Assembly (NCBI GenBank): GCA_030272585.1
Contig: BSYQ01000014.1
Coordinates: 1,798,001 to 1,862,000 of the forward strand
Direction: 5' to 3'
Source of the DNA: Bryopsis sp. KO-2023
Lineage: Eukaryota; Chlorophyta; Ulvophyceae; Bryopsidales; Bryopsidaceae
Length of the DNA: 64,000 bases
Shown here: in pieces, positions 1-64,000 of the stretch
Position numbering within the stretch: position 1 is the first letter of the stretch
Layout: every line of letters starts with the position of its first letter
Translations under genes and position numbers: made by a program
Notes under the pieces: model-generated
Told to the model about the DNA's origin: nothing
The model's input: only the letters and a program-made list of their open reading frames with translations
Databases searched by the model: none

Positions 1-132
1 ACTAAGCCAAGCGGAACGCGTTAGAATCTTGGGTGTTGCAATCATATGCCTTAATCTTTTAGCAATTCCGTAAAATTAAAATTAAACAGTGTTACAAAAT
101 AACTTAACATCGGTGAAGTATCGTGGCTTAGG

Positions 133-197
133 GTGCTCCACCGATAAGGTGAATAACCTTAGGCGGTGTGGTCGAGGGTTCGATTCCCCCAGAGCAC
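133..197 (+). other. tRNA-like fold A (acceptor and T arm, no D arm)
   Basis: GTGCTC at 133-138 pairs with GAGCAC at 192-197. Just inside the 3' strand is a T-loop-like GGGTTCGATTCCCC, which also matches a Pol III B box. The centre folds into one long hairpin (CACCG...CGGTG around TAAGG-TGAATAA-CCTTA). There is no ordinary D arm, and the base before the central loop triplet is G, not U. This is not a normal tRNA gene; it may be a decayed or tRNA-mimicking segment inside the transposon. Confidence 0.4.
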
Positions 198-260
198 AAT
201 TTGTGTGTGTGCTGAGTGTTTGTGACTTATCCCATAAGTTATAACGCTAAAGGGGATTAG

Positions 261-360
261 GGAGCGTTTAGATTGAAAGATATCGTGTTCGCCTGGTCCG
301 CGTTGTTAGAATGCATGACTGCAGCTTAGTTGGTGGTGGGTTCGAGTCCCCTTACGCTCT
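261..360 (+). other. tRNA-like fold B (A and B boxes close together)
   Basis: GGAGCGT at 261-267 can pair with ACGCTCT at 354-360 (one G-U pair). A B-box/T-loop sequence GGGTTCGAGTCCCC lies just before the 3' strand, and an A-box-like GCTTAGTTGG only about ten bases upstream of it. No anticodon arm can be assigned. Same architecture as fold A but a different sequence. Confidence 0.35.
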
Positions 361-583
361 GAACTCTGTGGGTTCACTTTTTTATCCTTTTTTTCTTTGT
401 TATTTTCCTGCTGTAGCCTGACCCGGCACAACAGCCAATATACCCCGCACAGGGCTTCGTTTACCCCGCACAGAGGACTCCTAGCCCACAAACACATTTG
501 ACTACTTTTCCAGCTTGACCCCGCACAGGGACCATAGTACCCCGCACAGGGATGCTTTCACGCCGCACAGAGTATCCTCTCAC

Positions 584-1085
584 CTGTTCTCCTTGTAGGC
601 TCGGCAACCCTTCTGACACATCAGGTAAGTCTGCTTCTTCAGGTGGCGCACCTTCATCATCCCCTTGAACGATGCGAAAGTCGTCGGTAAGGAGTTGGGC
701 TTCGGAAGTACCGCGGCCATCAACCTCAGCAGGGTCTCGAATGTCTCCCGTGTCATCCCCGATTGGACTTTCAAATGCCAAAGGACCAACATCACCTGAA
801 ACAGAAGGTTAGAAGGGTTAGAAGAGCAATGAGAAGGGAAAAAGGTAAAATGACTTCTGTGCGGGGTTTCTGGTTGCCTGTGAAGGGGTCCCAGGTTATC
901 TGTGCGGGGCTGTCAATCAACCCCGCACAGAAGTCACAATGCGTCGCACACGTACCTGGACCAGGGACATGCTGCATGTGGCGTACAGGGGCTGCCTGAG
1001 GGCGGCGTTTCCCTGTACGTCAAACTCCTCCTCCTCGTCCTCCTCCTCCTCTTCCTCCTCCTCCTCCTCCTCTTCCTCCTCCTCC

Positions 1086-1120
<35 letters not shown>

Positions 1121-1595
1121 CTCTTCATCCCCCTCCTCAACATGTTCATCAGCAAAATCATCAGGAATGTCATCAGCAAAGCCGTCTTCGAAAAGAGGCG
1201 CATCCCCATCCTGTGCGTGCACCACGGATGGTCCTGCGGGGTCCACCGCAATCTGTACGGGCACCACGGATGTTCCTGTGGGGTCCACCGTGTTCTGTGC
1301 GGGGTCCACCTGGTTCTGTGCCGGGTCTGTGCCGCCGTCACGCGCTGTCGGGACACCGCACGCGCGTCAGGTGTGGAAAGGAAGCGAAAAAAACATATTT
1401 CCAAGGTTATGACTTACCTGCAGCGATCTCGAGCAGCTCCCTTTCAAGGCGATCCTTGTTCGGGCAAGTTCCACCGTCGCGCTTATGTCTCTTCCAGGAA
1501 GTGTCGCTGCCGATTCGCTGTCCACATGCTGGGCAGCAGGGGTCTTCACTTTGCAGGTGTCTCTTCAAGGCGTTGTAGCTCACGGGGTTGGGCAT
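584..1595 (-). CDS. Tnp2-like CACTA transposase, N-terminal exons
   Basis: Three exons join in phase: 1595-1418, 1344-956 and 795-584; the gene continues left of the window. Residues 1-60 contain a C2H2-like cluster (CPACGQRIG, then two His and a Cys in KRHKRDGGTC). Exon 2 has a DPAQN-rich repeat followed by an acidic stretch ending in about 30 consecutive Glu. Exon 3 encodes LVLWHLKVQSGMTRETF, then LLRLMAAVLPKPNSLP and CQKGCRAYKE. Known: that pattern is the hallmark of the Tnp2 (EnSpm/CACTA) transposase N-terminal region, which ends in a CPNDC-type motif. The DDE catalytic core is not in view, so activity cannot be judged; no internal stop is seen in these exons. Donors are GTAAGT, GTACGT and GTGAGA. 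The next exon is not recognisable in 1-583, so the following intron is at least 583 bases. Confidence 0.8.
1022..1135 (-). repeat. Coding CTC/TCC trinucleotide tract (poly-Glu)
   Basis: A run of about 38 triplets, mostly CTC and TTC on the plus strand, encodes consecutive Glu residues in exon 2 of the transposase gene. The tract is imperfect, with TTC interruptions, so it is likely to be length-variable but is still read as Glu throughout. Confidence 0.85.
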
Positions 1596-1851
1596 CTTTA
1601 ACGCTAACGGCAAGGAAACAACAGGTGAGACGGAATGGGACAGAAACTAAAGCAGCCCACATTACGCAAGTCACACTAATTAGTTTATAAATAATGTAAC
1701 CCACCCCTGGCGCTTCATGCGGGGCAATCGAGCTCGAGAACCCTGGTGAACTCGGTGTGTGCGGCCTACCTTTCTATCGTTTTGCAAAAATGATTGTTTT
1801 CTTTCTTGTGCTTACCCTTAACGAGATCGGAGCACTTGAGGAAGTGCTTAA

Positions 1852-4528
1852 CAAAATGACTGGCGACAACGAGGGCAGGGAGCGCGAGATCCTCGAGGAG
1901 TACGGCGAACTGAGGCCTTTTACGGCGTCGGCTCTTATTGCGGTGAGGAAAAAATCTGGTTCCACGAAGACGACTGTTATTCGCAAAGGCGGCTCGGTTT
2001 AACAACTTGTGATCTGTGTGGTAAACGTTTTACGCTGTGCGGGGTACAGGGTTTTTGTGCGGTGTGTCCATATCTCCGTGCGGGCTTCACGGATTGTTGT
2101 GCGGGGGTACAGGGAATTCCTTCTCGATTTGTGCGGGGCCACAGGGACCGTGTGCGGGGTTGTCTCTAAATTCTATGTTGTCTTTTTGTTCAGACTTTCA
2201 CAGGCAGAAAAATACACTTCTGGTCGACGAAGACGATAAACAAGCCCATATTCAACGTCATCGACGAAGCCCTCGTTTCCACCATCCAAAATATGGAGAG
2301 CTACCTGCACGTGGTGGAATCCATTGGCTATGCAGTGATAGAGCCCATCGATATGGTGAGTGTGTGCGGGGTGGATGTTCTCATCTGCGGTGCTGTTGTG
2401 CTTCTGTGCGGTGTTGCGTGTTTCATGTTTTTTGTGTCTCTGTGCGGGGTTGAAACACTGTGGTGCGGGGTGGTAACGCCTTTGTGCGGTGTACAGGCTG
2501 TGGTCGAGGCGGCGAAGGAGATGCTCGTCGCTATGGCGACTCCCACGCCTGCTCGTTTGCCATCTATCAAGAGTACCCAGGCAGAGAGCATCACGGGCAG
2601 ACTCGACACGAGGCTCATAGTGAAGGTGGTGAAGGACGGGAAAACCAGGCGCCGCTACAAGAACGAAAAAGAGTTTGGGTGGCTAAACAAGGTAAGGCAA
2701 GTCCTATGCAGGGTCCTCAAGGTCAGGTGCGGTGCACAAAATTATATGCACCCCTTCCTCGAATGTTTTGCTAAGTAACGTCTGTGCGGGGCTCCACGCC
2801 CTTCGTGCGGTGGTACTGGTTGGTTAATTAACTTTTTTCCTCATGTGTGTTTGTATAACAGCTGATCAACCAATACTGGGCTCAGGAAATCGTTCCGACG
2901 CTCCGCAACCCGATGAGGATGCTCGCGTCAAGGCAAAATATGCCTGACGGGATAACGGTGAGTAAAAAACAGAGAACTATGTGCTGTGCGGGGTTGCAGT
3001 ACGTGTGTGCGGGGCGCTGTTGTGTGTGTGCGGGGGGTTGTTGTGTGTGTGTGCGGTGTTTGGGTGTTGGGGAGGGGGTAATGTTAGTGTGTGCGGGGTT
3101 ACTCATTGTGTGTGCGTGGTGGGCAGGTCGGAGGAAATGTGGTCTCGCCAACCACTCGCCCGCGCCTTATCGATATGATGGGGGCGGCTATCTTCAGAAT
3201 CCTCTTCCACGCCCAGAATCAAGAAGGCGTGGTTGGGGGCCGCATGGGATTCGTCATCGGGTACCGCACGCTCTGCCAACGAGTGGTCGACAGGTAACCA
3301 CCCATTTCCTGTTCTGTGCGGGGTTTAGTAGCGTTTGTGCGGGGCTGTTGGGTGTCGTCTGTGTGCGGGGTGTTGTGTGTGTGCGGGGTTCGTGTGTGTG
3401 TGTGCGGGTCTTAACGTTGTTTGTGCGGGGTTGTAGGGTACAGACAGCAGGCGAAATATCAAGCAGCACAAAAAGCGAATCGACGCCCTGGAGACTGAAA
3501 ACGCCACCCGCACCGAGAAAATACAGGACACCGTCCACCTGCGCGCCACCCTCGTCCCGAACGACGAGTGGTACACGACCGAGGTAGCGTGGGTGGACGA
3601 GGTGAAGGCGATGAAGCGGAGGTTCGCGGAGACGGGGACGCTGCTCCATGATTCCGTGGTGAGTGCAGAACTTGATGTGCGTGTCTCAAATGTCTCTGTG
3701 CGGGGGTGGGTTGTTTCTGTGCGTGGCTGTTATGAACTTGTCTGTGCGGGCCTCGATTGTGTCTGTGCGTGTTTGGTTAGGTGTTGCTGTTTCGGTCTCT
3801 GTGCGGGGTGGTAGGTCTTCTGTGCGGGGTTTATCATACTTCGTGCGCTAACTGATTTCTCGTGTGCACGCAGGTGCGTCAGCCACCACCCGAGGAGGAG
3901 ACCCCGGAGGAGATCGCCCGTGGGAAGCAGCCAAGGGAGCCCACCATTCCCCGTGTACTGCAGCCGCCTCCACTGGATCCAGGTGAGGGATTGATTGGTT
4001 GTCGACACATGTTTTTTCCTGTTTCGTGCGGGGTCGGAGGACTTCTGTGCGTGGTTCAAAAAAGTCAGTGTTTGTAACCATTTTGTTGATGTTCTGGTGT
4101 GCGGGGTTTCTATGTGTGTGTGCGGGGCTAAAACTAGTGTGTGCGGCTTAGGAGAGGTATCCGGAAGTCATGACACCGGTGGTCCCTCCGGTGCCTCCGG
4201 TACCTCCGGCGGCCCTTTCTCCGAGAGCGCGGAGGCAGCGCTTCACGGTCTTCCAGCACCAGTTCTGGAGGATGCGGTCACAGAGTGCGGCGCTGGTGAC
4301 GATCACGACAGCCCCGCACAGGACATTGGCGACGATGCCGAGCCCGACTACGAGTCAAGTGCGGGGGAGGATGAACCGCCCAAAAAAAAGAGGGACAGGG
4401 ATCGGTTGTACGATAGTGGGAAGAAGTCCATCAGGCAGAAGGCTCTGGAAAAGGCCGAGAAAACGCGGAGGTCCAAGAAGGCGAAGGAGGATTCACCAAA
4501 AAAACGCAGGTCGTCGCGCAAGAAGTAA
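1852..4528 (+). CDS. Second gene of the CACTA element, zinc-motif and basic-tail protein
   Basis: Function not recognised. Exons 2204-2355, 2497-2691, 2862-2957, 3127-3293, 3448-3658, 3874-3982 and 4152-4528 join in consistent phase. An upstream exon ending near 1990 supplies a cysteine pair that, spliced at 2204, reads TTCDLCGRKIHFW. The middle is mostly helical with many charged residues, then comes a Pro/Glu stretch (PPPEEETPEE) and a final exon that is Ser/Gly-rich, acidic, then strongly Lys/Arg-rich (KRRSSRKK end), as in a nuclear DNA-binding protein. The start is unclear: before 1990 two frames are open, one encoding a Glu-rich helix (EGREREILEEYGELR) and the other the zinc-motif segment, so a missed intron or a frame shift is possible. 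By position it could be the element's TnpA-like repeat-binding protein; that is inference. Every intron is built largely of the CTGTGCGGGGT motif. Confidence 0.6.
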
Positions 4529-5345
4529 ACGGCGGTGCGGGGTTTACGCGCCTGTGTGCGGGGCTGTTGTTTTGTGGCCGAGGAGGAACGTTCGCCGTCC
4601 CCAAAACGTCGCTCGTTCCGAAAAAATAGGTCTGTGCGGGGTGTATGGGTTTTTGTGCGTGGCTGTTGAGATTTCTGTGCGGTGGTGGTTGTTTTCCTGT
4701 TCTTTTTTGTGTGGCTTTTTGGTTCGACATGTCAAGATTAGCCGAAGTTGATCGATTTGGATGAACGTCAAGGTTTTTTTGAGCTTCGGGGACTGGGTTT
4801 TCTTGTTTGGTATTGTTATGAATGCGTATCGTGCGGAGTCGGAACGCCGCACACAGCCCTCTGCGGCCTTTTTTGATTCCGACTAACGTGCGTGCTCTCA
4901 TAGTTTTTTCTGATGATATTGTGGGTTATTAAACCTTGCGGGTTTCGATGAACGGATGAGTTGCTTGGGATTCGGAGACTGGGGCACAACTGTGTGTGTG
5001 TTTTTTTGAATGAATTTCCCCCAAAACCCCGAAAACTGCCCGAAAGAGCAAGTGAAAGAGTCAAAAGATCTTCCTTCTTTTCTTCGCGGTGTTTGTGCGG
5101 GGCATGTGGCTGTGTGGGCGGGGGTTGTGGACTTCTGTGCGGGGTACATTGTGTGGATGGTGTTTGGGCTATTAAACCTTGTGGGTTTGGATGAACAGAT
5201 GGGTTGCTTGGGATTCGGGGACTGTGGGCACTTGTGTGTGTTTTTGTTTTAAGAAAATTCCCTCGTTTTACGGTCACCCCGCACAGGTCTCTGTGCGGCG
5301 TTGATCTCCTGTGCGGTGTTTCTAACCCCGCACAGACATCTGTGC

Positions 5346-5387
5346 GGGGTCGCGAATTCCAGTCGCTGACGACTTTTTCGCGACCCC
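5346..5387. repeat. Nested palindrome in the subterminal region
   Basis: GGGGTCGCGA (5346-5355) is perfectly inverted as TCGCGACCCC (5378-5387). Inside the loop AGTCG (5361) pairs with CGACT (5370). The outer arm overlaps a GTGCGGGG motif copy. A strong cruciform or RNA hairpin is possible. Confidence 0.7.
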
Positions 5388-5402
5388 GGTTGTAAGGGGA
5401 TT

Positions 5403-5443
5403 GGAACGCCTGGGAGTCGAACCCAGGTACATCCGACCGTTCC
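5403..5443 (-). other. tRNA minihelix-like fold C
   Basis: On the minus strand GGAACG and CGTTCC pair across a perfect six-pair T arm, CCTGGG-TTCGACT-CCCAGG, with only ten bases between the 5' acceptor strand and the T arm. It looks like an acceptor-plus-T minihelix lacking D and anticodon arms. It sits in the right subterminal region of the CACTA element, while folds A and B sit toward the other side. Confidence 0.45.
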
Positions 5444-5520
5444 TGATACGTTTCTGTTCTGTTTCGGGTCTTAATTCGTCAGTTCGACGTTCTTCGATAT
5501 TTGGCGGAGATTCGACCAAC

Positions 5521-5548
5521 CCCGCACAGAGCGGGTTTTCCCATAGTG
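5521..5548 (-). repeat. CACTA right terminal inverted repeat
   Basis: On the minus strand the sequence starts CACTATGGGAAAACCCGC and runs directly into a CTGTGCGGGG motif. The five-base CACTA start is the defining end of this superfamily. The matching left end is outside the window, so the full terminal-repeat length cannot be measured. Confidence 0.8.
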
Positions 5549-5584
5549 CTTCCTCCGATGCTCCATCGTGGGGCTAACTCCACT

Positions 5585-5620
<36 letters not shown>

Positions 5621-6290
5621 CCGCCCCCCCAGAAAAGAGCACCAAACAGAAGCCAAAAAAAAAAGGAATGAAAGAATAAACGTTCCAGAACTAAGTGAAA
5701 CCACAGTGAAGCATATCATATATTATCTTGGATTTGCAAGATATTCTTTGAAGGGGCAGAATATCTGAGAAACGAGGTTAGCAACTGTCCAGACATCCCA
5801 AGCGAAATAAAAGTGTGGCGTTCAGCATAGTACCTTATTAATAAAAAGAACATAACATAACATAACATAATTACACAATAAAAAGAACATACGTGAGTAT
5901 GTTTAAAGAAAGCACAACAGAGACATGTGGAGCACTAATTCAAAATGTCGAAACGATTGACCAAAATCAGAAAGTTATCAAAAATTGATTAATCATGAAT
6001 ATTCATATCCTCTTCCTGGAAACAGTGTTGTGGGTTGAAAAAATCCCAAAAAATTGTGCTGCAATAGCCCTTCCATTAAGTGCAGGAAAACAACCCCCCC
6101 CCCACTCGATTGAATGAAATGTAAATCCCTCTGCCCCTGAAAATAATTCAACACAGGCTCCCCCCTCATGTTTTTCTGAGTATTCGAAAAACTGTTGTGA
6201 AGTCACAGTTTGTTTGAAAAAAATCTCAAAATCGAAGAGATGATTTTCTGCAAATGTGCTGATCAGCCATGACTAATTTTTCATTTCGAA
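5549..6290 (-). pseudogene. Duplicate fragment of proteasome beta-1 gene (exon 2 and flanking introns)
   Basis: This stretch aligns by eye with about 41.71-42.40 kb, the exon 2 region of the intact beta-1 gene. On the minus strand 5833-5765 matches that exon (YYAE, then the LVSQ end coded by GTTTCTCAG). The copy is 69 bases against 76, so it is out of frame, and the donor GTATTC has become ATATTC. Flanking intron blocks also match (AAGCATATCATA at both, and the AATTGTGCTG / CCTTCCATTAAGTGCA segments). No copies of the other proteasome exons are seen here. The alignment starts within a few bases of the CACTA terminus, so the transposon sits in or at the edge of the duplicate. Confidence 0.8.
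5587..5618. repeat. (TA)n microsatellite
   Basis: About sixteen uninterrupted TA units just right of the transposon end. The aligned position in the intact proteasome intron near 41.75 kb has an A-rich AAATAAAT run instead, so the tract arose or expanded in this copy. Confidence 0.9.
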
Positions 6291-8053
6291 GATTTTTGAC
6301 TGGTTCCCCCGCAGGGGCGGCCCAGAGGCCAAGATCGACCAAGGTGAGGGTCGTGTGCAAACATTCTTATCGCACATCTATGCTAATACCTTGGAGCGAG
6401 CGGAAGGTTCCCAAGACACCACCACATGTGCTCACCTGAAATAAAATATCCATGAATGTCTCTTTTGCGTTCAAACATTTCTGAGCAGGGCAGGTTAGCC
6501 TGTGATACAACAGATACTTACATGCAGTGTGCTTGTTTTGCTTCTTTTCAGCACAACGCAGCCGTCTTCAGTATATCGTCGACAGAAATCCATAGCTGAA
6601 ACGTGCACGTGCACGCTTGGAAAATCACAAACCAGTACTTAGAGAGCCTAAAAAAATAAATCAGAAAAAACGTGGTCGCCACTCCCACATTGCGAACGGG
6701 TTCATGACGTTATCAGGCCATAAAGCGAGCGTTGCATGTCCTGAAGGCGTTTTCGATCCTATCAAGTGAGAATGAAAGTCGACCTAAAATCAATTATTGC
6801 ACTCAACGAAAAACGACTGATTTTAGAACACAAAATATGAAACAAACTTGCTTGTTACAGAAATCAGTTCTTTTTTTGAGACAAGTAAAGGCGATTGTGA
6901 AAACACTGCTTCCTTTTTCTTCTCCTTTTCTCAAATACGGTAATACTCGTACGAAACTTCATAAAATAACTCCTGTGCGAATTTTCATGAGATCATTTCT
7001 TGCATTGACCATTTGGATGGCTCCATATGTTGTGCAGCTATGGCACTGTCTGAAACCATGTGTACTTCTTCATTGTTTCTGGAGATATTGAAAGTACCAG
7101 CACCATGCAACGAACAATATTTTTTTACAGGAACTGGTTTCTCCTATTAGTCAGTACGATCACTTGGGTGGGACGCTTCCTGAACCTTTCACTCGGTGCA
7201 AGCAAATTGTAGCCATCTTGTTTGTTTTCCTCCCGCCCGGAATAAGAGGCCCTTTTCGATTTGGATTTCCTGATTTTTGGCTTGTGGAACTTTGAAGTAA
7301 GCCTCAAAGGCAGACAAGGTTGGGCTGTTAGTTGAATTTACTGTTTGTAATGAATGAGGGTTTGAAATTCGAGTGCCCAACCTCAGGGTGAGACTGTGTT
7401 ATACTCTGACTAATGTTCATGAATAAAACAAAAACCGCGAAAAAATTCCAATTGATAATCAACAGACTCCCCGCTTCTGGTTAAAGCAAATGGAACTCCC
7501 CCCCAATCTTCTTTTCCACGAAAAATCTTTATCTGGGAGGAAAACATTATGCTCTCGTAAAAGAAAGCCAGACTGCCAAGCATCAATAAGTCACTGGCTT
7601 AAGAACTTATTTACAATGACATCTCCTGATCAACATCTTCCACAGAAAAGCCATGCTATATCACTCAGAAAATAATAATCAATACATCTCTTGAGAAGAT
7701 TTGGACACACCCCCAACCCCTTCAGCAAACTCGACATTCTAAAAGTTTCTGACTGCTTACGCAGGGTCAATGGTTGTTCCCCAAAGTAAAAAAGAAAATC
7801 AAAATGCGGCTTCCAAGAAGCTACACGTTTGCTGGAAATTTATGCAGTGGTCAAATCCTCTCTAAATACTCGAACAACAAAGTCCATCACCAACCACCGT
7901 CAATTCAGCCCAGAACATAAAAAAAAAAACATCATCCATTTCTTTTGAGGTGCAAACACCTCATAATAAACCAGACAGCCAAAGACTCCAATTTTCACCA
8001 TCAAATAAGATCTGGCTGGCATTCGTAGCACAACAACTTTCCAAGTTTGCAAT
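6291..8053. other. Intergenic, no gene recognised
   Basis: AT-rich sequence with several open frames on both strands, none with codon bias, splice context or family resemblance. A possible tiny plus-strand exon (6314-6342, between CCCCGCAG and GTGAGG) was noted but has no partner. Nothing else can be supported. Confidence 0.5.
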
Positions 8054-11000
8054 TTACTTGCCAGTCCCATCGAAAGCCTGGACGGTAGCATCACCTTCAT
8101 TGATTGCACTCTTCAGCCAATCCATCCTGCAATCAAGAATAAGCTTTCAGAATATGTGCCCATATTTTGATGCATTCCATTCAGGCAGGACAACACTTTT
8201 TTTTTCGAGACGATTAAAATTTGAGTGCAGACCACCAAGAAGATAAAGATCTAAATGCACCCAAGAAATGTCGCTTTCAATGGTACACAAGAGGAAAACC
8301 ATAAAAACAAAGAAATCAAACCTGCTTCCTTGGCCGTTGGTGGACTGGTGGATGTCCGTGTGCTTGGATGGGCCAATACTTCCACCACCACAGGGCACCG
8401 GCCTGTACTCCAGACCAATCACCCCCCAGCGGCGATCTGCCAGTTTATCATAAGTATATACGGAGATGTCGAGGTGCTCCATGTCCATGCAGCACCACCT
8501 CTTGTTGGAGTACATGTTTCCGGAGTAGTTGCAAGGGCAGGTGTCAGTAATGGTCAGGGTGATGACCTTGGATGGATCGTAGCATGCACCGGTTCTGTCC
8601 AGGGCATTTCCGTAGTTGTCCTTGAAGCTCATAGGCTTGCAGCGCACTTCATAACACCGTCTACATGGGGCCAAACAAAAAACACAGCAAGAATCAGCAT
8701 GTCCTTCCAGAACATAACATAACATTCTTTCCAGGGTCAGGTTTTATAACATGCATGTACTTCCAAATACAAATCATTGGAGAAAATGGGGTGGTTAACG
8801 CTGGTCTGGAACGATGTTAACACCCGCCGTTGATCGCATCATCAACGCGTGAGCGTCGGACTCACTCTCGATTCGAGTCTTTTCACAAGAATCTGGCAAC
8901 CCGACGGGCGACGCCACCCGAAGAGAGGCGCGGCTTTTCCGCTCAGCAGTTTCTCCCGACGCGCGACAGAGTGGGTCGGGGTCCATCCTGTAACAGCGAA
9001 GTCGTGGCCGAAACTGCGTCAGGATGGACCCCCCTGCCGTGCGACGCATAACAGGAAAAAAATGGCGCTTCGGTTTCGGGCAGCCGACCTCACCAGGTCG
9101 TGCTTGGAAGCAACCAGGATGCCAAAGTGTGCTTGGGTTGCTTGGGTTTTTTTCGATTCCTGGTTCAGCCTTTTGAATTCATAGCTCTTTGCTGGTGGAT
9201 AATTCGGGTGCATCGCAAAAACATTCAGTGCGTGCAAGTGCACCAGTTGCAGCCCCTCTTGCACGCAAGTGCATCGCTTGCAGCCCCAGTCGTCGTATCA
9301 TATCAATCTTGAACGCCTTGCAACTCTCGTGCCTTGTGGTCAATGTGGTTTATTTCAAGCGAAAAGGGGGTAAGTCGGGGACGCGGTTCCAGGACGACGG
9401 AGGGCTGCCGTTCTCTCCGAGTGTTAAGCTTTGGTGGGGCTGGGAGAAGTGAATTACAAAGAAATACCGACGGCCGACTCGCCAAAGGTCGATAACGAGG
9501 GAATAAATTCCTTGGACGACGTCTACTCTTTTAGATACGTCGACAGGAGTGGGGGAGTTTCGCTGGGTCGGTACGTTCGTTGTGAGATTGTCCAAACGTC
9601 CTGAGGTGAATCGTCAAAACAGAGGAACTCACTTGATTCTGATTTCCACCTCCAGCACTGGGAGCATCTTAATTTTGTGTGCTTTGTTTTTTCCACAGAC
9701 TCTGAGAAATTAGGAGGAAATATCATAAACCCATTTGCAAGAGGAAAATTCTCGTTGGATCATTGTGGCCCATGGTGAGCTTCTTTTTTGCAGATTAGAA
9801 AAAAACACAGTCCTCCCACTTTTTAGCTCTCATGCAGCTGCGATTCTCATTTTCATCACAGTGTATCTTAAACAAAGTGCAGTTCATCTTTTTCACGGAC
9901 TGTGGAAACGATCAGAGCGATGACCTGTATCACTCACTTAAAGGGTAAACAGGCAACCTAAGGAATGCTAACTGATATCTTGGCCTGAAGGTCCCAAGAA
10001 TTAATTTGACCCTTGGCGGCCATTCTCATGCCATGTGTGCATGTTGGTGGATCCAGCTAGACGATTGCTGACAAAATTTTGAAGAAGAGTTAGGTGTGGG
10101 ATGATTTGCTTCATTCTTACCTTACAGTTGGTTGGGGTAAAAGATAGCGCAATGGTCGACCTGCTTATTGTGCACAAACAATTATGCATGGTTCTGGTAG
10201 GATGGACAGGCTCTGCCTGCACCAGTGGTAGACACAGTCTCATGAGTCTCATGATCATGTCTAACTCGTTTGGAGGAAAACATCGGTGGGCATCCAACAG
10301 GAACAACGAGGAAGTCAAAAACTCTGCCCACCACTCGTTGTAGGGTCATGGCGGGCACAGGTTCAGTTAATAGTCTGGTTGTACGAGACTGAGAGTTCCA
10401 GGTATACCTACGTAGTCTGGGTGTTTTCTCTCTGGCTTGCGAGAACGTTTTCCCTTGTAATTCCGTGCGATTTGGTCCACCATTCCCCTGAGATGATCCA
10501 CCATCACCAGCCACTTTATCCCTCGTCATGCGTTTTCCCTCAGATTTGAACGGTATTTGACAACTTTAAAACCAACTTCTCTTCGGGTTTTCTTTACTCG
10601 TTTTCGTTGTGGTATTCATTTCTTGGAAGTGGAAGTGGGACGATATAATGGTGTACCAAGGGAAAACAGGATTTGTCGGTTGTGTCGGTCCGCGGTGGAA
10701 GATGAACGGCATTTTCTTTTTGAATGTCCTTTTTATTCTTCCTTTCGTTCTTTGCATTCAGATGTTTTTCGATGGGCTAATCCCAAGGATCTTTTTAGTA
10801 GGGTGCCATCGGGCAAATTAGCTTTAGTTATCAGCAAAATGGCTTCAATACGTTCAGCAGGTTTACAATCCTAAGGTTTTTGTTTTGTTTTTGTTTTTTT
10901 TTGTTTTTCTCTTTCTTTTCTTTCCTTTTTGTCTTTGTTCCAGCATCATAGAGGGTGATGGCTCTCTTTTGCTGTGGGTTGTAATTATGATTATGATTAT

Positions 11001-14000
11001 GATTATGAAAGCGTTCCCCATCCTACGTATAATTGGGTCTGTTTTTGCCATCCCCTGAATTCCTCTAATCATCACTGATTGGTGTTGACGCTGGTGCTGT
11101 ATTTCCAGCAGCTTGAATCCCACTGCAGTGTCGTGCAGCTTGTCGTGTAATGATCGCTTCACTGTAAGAAATGGGTCGTCCAAGCGCGACTTGGTGTGGT
11201 GGGCTGAAAGGTTTTGTGGTGTCGAATCTTTTGGTGGGGCTTCTCTCACCTGAACACATGGCACACCTTTCTGGCGTTACGATGAAATCCTTAATCCACC
11301 CAGTTCCATCATCACCATTGTGTTGCGCATCTATTCTGCCTAGAAAACCCCACTGTTTCTACCTTTCCTTCATTAATCGATCTCTGAGAGGGGCGGGTGC
11401 TGGGTCAATTGGCAAGTGCAGACACACAGCCAACATAACTTGCGTTTCGAGCCACTTGTGTTTCTTTCGTCGTTCTTCTTGAGGCTGACTTTCGACCCAG
11501 TTTGCCCGAGCTCCTGTGAGGAAAAAAAAAGAATAGCGCGATGGCAAAGATTGTGCTGCGGCACTTCCTTCCGTGACGGTAATTAACCCACGATCGACCT
11601 CGGGGGTATGTGGACACTTCTTTCGCATGTCGGTGCTTGATTGGGGAGGCGGCTGGAGGCGGTGGTTTGAGAAGTGGCAAAGGAGGCGGCGGCTGGTGGT
11701 GGAGGAGGTGGCTGAGGAGTCTGGTGATCTTTAATACGTAAACATATATATTCTGTGTGAGTGCTTTGCTCGATGCCAAAAAATGAAGAAAACCAGTGTG
11801 CCTGCGTGTGCTGGTTTTTTTCCTCTGTGAGCTAAACTACTCTGATATATCCCACTTCTACAAGCAGCCGGGGTTGTCGGTTACAAACACACGGCAAGTC
11901 TCTGTCTATCCCACAGTCAGGTAGACAAAGGGCATAAAGCACACAGCAGGTGCCTCTTTTTTGCCTGGCCCCATCAGTTCGAGGTTAATGCCAAGCAGAC
12001 AAGCTCACTTTCTCTCTTTGTCCATTCGATAGGGTGTGTATGGGGGGTTTACATTTACCACTACCATACCAGCACGAAGGATACCTAGGATGAAATCCAA
12101 GGTTGGGCACTTGCCAATGGGAACAAGAAGATGCGCAACATTGATATTGACTGCACACAAAACATCGTCCCACACAAATACCAAATGAGTTCTTCAATCA
12201 CAATCGATTGTGCTGGCACTTGCATTCGTATCGAATTGTTGTGTATTTGTGATTTCCCAACACGAATACTCGACAATTCTGAACCCCACCTCTGGGCAGT
12301 TGTGTTGCTCTTCGTACACATATAAATCTTACAAACCATGGAGGCAATTCCAAAATACATTTCCAACTGAAACCGAGAAAAGCAATAGAATACCTCTCCC
12401 ATCAATCGACACACACTACACTTGTTTGAGTTTGAAACAGAGTTCCTGTGTCCGACAGCGGCAACTTTGCTTTCAAAAGGCAGAAGGGACGCTGGAACAA
12501 CAAGAAAGGCAGCGGCTGCCGGTGTTTGCACCATGATGCCACAACCAGGAGGCAACTGTTGGCATGCGGTGCGTTCTGCACCGCTCCAAAAACACAGGCA
12601 GCAAGGAAAATTGTGAAAGAGAAGAAAACAATTTATCGCTGCGTCGTTTTGGATTGTTGACTTTGATAGGAATCATAAATATTGAAGTCATTGCACAGAG
12701 GTGCTGAGGAAGGGGACAGGATTGGATGGAAAGAAGTTGCATCGGAATCTGTTGCAGCGCAAAAACAACCGTGCACAAAAAACAGACTTCTTTGGTTCAC
12801 CAAGTTTTTTAATTGTGAGAGAGGAGTTATGTTTGTTTTTGCCCAGCATGCTGAAAATAGAAATAAACTTCGTAGTGGATGACAATGTCCTAAGCAAAGA
12901 GGGATTGTATTCTTTGACACGACTCTTAACACTGGCATTGGCTGGATCAAGTACATGACAATGACCACCAGATGTGAGGCCTCACAGAATCGGGTTTGCT
13001 GATCACTGTTGAATCAAGACTGAAGTGCTGCATATCTCGAAGATAAACAAAGTTGCTGCAGGCAATCCACCACGCCTTGACAAATGTCTCACATCGCCTC
13101 CTGACCACTGATCTTCCACCCTTATTGCACAATCCAGAAATCCACATATACGTTGTGCACATGTGCCCCCCCCCCCCTCCCCCCCCAAAAAAAAGCAAAA
13201 AAAATTATCTGTAATTTGCCGACACTGATTCTCGCCAATGCCTAAACGTCGGTATACGAATCCATTGTTTGTGGTGCGTCCTGACCATCCGGTGCAGCCG
13301 ATTGACCTTAATCAAAAATAGATATCCACAAATAATTATTTGGACATGTGAAGGTATAGTGTGGAGGTAGTACATCCTCAAATCTTGAGCAAAGTGGAAT
13401 GAGGGGGATGTGGTAGCAGTGCTCACGAAGTTTTGGGCTCAGCTCACCTGGTCTCTTCTTCGTCAGAAAATTAAGACAATAATTGCCATTGCCAAATTAG
13501 CAATAGCTGGAAGTCTCCTGCTCGAACGGGAAGTCATTGCTTTGAATATTCCTCCACCCCCTTGGAACAACATCAATACATTTTAGTGCGCAACCAGCGG
13601 TGAGACTTGCGAATGATCATAAACTTCTCATAAATCATAATCTGCACCCCTTTTCCTCAGCCTTGTCTACGTGCTGCTGTTCAGCAGTGCACCATTCGTG
13701 GACGCCCCTGAAATCACCCAGCCATCATTTACAGTTGCACAGGTTACAGGTCATTTACAGTTCCATCAGCCCCCCCAATGCCCCCGAATACTCAGACTCA
13801 AATAATCTCTCTTCTCCCATAAATTTTCAATTCGTTCTCTCGGGTATTCCGACAATGACAGCATGTCTCTCATGAATGTGACAGGCAAACTATCCATCCT
13901 GGATGACAACAATCCTTCATGCTAGAAACCCCCATCCCTGAAATTGCTGGAAAGAAACACAGGCCCACTGTCTCATGGGCCAATGCCAGAGATTGCATCG

Positions 14001-17000
14001 CCGTTCTCTTCCTCATAGCTCTCTCTTCCACTCTCCACAGAAGTGATAAATATCAAAACCATCCCGGCCTCCAGGAAGGGGTGGGGAGGTACACGATGAT
14101 TTAACAACTCCTTACCGTGCTACTGGTCGAACTAATCTGGTTCCATCAGGCATGACCGCCATAAAATCTTCTTCATCCCCCACCAAATCATGCACTTCCT
14201 CCCTCTCCATAACTTCTCCATGTTTGGTTTTCACGCACATCAGGTCCAATGCATGAACCTGGCACATATTCATAAAGGTCTTTCAAAGTCTATCAAGGCA
14301 TGTCAAAAAACCACCTGGTGTGAATCCTACAGAAGTCTACGGTCATTCATGAGTCCAGATGCCAGGAGATCAGGAATGAAGGTTTTGATACCAGAAAAAT
14401 ACACACAGGTAATAATGTGTGGCAAAATTGATCTTGATGTGGAGGAGCCCCAAGACGCAGTGGAAGAACAATTGACGGTTCCCCATTTGTTCAAATTAAA
14501 TTTAGGTCAATAGGAGCCCTCCGCAAAAGAAAAAAAAGGCGCACACAGACATACGAAAAGCAAACGAAGTCTGCTGCTCATTCCTGACGGAACACCTATG
14601 TAAGGGAGAGCCTTTTATACATGTGTAAATGAGGCAACCCGAAAAAAAAAAACAAGAAAATCAACAGATTTGGAGTCCACTTCTGGGATTGTCCTGATGC
14701 AAGGAATGCTAAGTTCATTTTTGTACATACATATATACTTTTTTTAAGGAAAGCTGGATGGCTAACAAAAAAGAGCTCATCATGCAACCCTTGAGGCATG
14801 TGCAAAGTGTTGCAGCGGTGGCTCGTTGGAATTATCAAAATTGATCACGGAAAATCGGTCCCTTGTCCATCGCAATGTAGCATTCTGAACCCACACTTCC
14901 GACCCGCCCCTTGTCAGAGGCATCCGACCCTAAGCAAAGCCAACACCTATCGACGGGGTTTTTTGGGCTCCTAAAATCGTTTCTGTCCTTCATAGATGCC
15001 AGCTCCACTCTCAGGTCACATCCGAACCGTTGAGTTCTCTGCCAGCTTGCCGCATCGCCTCCACCAACTCGAATTGTCCGAATGCCCAAGAATTGATTTT
15101 TCCTTCAGCATTAGTCCCTCTGTAGATGCTCGTGACCTGTGGAGATTATTCTTTTTCAGTTTTTTACAGAGGAGAAATAAAAGGAAAAAAGAGTTGAAAT
15201 AGACATAAATGCTACCTCTCCTACACTAGGAACGTGGTCTTTCACATCATTTTTCTTCATGGAGAGTATCAAGCTGCTCACGAAGCAAGTTTTCCTCCGG
15301 TCTTTCACAACACCGGGTGTTCCCCGGCTTGGCTACACTGTTTTCAGCCTCTTGCTTTGCTGCCATTCCCAGGTCTCCTGACCATCCTGCAAAAACACTA
15401 GAGTATTGTGAATCAGTGAATTTAATCTTTGTACTGGTGGCCAGTCCTCCTACAAAGAAAAACATATTTATATATATTTATATTTAGTCGGTATGTGCGT
15501 TTTGACTATTTGATTTTTAAGTCGCTGCCGATCAATGTGACGATCGAAGGAAAGCTCAAATGTGAATTTGAACCAAAGGGTGAGATGAAATGGTACTAAG
15601 GAAAGAGTGCAAACAGGAAAAAAAAAATGAGAAAGAGGTTGGGGAGGGGAAAAGAAAGACTGGATCAACAACGAGAGAGCACACTTGGGCAGCTGGCTAG
15701 AGGAGGGTGAAAGGGGGGGCAACAGCCTACATGAAGTCTTGACTCTAATTGTCAGACAAACCAGCCCTGGACTTATATCCCAATCCTCGCATTCCACCAG
15801 ACATTTCCCCACCAGTTTCACCCAGCTGAGATCTGTGTCCAACAACCTGCATCCTACCCATGAAATCTACTCCACTACCTCCTCCCCCAAAGTTCTGAAT
15901 GTTTTCAGTTGGGGGTTGACTGATGGGATGAGTGGGCTGCCACAAGGCACAATCATCACGCACAGGTTGGGGGAAGGTTCAATCAGACTGGGCTGAATGC
16001 TTTGCCCAAAACAAATGTGCACCTTGATTTGCTGAAGGAGGAGGCATGAGATTCTGAGCAGCCGGCAGGGTGGACAGCCCTTGCATCATTGCAGGAAATT
16101 GCAGAGGGCTGGCATGCCGGACATGCGTAGGTCATAGACCGAAGATCGATTTGCTCATGCCGAAACCAACATGGTCTTTTTCACTCCACACCGCTCCCAT
16201 CTCTGTCTCCTATTCAAAATATATTCTTTTCAGGTGAAGTAAGAAAGACTGCGCTATCGTTGGCATTCACCACCATCCACGTAAAATTCCAAATATCAAC
16301 ACGAAGGGTTTTGACAGGCCCACTGCATTGAGACTACGCTGATTTCGACAGAACAAGATTGATTGACAGCTAATACAGGATGATCCCAAACCTCCTTCTC
16401 GGAACTAACCTCAGTTTCTAAGGATCCTTTTTGGTTTCTCGAAGTTTATTGACAGGAAGGGAAGTCCATGAATATGGTGGCAGCATGTGCAACATTCCAG
16501 GGTCCACATCGGCCGCCAATGTCGTTTGCAAGGCAATGAAGGGCTTCTGTTTCGGAAAGCCCAGAGGAGACAGAGAAATGAATTGAGTGACGTAGGGGGG
16601 CCTTCATCCCAACAGGAACCGGCAGCCAATTTCCCTCCACGATGAAAATCAGCCAAAACTCTAGACTGCATAGCAGCTCTTGGAGCACGCCCACTGTCCC
16701 CTCAATGCAAGTCTGACAGGCCCTGCATTGACAAGCAAACGCCATCCACAAATTTGGTTTAGTCAGACACAAATTTTTCAAAAATGTGAATGTACATGAT
16801 GAAAGCTTTGAGTTGTGACGTTCTACTTGAAGAAGCGTTCTACTTGAAGAAGCGTAGACCTGTGGTTTTCGGCATCGATGGTCGGATGAAACCCACGTTC
16901 CACCAGGTCTTGCAGCACCACGCCATCCTCAGGAACGGCCCTACTCCATCTGTACCAGGTTTTCCCTTCAATACCAGGCCTTACTTGCAGCTGCGAATGT

Positions 17001-20000
17001 CCATGAGACGGAATTTGGGGAAGAGGGGAGCTCGAGGCAAAACGATGCTAACATTACTGGAGTGGCCCTAAAGAGACATGCACACACTGAACCTCTTTTT
17101 CTCACAGTTCGAAAACACCTGTTGAAGTCAAAAGGTCTGGCATCCACTGGTATTCTCACGGAACAATGCTCTTCTCTCAGATTGACCCAACGCTTCCCAA
17201 AAGAAATTCTTTTCAGCCTTGTCAACCTTCTTTCCATGTCAGCATGTGCATTCTGGATCGTTAATCGGGCAGGGTTCATCTCTGTGTTTACCTTAGCTCA
17301 ACAAACTCAGGTCTATCCACAGATTTCTTCCTTTGTCGACGAAACCATTTCCTTCGAATCCATCAGTCCTTGCTTTTTCGAGGGGGGGGGGGGTATTTCA
17401 TCACCTTGAAATTGGTGGCATAACACCACACTTCTGAATCGACGTGTCCGGTGACTTCGACTTCCCATGGCCCCACGCATTCCCAACCAGGGGGCGAAAG
17501 AATATCAGGAAAATTATCAGAGTTGCGATGGCCTGTGCTTTTCAGGCTGAATCGTTTTCAATCCGTGATGAGCAGACACTTGTGGGAAAACGACCACATC
17601 GGTGACCGTCGCTTGCTCTCGTACACCTTTGTTAAAAACCAGCATATTTGCTTTGTCAATGTCTATCAGACAACCGAATGCACCCAAAGAGCTCATCGAA
17701 TCCATCCTTTCCATTTTATCGTCATCCGAGCGTTCGTTCACATAAAATAAATAGACAGAAATTCGGCCTCCTTGCAAAGGGAAAACCGCCTGAGAAAGGG
17801 CATAAAAGAAAAACAGTCAACAGCAAAACGATGATGCATGGGTGCAAAATTCGAATTAGAAAGGTTGATTTGTTCCTTCGGACTTGCAGCCAATCACACC
17901 ATTAGACTTGTCCTGGTCGAGTTGGAAAACGCACACAGGCTTCTAACGACTTCTTCAACAGTACATTTTCGATAGCCAGACTCCAGCACAATGCCTCGCC
18001 CCACGTTCACAGCCACCACCAGAGATGATTGATCGAATCCCAACATAGACCCTGCTCCATACTTTCTACCCTGTTGCGCCCCAGCGCTGGGCACAGGGAC
18101 CCAGCTATCATTTTCACACCCCTCAGTTTCACACCCCTCTCTCCTGATAAAAGAAAACACACTGGGATGGTTTCGTCGACATTCCAGTGCTTCGGTGTAC
18201 TGTATTATACAAGAGTGAAGTTTGATAGGCTCCTGCTTTGTTTTGACAAGCTTCCATCAAGGACTCAGCATTTCATCGGCTTGAAAGATATTTGAAAAAT
18301 CGGGTAAAACTAAAAAGCGGATTACTTGCAGTAATTGCTCACACAGGGGATCCTACCCCACAAGCACACCCACAACTATTCTTCCGCTAGACCACCTTGG
18401 TGCGCATTGCTTGCACAATTTTTTGTGAATAATGGTTTGGACCCCTCCAGGTGGAACTCGACAGTCACCGAGCCCAGCTCTCTGTTTGCAGAATCCACCA
18501 TCTTCACGACAAGTTCTTGTAGAGGGTCTGCAGCGGCGTTTGTTAATGCAATCTGGCCTGTGGCAACTTGTCCCCTTGGGCAATACGGGTGATTTTCGTT
18601 GTGTGAAAATACGTTATCACACAACGAGGTCACAACATTGCAGCCTCCTCGCTGATTGACCCACTGACGTTTTTTTCAGGAAGACCTGAGAAAACAGATG
18701 CCATTCAAGCCGCTGGTCAAAAACAATGCTCCCACCTGGCACATGCACCAACACAACCAAGCTATTTCCATGCTGAAAAGTTAACCTTACCACTCCAGAT
18801 CTTCCAAGACAAGTCATATTCTTGTCTCCTGACTGCAGGGCTGCCACCAATTATATATCATTATATTATATTATTATTATTTGCATGTTTCCACCAAGGA
18901 GCTCAGCCAGATTTTATTCAAAGACGGCCCACTCTTCCAGAAAGCAATCCAAACAAATTCACCTTGTGTAAAAATGGCCATAGCAGCCAACGTTCTGCCC
19001 CCTTCCTCGGGCTTCCAGGGGGGTTGCTCAACAGGTCTGGCACCAGGGATTTTTCCATTATCAATTCCCCATGCGCTTCCATCATGTTAACATCCGATTC
19101 GATTTCATCTCGTATATTTTCTGACCCAGGTGTTGTTTTCTCCAGCCTCGTCATATCAACCGGCAACTGTTGCTAGGCCGATCCCACTCTCACACATCCA
19201 TTTCAGTCTTTGGCGGTGTAATACTCTCAACCCCCCTTGCTCCCGGTTGGAGAATATCGGCCGGACATGGATCGAATGCTCTTTAAATCTTCACACACTT
19301 TCCCCCCTTGAACATGACTCTCACAAGCTGCCCCACGATGCCTCGACCAATTCATGGTCAGAGTTTGGCTGATGTTCAATTCAGATTCCTACTATCGATA
19401 GGCTGAGGCTCTTGGGCGAGTCGATCCATCGAAAGAGTCGCACAAAATTAAACCCCCTACCTCAACCCCCCCTTTTTTTTCCTCATTTCATTTTTTTTTT
19501 CTTACCTCTATCGTGATCACCGCCACTTGGATAGCAAGGTGCCCGATGCGGATCCTCACATTCTCCCTTACGTCGTAGAGCTGGGCCCGCCGATTGCTCG
19601 GGTGCCGCCCTAATATCTCCATGATCCTTGAATAAATGTTGCTTGTGAATGCTTTCCTCGACGACTGCCCCCTCCTCTCATCCACCCACCTCTCGAGTTC
19701 CTTCTCTGTCCGAAGCAACCTCCTACACGATTTTGATAGACAAAAAAAAAAAACAGTCCCATTCAGTCCATTCCATCTCTATGCCCTTCTTGTTTGAAAA
19801 TTCTGTGATGATAGATGAGCCTCGGTAGGCCAAATAAAACCCTTCCAAAAGGAGTGGTTCAAATTTCCTTTCTTGCACAATCCCGCGATGAAGTTGGAAA
19901 GCAGAAAGGTCGAAGGAAAGGGCTGTGCATTTGTGTGTGAGAGAGAGTGTGTGTGTGTGTGATTTTTTTTTCTTTTTTCTTTTTCTGGGTGGGCACATAC

Positions 20001-20923
20001 ATCAAACCACAAAGAAGAAGGGTACACATGGCAGAAGGGCAGAAAAAAAGGCAGCCTGCAGTTCCCTGAAACATGAAACCAAAGGGCCTCTGGACATGTC
20101 AAGGGGGGGGAGGGGGGGGGGGACAACAAGAACAAGGGCAACAGGGGAGGTCTCCTCAACTTTCGAACCCGCGCAAGCACTCACGCCGGGCTCCCGTCCG
20201 CCGGGTCGACGCGCGACTGCGTCCTCGCCGCCGTCGCCATCGCTCGCCGCCCTGCTCGCTTCGATGTCCCTTCCCTTCGCGTCCTTTGCCGGGCGGTCGG
20301 TCTCGCTCAACGAGCCAGCGAGCGGGGGCGCCTCGCCCGTTCCTCCACCACGGGGACAAAGTCGCTCTGCCAGACGATGTACCACACTGTACCGCGCGGT
20401 GCCAGCGCGGCGGCGTTGGCGACCCCAGGTGTGACGACGGGACAGCGGGCTCGTTAACGCCTGCGAGGGCGACGGCGTGAAAGCGACGTGACGTAGACCG
20501 TTAACCATTAACGCCCCGTCGTCCCAGCACACGTTAATGGCCCCCTGACATATAGTGGAGAATCATACCCGCAGGAGCCCGAGAATTCGTAGTGACCATC
20601 AGGCAAAGCGGCAATGTCCCAGCCAGTTCCTTTGTTGGGGTCCAACTGGCCGTATCCGCACGAACCCCTGCAAAAAGCAAAAGCGCCAAGCGAAATGTCA
20701 CAACGATCCGCCAGGACGAGCGATTGCTGCACACTGGCTGGGCGGAAAACGTGCCAATCAACATGGAGCGTGGGAAATATCTGAACGGCGGCGCCGCCAC
20801 TCACTTGTGAATATCCCACAACCAAGGCTGGTCGCCATAGAAGGTCGCACGGCCCGTACGCCAAGCGTCGGAAACCGCCAGGACACCGAACACGACAAGA
20901 GCAATAACCGCCACCCTCATTGC
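8054..20923 (-). CDS. Expansin-like secreted protein (single DPBB-type), split by an 11.9 kb intron
   Basis: Exons 20923-20805, 20667-20569, 8660-8322 and 8126-8054 join in phase (2, 2, 2) to 209 residues. The N terminus MRVAVIALVVFGVLAVSDA is a signal peptide. Then come WRTGRATFYGD, GSCGYGQL, SGSCGRCYEVRC, TITDTCPCNYS, CCMDMEHLDIS and EYRPVPCGG: the order of the six-stranded double-psi barrel of expansins (GACGYG, CGxCYEVRC, HFDLS-like LDIS, VAYRRVPC-like end). Known: expansins loosen cell walls without hydrolysis. There is no second carbohydrate-binding (pollen-allergen) domain; the tail is short and Ser/Gly-rich. Introns 1 and 3 are 137 and 195 bases, but intron 2 spans about 11.9 kb and contains other exons on both strands, including a same-strand first exon starting only 329 bases after exon 2. 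Two separate partial genes, or an assembly join, are the alternatives; the exact splice phase and the SCG/RCYEV junction favour one gene. Confidence 0.75.
8978..9032. repeat. 13-pair inverted repeat in a GC-rich island
   Basis: GGGGTCCATCCTG (8978-8990) is inverted as CAGGATGGACCCC (9020-9032) with a 29-base loop. It lies in a GC-rich patch (8.82-9.1 kb) that contrasts with its AT-rich surroundings inside expansin intron 2. No coding frame was accepted here. Confidence 0.8.
9225..9288 (+). repeat. Short tandem duplication (about 32 bases, two copies)
   Basis: Two diverged copies of a unit shaped GCACGCAAGTGCA..GTTGCAGCCCC lie side by side. It may slightly overlap the upstream part of a plus-strand candidate gene. 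Confidence 0.6.
9429..9774 (+). CDS. Plus-strand exon pair of an unrecognised gene nested in the expansin intron
   Basis: Exon 9429-9581 reads VNYKEIPTADSPKVDN, then INSLDDVYSFRYVDRSGG, and ends at a GTGAGA donor. Exon 9699-9774 (acceptor CCACAG, donor GTGAGC) continues in phase with SEKLGGNIINPFARGKF. A further exon with a GTAAGT donor may end at 9369. The N-x-LDD-x-Y-x-F-x-Y pattern is reminiscent of the N-terminal domain of the proteasome regulator PI31, where a similar LDDEYAF block occurs, but this is a weak resemblance and the downstream exon does not obviously fit. No later exons could be traced. The neighbouring genes do not explain these exons. Confidence 0.45.
10557..11010 (+). mobile_element. 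LINE retrotransposon 3' end (truncated)
   Basis: The frame 10557-10874 encodes TRFRCGIHFLEVEVGRYNG, PRENRICRLC and VEDERHFLFECPFYSSF, the cysteine/histidine block found at the C terminus of many LINE reverse transcriptases (GRW-x-G-x-PR, CxLC, ExHxLxxC). After the stop come a T-rich 3' region and a tail of ATTATG repeats (about 10983-11008), the microsatellite-type tail of several LINE clades. No reverse transcriptase core is found upstream, so this is a 5'-truncated insertion in plus orientation inside expansin intron 2. Its short frame is still open, which suggests it is not very old. Confidence 0.8.
11250..11513 (-). CDS. Two exons of an unrecognised minus-strand gene
   Basis: Exon 11513-11363 (acceptor CTCACAG, donor GTAGAA) encodes WVESQPQEERRKKHKWLE, then HLPIDPAPAPLRDRLMKE. 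Exon 11335-11250 continues in phase with RIDAQHNGDDGTGWIKDF and VTPERCAMCSG before a GTGAGA donor. The sequence is charged and cytosolic-looking, with a CxxC near the end that may begin a zinc site. An upstream proline-rich frame (11640-11740, HHQPPPPLPLLKPPPP) may belong to it. No family recognised. It may be part of the same gene as the exons at 19.5-20.2 kb, but this could not be shown. Confidence 0.5.
12009..12084 (-). CDS. AMP-binding (acyl-CoA synthetase-like) exon
   Basis: An exon bounded by ATCCTAG acceptor and GTGAGC donor encodes ILRAGMVVVNVNPPYTP, nearly identical to the GILRAGMVVVNVNPLYTP block of FadD-type long-chain acyl-CoA synthetases. The residues after it (YRMDKERK) no longer follow the family. 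The ATP-binding and adenylation motifs of the family (TGTTGxPKG, YGxTE) were not found nearby. Either other exons are too divergent or distant to see, or this is a captured or relic exon. Confidence 0.45.
12085..15200. other. Intronic region of the expansin gene, no clear gene
   Basis: AT-rich DNA with scattered short frames. A C-run of about 19 (interrupted once) followed by an A-run lies at 13163-13196. A possible minus-strand exon at about 15.06-15.00 kb reads QFELVEAMRQAGRELNGSD. Nothing can be assigned a function. Confidence 0.4.
15247..18850 (-). CDS. Scattered candidate exons of unrecognised minus-strand gene(s)
   Basis: Several minus-strand segments look coding and have splice-like borders. 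At 18574-18440 is GQVATGQIALTN, then QELVVKMVDSANRELGSVT, a beta-strand pattern. At about 18740-18690 is GSIVFDQRLEWHLFSQ. At 17010-16860 is GIEGKTWYRWSRAVPEDG, then LVERGFHPTIDAENHR. At 15465-15247 is ENLLREQLDTLHEEK. They lie between the first exons of the gene at 20.2 kb and the exons at 11.3 kb, and could be one long gene. Frames between them were not all reconciled. No family name is justified. Confidence 0.35.
19506..20240 (-). CDS. First two exons of an unrecognised minus-strand gene
   Basis: Exon 20240-20185 starts MATAARTQSRVDPADGSP and ends at a GTGAGT donor. Exon 19722-19506 continues in phase with RLLRTEKELERWVDERRG, IYSRIMEILGRHPSNRR and ENVRIRIGHLAIQVAVIT before a GTAAGA donor. 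The 91 residues are helical and basic, with no recognised domain. The start lies in a GC-rich patch (20.1-20.5 kb), as expected for a promoter and 5' exon, and only 329 bases downstream of expansin exon 2 on the same strand. It therefore starts inside the expansin intron, if that intron is real. Confidence 0.5.
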
Positions 20924-22153
20924 TGTGGATTCGAGCGTTAAATTCAAAACCCAAAGCAACGATCCTTCTCTCGTCGTCCTCCGCGTCCAAACCTCCTTGA
21001 CCAGTGCTGCTTTCCTGGATGGACACGAACAAGGTCGCTGGGCTTGGCATTTAACCTCCGTGCTGGCCCCGTTGGTGGGTTGCAATTCTTGATTGAGGTG
21101 ACACCGTTTGGGGTGTCTGACGTGCATGTACATGCACATGTGCAGCGGAGTAGATCATGACATAACACCTATTCGGGAAGGAAATTCGACTGGTGGGTGT
21201 AGAGAGCCCCCTCATTGGTGAGAGAGTGAATGAGTACGAAACTACTAAGTAGTTGAGACCTTGTGTTGCCACTTTTTCGACCTGGAACTTCGCAGGCGGA
21301 AAAAAGTTTGCCCGACAACGTGGAGGATTAGTAAAGCCGAATTGATGTCAAGAACGGCCAGGTGCGTTAGAAGTGCTAATAACACAAACGCAGAGTTCTC
21401 AACTTGAGCTCGGTCGAGGAGCCGTCACCATAGAGGCCGCTTCCGCAAGAGTGGGACGCCACTATCCAGCTTGAGAAAAAAAAGCCAAAACACAAGGAAC
21501 ACTGCGACAGGATGATGTCGCAGCGGAGAGCTGTGCACGGAAATAGAAAAAAGTGTGGAACAGTTTTGTCGGACGTCGCCATATTTCTACTCTCCTCAGT
21601 GATATTCGTCGCGCTACGCTGTGAAGTTGCTGGTGAGCCTTGGTTAGTCTGTTTATTGGGTTGTTCTGACACGAAGTACCGATAAGACGATCACGGTGGG
21701 GAACAAATATCGCGAGAAACACCTCTCCTCCTCACGGACAACTGATCCGGTTTCTGGACCTTTTGAGCGAAATACTTTCGTCGACTTGGATGCGAGCCAG
21801 CCAGATTCCAGTTCTATTCGACACGTTTCCCGTTCCGGCCTTCTGGCAAGGAGGTTCCCGTTGGCGGCACTAAAAGTGTGAAAGTCATAACAATTTTCGC
21901 TGTGCTCGTCATGACATCTGACGCTATGTCGTACTCGCGAAAATCACACAAAATCGACACGTGCGGTGAAAGCCGAGGAAACCAGCCTCTGGCGGCGTGC
22001 ATATGTGTGCAGGGGAACTCTAGCACATGTAAAACACACCTAGGATGTTTTTTATTGACCTGGTGAACTTCATGTAAGCATCCGGTGGCTTTTCGGGCTA
22101 ATCGAATCCTGACGGTGACATCTGATCCAGAGTAACGCATGGCATTGTTTCAG
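20924..22153. other. Spacer between expansin and PMP-repeat gene, with a possible first exon
   Basis: Divergent 5' regions. The plus-strand frame near 21.9 kb (VKVITIFAVLVMTSDAMS, then a Cys-containing stretch) could be the signal peptide exon of the gene downstream, but no upstream ATG in that frame was found and the internal ATG at 21911 gives only a weak signal. Nothing else is supported. Confidence 0.4.
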
Positions 22154-25100
22154 GTGCCCAGAAATGTGAAGCCATTTTTGAAGGGGGTGACTTCTCAGTC
22201 ACTCGAGCAGTATTGGACGAAGTCAAAGATGATTTTCAGAAGCTCCTGGACTGTGTGCCCAAAAGGGGAAAACTTTCAATCGAACCTGAACTGAACATCA
22301 AACCCACCAGCACGGTGGTGGTGAAAAATGCCATCGAAGTGACATCCAGTGGGAAGGGGGGAAAGCGTCCAGTGTTTAATTGTCCTGATGTGGGGCAGCC
22401 ACTTTTTGAAATCAGGTGCTGCTGAATTCCTCAGACTCTCACTCTCCTCCTGTAACTGAAAAAGCGCCCCTTTCTGGAAAAAATGGACATTGGATTTATT
22501 TTGACGTTTGGCTCAATACTTATACATTTCTTGGCAGCGATTGATTGATTGGTATTGGCATATTGAAGTGACTGCCACAGCAGTTGCTTGGGATGTTGAT
22601 CGATGTAATTAATGATTGATTGATTGATTGATGTTGGTAAATCTGTCATTTTTTAGGCACTTTGCTGACCTGGGTTCAAATCCTGATTAAGTCGTTTGTG
22701 GATTTGTGCTGTTCCAGCTCTACTGGAGTGGAGCTGAAGAACCTCGTTGTGTCAGATTGCATGACTGACTCTAATGTCACATCGGCCATCGTGGTCGACA
22801 TTGAAAAAGACAAGAACTCCAAAACCACATCCTTGGAGATCACTGGAGTGGATTTCGTCAATAACACCAACCTGAATGGAACGGCCAGCATTTTCATTAA
22901 GTCTGCCGGATCCTTGTCATTGGCCAAAGTTGTTTTTTCTCGAAATGCGGGGTTAGAGACTGGGGGGTTGTATTTGCATTCGGCAGGCATGGAGGTGAAT
23001 GTTAAGGATTGCGTGTTTGAGGAGAACCGAGCAAAGTTTTTTGGCGAACGAACTGAGGGGCAGGGGGCAGTCCTGTTTCAAGATGTTCCAGCATTTATTA
23101 CAGTGACTGGGTCGAGGTTCTTGAATAATTTTGCGGAGAAGGAGGGAGGAGCCATGTACATTAAGGTGAGTGCTTCCAGGGGTGGTATTGTGTGTGGGGG
23201 TTATTTTTTTTTATTTTTTGGATTTGTTTTTTCAGCACCATCTAACCCGCAACTAAAATTGACTGAAGAAGACCGGAGGAGCATTCACAGAAACGATTAA
23301 AAGTGTTGATGAACATATTTTATCTTGAGCAAAATACGTGATAAATACGTCATATTCTTTTTTTTCTTTTTTGTTGATTTTCTTATTCACGAATATCATA
23401 ATCTCTTGAAGGCAAAAAAAATACCACCAAAAAAACACTTTTTTTTGTCTTTTTGCAGGGGGAGCCACCTGCAAGTGGATTGACCATAACGGACACCGAA
23501 TTTCACAACAACACAGCAGCGCAAGGATCGGGTGGGGTGTTATGGGCAAGCGGCCCCACATTCGAATTGACTGTGAAAAATTGCACATTCACGGAGAACA
23601 AGGCGAGGGCCTTTGGGGGGACCATCCATCTTCGGACATCCAGACGGTCCGGCGAAATTAAAGTAGAAATAGAGGATTCGGTTTTCGAGAAAAATATTGC
23701 GCTCGCTGGAGGGGCGCTATGGGCACTGGTAATCGATGTTTTCTTCCTCATATTTTCTTGGAATTCATTTTTATGCCCTACTCTTTTATACTTTTAAAGA
23801 AACACGAATTTTTTCTTGTGCCCATTTGGGAAGAAACACTTGATATCAGTTTTTAGAAAAATTCAGGTGGCTGAATGCCATGTCAGTGAAAAGGTATGCA
23901 TAGGGGACCTGTCTTTTTTTTTGTGCCAATAATGGATCACACTTTCATGAAATTGATGTGCAGCTTTGTCTATGAATTTTTTTTTTTCACTTCCATAGGG
24001 TTTGATTTTTTTTTTTTCTGCTTACCCCCCCCCCCCCCCCCCAAGAAAAAAAAAATTAAGAAACTTAAATTATCGTTTGAAAAGACATTCCTTGCCGAAG
24101 GACTTCCTATTATGAGCCCCACTGTCGGGGGAAAAAAAAATAATAATAAAAAACTGGAAAACAAAAATGGACGTAGGATTTTCTAGTGTTTACTTATTTT
24201 TTGGTTTGAAGGCAAATATTCAATGGAGAATGGGCATCTCAATTTCCAACAGTAAGTTTTTAAGGAACGAAGCCTTGTTGCAACACACCGGGCCAGGAGA
24301 AATTTTTGAACAGGCCATTAATCAATCCACTACCTCCGCCGGCACGGGGGGTGCCATAACATGCATTGGAGTCTCCGTCGACCTCAAATTCAAGGGAAAT
24401 CTGTTTGAAAAAAACACCGCCATCGGCCTGGGGGGCGTGGATCAAAGGGGATCCAAAGGAGGGGCGATTGCCATTACGGACTTACAAAACGTCACAATAA
24501 CGGACACCGTTTTCAGGGAAAACTCCGCCATAAATTTAGGCACATTGGGGCATGAGGCGGTGGGGGGTGCCATTTTCTTAGCGGTGAGCTCAGTTTCATA
24601 TATATATATATATATATGAAACTCCACAATGGATAAACCTACAGTTCTTTGCCCTTCATTGTTTTCAATTCTTTGGTGTTTTTTTCTTTGTTTCTTTTTT
24701 TTTGGGGGGGGGTACCATATACAATCATTAATTGCAAGATGTGACAGATTAAAAAACAAGAAAAAAGAAAAGAAGAAAAAAGTGTGAACGTGGAACAGGC
24801 ATCATGATGGATTTTCATGGGGATGTCCGATCCATTCTCAGACATGAATCATCGACGCTGAGGTTTTTTTTGTTTTTTTTTTGGGTTTAGGCGGGGGGGA
24901 TCAAAGCGGCCAGGGTTTCAGACACCCCACGGGGGAGCAAATGCGAACTCCAGTGCGACTCCAGCAGCACCACCATATTGCGTACAACTATAAATGTTGT
25001 GGCCGGGTGCGGAGCTTTGGACGGCAATGGTAGGAGAATATGCGTGCTGGCTAATCAAACCGAGTGTGAGGGGGTCATTCCTGAAGAGAATTTGGTCGGG

Positions 25101-28100
25101 CTCGGGGAAGAAGAATTGGCAGCCACCTGCAAGGTGGGGTGGATCGCTCAGGGGCGATACCAAGAGTGGTTCAGAAAAAAGAAAAAACAAAAAGGGGGCA
25201 GGGGTGTGGAGAAATTGAAATTCTTTAAGTTTGTGGAGGAAAGAGAATTCGAAAAAAAAAATCCTACTGGGCAGCCAGAAAAACCCAATGAGCATCATCA
25301 GGGTAACTGCATTGGGCTGTTTTCAACAAATAATAACAGTAATCTTATGCTTTTCAAGAAATTCCTGCACTGTTGAGCATCAGGAATTGAAAGGGTTTCA
25401 GTTCAAGATAGTTGAAGCCTCAGCGCCGCCCCCCCCCCCTCGCCCCCAAAAAGGATGGTGTTTATTTTTTCACTTCTATTTTCATAAAAAACAAAACAAA
25501 AACAATCACGACCTCAAAATGTACATTTCCTCTTTTCTGCCTTCGAAAACATCATTCAAGCAATCTCTTAATTTTTTAATTTCTTTTTGACCTTTATTTT
25601 TTGGCCACTCTTTTCACTGCAGATCATTGTGATCGAGTCAGACGTGGGGCTTTCAGACACCAAGTTCCTGGACAATACTGTGGATGGCGCCGGAGGAGCC
25701 ATTTTTGTCACAGAGGAGGGAGCCACCCTGAGGTTGGGGAAAGGGGTGGATTTCCTGAGAAACACAGCCAAAAATTCGTCAGGGGGGGCCTTGTTTCTAC
25801 AGGATGGACCAACCCTATTCGCAGAAGATGTAATACTCAAAGACAATGTTGCAGGGATCAGCGGTGGAGGTATTGCCCTGGAGGTAAAAAAGAAGGATCA
25901 ATATGGGTTGAGTCGTTCATTTGTTTATATATATATGAATGGATGAATGTTTAATTTACAACAGGCAAACTTCCCCAACGAAGGCTGTCCACAACGAGGT
26001 GATTTAGCCCAAGCCCTTGAGAAGAATCCAGCTGAAAAGAGGCAGTTCTAGAAACCCCTCCACTGTTGCATCTAAGATAAATTTAACCTAGTAGAAAATC
26101 CTTCATGATATATATATATATATATACACATACGCAGTGAATTGAATTGATATTATTTTTACACTAGGCCAAAAGGCCGAGTGCAGTTTGTTATATGATG
26201 ACTCAGAAGTAAACCATCGTTTCACCCCAATTGTTCATGTGTATCCCTCTACCCCAATATTTGCATCCAACCAAATATAGTATGAGAAAAAATAAAATAA
26301 ATCAAAACGTATATATATATGTGTGTGTACTTGCTTCTTTTTTTCAGCCCCCCCCCAAAAAAAAATAAACAATATAAAATATGCACATACCTTAACTCAG
26401 TAGTGGCAAATTTGAAGGAGAGGCGGGGTTTTGATTCTGTTGCAGGGTTCTTCTGCTAATTTGATTCTCCGAGGTGGATCCTTTATTGGTAACAAGGCCA
26501 AGCGCGGAAATGGCGGGGTCATCTCATCGTTGAGCACTGAATCCAACATCACCATAACTGGACCGAGGCTTTTCCGCCGAAATCAAGCTGAAGAAGAAGG
26601 TGCATATATAACAAAACATTGAAAAAATCAGAACATGTATATGATAATCTATGGTGTAGTATAATAATATTAATAATAGATTGGGGCTTCCCCCCATTGA
26701 CCCTGAAAGCAGAAGGACAGCAAAACTAGTGAGGTGAAACAAAAATTCAGCTTGCTTTGGGAGAACCCAGTGATAATGAAATGATCAGCATTTAGATGGT
26801 GGTGAAACTCCTTATGTAGTTTGCTTCTTTTTTTTTTCATTGGGGGGCTTTTGTTTTCTTTCACAGGGGGTGTACTTGCATGTTTGAGCGAGGATTCAAC
26901 CATCACTTTCACAGACGCCAATTTTTCCAACAACCAAGCGGCGGTGGCCGGGGGAGCAATTCACGCTAAGGTTACCTCAGTCATACTTTTTTTTCTTCGC
27001 CGATATCAGTGAAATAGTGATTGAAAGATAATATGGCCAATGTGTGCATTTTATCCCTTGATAACTCTTTGATCATATGGGGCAAACCCAAAAAAAACGC
27101 TTTTTTTTTGTTTTACTGTGCAGTCTGCGAGGGGAAATGTAACCGTCGACCTGGTAGGTGTTTCGTTTTCCAAAAACCGCATAAAGCCGACCCCTGATTT
27201 GCCACTGCTGGGAAAGGGGGGGGCGATTTCCCTGGAGGGTGCTGCCATTACATTATCCATATCAGGGGAAGCCAACACATTTTCCAAAAACTCAGCCAGA
27301 GAGGGGGGCGCCATCCGACTGTTCGACACCGACAAAGCTGATATTTCTCGAGCATCTTTTACGGAGAATGTGGCGTTGAGCGGCGGAGGGCTTCATGCCT
27401 CTTTCACCAGAAAGTCTGACAGCCTGGCTGTCAGTCTGACCAAGGTGGATTTCATAGGGAACAAGGGGTACATGGGAGGGGGGGTCATGGCCGATGCCAG
27501 AAGTGCAAATTTATCCTTCGTGCCGGATGCTGATGGACTGACCAAGGCGGTGTTTTTGCCATCGACGACTTTTTCACCTACCGCACAGATTTCCTTCAAT
27601 GGGGTGCGGTTCAAGGAGCAGCAGATTGTGAAAGACGGCGGGGGTATGTTCTTGATCGATATTCATGCCGTCGGGGAAAACTGTGATTTCCAGGATAACA
27701 GGGCTGCAGAGGGGTTCCATGGTGGAGGAGGGGCAGTGAAATTGTCTGATTCTGCCAGGTTTGATCTGACCTCAGGGACCTTCACCGGAAATCGAGCCGT
27801 TGATGGTGGGGCAGTATTTGTTTCAAACTCACTTTTCAATGGGAGGGATCTGGAGTTCAGCAAGAACACTGCCTTTGGAAATGGTGGCTTGGATTCGGAT
27901 GAAGACTCCCCACAGAAGGATCAAGTTTTAGTCAAGGCCAGTGAGGCTGGGGAAAACTGTGAGGTGGGAGGGTTTGGTGGTGGAGGCGGTGCCGTGAAAC
28001 TGGTGGATTCTGCCAGGTTCAATCTGACCTCAGGAGACTTCAACGAAAATCAAGCGGTCGATGGAGGGGCGCTGTTCGTTTCGAACTCGATTTTCACGGG

Positions 28101-31100
28101 GAAGAATCTGGAGCTGAGCAAGAACTCTGCCCTCAACAAGGGTGGATCCATAGCCACCGTAGACTCCGCCCAAGGGGGCAGGAGTGCGGTGACCCTGGAA
28201 GAAAGCAAAATCGACAGAAACGTTGCTAAACTGGGTGGAGGCATCTTTAGCGATGTGGTGGAGCCCAAAGGGACAAAAGGATGTCCCGCCACGCAAGCTG
28301 TGAGGCGAACGCTCGACCTGGACTCTGTTCAGGAGGTGGTGATGAACGCAGGCGAAAGCCGCAAGAAATCCCCCCTGGCATCGACCATGTCCCTCCTGTT
28401 AAAAAGCACTGTTATCTCCAACAACGAAGCCAAGGATACTGGGGGTGGGATTTTCACCGCAAACCCATCTCTGGTGTGTGCCTGTTGTGAATCCAAGTGC
28501 TCCACCTCATGCGCATTGATCGACCTGACATCGGATGATAAGCTGGAGAGAGTCTGTGCTGAATCTTGGGTGGGAAACGCACATGGCACGGGATATGGCC
28601 CGATGCTAGCATCGTTTGAAGATAGAGTGGAAGTTATCAAACTGGATGGCCGCCTACTGGAGGAGAACGAGGTTTTGGACGATTCTCACAGCAGTGGGAA
28701 ACCACTGGTGTCCTTGAAAGCGCTGATGAAGGATTATTTCGATCAGGTGGTCACTCTCCAGCGGCCCAATGTGTTTGCACAGGTCAAAGAGTCGGAATCC
28801 ACCGGGAATCAAATCCTGTTCGATGAGGTGGCCAGCCAAGTGAAGGAAGGCGTCGCAGATTTCAATGCTACGGTTCTCAGTGCCCCTCCTGGCGATTATC
28901 AACTAAAGATGAGTTTTCCAGGGCTGAAGGTGGGGGATATACGGTTCAGCGTGAGGGTCAGGGAGTGCGTTCGCGGGGAAAACCCTGTGGAAGGAGATAT
29001 TGCCTTCAGTTGCCGTCAGTGCGAATCTGACAATTTCAGTTTCAGGCCGGGTCAAAATTGCACAGGATGTCCGCCATCTACCACCTGTGGTACTGGGACT
29101 CTGACACCTGTTGATGGCTTTTGGCATTCTTCGTCCTGGTCGGAGGCCATTCACAAATGTCTGGTGGATGTTGCATGCTCCTACACCAACCGCTCTATTA
29201 TTTTGGGGATGGAGTCGGAGCAATCGGGGGCAGAACCTCTCCACTTCAGAGATCATTCGCTTTGTCGAACGGTAAACAATCCAGCGGACCTTCCATGGGG
29301 TTTACAGGGAAATCTAGCTGTGTGCATTTCATCTATCAATAGAATAGGTGTCTTGATAAGCTAATGGACGAAAAAGACCCACTGCGAATATAACTCCCTT
29401 GATTCAGGATTTTCCATGCATGGTTTTCAAATTTGTTATATTTTCAACGCAAATGAGCCAAAAAGGACCCCTGCGCCAGAATCCTAATGATCATAGTTGA
29501 GAGTTCCATACGCACGCTTTTCTCTAATCTCCTTCTGCAAGTGTTGATATGAGAAACATTTTTACTCTGGTTTGAGAAGCGTCTTGAGGAGAGGGGTGGG
29601 GGACGTGTTCAAACTGCAGGGTTATGAAGGCCCCCTTTGTGGGAGCTGTGCCAGCGGCTATGGTCGAGTGAGGGCGTTCGAGTGCCAAGAATGCTTGTCA
29701 AAACTTAAAACGATTTTCTTAATGACAGCGATGGTATTTTGGATGGTCATTATCGTCGGCTTCATCATCCGAAACGCCCTCAAAGCAGGCACACCAGTAA
29801 AAGCTCGTGCCAATTCTGAAAGGGAGGGGGGAAATCTGGAAAATTCCCCAGCCATATACCTGGGAGTGAACCCTGCCACCGAGAATGCAAAGGTGAAATG
29901 ATTCCCAACAGTTAATTCACGGATTAAGGTGGCGAAGCACGACCTCTATGGGGTCATTGTTTGTAGATACAAACTTGCGTAGTAAAACCTCTATGGGGTT
30001 CTGTGCTTTGTTTGGTCTAAATTATGGGTTTTTTTTGCCTGACTGAAAAAGAGTGGTGTTGGGCGTTTGCCATTCGGAAGAGGTTGGATTTTGTCTGATT
30101 GGGTGTGTGTGTGCTGGTTTGGTGATGCTGTAGATTCTCATCAATTTCGTTCAAGTTACCAGCATTGCTCTTGTCATCAACGTCGAATGGCGAGAGGAAG
30201 TGCGGCAGGTCCTACAAATAGAGGGTGAGTGCGTGTGTTGCAGAAAAAAAACATATCCTATCTTTGCTCTTTCATGTCTGGACTGGTCGACTCCTCCATG
30301 GCTTCGATCATTTCCATTGGGGTGTGTATACGCCCACGAAAAAGACAGCCATCAGGATATTCTATCTACCGCTCGGAACACCGACTTTGACGAATGCATG
30401 TCTCAAACATCCACAGATCTCGCCTCGGGTTTCTCCACCAACGAAAGCATTATTTCCTTCGATTGCTCCCTGGCGGAGTCTGGCGTGCCTGTGTCCATTC
30501 GTCGCACCATCATGGCGATGCTCCTGCCGTTTGCCATGATGCTGTTTCCGATTTCCATTGCTCTCAGAAGTTACTTCGACAAAGCCAGGTCGCGGACGTT
30601 CAATCGCCGAGCGTTGGTTTCTTTTCTGGTGGTGGCTTATGTCTTCTACACCGGGACAACGAGGCGTGCGTTGAGAATTTTGCATGGGGTGTCCCTCGAT
30701 TCTGGGGACTCCAAAAGCGTGTATGCGTTCGCTAAAGGGAGGTTCTGGGCGGACGACACCAGCGTTGGGTACTTCGAAGGCGGCCATACGTATTTGGTGC
30801 TGTTTCTGGGGCTCCCTGTTCTGTTGTTTTACTCCATTGGCTTTCCGACGTACCTCTTCTACGTTCTGCGGGGAAACAAGGAAAAACTGAATGATGAGAG
30901 TTTCGCAAGAAGCTATGGGTTTCTATACCGGGCCTACAGCAACAAATTCGTTTACTGGGAGATCATCGTCATGGCAAGGAAGGCACTCTTGGTCGGAGTC
31001 GTGGTGTTCGCCTATGAGCTGGGGGGCAACCTCCAGTCGGTGCTCGCGGTGGCAGTGCTGATGGTGGCGTTGATTTTGCACCTGAATTCTCAGCCCTACA

Positions 31101-31480
31101 GGGAGGAGCTTTCCCAGATGAACCAGAGAGAGACTTGGTCTCTTTACGTTTCCGTTTTCACGTACCTGGCGGGAATCGCCTTCGGCGACGATCGACTGCC
31201 CGTGTGGTTTGAGGTCCTCCTCTCAGTCTTGCTGGTCGGTGCAACGAGCGCTCTAGTCATTTATTTGGTGTGTGCGTTGGCGACGGAAAGCGCACGCCAC
31301 TTGGAAACGCTACTGGAGGAGAGGGAAGTGGTCGTTCCGGAGAACGCAACCACCTGGCTGAAGATGCGGCTGCTTGTAAACTACTATTGGGTCCGGACGA
31401 TGGACTGTTTTTGGCATTTCACGGAGCAGGGCATCGCCTGGAGCAAAGCCAAGATGTCCCAACCAACACCTCGTGTGTAA
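22154..31480 (+). CDS. Large PMP-repeat beta-helix protein with C-terminal multi-pass membrane region
   Basis: Twelve exons were traced: 22154-22415, 22718-23165, 23459-23728, 24212-24583, 24891-25133, 25623-25883, 26446-26599, 26867-26970, 27124-29271, 29620-29892, 30134-30224 and about 30356-31480, giving roughly 1900 residues; the 5' exon is uncertain. The ectodomain is a long run of polymorphic-membrane-protein repeats: FxxN followed by GGA[IL], such as FTENVALSGGGLH and FEKNTAIGLGG, with serine/asparagine ladders expected of a parallel beta-helix. A Cys-rich stalk follows (CRQCESDNFSF, CTGCPPSTTCG, GYEGPLCGSCASGYG, FECQEC). The C-terminal 500 residues carry about ten hydrophobic segments (e.g. 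FLMTAMVFWMVIIVGFII, LVLFLGLPVLLFYSIGFP) and a charged cytosolic tail. Known: similar PMP/Cys-rich/multi-TM proteins in algae and other protists are TRP-channel-like. A surface sensor or channel is inference. Confidence 0.8.
24598..24617. repeat. (TA)n microsatellite
   Basis: A perfect TA run in a PMP-gene intron; similar short runs occur at 25927-25936 and 26108-26126. Confidence 0.85.
27673..28220 (+). repeat. Internal 276-base tandem duplication in the PMP gene
   Basis: GGGGAAAACTGTGA at 27673 recurs at 27949. The 92-residue units share GENC, GGGGAVKL, DSARF-LTSG, AVDGGA and FVSNS blocks with moderate divergence. The unit keeps frame and corresponds to about two beta-helix repeat pairs, showing that the ectodomain grows by local duplication. 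Confidence 0.85.
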
Positions 31481-34400
31481 ACGAACCTGGAAAACACAAT
31501 GAATGGCGTGGGATAGGCGGGGGGGGGGGGGGGAGGGTGTATGCAAATCTTGGAATAGTTTTGTGCTTTGCTTACCTTGGTTGTCATTTTCATTTGCTAT
31601 TTTGTTCTTCCTGTTGTCTTGTTGATATACTCTGATGCGGAAGCTGGAGGGAAGCTGAATAAATCAGAGGCGGCATGTTGCTGCATGACCGGTTTTGCCA
31701 ATGGCTGACGCACAGGCGGAGGACACAGTGGATAAAAGGGTTAGTTTGGCAAATGGGATTTGTTTAAGGTTGTTTAAGGTTTTGGGTTGCAGCAGCATTT
31801 TTTAGGATGCATACTACGGAGTCGTGGTTCCGCGACTGAGGTGTGAAAAAACCAATAGATGACAATTTTGGGGTGTTGGGTGTAAAAAGTGTAACAATCA
31901 AATGCCAATTTTAAAGGAGTTGATGAGTTAGCGTTAAAGTGCCAAGCGTATCGTCCCCAAGCGTGCGTTGATTTTCCTTGTTGCACGCTCTTCTCAATCA
32001 ATCATAATAATTATAAAACAGCGAAAGGAGGCCACCACCTGTCAGAAAAAAAAAACACAAACATATTTCAGACAAAAAGGAAAAAAGGAAAAAAGGAAAA
32101 GCATCCATACTTACCATACCTGCACGCCTTTCCCACGCCCCCACCAAGAACCCCGTTGATTTTGTCTTAAACGATTTCCCTTGACCTATAAACAACCCGT
32201 TGGGAATTGAATAACAGGAAAAGACAAACTAGATTTTAGCAGTCACTCAATCGAAGGTGTCAACATTGACAATTGCAACAAAGTATGAGTGGCCCTTTTT
32301 CCCGTGTTTGAACCTTAAATTTAAGGTGAGGAATAATCAGTTGCATGTCGATTAGGGCCAAATGTGTATGTTGATGGAGCCAGTTCCACAAGTCTTACCC
32401 AGTGCTGAAGAACCCCACCCTGAGCCTGCTAATAGAACTGCTGTGGGGTTTGTTTTCCATTGTTGTGATGTTTCTCCCAGTATTTTTTCCTGTTTCGGGT
32501 GTGCATAAAAGCGATATGCAACAGACTGGGTCAAGAATTGTCGCGTGTGAAATTTGAGGGAGGAAAATTGAGCGTCTTTTGTCAACTTACGAGTTTGATG
32601 GACAAGGAATTTGTCATGCTTTGTAAGGGAGTTGGAACAGGAGATGGAATAAAAAGGAGGTTGAACCACCTGTTTGATTGTGAATAGACTTTGCATGTGT
32701 TTCGCCACCCGCCAATACCTAGCTTCAGGAAACAGCAGGCACTTTGAAAATGAAATGTAGGTCGCACAGCATAATTCATATTCCAAAAACAGCTTCGCAC
32801 TTTGACAAAATAATTTCTTCAAAACTGGAAACTTGAAATCCTTCCGTTCTACGACGGTAAAATTCTTTTTTGCAACACAGGAAAAACTAATTTCCAGTTT
32901 TTTTTAATTAGTTTATTATTATTTTTAATAGTTTTGTTCTACTATTTTTTTATTAATTTTTTTTCACGAGCCCGCTTTTCTTGCATTTCCCAACATCAGG
33001 TTTGGACTGCTGCGGTAATTGAGGAACGTGGGTTTCCGTGGAAAAAACACAAAAGCTGCCATGTCTCACTCGTTTTGAAACCAACAAACGATCATCGAAT
33101 TCGATTATCGTTTCCCCACCTGTATCGCTGAAACGTTCGGCAGAATTCTTGTGTTTCCCCACTACAATTTCAACGGTGGCAAGTTAAGTCGGCGCACGTC
33201 ACAGGTCATAGCCTCTTGTGCTAAATTTTTGTGAACGTCGCGAACGACGAGCAAGCTCCTAATTAAAAGAGTGAACTTTCGGTACGGATCCGCGCCGGGA
33301 CCAACGAAACGCAACGAAACGCGCGTCAAGGTGCAAGGGTAATCCTAGTTCCACGGTGTAATCACATTGTCTCGCATTTCCATAGAACTGAGCGCACAGC
33401 CCACAGGAGATGTTCGTCATGGCTGTCACAGCATTTGCACTCAAATAGGATTACAACAACATGCACTTGCACTCGCGGCATTGGAGACGCGCTGTACCTC
33501 ATATACTCACAAATATGTACTTGGATTTGTGGCAATGCATGGTGGTACAGTCTCCTGGACACAAGCATAATAGTGTGCTATGTTCCTTCAGGTTCAGCTC
33601 CAAGAGTTGAGGGTCAACCCTGGCCAGAGGAATTGTTACCTCCAAACGCAAGCGCATTCCCGAAACGATTCTGCATATTTTTCCAAAACATATCATATCA
33701 GAAGAAGGAGATGTTGGCTTAGTAGTACATGCAATGGTTGACAAGAGACCCAAATGCAGGACAAATTCTGAACTTCGCCAATCCCCTGCAAAAGCCTATC
33801 AAAGACTGATTTGTTACTCGCCATTAGAAAAAAGCGCCCAAAACGACAAAGAGAGAAAATGAAAAAATGGTGTATATTTGCTTACGAGTTCTAAACAAAG
33901 TTGTGGTTTCAAAATTGGGTCCGACACTTGCAGACATCATTTCACAAGCTCTGTCTCGATTTCCTGACAAAGTGAATTCACACCATAGCTTTTCTAAAAA
34001 CCGTCCAGTGCCTGAATTCATTTTACATGCACTGGATTTTTGAAACCCACTCCCCCACCCACAAGCAAACATTGAGTGCAAAACTGAGGGGCTGTAGTAG
34101 GCGCGGTTGTATGTTGCCTAGCACAACAAATAATTCTTCAGTGTCAGTAACATCTTAGTTGCAACTAAAATTGTGGTGGCAGTTGCAATCGGTTGCACCC
34201 CTCTCTGACCTGTAACCATGGCTAACCGACGGAATATATAGTCCTCAGGACGCTGAGAAACCCAGGCTAGGGTCGCTCGGATATAGTTTCCTATATTCGA
34301 GCTAACAGTCTTTTGGAGTTCTCGAATGGGGCGCTTCGCGATCGGGCTTGTCTGTGCGGTAAGCATAGCAGCAGATTTTGTCTCCAGGAAGTCGGCTCAA

Positions 34401-35336
34401 GCACACAACCGAGTCTCAGTGAAAAAGATAACAAGGGTTTCCGAAAATTCCCCAGGTCGCGGCGGCTGGCGGACTGTGCTGGCTTTTCGTGAGGAGGAAA
34501 GGCACAGGACCTGGGGACGACGAGGTGCTGCAGCCGCCTCCTTTCGCTTCTGGCGGGAAGGAGAACGACCCAGGCGCGGGCGGAAGGGCAGAGACCACCT
34601 TCCATAGGTGAGCAGGTCCTGGGTGATAATGTCTGTTGATGTTTCACTTCTTGCTACTTTGAGCAAAGAGTGTTGGAGCAGTGTGGGATTTTGTTTTCGG
34701 AGCTATATTCGAATCGTTCGCAGGCCTGCAAGGAGGGAAGGAAACAGGACGCCTCTTGGCCTGCTGCGGCCTTAGATCGAGCGTGGTTTGGGAGGTGAGG
34801 TGAGGTACCCAAACAGTCGTCTTTGAATCACAGTGGGATGTTGAATCTATTGCAGCCTTCTGCTTTTCCCAACACACACTGATCCCATTTCTGCCTTTTA
34901 TTTCTTTTTTTTTCTATCTTTCTTATCTTGATGGAATCAAAGATCAGGGCCCGTTTTTGGTGCAATGTTGTTATTCTTTAAAGATAGGAAATTGAGACAG
35001 GAAATTGATCTCCCACACACACAGTCAGCCAATGAAAGACGCGCAGCCTCGTTTTGACGTTCAACCAAACACCTGACACACGACTTGGGTGCACAGGACA
35101 TGTGCACCGAATCCACTTTTTGTTCTTGGACCTCCGTGGTGGATGTGGCCATAGTTTCCGAAGCAAACGGGGAGCTTTCGAAGGGTTTGATCAGTCCAAG
35201 TCTCCACGCCAGACAATTGTCCTCCGCGCCAGCGTTTCATGTTTGCATGCCGTCGAAAGCTGCAACTTGTGCAGCAACAGCACTAAAGAATGGTGACGCT
35301 TTCCCAAAGCGTCATCTTGTTTTCGGACTGGCCCTC
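31481..35336. other. Spacer between the PMP and REJ genes
   Basis: No gene recognised. A G-run of about sixteen (31519-31534) follows the PMP stop. Near 34326 a short plus-strand frame MGRFAIGLVCAVSIAA with a GTAAGC donor at about 34358 could be a signal-peptide exon for the gene at 35.3 kb, and an overlapping minus-strand frame (about 34366-34200) also looks plausible; neither is convincing alone. Confidence 0.4.
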
Positions 35337-38300
35337 ATGCCAGTTCCGAGTCTTACGTTCTTTTTGCTCGTCGCTGTGTTTTTCGCAGGCCCCGACTGCC
35401 CAGAAAGCTGCCCTTTCGTCACGGTTCAGACCAAAGGCTGGGAAAAAAGCCAAGAAGAGGAAGAGGCGTGTTCAGATGCCGTTGTGGTGAGATACCGCCA
35501 ATCTCTGACTTCATGAACTAATAACACTGCAACACTTTCGTTTTCTGAGACCAGTTTTGATGACGTGCAGACCAACGGGTACTGCACCTGGTCATCCAGC
35601 AAGGAGGAATGCTCGTTCGTGGAAGGCGATTGCACATCTGTTGGGCAGAGCGAAGAAAAGCTCTTTACAAGCTGCCAGTCGAGCTCCTTCTGTGCGGATC
35701 TGGACGGTGCAATCGGGAACGATGTGTCCACACTGTGCGCCGACGATGGAGCGGGGCCAGGTACCTGGACGATTCCCAACCTCTGCTGTCGTCATGTTGC
35801 GGTTGTCCAATCTACATTTTGTTGATATTGTATGGCATCCAGGCCTGGACATGTGCGTCGACACCGGAGACAGGTCGAAGCGATGCGCGTTGTGCCAGCA
35901 ACGCGTCGCCGCCATGCAAGGGACCCTCCATCCCCGTGTCCAGTTTCAAAGCAATTGCGAGGGTACGGCGGAGGTGAACGATCAACACCGACGAGTGCTA
36001 CAGCCTGTAGCACTGAGGAGCGAGACCTCTGGACCTTTTACAGCAGACCCATCGTGCGTAGAGGTGGCCAATATTGTGCAAGCTCACAGGTATGATTCAT
36101 TAGGTGTTGAAATTCCTTCCTGTTCTCAACTAATTTATGACATTGTGGGAAACAAGTCCTGTTTCTCTCGCGTTCAGTACCGAGTCGTCGTTCGAGCTGC
36201 CACCCGCAACAGTTTCATCCTTGGCGCGGGGAGACTACCAGTTCCGTTTGGACGTCACAAGCCATTTGTCTGAGAGCTCCTTTTCGGACATCGTTTTCAC
36301 ACGAGCAGAAGTGGCAGTCCCCGTTGTGGGAATTTTTGGAGAGCAAGATAGGGATTTCGAGATCAGCAAGGGCTTCAAGATCAGTGCCTTCGTGGATAAG
36401 AGCTCTGTGTGCGACATCTACACGGTGGATTATCTTTGGATATCCACCGACGCTTCACCTTGGGGGGCGATACCGGAGGACGGGTACGCCAGAAAAAACC
36501 TGGTCGTGAAAGGCCCAGTTGATGCAGCGGCCGGACAGGATTATGGTCTCAGATTGGTGGCCTACCTCTTGGACTCGAGTGGGGGGGGCTCCAGGATCAA
36601 TCCTCGGTGGACGTGCAAATGACTGCCCTCGGATCCCCTCTCGTCGCAAAACTCGATGGCCCCACCGGAGACGTCGTGCTGAAGGAGGACATTTGTTTGG
36701 ATGCGTCGGGATCGTACGATCCTGATGATCCATCAGCGTTATCCGAGCTGTCTGCGACATGGAGGTGCGAGGTGGATGAGTTGGGAGGTGAAGCTTGCTT
36801 CACAGGAACAATGCAGCCCATCATCGAAGGGACGAGACTGTGCATTCCCAAAGAGGCGCTGGTGCCAGGGAGATGGCACTTCTACACTGTGAGCATATCG
36901 AGGACGGATTTGGAGCAGACCCGGTCAGCGTCAGCTGTAGTCCAATTCAGACCGCGACCGGAGGGCAGCTTGATCCCGACGGGAAGGGCTAAGCCGGTCT
37001 GTGGATCTATGGAGTGCCCAGCGACCTTGAACCCCAGCGAGGTCATCAATCTCACGGTGACAGTTGACGAGGAGCACAAGGATGGCACAAGCATTTCTTG
37101 GTGGTGCAGCGATTTACAAGATCTTGAGAACAATGTTGTGGGCAGGAATCTTGTCATAAGGCCAGGAGTGGTTCCAGGAGGTGCGGAAGTGGAATGCACA
37201 GCGACGTTGAGGAAGGACGGTGTGGAGGATACAGGGGAAGTGGTGGTGTCGTTCGCCACAAACAAGCCGCCCTATTGCGAACGTCATGACTGGTGATTGC
37301 TTCACCATTCACAATACAACGGAGTCCTCCCGCTACCCAGTCGTTTCTTTCCTTGCGAAAGCCAAAGGATTCGTTGACGACGATTCAGAAATTGTGTACG
37401 AGTTTGGAGAGACACTCGGAAGTTCTTTCGTTCTGTTCCAGCGTGGGCCTTCAACGACCTACGAGTTTAAGGGACTTGGCCAGGGAAATCATACACTTGT
37501 GGTGAGGGCCACAGATGCAGCCGGAGGAGTGGTGCAGCAAGAGGAAACGGTGTCGGTTCTGGAGCCCGAGGAGGACATCGTTTTGGGCGCAATTTTGAAC
37601 GAAGTGGTTCTTGGTGCAGATGAGGGCACTCGCTCTGGGGATCCAGTCATAGTGTTCCAAGAGTCCAGGAAGGGAGCGCAGCTATTGGAGCTTGCACAAG
37701 AAAAGGGCGCCATAACTGGCAGAAGCATCCATTGCTCAGATCCCCTCCGTGGAGGATATGGACCCGGACGAGTACATGATCGCACAAGGCGTCCTGGGCG
37801 AGCTGGCTCAAAGTGGCTGGACGGAAGCATCATTGGTGGAACAAATGCTGGACGCCGTCATCACCGGGTTGACTGCATCGGATTATGGAGCCAAGAAGTT
37901 CAAGGGAGAGAACTGCAAAGACGTGTTGAACATCGTCTCGTCTGGAGCATGAAAGCGGATCGCAGGAGATGACCCGAACGTTCAATCCACAGCCGTTTTT
38001 TACGATAAGCTGAAGACCGCTATATCCCTGTGCTCCACCTGGGAGGAAAGTCTATAACCATCCAAACATCACAAGACACCACAGGAAGAAAGTTGCAAGC
38101 CTCAGAAAAAAGAAACTGCATTCGGATTTCCCAACCAAGTGCGGGGAGTTTTGTCCAGTCGAAACTGTGGGGACCAACATTCAATACTTCGCTGATTCCT
38201 CCACCCTAGCAGACCTGGTGGGAGAAATATACTCGATCGGTGCAACCGATGTGAGGATCGTGTCCGGGATTCTGGAGGTCGGACTGATGGATCATGTGGG

Positions 38301-39294
38301 CGGAGTCCATCTGTGCCCGAAAGCCAACGACTGCCCCTCCCTCGCGAACATTCCTGTGGATGCCTCCGTTTTTTCGACCCAAGAACCAACAGTATGTGCC
38401 CGAGTGGTAGACGGCAAGGCCGTCATCGAGGATGGGATATCCTACCTGGGATACGACACGAGCAAGGGGGCGGTAGCTTGCGAGTTCCAAAAGCTGGGGG
38501 AGATGTTCGTGATTCAATACTCCCTTCCAACAGCGCCGCCACCCCCGTTGGCTCTTACAGTTCCCGGCTCAAACTGGGCACCGCCGCCACCAATGGTCGA
38601 AAACAAATCCAAGGAGAGACAGGTATGCAATTCTGACGATTGTGAGCATACAGGTATACAATTCTGACGATTGTGAGCATATGTGCATGCCCTCCAGAAA
38701 GAATCGTTCGCTGAGACAAAGGCTTTTGATTCAGATCAAGGCGGAGCTCACGTTTGCTGGGGACTACTCAACCCTCAAAGGGGACGCTACTTTCTTGATG
38801 AGCATTCGGCAAAACTTGGCGAATTTCGTTGGAATGGAGACCACCAGTGTTGAGATTCTCAGCATGCGAGCTGGGTCCATTGTTGTGGAAACCAGGATCG
38901 ATATTCCAGCCGCCACGGCAGATAGCGACATCAGAGAAATCGAGTCCACGTTGACGAACAAGCCTGAAGAAGCGTTCAACAACGACTTCGTGGATTCCAT
39001 TGGAGTTCCACAGATCGTCATAACACAATCTGGTGAGCACAATGGTGAGAAAGTGTACCCCTCTTGCGAAACAAAGGAACAAAATGTTGTTGAGAAGTTT
39101 GTGGCTGTTTGTATCTCTCAGGAGTCGCGAAAAAGGGTAAAAAGGCACCCGTTGGGATGATCGTGGGGATTGTTATTGCCGGAGTGGTGGTCACAGTAGG
39201 CGTCGCAGTTGGCATATACTACTTCGCCAAGAAGAAGAAGAGATCCCAAGAAGGGATTCTCCCCATTACGTCCAGTGGTCCGGGGCCTTCCTAG
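35337..39294 (+). CDS. REJ-domain single-pass surface protein, with several frame breaks
   Basis: Candidate start ATG 35337 (MPVPSLTFFLLVAVFFAG, signal-like). Cys-rich N-terminal exons follow (35571 on: NGYCTWSSSKEEC, CADLDGAIG). From 36.2 to 37.95 kb is a REJ-type region: LDASGSYDPDD, WRCEVDELGG, SWWCSDLQDL, NVMTGDCFTIHN. Then come a helical segment, a Cys-containing region (38.17-38.62 kb), a SEA-like segment (GDATFLMSIRQNLANFVG) and one C-terminal membrane helix (MIVGIVIAGVVVTVGVAVG) with a KKKKR stop-transfer. Introns 38623-38734 and 39034-39120 rejoin frames cleanly. At least three other frame changes, near 36580 (in a run of eight G), 37276 and 37730, have no intron-like borders. That means sequencing errors in homopolymers or an early pseudogene. 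Known: REJ domains occur in polycystin-1 and sperm receptors. Function here is unproven. Confidence 0.65.
38620..38681 (+). repeat. 31-base tandem duplication spanning a splice donor
   Basis: Two copies of a 31-base unit differ at one position (CAGGTATGC versus CAGGTATAC). Each contains a CAG|GTAT donor site. Both lie at the start of a REJ-gene intron whose acceptor is TTGATTCAG at 38734. Confidence 0.85.
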
Positions 39295-40726
39295 AGAGGC
39301 CTTAGAGCTGAGACAAAAAGAAAGAAATTGTGTTGGGGCAACCTCGGCCTTTTTAATCATTTTGAAGAGAGGAATCCACTGCAGTGTGTGACACAGCTGT
39401 GTGTCTCTTCCCTTCTTTCTTTTTTTTCACCCAGCAAAAACGAACCATGAAACCCAGGCTTTCCAAAAACATCTCAGCTCACTAAAGTGATTCCTGGTAA
39501 CATATCGAACGAGAATATATTGAAAAGCTTCCATCCAGACGACATCTGAGTTGTTTTCGCAGCTTGGTTGGCAAAGGATATTTTGTCCTTTTGGCAAATT
39601 CCAAGTGAACTCTCGATCGAGAAAAAAACTTGCATCAGCGGGAACGGTATCGACATCTTGAGTCCAAGAAATTGAACTCCCATGCCACCAACAATGAGCT
39701 TGGTGTTTGTTCTTTCATATGTTAGAGAAACATATATGTGAAACACAAATCGTGAAGCATCAAACTGAACCCAAGATTCTTGCTGGAGTCCTGTTTCTCC
39801 AGGGGGGGACAACTCGACAGATAGCCCCAATGTTCTGTGATGGTTTCGGGTTTCGCGTCAGACTCTTCTTTGCTTGCTGTTGCGCTCCAGTGAATTGCCT
39901 CCTGGACGAGTTAGTACGCACCATGCAGCCACTGTATTGTATGAGCAAAAACTAGTTTTGAAGGGGTATGTCTTACGATTTTTTTCAACGGATTTCTTTG
40001 TGCGATTCAACCTCCAGCCGACATTCGGGTAAGGAAAGCAGAGTGTCTAGGATTCACACTGAGTGGCTTTATTTACAGCATCTTTTTGCACTGGGCGCTG
40101 CACCACACAATCGTCCATTGTATACTTTGCACACTTTCGTTGAAAAATATGTGTATATATTCCATCCAGGACCCTTACATCCAGGCTTCCTTACAGAACA
40201 GAGAAAGTTTTGGGGGAAGATGATCACAAGCAGTCTTATACACCCTTTACGAAGCAGTTTTTGATCGTCAAGTTTTCATGAGCTCCAGGTTCTTTCCATG
40301 CAAGAGAAATATGATTGTGAGTGTTCAATCTGTGAAGCCATTTTTCACTGCCGGTGGAGTGCTGTTGAATCCGAGGATTCTGATGGATGGATTTTTTTTC
40401 GTCTGCTGGATTTGAGGGTAAAAGAAAGAAAAACAAATGCTGGAGGACCCTTTGACAGCTTGTGCGTGAGCTTTTTTTAACTACTCCAATCGCTATTTCA
40501 TCGGACCCTTAAGAAAAATCTGGACTGGATAGCATGGGGACCTCTTCTCATGGTGGCTTGGTGGCAAATAGAGCGACGCCTGGTATCTCAACAGAAGTGC
40601 CGCCATTCTTGCTTCATTTTTGTTACATGAGCTGCCTCCCCACACCAGCAGCCACCCCCCACCCGTTCCCCAGACTAGCCCGCAAGAAAACAAAACACAA
40701 ATCCCCGTGATTTCCCCGGTTCTCGT
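39295..40726. other. Convergent spacer, no gene recognised
   Basis: The 3' regions of the REJ gene (plus) and the proteasome gene (minus) meet here. Short frames only, no splice or family signal. Confidence 0.6.
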
Positions 40727-43019
40727 TCAGTCCAGTATCATTCCACCGGAACCTTCTTCAACGATTTCCGGAGGTACCAACTCGAAGGGCATCGGTGGAA
40801 ATTCATGAGGTCGCACTAGCCTTCGTGTGACTCCATTTTTGTCGATGGTGACTAATCTGCACATGCCTCCGGAGCCTCCGTCAGACGACAAGGCCAGACC
40901 AGTTACCGATATAGCCATTTCTTCGGCTTCCTCTCTGGTCATCCCATCCCTGTGGTGTCGAAACACACACAAAAGCACATATATATTCAAGCATGATCTC
41001 AAGAAAAATTCGATTGCAACCACTGCTAATCTACAATGCAGACCAGCACCACAGCCTTGAATCCCTTGTTGATATTGGTTACTAATAGTTTGGTTAATAT
41101 TGGCCATTTTTCGCCTAGCAAGAAGATGCGGAAACAGTTAACACAGGGCCTCTGGTAATACATCCTCCCATCCGGAGGTGGTGAGAAATTAGGATGGAGC
41201 AAGTGTGGTTTCCTCACTTGTACATAGCGTCGCATACTCCCCATATGTAGGAACTTCCTGATCCATCGATCGCCCATTTCTCTTGCACCACCGTGCCACC
41301 CATTACCACACTGAAAACTTGACCTCCCTTCGCGGCATCCCACCCAGCCACCAGCATGTAAGCACTCAAATGCTTATTTCTGTAATTAATCTGCACACAC
41401 ACAAAAAAGAGGAAATATCCTGTTTTAAACCCCCGCACACAAAATAATAATTAAAAAAAAAGACAAAATTGACCCTCTAGATTTCATTCTTGTTTGTTAA
41501 GCAACTCTTTAAAAAATTGACTCCTAAAACATTTAGCAACTAGACGAAACCATCCTGGGAGGAAGCAGGTGCAATTCAAATGTGGGATCTCAGTTTGTTC
41601 TTGTTTGGGCAGTGGGCCCACATCGCTCATTTGCATAGTGGATGGACTGCCGGCTGGATGTAATGCAATTTAACCCCCCCCCCCAAAAAAAAAAAAAAAA
41701 AAACCATCATCCTGCTATGCTCCATGGGAGGTGGCTGGTAACGCCCCCCCAAAAATAAATAAATAAAAATGAGCGCTGGAAAACAGAAGATCAAATGAAA
41801 AGGGAATGAAAAAACTATTGCAACAGAATTGAGTCAGAATACAGCAAAGCATATCATACATAGTTCTGTGGATTTTCAAGATATTATTTGGAGGAATAGA
41901 ATACCTGAGAAACGAGGTTAGCAACCGTCCAGACATCGGGATCGGTCCCAAGTGAAATTGCGTGTTGTTCAGCATAGTACCTAACTAATGAAAGCCAAAG
42001 AAAAATTCCATCAATACACAACACAGATCTGTGGAGCAATATTCAAGAAAATTTCAAAACGAATTTCCATGGACCAAAAAGCATGAATTCATCAAAATAT
42101 TATTTCAGGTCCTTTCTTTCTGGAAAAATTAGGTGTGGGTTTTAAAACAAAAAAATTGTGCTGTGCTGGCAATAACCCTTCCATTAAGTGCATGCAAATA
42201 CATTCAACATCAAGAATTCTTTTGGAGGAAAAAAAAGAGTCCCCCCCCCCCCTCCCCCCTTTTTGATTGGATTTCTGCCCTTATTAAGGATTTGACACAG
42301 ATTTGACATGTTCTTGTGAATATTCGATGGATTGTCATGAAATCATTATTAATTCTCTAAAAAAGTAAAATTCAGAAGCAACGATTGTAATTTTCTGCAA
42401 ACGTGCCGAATAAATTTATTCATTTTCTTTTTCGCATCTTCCACTCCCCCTCTTTCTAATAAGTTGAATTTATGATGTGGAAAAATAATAAACTTGATAA
42501 AATATTGGGAAAAAATATGATCAAATAGTCCCTATTAACATATTGTGGGCCGACTGCATTGTCTTTTTATCATTCCACTAAATATTTTATATTCATATAT
42601 GGGCTATGTTGAAATATTCTAAATATTTTAAAGCATCGAAATATTAAGTTTCATTCACTGTGAGCAGATGCTCTTTTTTTTTTTTCAAAAAAAGAAAAAA
42701 ACATCTTTTTGAAAGTCACACTTCTCACACTTTTCAGCGTTGTATCGACCGCCCGACCGACTAACTCTTTCCACCTACCATAGTCGCTTACGGTCTGAGT
42801 GTCCGCGGCCGAACCCGATCGACAAAGATGCACGTTATCGCACAGAGGCACGATTTTGTCCGAACCTCGGTTCGAAACGAATGGCCCCACCGTCACCCGA
42901 GTGTCGCAAGCCAAAACGACGCCACCATCGTACGAAATCGCGCAGATGGTGGTCCCGGTGCTCACTTTGATCGCGTCCGAAGAAGGGACGTAGGGCGATA
43001 ACAGCGTCATTCTCCCCAT
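40727..43019 (-). CDS. PSMB6: 20S proteasome subunit beta-1 (caspase-like site)
   Basis: Exons 43019-42775, 41980-41905, 41390-41218 and 40949-40727 join in phase to 238 residues. A short propeptide ends [14 protein letters not shown], so the mature N-terminal Thr nucleophile is present; Asp (ACDTRV), Lys (SDKIVP) and SGSAADTQ follow as in active beta subunits. [25 protein letters not shown]-like [11 protein letters not shown] and [11 protein letters not shown] match the beta-1 family and plant PBA1. It acts in the 20S core, cleaving after acidic residues. The first donor is chosen at GTGGAA because only that phase yields SDYGRYYAEQH. It shares a 338-base divergent spacer with PHR2. A decayed copy of exon 2 lies at 5.8 kb. 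Confidence 0.92.
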
Positions 43020-43357
43020 GATCGCAGGACTTCGTTCCAGAACAGAATAATTTCAAAACCGTGCGTTTCTGAAGTTTGGAGTTTAACCCCCCTCCTTCGT
43101 AGCGTCGCTCAACCAAAAGGGAAAAAAACACTGCCCTCACCACAGACTTTCCACACTTTTCTGTTCCATGTTACAATATTTGATGATGTGGGTTACTAAT
43201 CAAATCAGTAATTCTTCTGTCGACACACAGCAGTCAAGCCCTGTTATACTTTCCCCCCATTTCCCACCCCTTCTGAGCGCGCTGAAAGGTCCCCCTGTCA
43301 CAGAAAGGAAGGAGTTGCAGTTTCTCTCTTTCCTTTTCTTACGTGGCGATCAAAAAA
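43020..43357. promoter_or_regulatory. Divergent promoter region of PSMB6 and PHR2
   Basis: The 338 bases between the two start codons must hold both promoters. No TATA box or other defined element could be assigned. The ATG of PHR2 is preceded by AAAAAA, a good initiation context. Confidence 0.5.
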
Positions 43358-46300
43358 ATGCAGAGCGCTGGAAGGGCACTCCGCTCCACAGGATCGGGCC
43401 ACCTTCGAGCTCCAGGTCCTCGTCACAATCTTGCTCCTTCCAGCTGTTTTTTTTTTTCCGCTAAAAGTAGCTACTAAAAAAGCCTTTTTTTTACGGAAAC
43501 GATCCGCATGCAGAAAGAAATGTCTGGGGTCCACCAATCATTGCCTGAATTCTTGTTCAAATTCCAATGCTGCAAATTATTATTATTATTCTATTCTTGC
43601 CTAGGGAGATTTTTGAACAGTGGTGCATTTCTTGTGGTTAGAAAAAGTCCTTGTGAATAAATACAACCTGAGTTTCCCAACACTTGCTGTATTGTGATGG
43701 ACTGATTATTTTTTTGGTCCCCATATGAGAATCTGCTGATTTGGGCTTTATTTTCGTCCAAAAATTTATTTTGCTTTTTTTTTTGTCCATTCCAGGTCCA
43801 AGTGCAAGAGTGAATCTTAATGGGGTGAGGCCTGTTGAGTTGCAAAGCGGCCATTCGAAATTTAAGGTGAGCCCTTCCACACTAGTGAAAAATTTCTTTT
43901 TCAAACGAAGAAAATAAAATTTATACAGAATGAAGTGAAAGAGGAAAAAGTATAATTGACATAACAGACAAAAAAAATATTCACAGCTTTTTGGCTTCTG
44001 TTGGCAAGAATGGAAAAAAAATTTATGAATACCGTATTTTCTCTAATAGTAACTCAGGGTTACTATTGTTTCAATGTACCCCTAGGGGGGGGGAGACAAT
44101 TGGAGACGGGGTCATTATTAGAGACGGGGCGTATATTCTTTCAATGTACCCACAAGGGGGGACACTATTGCAGAGTGGGTCGCTATCAAGTGCGAGTCAC
44201 TGCAGAAAGGGAGACTCTTACAAGTAACTTTCCCATTAGCTACCAGAATTTCTAGCACAAAAATCAGTGCCAGAATTTCTAGCAGAAAAATCAGTCCCAT
44301 GAACTGCCAGAATTCCTATCAGCCCGGATAAACCTACTATAAACCATCAATCAATTTCACTCCCAACATCTTCCATCTCTATCGACGATTCACGTCTGAA
44401 GCCTGACGACTGACGACCAGTGAATAATGATGCACGACGATTGACGACTGACGACTGGCGGGAGTGGTTTCGCGACGTGCCGTGGTGCAGGCGAGGGGGC
44501 CGTCTCGTCACCAGCTGTCAGACATGTGGGGCGCTGACAGATTGACAAATGCGATTGAAGGAAAATCGTTCGTCGTAACGCGACAAACGCACCACTAGCG
44601 GTTTTTCCGACATTTTCCAATGGTGACGCAGGGTCACTTTCGGAGACGGGGCTTGTATTCTTTCTACCCCCCCCCCCCCCCCCACCCTGCGTCACTATTG
44701 GAGGGTGCGACACTACTAGAGAGTGCGGCACTGTTAGAGAAAATACGGTATGTATATTTAAGGGTTAATTGCATAATTTTCAGGTTCTCCAAACAACAGA
44801 GACTCAGAGGGATGCATCGGAGGCAGGAAATGCAGTCCCTTGCCCTGGACAGGTAGAGCCTCCATATTTTTCAATTTTTCTTTTATTTTTCTTCTAGTTA
44901 AAGTTAATTGCATTATGTCATGGAGCTGTTGGAATGCCATTGCTTTTTATTGTGTTTCATTTTTTTTTTTTTAACATCTCTTCGAGTTGCAGTTGAGATG
45001 CAGAAAGGAGCTAAAAGAAAAGATAAAATTGATGGCGCCTTTTTTTTCTCTCTCGCCGAAATCAAGTCCTGGACAATTGCCTTGTTGTTTTAATTTTGTT
45101 TATTTTTTAAATCCGAGTATGCGGACCTCCCCCCAAAAGAACCAACATTTTTGTACACCGCCCAAATCCTTCCCAATATATCGTTTTTTTATTTCTTGAA
45201 CGGCGCCCTATCAAGAGTTGCTTCCTTTTTCAGCGATTTCACATATTTCCTTTTCTTATCTTTGTTTCAGTCATAAATTTTCTATTACTATTACTATTAT
45301 TGTCTCGATTTTCGTTAATCAATGGCAATTAAAACAGATTTTTTTTCGTTTTCAGTTGCTGCAGAGAATTAGGTCTGACAAAGGAGCGAGGCCTGGGGCT
45401 GCTGGAGGTCGAAAAGCTGCTGTGGTGTGGTTCACGTCAGACTTGCGGCTCCACGATAATGAGGCTTTGCTGCAGGCCAACTCGGAGTCCAGTTCCATCC
45501 TTCCCGTGTTTTGCGTAGACCCCAGGGCTTTCAAAAAGGTGCAACACAGGCAGGAAGTTTTTGAAAAAAAATCAAAAAAATGATAATAAATAAATGGAGA
45601 AAAGCAAAAAATAAAATGTAATTTTTCCTTATGAAATGAAAAAAAATGGAAAAAACCCCCAACCATATGGGTGGTTTTTCTTTCGAGCTTTTTTTCCGCT
45701 GTTGTGAGGTTGCTTCGCAATCTTACATAGAAAGGAAAAATCATTGAGGGAAAAGCACAGGAAAAAAAACAAAAAAACGAATATGAATATGAATATGTGT
45801 GTGGAATAAACTCGATGGTGTATTTTTTGTACGGAGCATGTTTGTTCGTGCATCCATTTCATGTCGTGGAATTTTAAGAAAGTGGGGGTTGAGGTGTGGA
45901 GCAGATTTTCGGCCTTCTCCTTCTTACAAACGTCTTGAAACCACCTCGCTCCATTTTTGTTCTGGTGGTGCATTCTTGATTTATATTTTTTTTTTCAGTC
46001 CCCTGGCGGTTTTCGTCGGATCGACAAGTATCACGCAAAGTTCATTTTGGACAGCGTGGAGAGTTTGAGGGTGGCTTTGAGGGACGTGGGCTCCGATTTG
46101 GTGGTGAGGTTTGGAAATCCTGAAGAAATTGTTCCAGAGCTGGCGAAAAAAGCTGGGGCTTCTGCAGTGTACTGCCAAGAGGCGTTTTCGACGGAAGAAA
46201 GGAGGGTGAGAAGAATCCAGCGATGAAATCAGAAAGGATGACAGTCTGGACCACAATTGTTTTCTTTCTTTAGGTATTACTATTAATTGTTGCCAGGGTT

Positions 46301-48478
46301 GAGGGTTTTTTTATGAATTTATATGTAACAGGGAGATGTAAGATCACTATTTTTGCTCCCGAAGCCGAAAAAGCAATTCAGGGACTGTGTGTTTGCAGAA
46401 GACGATAGATGGATACCTTTGTAATTTGATTTTAATTTATTTTTATTTTTTTGTGGAGGTTCTATGTGTTTTCTTTTTTTTTTTTCTAACTTCTGTGATT
46501 TTTTTTTGTGGAGATCGAGGAGATGATGTCAGCAAACATCGCCGAGGAAGGAGTGAAGTTGAAGAAATTTTCGGGGAAAACTCTGCTAAACCAAAAAGAC
46601 CTTCCATTTCGTTTGAAAGATTTGCCTCGAACTTTCGGTAAGTGCTCCCCCCCCCTTTTCTTTGGTTTCATTTCATTTCATTTCATTTCATTTCGTTTCG
46701 TTTCTTCCTTTTTTTTTCAGTTTTTCCTTTTTTTTTTCGTTTTTTTTCCCTGAGAATGTATGCATAGCGCATTCTCGTGAAGTTATCACAAGAAGTGGGG
46801 TTAGGAGTTTTGTAGATATATGATCACAGAATGCACCACTATGAAGAGAATTATAGATTGTTTTTTTTTTTTTTTCAACTTGGGTGGCCTGATATTCAAA
46901 AACTTATCAATGTGTGTATGCGACTTTCAGCCAAATTTCAAGATATGGTGGCGAAGATCAAAATTGAACCTCCAAAAGAGAGTCCATCCGATATCAAAGG
47001 ATTACCACTCGGAAGGTATTTTTTTCCCACACTTTTATTTTTGGCATGCAAGGTTTTTTTTTCCTTTCTTTTTCTCCAAACAAAATTACTGTTTGTTTGT
47101 TTTTTTCATTTTTTCTATTTCGTTTTCTGAATCTGTTCATTTGTTCGACTCCATCAAAAATGAAACATCGAAAAGCACGGAAAAAAAAAGAGTGAGAGGA
47201 AAAGAGTGAATCCAGATTTAAAAAAAAAAGTTTAATCGACCATGTGCATGGTGGAAGAGGGGAACACATAAGGCTTTTAGTCATGATATTCTAAAATAAT
47301 AATGGTTGCTGTGTTTGTTTGTTAATTTTGCATTTTTTTTGGTTCAGTGTGGAAGCAGGTGATATCCCCACCCTCCAAGCATTAGGTTTCGACAAAGAGG
47401 AAATTTCCTCCATGTCGAAATGCAGGCCAGGTTCTTTGTTGAAAGGGGGCGAGCCAGAAGCGTTGAAAAAACTCAGAGAACAAAAATCAAAACCTGGGAA
47501 ATCGAGCAACGTTAACTTCAGCAGTGCCTCGAAGCTTTCCCCCTGGCTGGTAAAAAAAATGAAAATCAATTAATTAATAAATAAATAAGTTTTTGATTAA
47601 AAAAAGAAAAAGAATTTACATGTACAAGTCTGTAGATGTATGTTTATGGGGAATCCTTGGAATTGGTTAAAATTTAGCAAAATTCCGCTTTTTTAGAAGT
47701 TTTTTTAATCGGACGATTGTAAAAAAAAGGAACTGCTTCACCGATTGCTCCTGTTTCTGATTTTCTTTGCCAAGATTTTTACATTTTTGTTCATTTTACC
47801 CTCAAGTGGTTTTTCTTCTTGCCTCTGGATTTGTGCCATTCTTTGCATGGTGGCGTTTGAACCCCTTGCTTTTGATTTTTAGAATTTTGAATCAATTTTT
47901 CGATTTTTTTAAACGGAAAATCAGGCGGAGGGCTGTCTGTCACCTCGCCGGGTTTACAACGAGTTTTGCCTCACCAGCAAAAAGTGCTCTTTGGGTGAGG
48001 ATTGATCTGTTGAAAGAAAAAAATATATATGAATCAGCAGTTCAAAAAAAAATAAAAATGAAAACTCTCTACTGGTATATTTCTCATCAGTTGGTTCAAT
48101 TAGCAGTGATTATTTCTTTCCTGTTCTTTCTTTCTTTTTTCTTATTTTTTTCTTTGGGGGGGGGGGAGGGTGCTGTTGCTTGTTTCAGGTTTTTACAAAT
48201 AAATTGAATTTTGCCTTTTCAATCGACATTGATTGCAATGGGTTTTTTTACATAGGCACGTATTTTCATACAATTATACCTCCTTTTGGAAGGAGGGGTT
48301 ATTTCTCTTTGGGAAAAAATCCACCTCACGTATTGACTTCTTTTCGTTTTTTTCCTATTACTCATCCTGGACAGGTGCAAGCTCCTTATATGAGCTGCTT
48401 TGGTCAGATTTCTTCCAATTCCTCGAAAGCAATCGGGGCAGCAAACAGCCTGTGAAAAAATCTCCTCAACTTGCATAA
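43358..48478 (+). CDS. PHR2: Photolyase/blue-light receptor 2-like protein (PHR2)
   Basis: Ten exons join in phase to 390 residues: 43358-43415, 43796-43866, 44784-44852, 45356-45538, 45999-46205, 46514-46637, 46931-47015, 47348-47549, 47925-47994 and 48375-48478. The N terminus M-Q-S-A-G-R-A-L-R is Arg/Ser-rich, like an organelle transit peptide. The photolyase alpha/beta domain follows: AAVVWFTSDLRLHDNEAL, VLPVFCVDPR-like ILPVFCVDPRAF, FILDSVESLR, GSDLVVRFGNPEEIVPEL and a DLP..LKDLP motif. SPWLAEGCLSPR and LYELLWSDFFQFLES close the protein. Known: plant PHR2 ends at exactly this point, lacking the C-terminal FAD-binding domain of true photolyases and DASH cryptochromes, so no FAD-dependent repair is expected. 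Its role is poorly known. Intron 2 carries a transposon. The first donor (43415) is the least certain border. Confidence 0.88.
44030..44750. mobile_element. TA-flanked inverted-repeat DNA transposon (MITE-like)
   Basis: Both ends read inward TACCGTATTTTCTCTAAYAG, matching at 21 of the first 24 positions, and the element begins and ends at TA, consistent with a TA target duplication. It is 721 bases long with no credible protein frame. Internally it repeats blocks such as GGAGACGGGGY-TTATTCTTTC near both ends and GACGACTGACGACT in the middle, and holds a C-run of about 19. This is the layout of a non-autonomous Tc1/mariner or pogo-class element. It lies wholly in PHR2 intron 2. Confidence 0.75.
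46667..46702 (+). repeat. (TTTCA)n pentanucleotide repeat
   Basis: About five ATTTC/TTTCA units grade into GTTTC units in a PHR2 intron. A similar shorter run is near 49537. Confidence 0.85.
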
Positions 48479-50832
48479 GCGCCGAATTTACCATTTTTCT
48501 TTTTGTGTATTTCCCTTCTGCTTGCCTTTTTTTTTTTTTTTTCGCCGGACATAGACCTATTTTTTGAATCTGTTTTTGCTGTGCCGCCTCTTCATCAGGG
48601 AGTTTTCCGGGGACTCCATGAGGCCGGCTTTTGGGTTTTTTGTCTTTTTTTGTTATATTGGTGTGGCATGGGCTGCTTCAGTCTGCCATTTGTATTGTAT
48701 TTGAAAGGAGAAGAGCAAACTTGGAAGTTTTTGTTGAACGGAGGATGTTTTTGTTAAACAGTATGTTTGGATTGATTGACGATGATGCATGTCCGAAAAT
48801 CCAATTTGCATGCATCAGGTGTACTTGCGTATAAACGATTATTCGAACTTCCTCCTCTTGCCCAAATCAAGTCCTCTGGAACGACTACCCTGAGTCATCC
48901 TAACCCCATCTCGTCCTTCCTAGCCACTCAAACCCAGATTCCTTTCTGGTGCATGCCAGTCTGACTCAGAAGCCGAACCTGACCTTGAGTATTCCCAGAA
49001 CGGCGATTCTCCTCCACAATGTAATTTATGTTTGTTTGTTTGATTCCCAGCGCCACAATAATCGGACTCAGTGAGTGAATTCATCAGTTCTGGTTGTACT
49101 CAAATTTCATTGTGTGCCCGCATGCCACTCACCCCTGAAATCAATCTTGTGGAAATGAGTAAATCAGTTTGGTAGTTGTAATCATGTAATCATGTAATCA
49201 TTGATTCATTGATTGATTGATATCAGTTTGGTAGTTGTTGTGCACTTTGTAAAATAAGGACTCTAGGTTGTGGTATTTGAAGGAACTTTGTTTGGAACAG
49301 GGGTCGTACTACAGTGTAAGAATGTTAATTCTATAATCCTTATTGGAATAGAGCATCAAGAGTTCGGGGAGAGTGGTGAAAAAAAAGGTTTGTTTTGCAG
49401 AATAGGTTCTGCCGAAAGGACAGTTGGGTAGTTGCTTTGGAGTTTGTATAGTCAACACTCTTGGTTGTGGTATTTGAGGGGATTTGGTTTACAGATATGG
49501 TTCTTCTTCCCACTACGGGACGTTTATTTTATTTCATTTCATTCCATTCCAAAAAGGGCAACTGGTAACTGGTATTGGTTTTTCTCCTTCACAATGCAAT
49601 TAGGCTGATTTGACGCAGACATTTCGTGGCGGAAAAAGTTATAGCATTCACCAGAAATTTGTCAAAAGATACTGCCCATCCACAAGAAGCAAAGACAAAC
49701 CAGCCTTTTCTGGGAAAAAAAAATCTTTTGATGGTGATTTTTTCTGCGTCTGTTGAAACCACGAGAAATGTGGAAACAATTATTAGAGTCGATGGGTATA
49801 AAAGAGGGTGAAGCCATCGTATTTGAGGTCTTTTTTACATGACTTTTTGACAGTTTCATGATTTCAACACGTGAAAAAGGTTGAACCAAGAGATGGTAGT
49901 TGGGTTTTTTGATTTCTTGTTTCTTAATTTGTTTTTTAAGAAACAAATCAGACAGAATATCGCAGCATCACCAAAAAAAGGGTTTCACTTCAAAGATTTT
50001 ACACCTTGATTTCCCCCTTTTTACTAGGAAGAGTCCATAACAGAGACAGAAGAAAAAAAAACACCCAAAATTTTCCTGAAAACTTTTTTTGCCCCCTGCC
50101 CAAAGAAAAAAGCATTCGTTCGTGTGTGCAAATATCTAAACATCTAAAAACCCCATGTTGTTCTTGTTTTTTTTTTCTTTTCTTTTAAACTCACCTGCCT
50201 TCTCCTAACAGCTTTCCCCTCGATACAATTTTCAGATTTTACAAAAGAGAAAAACAACAACATAATCTTCCCCCTGCATTTCTCTAAGATCACATAGGCG
50301 AAAAGCAACCCTTCCCCCCCAAAAAAAAGAAAAGAAAAACTGGCAATAAAAACGCAATCAAGTGAGCCACTAATTGAAGTGCTGGCATGTCGTTTTTGAC
50401 TTTCACTTTTTTCCTTACATATGAATATTTATAGGTTGGAATTATGTAATGATTAGCTCCTCCCCCCCTCCCCCCCCAATTCTTGCGACTTTTCCCCACC
50501 CTTTCTTTCCCCCAACTTGAAATCAATATTTCAATCTCATTTTTTCTCATTTTTTTTTTCCTTTTGGCACCTCTTCTGTGTGATTTTTTTGAAACAATAC
50601 TGGAAAAGGAATATATACCCTCCCCCCCCCCCCGGCCAGAATAAAAAATAAAATTCCATTAAAAAAAGAGAGGGCAAGAAAAAAACCAAAAAAAAAACAC
50701 CATTCGAATATTCCATCCGATGTTTGCATTTTGTTCTTTGAGAACGAGAAAATTTTGAAATTAGAAACAAAAAAAAGGGAAAAAAAGGCAAAAAAAAAAA
50801 GAATAGGAGAAAAAAAAAAGCTGGCATGCACT
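48479..50832. other. Convergent spacer, no gene recognised
   Basis: Between PHR2 (plus) and the TDBD gene (minus). AT-rich; contains ATTGATTG/ATGTAATC microsatellite (about 49180-49222) and long A, T and C runs. No credible exon. Confidence 0.6.
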
Positions 50833-53800
50833 CTATTCTAAATATATCGTTTCTGGAGCCATTGCTGGAATCTCGATGGTTTCCACTGTCAAATCGCCTG
50901 TAAGAAAAGCACGAAGAAAAATCATAAACAACTCTTTTTTTAATGTCAAATAACAGTTAAAAAAAACAACAAGAGTAATCGAAAACCCCCATAAAACGTG
51001 GAATCGCCATTCGTCAAATGGTACATGGGCATTTCAGCCTTGTAAAAAAAAAAACAAACACAGAAAGAAAACACACACATACACAGCAAATAAGCCCTGG
51101 TTATTTGTCAACAAAAGAAAAGTTTGAAGTAAAAAAAATAAAAAATCTGATGCAAAAAAAGATTTGAGCAAAAAACAAAGTACACTCACAAAAACAAAAA
51201 AAACAAAAAAAAACGGAATATTCTCGTCAAACCTTCCACAATCAATCCAGTGGATTACCTTTCTGCCCCCCACCCCCTGAAAAAAAAAAAAAAAGAAAAA
51301 AAATTGATTATAAAGCAGGAAAAAAAAAGTTTCTTTCCTTTAGCTTTTTCGATCACACCAAAGTAAGAAAACAGACAAAGAAAAATATATTTAAGAAAAA
51401 AATTTGCAGGAGAGAAAAAACGACTAAAAAAGACAAAAAAAAAGCAAACATTAAAACGCGTCAGCAGAAAAACCCCTTCACCCACACCAATAAATCGATC
51501 AAAATGCCTGCTACTTTTTCCTTCAAAATTCCCCCCCCCCTTTCGTTTTTGATGATTTTCACTTCATATTTAGACATGGGTCAGTCTCACCCTACAATCT
51601 CCTCCACTCCTCCTTCCCTCCCCCCCCAAAAAAAAAGTAATAAAATAAAAAATATACACATATAATAAATAAAAAAAGCAACGATGCATTTCAAAAACAT
51701 GTACCTGCGAATGTTTTCATCCCCATGATCTCCTCCATCAGTCTCGTCAACTCCAACAACGATCGACCACACGGAAAGATGATATGCCGACCAGGTTTCC
51801 TGACCTTCATCCCTGCACACTTCTCAAACTCCGTCGCCCCCACCACATGCGCACACCGACTGCACAAAATCCCATTCCACACGATCCAGCCCTCAGCCAG
51901 CCGCCGGCCATGCCCCCCTCGATACCACACTCTGTTCCCCAGTTTCGTCAAATGAGCTTGAATCAGATGGCCGATGATTTTGGACGGTTTAGGGATGATA
52001 CGTTTCGTAACAGGGTCGCATTTGCCTGGGAGGTTTGGCCAGTTTTTGTTGATCGGTGCTTGCACTCCGATCCTGACGGAGAGGATTTTGTCGGCGAACG
52101 GGCAGCTTGGGTCGACCAGCGCGTTTGGCGGCGGCATGGGGGCTCCAGACAGCTCGGGAATGATTCTATGTATGGGCATCGGAATAACGCTTCTTAAAAA
52201 ATGAAATAATGATACACACACACACAAAACGCAAAAACACACGAGAAAAAAAAAAAAAGAAGAAGCATCAGTAATGGGCCTGGTGTGGAGAGGAGCAGTT
52301 TTCGAATCCCGCCCGGTGCATACCTGACTCGATCCTGAGCGGCTTTCTTGCAATCCATCACATCGCCGTCTTGCTGCTCCTGCGTGGAATTCCCCCCTCT
52401 GTTGAGCCCTCGGGTTTTCGACAAAATGTCATTAAACGAACAATACGCAGGCATCGCCACGATCTTGTTCGAATTCAGCAAAGCAACATCTTCTTGCTGG
52501 AGCTCCTCCACCACCATTTCCACCCCCTCCGGCTCCTCCACATCATTTTGGGCAGAGTTTTTCTCGGGCAATAGCTCATCTTCAGGATTTTGATATGGGT
52601 CCATCTGGAATTCGGAATCGGCGATTTCGAGATTCTCTAGATCTTCGAGATCTTCCCCGAGATCATCTGGATCATCGAAAGAATTTGTTTGCTGATCCTG
52701 GCATTCGAATTCGCTTTCTTGGAAAGTCTGCTTGCTGTCGGAGTCCATGGGCCGGGCGATTTCGTTGGTGTCGATGAACATCTCCATGTGCTCCATTTCC
52801 TGCAAAAGGAAAAAAAAAACCATAAAAAAAAATTACGAAAAGGCCAAAAATGAGGGAATTAAATTAATGGTTACTATGGCATCGATAATCATGATGTTTT
52901 GAGAGCGTGTTTGGAAAAAAAAGAAGCTCTTTTTTTTTCGGAAAGGGAGGAAGTGAATGGACTTGGATAGAATCCACCTGCGGGGAACTCGGCTGATTAT
53001 ATTTGGAGCCCATATCACTTTTTCGCACAGTGGAAGGGTTTCTGATACTTGAAACCAGAATTATAGTTGAAATCTGGTTGGGGAAAAAGTGTGACCAGGG
53101 ATTCACTCCTCGTTTTTTTCTAGCCCATTTAAAAAAAATAAAATAAGAAAATACATCCATAATTGTCATTCCTGTAGACATAAACAACACATATCTGAAT
53201 TTCAGTGTCAATGCAGCACTTTTTTTTTAACAAAAAACTGTTAAAAGAAATAACCGTGCCATTACTACGGATTCATCACCGAGAAACTAACCAACCGAAA
53301 AAAAAAACACACAAAAAAAACACGGGGTAAAAAGAAAGGGAAAAAAAATATTTTTTCCAGAAAAAAATAAAAATAAATAATACCTGAAAATCGTCTTCCA
53401 ATATTCGCCGTTTTCCTCCAGCATATCCTCTATTTTCGACGACATCCGAGTCCTTTCTTGGATCCTCTTCGACCTTGTGCATGGTTTTTTGTTTTTTTCT
53501 GTTTTTCCGATATTCTTTCTGATAGCAGCTCCGGCATCGCCGAGGGGCCTTCATCGGTTTTATGTCTGTCCCACAATCGATGCATTTGGAGAGGTCCAGA
53601 ACGGGGGGCGATTCAGCTTTGTTATTCGGACTGCCCATCCTTTTGCCGACGTCCTTTAAAAGGAAATTAAACCAAGAAACAAAATCAGGGAAAAAGAGAA
53701 AAAGAGTTTTCGGGAGGAAAAGGGGGAAGGGCTCATTTTTTCGGTTTAATTTTTGTAACATTTATTTTTTCTTATTGTGTTTCTTTTTGTTTATAAACGG

Positions 53801-53864
53801 AAAAAAAAAAACATATGGCATTTTTCTGAAACCGAAACACGGAATAATACATCCACCCCCCCAA

Positions 53865-53896
<32 letters not shown>

Positions 53897-56800
53897 AAAC
53901 ATAATATTAATAAATAAATGTAATAAAGACTAAAATAAACAAAACGAACCCCCAAAAAATTGAATACATAAACCTTGGATAAAAAAACAGGACATGGCAT
54001 CTTACCTTGAAATCGGAACGACTCCTATCATCGATATGATTGGACTGCTCCCAGCAGTACCTCCAAAACATCCGTGGCAATTTTCGTAACGAAAATTTGG
54101 GCCCGAGATCCACAACTATCGGCCCCTTGTTGCTCCTCTTCCTCCTGGGAATGTCGATATTTTCCAAATCGAAATCCTTTCCGGAGCCATTCGGTACCAA
54201 ACCCCGTCCTTGCTTGATTTGTTGCTGAGGTTGGTGATTTTCGATCCGCTTTTTACCCTTCGAAATGCCACCTAGAGAGGAAGAAACAAGAAAGAGAAAA
54301 AGAAAAAAAAAATCTGAGCAAATATGGAGTTTTAGCCACAAATAATCATTTGTTTTGGTGAAAACATGGAAAAGCTTCCCCCCCCCCCTCCCCCCTCTTT
54401 CCTCTTTTCAAAAAAAAAAAGAAAAAATTAAAGATGTCGTCCTTTTGAATCTCCAAAATGAATGTTCCACAGATGGTCGACTCAATTTTTACAAAAAAAA
54501 TAAAAATAAACAAACTGCAAAAATCCCGCACAAAAAGAGTGAAAAAATAAAATGTTTTGTTCCACCTAGATGGAAGGCAAAGTATGCAACCGGACCATTG
54601 TTGAGAAAAAAAAAGAAAAAAAAAGTTATCCTCACCACTGCCATCTTTTTTCTTGATTTGAGCATCTCCCTAGGAAAAAAAAACAAATTATTTCACCAAA
54701 CCTCTTTTACTCAACCCCCCCCCCAAAAAAAACAAAAAAACAAAAACAAACGAGCAAAAAATTGACTGTCGAATGTTGCATTCGAGAAACCCCCCATACT
54801 GCAAATCATTAATTGAAGAAACAACAAATAAAAGGATAATAATAGTACTAAGTAATAATTTCTTGATTGAGCTGCCAACAGAACAAATCTTTCTGCAATG
54901 GCGCTACACAGGATTTTCTCAAATGCTCTGCTGTGAATATACATTCATTATTCAACGCGTATCTTCGAAGCGTCCGAACAGAGTGGAAGAACCCTCCCCC
55001 CTCTCAACTGCGAAACCCCATAACAGTTTTTCCCTGGATTTTTTTGGATGGTTGTGTCCGCACCGAGACTGGAAATTGACCGCCCCCTCTTTTTCTCCTC
55101 CAAACCATCCCTTTGCTCAATTTTCGCTTAATTAATATTTGTCTATCTAACCAACCAGTCGCAAAATTCCCATAGGTTCGATTTCATGGTATTGGTCGGC
55201 TACAGAATTATCCTGCTCGTCCCATCCCATTCCAATTGCCCCTCAATATCCTTCAAAAAGAGAAATTCCCCAAGCAAAATTCTCATTTGCCGTCCGATGG
55301 CCATGATCAAGTCTCTATTAATCTACGTAGGACCATCTTCCCAATTTTCAATTTCCGCATTTGTGGCTTTTTTCACTTTCGCGCCTTTTTTGGATTAAAT
55401 TTGGAGCGTTTCGCAACTGATAGATTTTGTATCCTCATGTCTGAATTACCCATGCACCCTGGCCTTCTTTTCCAAAAAACAGGAAAAAAAAAACTTTTGC
55501 ACACCTACCCCCCCCCCCAAAAAAAAAACCAACAAGAAAAAGACATGAATATATTTACCCACATTGGCCAGGGTTTCGATCCAGGTCCCCCTGAAATATC
55601 TGCGACGAGAGGTGCTCAAATCTGGGTTGAAGAAAGGCAAAAAAATTGATGACTAATTTTCTGGCCTGGACCACCTGACCACGAACCCACGCACGACGCA
55701 CCGAAGAGAAGCGCGGTACCGTCCGCCGCGCCCCAATACGACGGGGTAAACCAAGCACCCCAAGTCGAGGAATAGGACGAAAAGGGAATCCCGAGCGGAT
55801 CTATCAAACGGACGTTTCCGACGACCCTCAGATTCGACCTTGGACAAAATTGGAAGGAAACACGACCCCTGGTTTGGCCGCGAACACCCAACGCATAAAT
55901 ATTATCCCTCCACCGCTCACATTCCACCCCAGCCGCGGATGGTGCTGTGTTGTGTTTTTTCTCTCCCTGTTTTTCGTTTTGGCGCCAGGGGAAACATCGC
56001 AGAAGCCTGGCTTCGTGGCGGGGAAAATCGGAAAGCGCGCGATTGTTTGATTCGAAAGGAACGCGCGAAACGAAAGGAAGAGAGGAAGCTATGGGAGGAT
56101 GCAGAGTCTGGAGGTTTCTGGCGATCTTTTCGTCGTTTTTTTTTTCCTTCCGTTTTTATTTTTTTCCAAACTCACCTTTTCGACACTTCGCTGCTTCGAC
56201 GCTCGCGCTTGCTCCGCCTTCTGTTTTTTCACCGCTTCCGGAAACATCAACACCTTCTCCAATCTGGCTATGAACAAAAAAACATGACCACCCGAAAAAA
56301 AAAACGAACTACAGAAACCAATACAGGGTTAAAAAACGCCCCGCGCTCGGCACGCCGTTTTCGAATCTTTCGCCTACGACGAAAAAAAACATCGCAACGC
56401 AAGAAAAAAAAACTAACACACCGTGAACTGTTTTCCTTTTTTTTTTTTCAATTTTTTTCTTTTCCGCGCTGGCTTTGCGGTCATAAGGGACGCGGAGATA
56501 AGTCAAAAAATAAGGTAAGAGCTTCCCGACGGCCAGCAGCGTTCGCCCCGCAAACACAAATCGATAAGGGGAAAATAAAAAAAAGTAAAAGTCGCCCGTC
56601 CCCAGAAACACTCATCACGACACCTACTCTTTCAACGGCAGATCCTCTTGGTCGCCGTCTTGATACTCCACCTGCAACCACAGCGCGGTTACGCATTCGT
56701 GGGTCGATTCGGGAAACACATATACACACAACAAAAGCCGTATTTTTGGTCGGTCGTCGTATTTTCGTCCCCCAGCTGTTTTTTTCCAACAAACTCCGGA

Positions 56801-56987
56801 GCGACGGCGCTCAAATAACGAGCCCGTTGGGTAAGCCACCCCCCGCCCGCCGCCAGCGAACAAAAAACAACACACAACTCACCCTCGCGTACAGCTCCCC
56901 TTCGACTTCGACGACTTCCACCACCACGCCCTGAAACCAGCCGTGCCTAGGAAAGTGTTTCGTCACCAACTCCCCCACATACTCCAT
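50833..56987 (-). CDS. Chromatin reader with Tudor-like and TPL-binding (TDBD) domains
   Basis: About ten exons: 56987-56883, 56671-56628, 56263-56176, about 55841-55700 (border unsure), about 55636-55560, 54272-54006, 53653-53384, 52799-52324, about 52193-51705 and 50897-50833. The start MEYVGELVTKHFPRHGWF plus GVVVEVV..YAR|VEYQDGDQEDLPLKEL is a Tudor/Agenet-like module seen in plant chromatin proteins. Later come a basic region, a four-Cys site (CIDCG...CRSCY, exon 53653-53384) and a long acidic region rich in Glu/Asp. Exon 52193-51705 has GILCSRCAHVVGATEFEK, CAGMKVRKPGRHI and GRSLLELTRLME, matching the plant TDBD zinc fold (GIxCxxC, FExxAGxKxxxP, GxSLL) of IDM1-type proteins. No PHD finger or acetyltransferase domain was found. 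Nuclear recruitment of a co-repressor is inferred from the family. Confidence 0.78.
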
Positions 56988-58560
56988 TTCTAACCCTTTT
57001 CTCCTTGTTTTTTTTTCCGGTCGTTTTTTTTTTTTTCCACCACCCCTTATCCGCTCCAGCCCGAGGTCCCCCCTCCACCTCGCCGAGGAGCTTTCACAAA
57101 AACGCCGCCGCTCCCCGCCGCTTCGAAAAAAACACGAGTCGATGGGGTCGCAACGCGGACGATAACGGCGGAAGTTGGCAGGTAACAACACGACCTGGAC
57201 TTGTGAGGTGAGGCGAGTGATTTTTTTTTGTTTTTTGTTTTTTTTCGCGTCTCTTCTTTTCTTTTTGACCGACGTGCGTAGCTCTGGGGACAGACGAGAT
57301 TACGAAGATACGTCACGTGACAGAGTACTAACGACGGATGCGTGAAAAACGAACGTTTTCCAAATCAAATCCCGACCGAGCGCGCGATGCGGAGGGGCCA
57401 AACCCCGCTGCTTCCCCCTCCAAAAACAAATTCCACGCAATGTGCCGCGACGAGAATCGTCGAGTGCGCTCAGGAAAGAAACGTAAACAGAAGTATTGCG
57501 TGAAGAAAGTGGGCTGCCTAACTGCGCGCGTGACGAAACAGCTTGCGTCGAGGTGCCGTGACCTCCCCCGTGGAGCATTACCTAAAAGACACATCACACC
57601 GATCATGTGATCGGGCAGTCCCTGGTCCAACTGTGGCAAATGGCGGACAGAAATTGAAACCGCAGCCCAACAGGGAATCCATCGATGGAACAGTCAATCT
57701 GTGGATGGACTGCACTTGACCCCTCTGAGCAGTGGGGTCCCTATAGATTAAGCATTTCAAGGAGCCATTCTTACTGGGGTTGAAGGTAGAGGAACAGGAA
57801 TCAGAAAGGGAGTAGCACTTTTGGATTGACCGAAAGCTGGGGATGGATGCAACATGAGAGAGAGAGAGAACACAGACCTGTCTTCGAGGGGAGAGGAGAA
57901 CAGCTCAGGCGAATAGGGTGCCCCAACCATCCAAAGAGGCAAAAAAAAAAATATTTCAAGATGAGCAATACAAAACTAGCACCAAGTAGCGACCCGGACC
58001 TGCAAGGAGAGATCCTTAATAACATCGTTCTCTTGGCCTCTTCCTGCTGTATTCTAATATATTTGTCCCCTTTTCCCTCTAAAGTATGAATATCCCTATT
58101 TTATGAGAGGCAACTCTCAGATTCTTCCCCCCCCCCAAAAAAAAACCCAAAAAAAACCTTCAGGGCAGCCCGGGAAAACCAAGCCATATTTTCCATTTAC
58201 TGAAACTCCTCCACATTTTCCTAATCACCCATTCACTGAAAATTAAACGAGAAATGGAAAAAAAAAACGCTCACACCTCGCAAACTCGACAAGATTCCCT
58301 CACTTCTTCTGCATCACTCTTTTTCTCCTCACTCTTTTTTTTTCTTTTTTAAATCCGCCTTCCACCCCCCTCCCTTTTTCAGGCAAGGGGAAAAAAACAC
58401 AACCAACCGGTGCAGCAGATTTTACAGCTCACATTCCGACCCCCCCACTATATGAAACGATGCAACACCTGTCCTTACCCTTTCGATTTCAAATTGCCTA
58501 ACCCAAACCAACAAAAGTGTGAAAAAAAAGAGAGTGAGCATCCCATCCCATCCCTCCATT
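56988..58560. other. Spacer between the TDBD gene and RBM42
   Basis: Contains the promoter side of the TDBD gene (minus) and the 3' side of RBM42 (minus). The 57.0-57.5 kb part is GC-richer, as expected of a 5' region. Open frames here on both strands show no family resemblance. A C-run followed by an A-run lies at 58127-58145. Confidence 0.55.
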
Positions 58561-61358
58561 TCATTTGTGCAGCACCCCCCTCTGCCGCTTGTTGGCGTTT
58601 CCTTTCTGAGGCTTTTCCTTGTATTTCCGCTTGGGGTCTGGGTCGCTCCTCTCCTTCCAAGTGCTTTTTCTCAGCTTGCAAGGCCGGTTTCCAATGTATT
58701 TCCCTTGCATTTCCTTCATAACTTTTGCAAAATCGTTTCCGTCCCCCACGCTGACGAAACCGTAACCCCGCGTCTTGTTGGTGCGTTTATCTCTGATCAC
58801 CTGCCCAATCGAAAAAAAAAAATGGAAAAAAATGGTTAAATCGAAGTGTGGTTTCGGGTGGAGGGAAGACCAACAAAAAACTGTCGGGCAGCCATGCTAG
58901 ATTGATGCACAGTTTTCTGCACCCATTGATCCACTCTATCTGAATGGTTTCACAGCAACTGTGTGCAACTTTCCCACGATCAAGTGCCCCCCCCCCAAAA
59001 AAAAAAAGAAAGAAAAGAAAGAAAACATCAACACACAAATTAAAAAAAGCTCTGATGAAGAGGTGACAGTACAACGTGGGTTTGGGAATCTTGGACTATT
59101 ACTAATAAAGCAGTGGGCTCATATCAATCATTTGCACGCTACATGGGGTTTCCACCCTCGGTGTAATTCATTTGACCAAAAAAAAATAGTCACAATTTTC
59201 TTCTCCTCCCCCCCCAACCAACTCCCCCATTGCTCACCTTAGCTTTGATGAAAGTCGGATATTTGGAAAACGCTTTCGTCAGAATATCGTCGTTCACTTC
59301 ATTCCCCAAATCCCCCACAAAGATTCTGAAATCGTTTTCGTCCCACTCCGAAAGCGTCGGGTCGAACCATTTTTCGCCCGCCGCCCGTCTGGCCACCGCT
59401 TTTTTCTTCTTGCCTTCGCCTTCCTTAGCTTTTTTCCCACCGCCGTTGTTCGCATCTTGAGGTTCGGTTTGTTGCTGAGCAGGGGAAGGACCTTGCTGTG
59501 GCTGAGGTGGGGGGTAGCTGGGACCTGCCGAATAACCTACAGAATCCAACACATTGCATTCATAAAGATAAAATACATACATATATATATATGTGTATCG
59601 ATTGATTGAGGGGTGAAAATGGGGCACCCATGCAGAAAATTTCGTTCTATATGCTATCATCCCCCCTACTCTTCTCAGCAAAAGTTTGATGCTCCCCGAA
59701 ATCACCTAATCATGCAACACGACCAGTACTGATCGACCAGTTTCAATTTCTCAAATTCAAGAAATCTAAAGTTTTTTTTAGTTGCAATAAATATCCACAC
59801 AGTGGTCCCCATTCATCCAACCCTACCAGGCACAGACTCCTGCTGATATCCATAAAAATCCCCTCCATATCGATACGATGGCCCGGCCCCAGCATGACTG
59901 ACCCCCCTTGGAGGTGGCGGCGGGGCGGGGCCCAGAATGGGCCCAGGGGGTTGAGCATTCATTGGAGGTCTCATGATGGGTGGGGCCAGAGGAATAGTAT
60001 GTGGAGGTGGAGGGCCCCGTCGGGGTGGGGGAGGCGGTCGACCCTACCGATCAAAATGTAACACTTTTGATAATCCGTTTGGGAAAATTTGGAAGAACAG
60101 AGAGCATCATGATGCAGGAGCTGTACGTATATTTTTGGAGCTGGGTTCATCATACAAAAAGGGCAGATTTAAGAAAAAAAGAAAAAGGAAAAGCCAAAAA
60201 AAAGGAAAGGAGGACGTGAAAGTGGTGGCTGGCTTAAGTGGGATTTTCAAGATATCCTCGCATTATTATTCTTTATTTTTTCTTTGTTTAATCTTACACA
60301 CCAATCTGTCGACGCAGTGCTTTTTTTTTGCTCTCCAACAGACATCTTGTCCAAACACCAAACAACCCTTTCCGAAAACTTGATTTTTTTAAAAATCCTC
60401 TTGGACGATTTTCAACCAAGCAACAACTGTAGTGCTGATCATGTACTAAATTCACAAAAATTTAATTTGTTTTTACTACAGAAAATCACAGAAGGGGAGT
60501 TTTTGGTTCCATTGGCACATCGGTAACTTTACCGGGATGGGTTTATAGGGATGGGCACACACCCCCTATCAAATTTTCAATATAAGTTGATAGATGCTAA
60601 CCTGTTGCATTGGTGGGGGTCCCATGACTGGGGGTGGAGGCAGCATTCTGGGCATAGGATTCTGCTCATTTATACGGGCGGGTGGAGGTCTGGCACCCCC
60701 CTGTGGATAAAATCATCATCTCGGTCAGACAGACTCAAACACAGCATCTTAAAGAAGGAAATTGACTTAAAGAAGGGAATCAATGATGTGTTTTCTCTTT
60801 CTTCGGTTCCATTCATGAAATGGTGGATTTCTAGAAAAAAAGAGCATGAAATTGGATCGAGGCAAACATTCGGAGTGGAAGAAGGAAAAAAACAAGGGTT
60901 TTCTGGACTTAAAAAGAAAATGAAAAACAAGAATAAGGGTGGGGAGGTGGAAATAGCCAGATCCACAATTACAAAACAAGAAAAACGCCTAAGAATATTT
61001 AAAAATAAAAATTTGGGGAGGGGAGGGGGGGAGGCAACCAGTGGGAACATTTCTGGAAAGGCATGCAATATAATATATTATATAATATAACATAACATAT
61101 ATGATTTGTTTTTTTCCCCCTTGAAAGATTTCTTGAGAGGAGAATGCCATTCCAGAAAGAAACCTTCATGTTTTTTTATTCTAGACCCCTTACTGTGTTC
61201 GGTGGGGGAAGCTGAGGTGGTGGAACTCTTGGTTGTGGTGCATTCCTGAGATTGGGTGCAGACTCTTGCTGCTGATTTCCAAACGCGCCGGAGTCGGGCT
61301 GTTCAAACCGCGCAAGCTCAGTTTCAAAACGTGCCAACTCGGCTTCTAAATTGTCCAT
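58561..61358 (-). CDS. RBM42: RBM42-type RNA-binding protein
   Basis: Exons 61358-61194, 60700-60602, 60043-59827, 59536-59238 and 58800-58561 join in phase to 339 residues. The N terminus has a doubled helix motif (ELARFETELARFEQ), then proline-rich exons (PRMLPPPPVMGPPP; RRGPPPPHTIPLAPP) and a Lys-rich linker. WDENDFRIFVGDLGNEVNDD carries RNP2, and TRGYGFVSVGD, after a spliced junction KAK|VIRDKRT, carries RNP1. The end KYIGNRPCKLRKSTWKERS is diagnostic of RBM42, with 1:1 placement of its conserved C-terminal block. Known: RBM42 is a single-RRM nuclear protein linked to splicing and mRNP control. ATG 61358 is chosen because it opens the Glu/Phe helix found at family N termini. Its 5' end faces the transporter gene, 1.1 kb away. 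Confidence 0.92.
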
Positions 61359-62449
61359 CCTCAAATGCGGACCTCTCTCTTTCTCTCTTTCTCGATCGCT
61401 TTTTCTCCCTCACTCTCTTCCCCCCCCCTTCTTCACGCCGAGAAATTTTATTTCCAGCAAAAATCGCGTCCAGGAAATCCGAAGTGCACAGACGTGTTTT
61501 GCCTTTCGTCCTTTGTTGGTTTTGATGGAGCGACAGAGAACGATTAAATTTGAAGGGGTTAAATTTTATCTCTTCTGTCGGTGTGAGATTTTTGAATTTT
61601 TTTGTTGATGTTTTTCACAGTCGGAGCCACCCTTCCTCCAAACTTGCAGTGTGTTCGCTGCTGCTTTCCATCTAGGCATTATGGGGTTTGATGGGCTCTT
61701 TTTGGCTTGTTGTGAATATGTAGCAGGTTTTTGGTTTTCTAAATTGGATTTGGATTCAGATTTAGATTTGTGGTGTGCTGCCATCAGTGGTGTATTTTTT
61801 TCTTTTCTTCCCAACATTATTTTGCTTCTTTTTCTTTTTCTTTTTCTGTTTCTTTTTCTTTTTCTTTTTCTGTTTTTTTTTTTTTTTTTTGTTCTTCTCC
61901 CACCTCCTTTTAGATGCGTTTTCAATTTTGCTCCTTCAGCGGACAGGCCTCCACTGCAGAAACCAAAATAGAGAAGCTGAGGGGGGGGGTGTACTGGGAG
62001 GGGCCGATTGGAGGGATTCGATGGAACGGCCCAATGATTTCACATGGGTGCCCCCACGTCAGCGATTGTGCCAGCGACAGTACGCTTCCTCGGCTCCTTT
62101 TTTTGCCGACCTGGTTGGAGTGTTGTTGCATTTGTCGAGGCGAGGAGAGGAAACGAGCGCTCGACACGGATATTGGAAAAAAAACCCAAAAAAAACACAC
62201 ACCAAGAACTGAAAAAGCAAAGTCGCCAGGATTTTCTTAGTCGTTACCTCTTTGACGTTCGCCAGGATCCGAGTGGGAGGCACCTTTCGCTGAACGAAGA
62301 AGCGGTGGGAGCTTTTTATTCTATCCAACGGAGAAAGGGGGGAGTTTGAAGAAAAAAGAAAAACAGAGGAGCAGTAACGAGCAAAGGGATTCGTCGGTTC
62401 CTCCGCGCTTGGGTCGTTTTTCTTTCTTGTCGTGCGGTTGCTGGGTGGG
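61359..62449. promoter_or_regulatory. Divergent spacer of RBM42 and the transporter
   Basis: Shared upstream region of two divergent genes. It holds a (TTTTTC)n tract at about 61826-61895 and a T-run. The 62.4 kb side is GC-rich. Frames on both strands here are low-complexity and were not accepted as genes. Confidence 0.5.
61826..61895 (+). repeat. (TTTTTC)n tract
   Basis: About ten hexamer units with a few G substitutions, ending in a T-run. Confidence 0.85.
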
Positions 62450-64000
62450 ATGATTTTGGCGCAACGCGTCGTGCTGGCGAATGCGGACCCGACGAGGACA
62501 CAGAATGCGTCTAAGAAATATGCGCTGAGAATCCCTTCCCAAACCAAAACGGTGCGCATTGCGCGACCGAGGCCGATTCGACCGAGGCCGTCCGTGTCAC
62601 GACCTCCGAGACCAATGCGGATTCCGCGCGAGGAGGTGTCGACGATGGTTTTCACTCCCCCCCTGGAGCGAACTCAAGAAATCGATTTCGAAGAAGGCGG
62701 AGTCCTTTCAGAACTCGGACGCAGGTGGGAAAGGTTGCCGGCCAGGTACCGTCTGGTCGTCGCGACGTCATTGGCGTTCGTGATTTGCAACATGGACAAG
62801 GTCAACATGAGCGTCGCAATCATCCCGATGGCGCAGGAGTTCGGGTGGAAAGCGTCCATGGCGGGCTTGGTGCAGTCCTCGTTCTTCTGGGGCTACCTAC
62901 TTTTCCAAGCGCCTGGAGGATACCTGTGCTCCAGACTAGGGGGGAGGACCGTGATGCCATCAGGAGTGGGGTTATGGTCTCTAGCAACTGCATCCTTGCC
63001 ATTGCTAGCAGGAACCGTGCCAGGACTGGTGCTTTCCCGGTCCTTGGTGGGGATGGGGGAGGCAGTCGCCCCCTCGGCTGCAACCGATATGGTGGCCAGA
63101 GCGGTGCCTGTGGAGGAGAGGTCCAGGGCTATTTCGTTCATTTTTGGAGGTCTGCATGTGGGCAGCGTCATGGGGTTGCTCCTGGCCCCTTACATCATCG
63201 ATCGATTCGGATGGCCGTCGGTGTTTTTGGTGTTTGGAGGTGCAGGGCTGCTCTGGGTGGCCTGGTTCGAGAAACTGTTGCACTCCACAGCCAAGAGCGA
63301 TCCGAAAATGGCAGAGGTCCTAACTAGACCTCAGCACTTGTCGAAACAGCCTGTGACTAATCGCAAATCTGCGATGTCTGGGCAGAGCGGTGGGGCTTTG
63401 GCGATCCAGAGCGGTGTGGTGAATCAGCAGGAGGAGGAAGAATTGCCTTGGAGGGCGATGCTCCGATCGAGTCCGGTCCGGGCGTTAGCTTTCGCCCATT
63501 TCTGCAACAATTGGTTCTCCTACACCATGATGGCTTGGCTGCCCTCCTATTTCACCGACACCCTTCGATTGGATCTGGCGCATGCGGCTCAGGTGTCGCT
63601 CCTGCCACCCATGGCTGGACTGGTGGTCAGCGGAATCGCTGGCAGCTCGGCGGACTTCTTGGTTTCTAAGGGCTGGAAAACAGCCACCGTGAGAAAACTG
63701 GCACAATGTACCGCGTTTTTGGGACCGTTCCTATGTCTGGCTGGGGCGAGTCAGCACCAGGACGATATGTTCATGAACGTAGGGTTGGTTACCCTGGCGC
63801 TGGGATTGGCGAGTTTCTCGCTGGGGGGTTTGTATTGTAACCATCAGGATCTTTCTCAGAAGTACTCCAGCTTTTTGCTGGGTTTGACTAACACCGTCGC
63901 AGCTGTGCCTGGCATTGCGGGGGTGTTGCTGACTGGGATGATATTGGACCAGACTGGAGACTGGCCGACGGCTTTGTTCGCTCCAGCAATGTTTTTCTTT
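62450..64000 (+). CDS. NPT/ANTR-type anion transporter (MFS, PHT4-like), 3' truncated by window
   Basis: One uninterrupted frame of 517 codons runs to the window edge. Start ATG 62450: MILAQRVVLANADPTRT and the next 60 residues are Arg/Ser/Pro-rich with few acids, like a plastid transit peptide. The MFS core follows: FVICNMDKVNMSVAIIPMA, FFWGYLLFQAPGGYLCSRLG, GEAVAPSAATDMVARAVP, ERSRAISFIFGGLHVGS, APYIIDRFGWPSVF, then WLPSYFTDTL and NTVAAVPGIAGVLL. These are signatures of the SLC17/NPT family and of plant PHT4/ANTR plastid phosphate or ascorbate transporters. Ten or more helices are in view; the last one or two lie beyond the window. It has no intron over 1.5 kb, unlike all its neighbours. 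Confidence 0.88.
   Translation, partial: MILAQRVVLANADPTRTQNASKKYALRIPSQTKTVRIARPRPIRPRPSVSRPPRPMRIPREEVSTMVFTPPLERTQEIDFEEGGVLSELGRRWERLPARYRLVVATSLAFVICNMDKVNMSVAIIPMAQEFGWKASMAGLVQSSFFWGYLLFQAPGGYLCSRLGGRTVMPSGVGLWSLATASLPLLAGTVPGLVLSRSLVGMGEAVAPSAATDMVARAVPVEERSRAISFIFGGLHVGSVMGLLLAPYIIDRFGWPSVFLVFGGAGLLWVAWFEKLLHSTAKSDPKMAEVLTRPQHLSKQPVTNRKSAMSGQSGGALAIQSGVVNQQEEEELPWRAMLRSSPVRALAFAHFCNNWFSYTMMAWLPSYFTDTLRLDLAHAAQVSLLPPMAGLVVSGIAGSSADFLVSKGWKTATVRKLAQCTAFLGPFLCLAGASQHQDDMFMNVGLVTLALGLASFSLGGLYCNHQDLSQKYSSFLLGLTNTVAAVPGIAGVLLTGMILDQTGDWPTALFAPAMFFF

Follow-up and report, generated by a model that had tools for sequence, protein, structure and literature searches.

Close to the start of the 64-kb window (the whole stretch of DNA analysed) lie two divergent, open gene models belonging to a CACTA-like element, and with them numerous copies of an 11-base motif. 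The predicted plus-strand gene comprises eight exons (1790-1942 with the predicted start, 2194-2355, 2497-2691, 2862-2957, 3127-3293, 3448-3658, 3874-3982 and 4152-4528) and seven GT-AG introns that splice cleanly to give a product of 489 aa. These introns, at 1943-2193, 2356-2496, 2692-2861, 2958-3126, 3294-3447, 3659-3873 and 3983-4151, contain respectively 6, 5, 2, 6, 5, 6 and 4 sense copies of the motif; an alternative acceptor is possible 3 bases downstream in the fifth. The eighth exon encodes a lysine-rich end, terminates in the stop codon and has one antisense copy at 4311. It is followed by a 3' noncoding region (4529-5275) with six plus and one minus copies of the motif and a 110-bp direct repeat (4912-5020 and 5156-5262).

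The minus-strand gene is represented only by its N-terminal exons. Its exon 1 (1418-1595) begins with an ATG and encodes a zinc-finger-like C-x2-C...H...C stretch, which has zinc-finger matches in Pfam that fall below the cut-off. Intron 1 (1345-1417) has no copy of the motif. Exon 2 (956-1344) encodes an acidic run and has antisense copies at 1295 and 1316 along with decayed copies (3 mismatches) at 1211, 1232 and 1253, the two sets together occupying a 7-residue repeat of the DPAQNxV type. Intron 2 (796-955) holds two antisense copies, at 857 and 900 on the plus strand, and one sense copy at 920 on the minus strand. Exon 3 (584-795), bounded by a TTTCAG acceptor and a GTGAGA donor, has what we take to be a resemblance to the N-terminal region of CACTA transposases; it recovered no Pfam match at E-values up to 10. 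Beyond it the third intron remains open, with no acceptor seen: its six copies between 421 and 570 (at 421, 442, 463, 518, 539 and 560) are all in the sense orientation of this gene, and four of the five gaps between them are of 21 bp.

The right subterminal region is built around a nested palindrome (5276-5350) made of motif copies at 5276 (minus), 5291 (plus), 5309 (plus), 5325 (minus) and 5340 (plus), and its fold as single-strand DNA has a z-score of -7.3. The right end itself (5519-5548, minus strand) combines a further motif copy at 5519-5529 with CACTATGGG at 5540-5548 on the minus strand. This gives subterminal repeats in both orientations, three plus and three minus, as the sequence-only reading had proposed for this region. 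There is no CACTATGGG on the plus strand within the 64-kb window; the left end of the element is outside the window or lost. Accordingly, we call the element CACTA-like, its membership of the CACTA (CMC/EnSpm) group being incomplete, with one CACTA end in view but no left end, 3-bp target site duplication or DDE catalytic domain of the Transposase_21 type.

Searches for relatives and known domains returned little. In Pfam, no match to either predicted protein passes the curated cut-off and none is to a transposase; for the plus-gene product there is no match. In single-protein queries, which recover close relatives only, the exon-3 region had no encoded relative in viral_contigs or genome_contigs, and residues 1-257 of the plus-gene product had none in viral_contigs; against solved structures the best hit of the plus-gene product had an E-value of 0.069, with nothing credible. 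A two-copy motif pattern matched one viral contig, L001, which has six copies (at most 1 mismatch) at 85-170; these we took to be unrelated iteron-like repeats, and visual inspection of the adjoining ORF suggested a phage-like primase/helicase. The end pattern CACTATGGGAAAACCC occurred in three viral contigs, where the examined parts had no exact TGTGCGGGGT, and was taken as chance. No Rfam family matched at its gathering score across the window; in 1-5600, T-arm-like hairpins account for two weak matches, one to Plastid-ycf2 (E 0.25) and one to tmRNA (E 0.48). With default settings ARAGORN found no tRNA, and with relaxed settings it reported 160, mostly chance predictions.

We examined the distribution of the 11-base motif across the window. 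Allowing at most 1 mismatch, there are 37 copies against 0.71 expected, of which 19 are exact. With up to 2 mismatches the first 6600 bases contain 59, all of them within 421-5529, while the remaining ~57 kb (6600-64000) contain seven at this threshold and none with 0 or 1 mismatch. Hence, the earlier figure of about fifty copies holds only if one or two mismatches are permitted, and the array begins at 421, not at 461 as in the earlier span, with the CACTA end at 5540-5548. The copies are concentrated in noncoding DNA: the density is 26.8 per kb in the plus-gene introns versus 0.7 in its exons, and 12.9 in the complete introns of the minus-strand gene versus 2.6 in its exons. Three hundred dinucleotide shuffles of the plus-gene introns gave a mean of 1.44 copies and a maximum of 6, against the 34 observed. 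Within the window, this short motif is thus concentrated in introns and further noncoding sequence, as are the VANC-type target sites discussed below.

One explanation for this pattern is that the introns were born from the repeat in the manner of introners, with motif-bearing units inserted into genes and becoming introns. All seven plus-gene introns do contain the motif, and motif-like stretches (at most 3 mismatches, with one base added on each side) make up 15-58% of each. However, minus-gene intron 1 lacks the motif, the ends differ between introns, and once the motif is masked the seven plus-gene introns have little in common and no shared sequence over their length. Their mean pair score is 14.5 versus 13.0 after shuffling (standard deviation of the shuffle means 0.40), a small but real excess that may reflect TG-rich composition, because the shuffle preserved single bases only; the best masked pair scores 20 versus a shuffle maximum of 27. 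We accordingly regard an origin of this kind as very improbable.

Twenty of the 46 distances between same-strand neighbours are exactly 21 bp, and 21 distances within segments fall at 20-22 bp versus 3.1 under random placement (maximum 11 in 2000 runs), though the 21-bp step applies to less than half of the motif neighbours. The sequences lying between are hardly conserved. In the 34 plus-gene intron copies motif columns 2-10 have 1.48-2.00 bit, values that are inflated because the copies were chosen by match, while seven of the nine columns at +12 to +20 have under 0.2 bit. The unselected columns 21 bp downstream of these copies retain 0.46-1.03 bit; they are weak (0.14-0.48 bit) downstream of the 25 copies located elsewhere. 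Pairwise agreement among twenty spacers is 3.0 of 10 bases, slightly above the 2.6 expected, and among five adjacent spacer pairs it is 3.4. The sequence-only reading did not mention this spacing.

A periodic array of this type might also be a neutral tandem repeat, in which slippage and local copying multiplied a 21-bp unit that persisted only in introns owing to the intolerance of exons, with no present function. Such copying yields runs in a single orientation and fits the slight excess in spacer agreement, the several short arrays of period 21 reported by Tandem Repeats Finder and the nearby 110-bp direct repeat, which is a local duplication. Yet the spacers are nearly as different as unrelated sequence while the motif is retained, and the register differs from intron to intron; we therefore consider neutral repeats improbable. 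The DNA helix makes one turn per 10.5 bp, and the combination of a 21-bp spacing with nearly random spacers argues for a protein that reads double-stranded DNA, and not RNA. Alternatively, the spacing may itself have arisen because a 21-bp unit was tandemly duplicated, with the motif then being retained.

The earlier claim that intronic copies are in the sense direction in both genes stands for the plus-strand gene (34 of 34); in the minus-strand gene it applies only to the third intron (6 of 6), intron 1 being empty and intron 2 having more antisense than sense copies. Of the nine copy-bearing introns, eight have a sense majority (sign test p = 0.039). All three copies located in exons, two in the minus-strand gene and one in the plus-strand gene, are antisense. 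A similar asymmetry is suggested by the noncoding DNA of the host. We compared noncoding blocks of the window whose ends were set by ORFs and which were picked after the run counts had been seen. In the plus block there are 15 G-runs and 8 C-runs of at least 5 bases (39 and 26 of at least 4), and in the minus block 0 and 20 (15 and 39 of at least 4); in these post hoc blocks the asymmetry hence reverses with gene direction. The plus block alone, with chosen ORFs masked, gives 18 versus 8 runs of at least 5, which is not significant (p = 0.076), and six-frame stop-to-stop masking of the window, which leaves few or no runs in most rows, showed no consistent asymmetry. One host intron (58801-59238, minus strand) has three G-runs and one C-run of at least 4, and the plus-gene introns outside the motif have ten G-runs versus three C-runs of at least 3. 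An apparent shortage of sense-strand YAG in the introns (17 versus 38) was found to be due to the motif copies themselves and shrinks to 16 versus 20 upon masking. Since host noncoding G-runs also track gene direction, the sense bias may be general to introns in the window and not peculiar to the motif, and the sense orientation of the intronic copies is probably secondary.

G-runs act as splicing enhancers. The sense GGGG motif could be an intronic enhancer with which the introns are packed to secure splicing at weak pyrimidine tracts. Intronic enhancers are described as enriched upstream of such tracts (PMC2481429). The uniformly sense copies of the plus-gene introns and the G-run excesses described above are consistent with this, as is the placement of a motif-like copy (one of them with 3 mismatches) 2-6 bases upstream of the acceptor in three of the seven introns. 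However, an enhancer based on G-runs requires neither the 21-bp spacing nor the conserved TGTGC part beside the G-run, and copies continue past the stop codon. Nor would an RNA signal alone account for the inversion of copies at the right end or for coding copies that lie antisense; it may be a second role of the motif, and we consider it unlikely as the main one.

Among the three readings offered earlier, the protein-binding array is the one favoured, given the conserved core, a spacing of 21 bp and spacers that are close to random; introns born from the repeat find no support. We propose that the 11-mer is probably a double-stranded DNA binding site for a protein encoded by the element, with arrays of sites in its noncoding parts. 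We infer that the candidate binder is either the 489-aa plus-gene product or the zinc-finger-like N-terminus of the minus-gene product. The sites would collect wherever the element is noncoding, namely in the introns, the 3' region and the subterminal regions, and with many of them separated by exactly two helical turns, neighbouring proteins would be seated on the same side of the DNA. In this way the element would be marked for its own protein along its whole length and not at its ends alone. The most likely role of the arrays, by analogy with the action of VANC on VANDAL21, would be to counter silencing or to activate the element; they may also build an end complex, a role ascribed to TnpA on En/Spm. 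The inverted copies in the right-end palindrome and the copy that adjoins the CACTA end are consistent with binding sites of this kind. As for orientation, the sense strand of host introns seems to be biased towards G-runs and against C-runs. Read in reverse orientation, the motif finishes in CACAG, and because this end resembles a 3' splice site, inverted intronic copies may have been lost.

The closest parallel is with the VANC21 sites of the Mutator-like VANDAL21 elements of Arabidopsis, as described in PMC5735166 and PMC10398659. There too a short motif abounds in a single element family, with one orientation per array and often in tandem. It occupies noncoding DNA (introns, intergenic sequence and termini) and is scarce in coding DNA. 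The element studied here differs in having a CACTA-like end and an unrelated motif (YAGTATTAY in VANDAL21), and the passages cited describe neither a 21-bp step nor a link to the direction of transcription. As the likeness to VANC is one of description and not of VANC sequence or model, we suggest that the element may work like VANC, and do not class it as a VANC system. A second parallel is with TnpA and the subterminal repeats of maize En/Spm and with Tgmt* of soybean, which share a short repeated end motif with inverted copies and whose DNA-binding proteins are described as little alike in sequence between families (PMC2613891). Those repeats are described in subterminal regions, whereas the copies here are mostly intronic, and a TnpA-like role of the plus-gene product is putative. 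Introners too place transposon-linked sequence within introns (PMC9860276); they differ from the present introns, which have little in common beyond the motif and whose ends differ. Among the matches listed in a search of open-licence literature none describes a CACTA element whose introns carry phased arrays of a motif, which falls short of proving their absence.

It is conceivable, if still doubtful, that the element has independently evolved a VANDAL-like, element-wide self-recognition, with phased arrays in every intron of its accessory gene and their strand tuned for splicing, such that the DNA is read by a transposon protein and the RNA by the host splicing machinery. If the arrays are indeed target sites, the marking of transposons through their introns would have arisen at least twice, once in the VANDALs, which are Mutator-like, and once in this CACTA-like element. 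They would also reveal how sites of this kind are compatible with splicing, since the spacing by which DNA is read and the orientation that RNA tolerates are separable in one sequence.

The plus-strand gene of the CACTA-like element is predicted to splice into an open frame of 489 aa from eight exons (1790-4528), with a GC content of 0.59, 0.43 and 0.70 at the first, second and third codon positions. Its seven introns are of the GT-AG type and 141-251 bp long; upon retention five of the seven introduce an in-frame stop, intron 2 leaves the frame open and intron 4 shifts it without an in-frame stop. The divergent minus-strand gene was read only in part, its later exons falling outside the window: an open frame runs through three exons on the minus strand (1595-1418, 1344-956 and 795-584), whose junctions use GT donors and AG acceptors; the last donor starts another intron leftward. 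A CTC repeat at 1025-1138 (38 units, 86% matches) encodes a long glutamate run in this gene. The acidic run of its product matched unrelated Pfam families below their cut-offs, and exon 1 of the minus-strand gene gave zinc-finger matches, likewise below cut-off.

The Pfam search of the element's gene products returned no transposase match, so that what speaks for a CACTA element is a single end, the subterminal repeats and a likeness of minus-gene exon 3 to the N-termini of CACTA transposases. That end lies at 5540-5548 on the minus strand (CACTATGGG); no partner for it is found within the 64-kb window, and protein queries recovered no relative, either with the exon-3 region in viral and genome contigs or with the first 257 residues of the plus-gene product in viral contigs. 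The 3' noncoding region carries a direct repeat of about 110 bp (4912-5020 and 5156-5262, 83% identical). tRNA-like units with a B box occur at 133-199 (plus), 261-361 (plus) and about 5405-5445 (minus), with weak RNA-family and tRNA scores, and all three matches of GGTTCGANTCC in the window lie inside or adjoining the element. Among the other ORFs of the window, matches to Chlamydia-PMP repeats, REJ and the Tify-binding domain score above the Pfam cut-off, and those to DPBB, TRP and RRM fall short of it; at 27118-31480 on the plus strand, ORFs with Chlamydia-PMP-type repeats (above cut-off) are followed by a TRP-like match (below).

Copies of the 11-mer CTGTGCGGGGT with up to one mismatch number 37, of which 19 are exact, versus 0.71 from window shuffles. 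Allowing two mismatches, the first 6600 bases hold 59 copies, every one within 421-5529, and the rest of the window seven, none with zero or one mismatch. At this threshold, in the one element copy, the plus-gene introns contain 34 plus and no minus copies, and the exons of that gene one minus copy; the minus-gene exons contain two plus copies, its complete introns two plus and one minus, and its open third intron (left of 584) six minus. Six plus and one minus copies fall in the 3' noncoding region, three of each in the right subterminal region and none in the intergenic part. Separately, a viral contig matched by the two-copy motif pattern search has six close CCCCGCACA repeats (L001, 85-170) adjoining a phage-like ORF.

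Exactly 21 bp separates 20 of the 46 same-strand neighbours, the next commonest distance being 42 bp (three cases). Distances of 20-22 bp number 21, versus 3.1 (maximum 11 in 2000 runs) for random placement inside the same segments. The spacers of the 21-bp steps are nearly random: pairs among the 20 agree at 3.0 of ten bases, where base composition predicts 2.6, and agreement within the five adjacent pairs is 3.4 of ten. Across the 34 intron copies, motif columns 2-10 reach 1.48-2.00 bits, column 1 has 0.46 bit, column 11 has 0.87 bit and a T directly before the motif has 1.09 bit, values inflated by the choice of copies by match. The unselected columns 21 bp downstream of these copies reach 0.46-1.03 bit, while seven of the nine columns from +12 to +20 fall below 0.2 bit; for the 25 copies outside the plus-gene introns, the columns 21 bp downstream are weak (0.14-0.48 bit). 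The register of the motif differs from intron to intron. Copies at 1211, 1232, 1253, 1295 and 1316 in minus-gene exon 2 are stepped by 21 or 42 bp and therefore form a 7-codon repeat.

The sequence-only reading held that the motif strand follows transcription. This is borne out strongly in the plus-strand gene, where 34 of 34 intronic copies are sense, and only weakly in the minus-strand gene. Over both genes, sense copies outnumber antisense ones 41 to 2 in introns, and exons have 0 sense and 3 antisense copies (Fisher p = 0.0007, with the open third intron, which has no visible acceptor, included and copies within an array not independent). Taken per intron, eight of nine have mainly sense copies (p = 0.039), as do seven of seven in the plus-strand gene alone (p = 0.016). 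A candidate reason for the sense bias is that the inverted motif, which ends in CACAG, mimics a 3' splice site, and flipping would create an extra CAG in 14 of the 34 copies; the idea is without independent support, because the introns with motif copies masked display no general YAG shortage (16 sense, 20 opposite).

A first version of a G-run strand test was uninformative. Noncoding runs of at least five number 15 G and 8 C in the plus-gene block and 0 G and 20 C in the minus-gene block (18 and 8 versus 1 and 34 in wider blocks), the blocks having been picked after the counts were seen and the plus block being weak by itself. Long noncoding G-runs in the window sit on the sense strand of adjoining genes, weakly so for the plus block. 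At 22000-40000 and 49600-60000, with blocks likewise picked post hoc, the strand of long noncoding G- and C-runs switches with gene direction, which would fit a preference of host introns for sense G-runs. With motif copies excluded, the seven transposon introns retain ten G-runs and three C-runs of at least three.

The proposal that the introns were made from the repeat fared poorly. Pairwise comparison of the seven motif-masked introns yields no outstanding pair (top score 20 versus 27 in shuffles), and their ends are unlike. Their mean pair score of 14.5 versus 13.0 shuffled (standard deviation of shuffle means 0.40) perhaps stems from TG-rich composition. Introner families are described as grouping sequences that resemble one another, and target duplications or terminal inverted repeats are frequent among them (PMC9860276); the seven plus-gene introns do not look like one family.

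Arabidopsis VANC21 binds a 9-bp motif that lies in noncoding parts of VANDAL21 (introns, intergenic stretches and termini), where it is arrayed in a single orientation and often belongs to tandem repeats (PMC5735166; PMC10398659); the arrays of the present element resemble these. The element itself has an En/Spm-like look. In En/Spm the subterminal repeats are recognised by TnpA, whose activity is correlated with demethylation (PMC2613891; PMC10398659). Beside the transposase gene, most CACTA elements contain a second one (PMC4158355). The likeness to the VANC system is one of putative function rather than of membership. Twenty-one bases make two helical turns, and the 21-bp step would suit a protein reading DNA, with the motif copies as its candidate binding sites.
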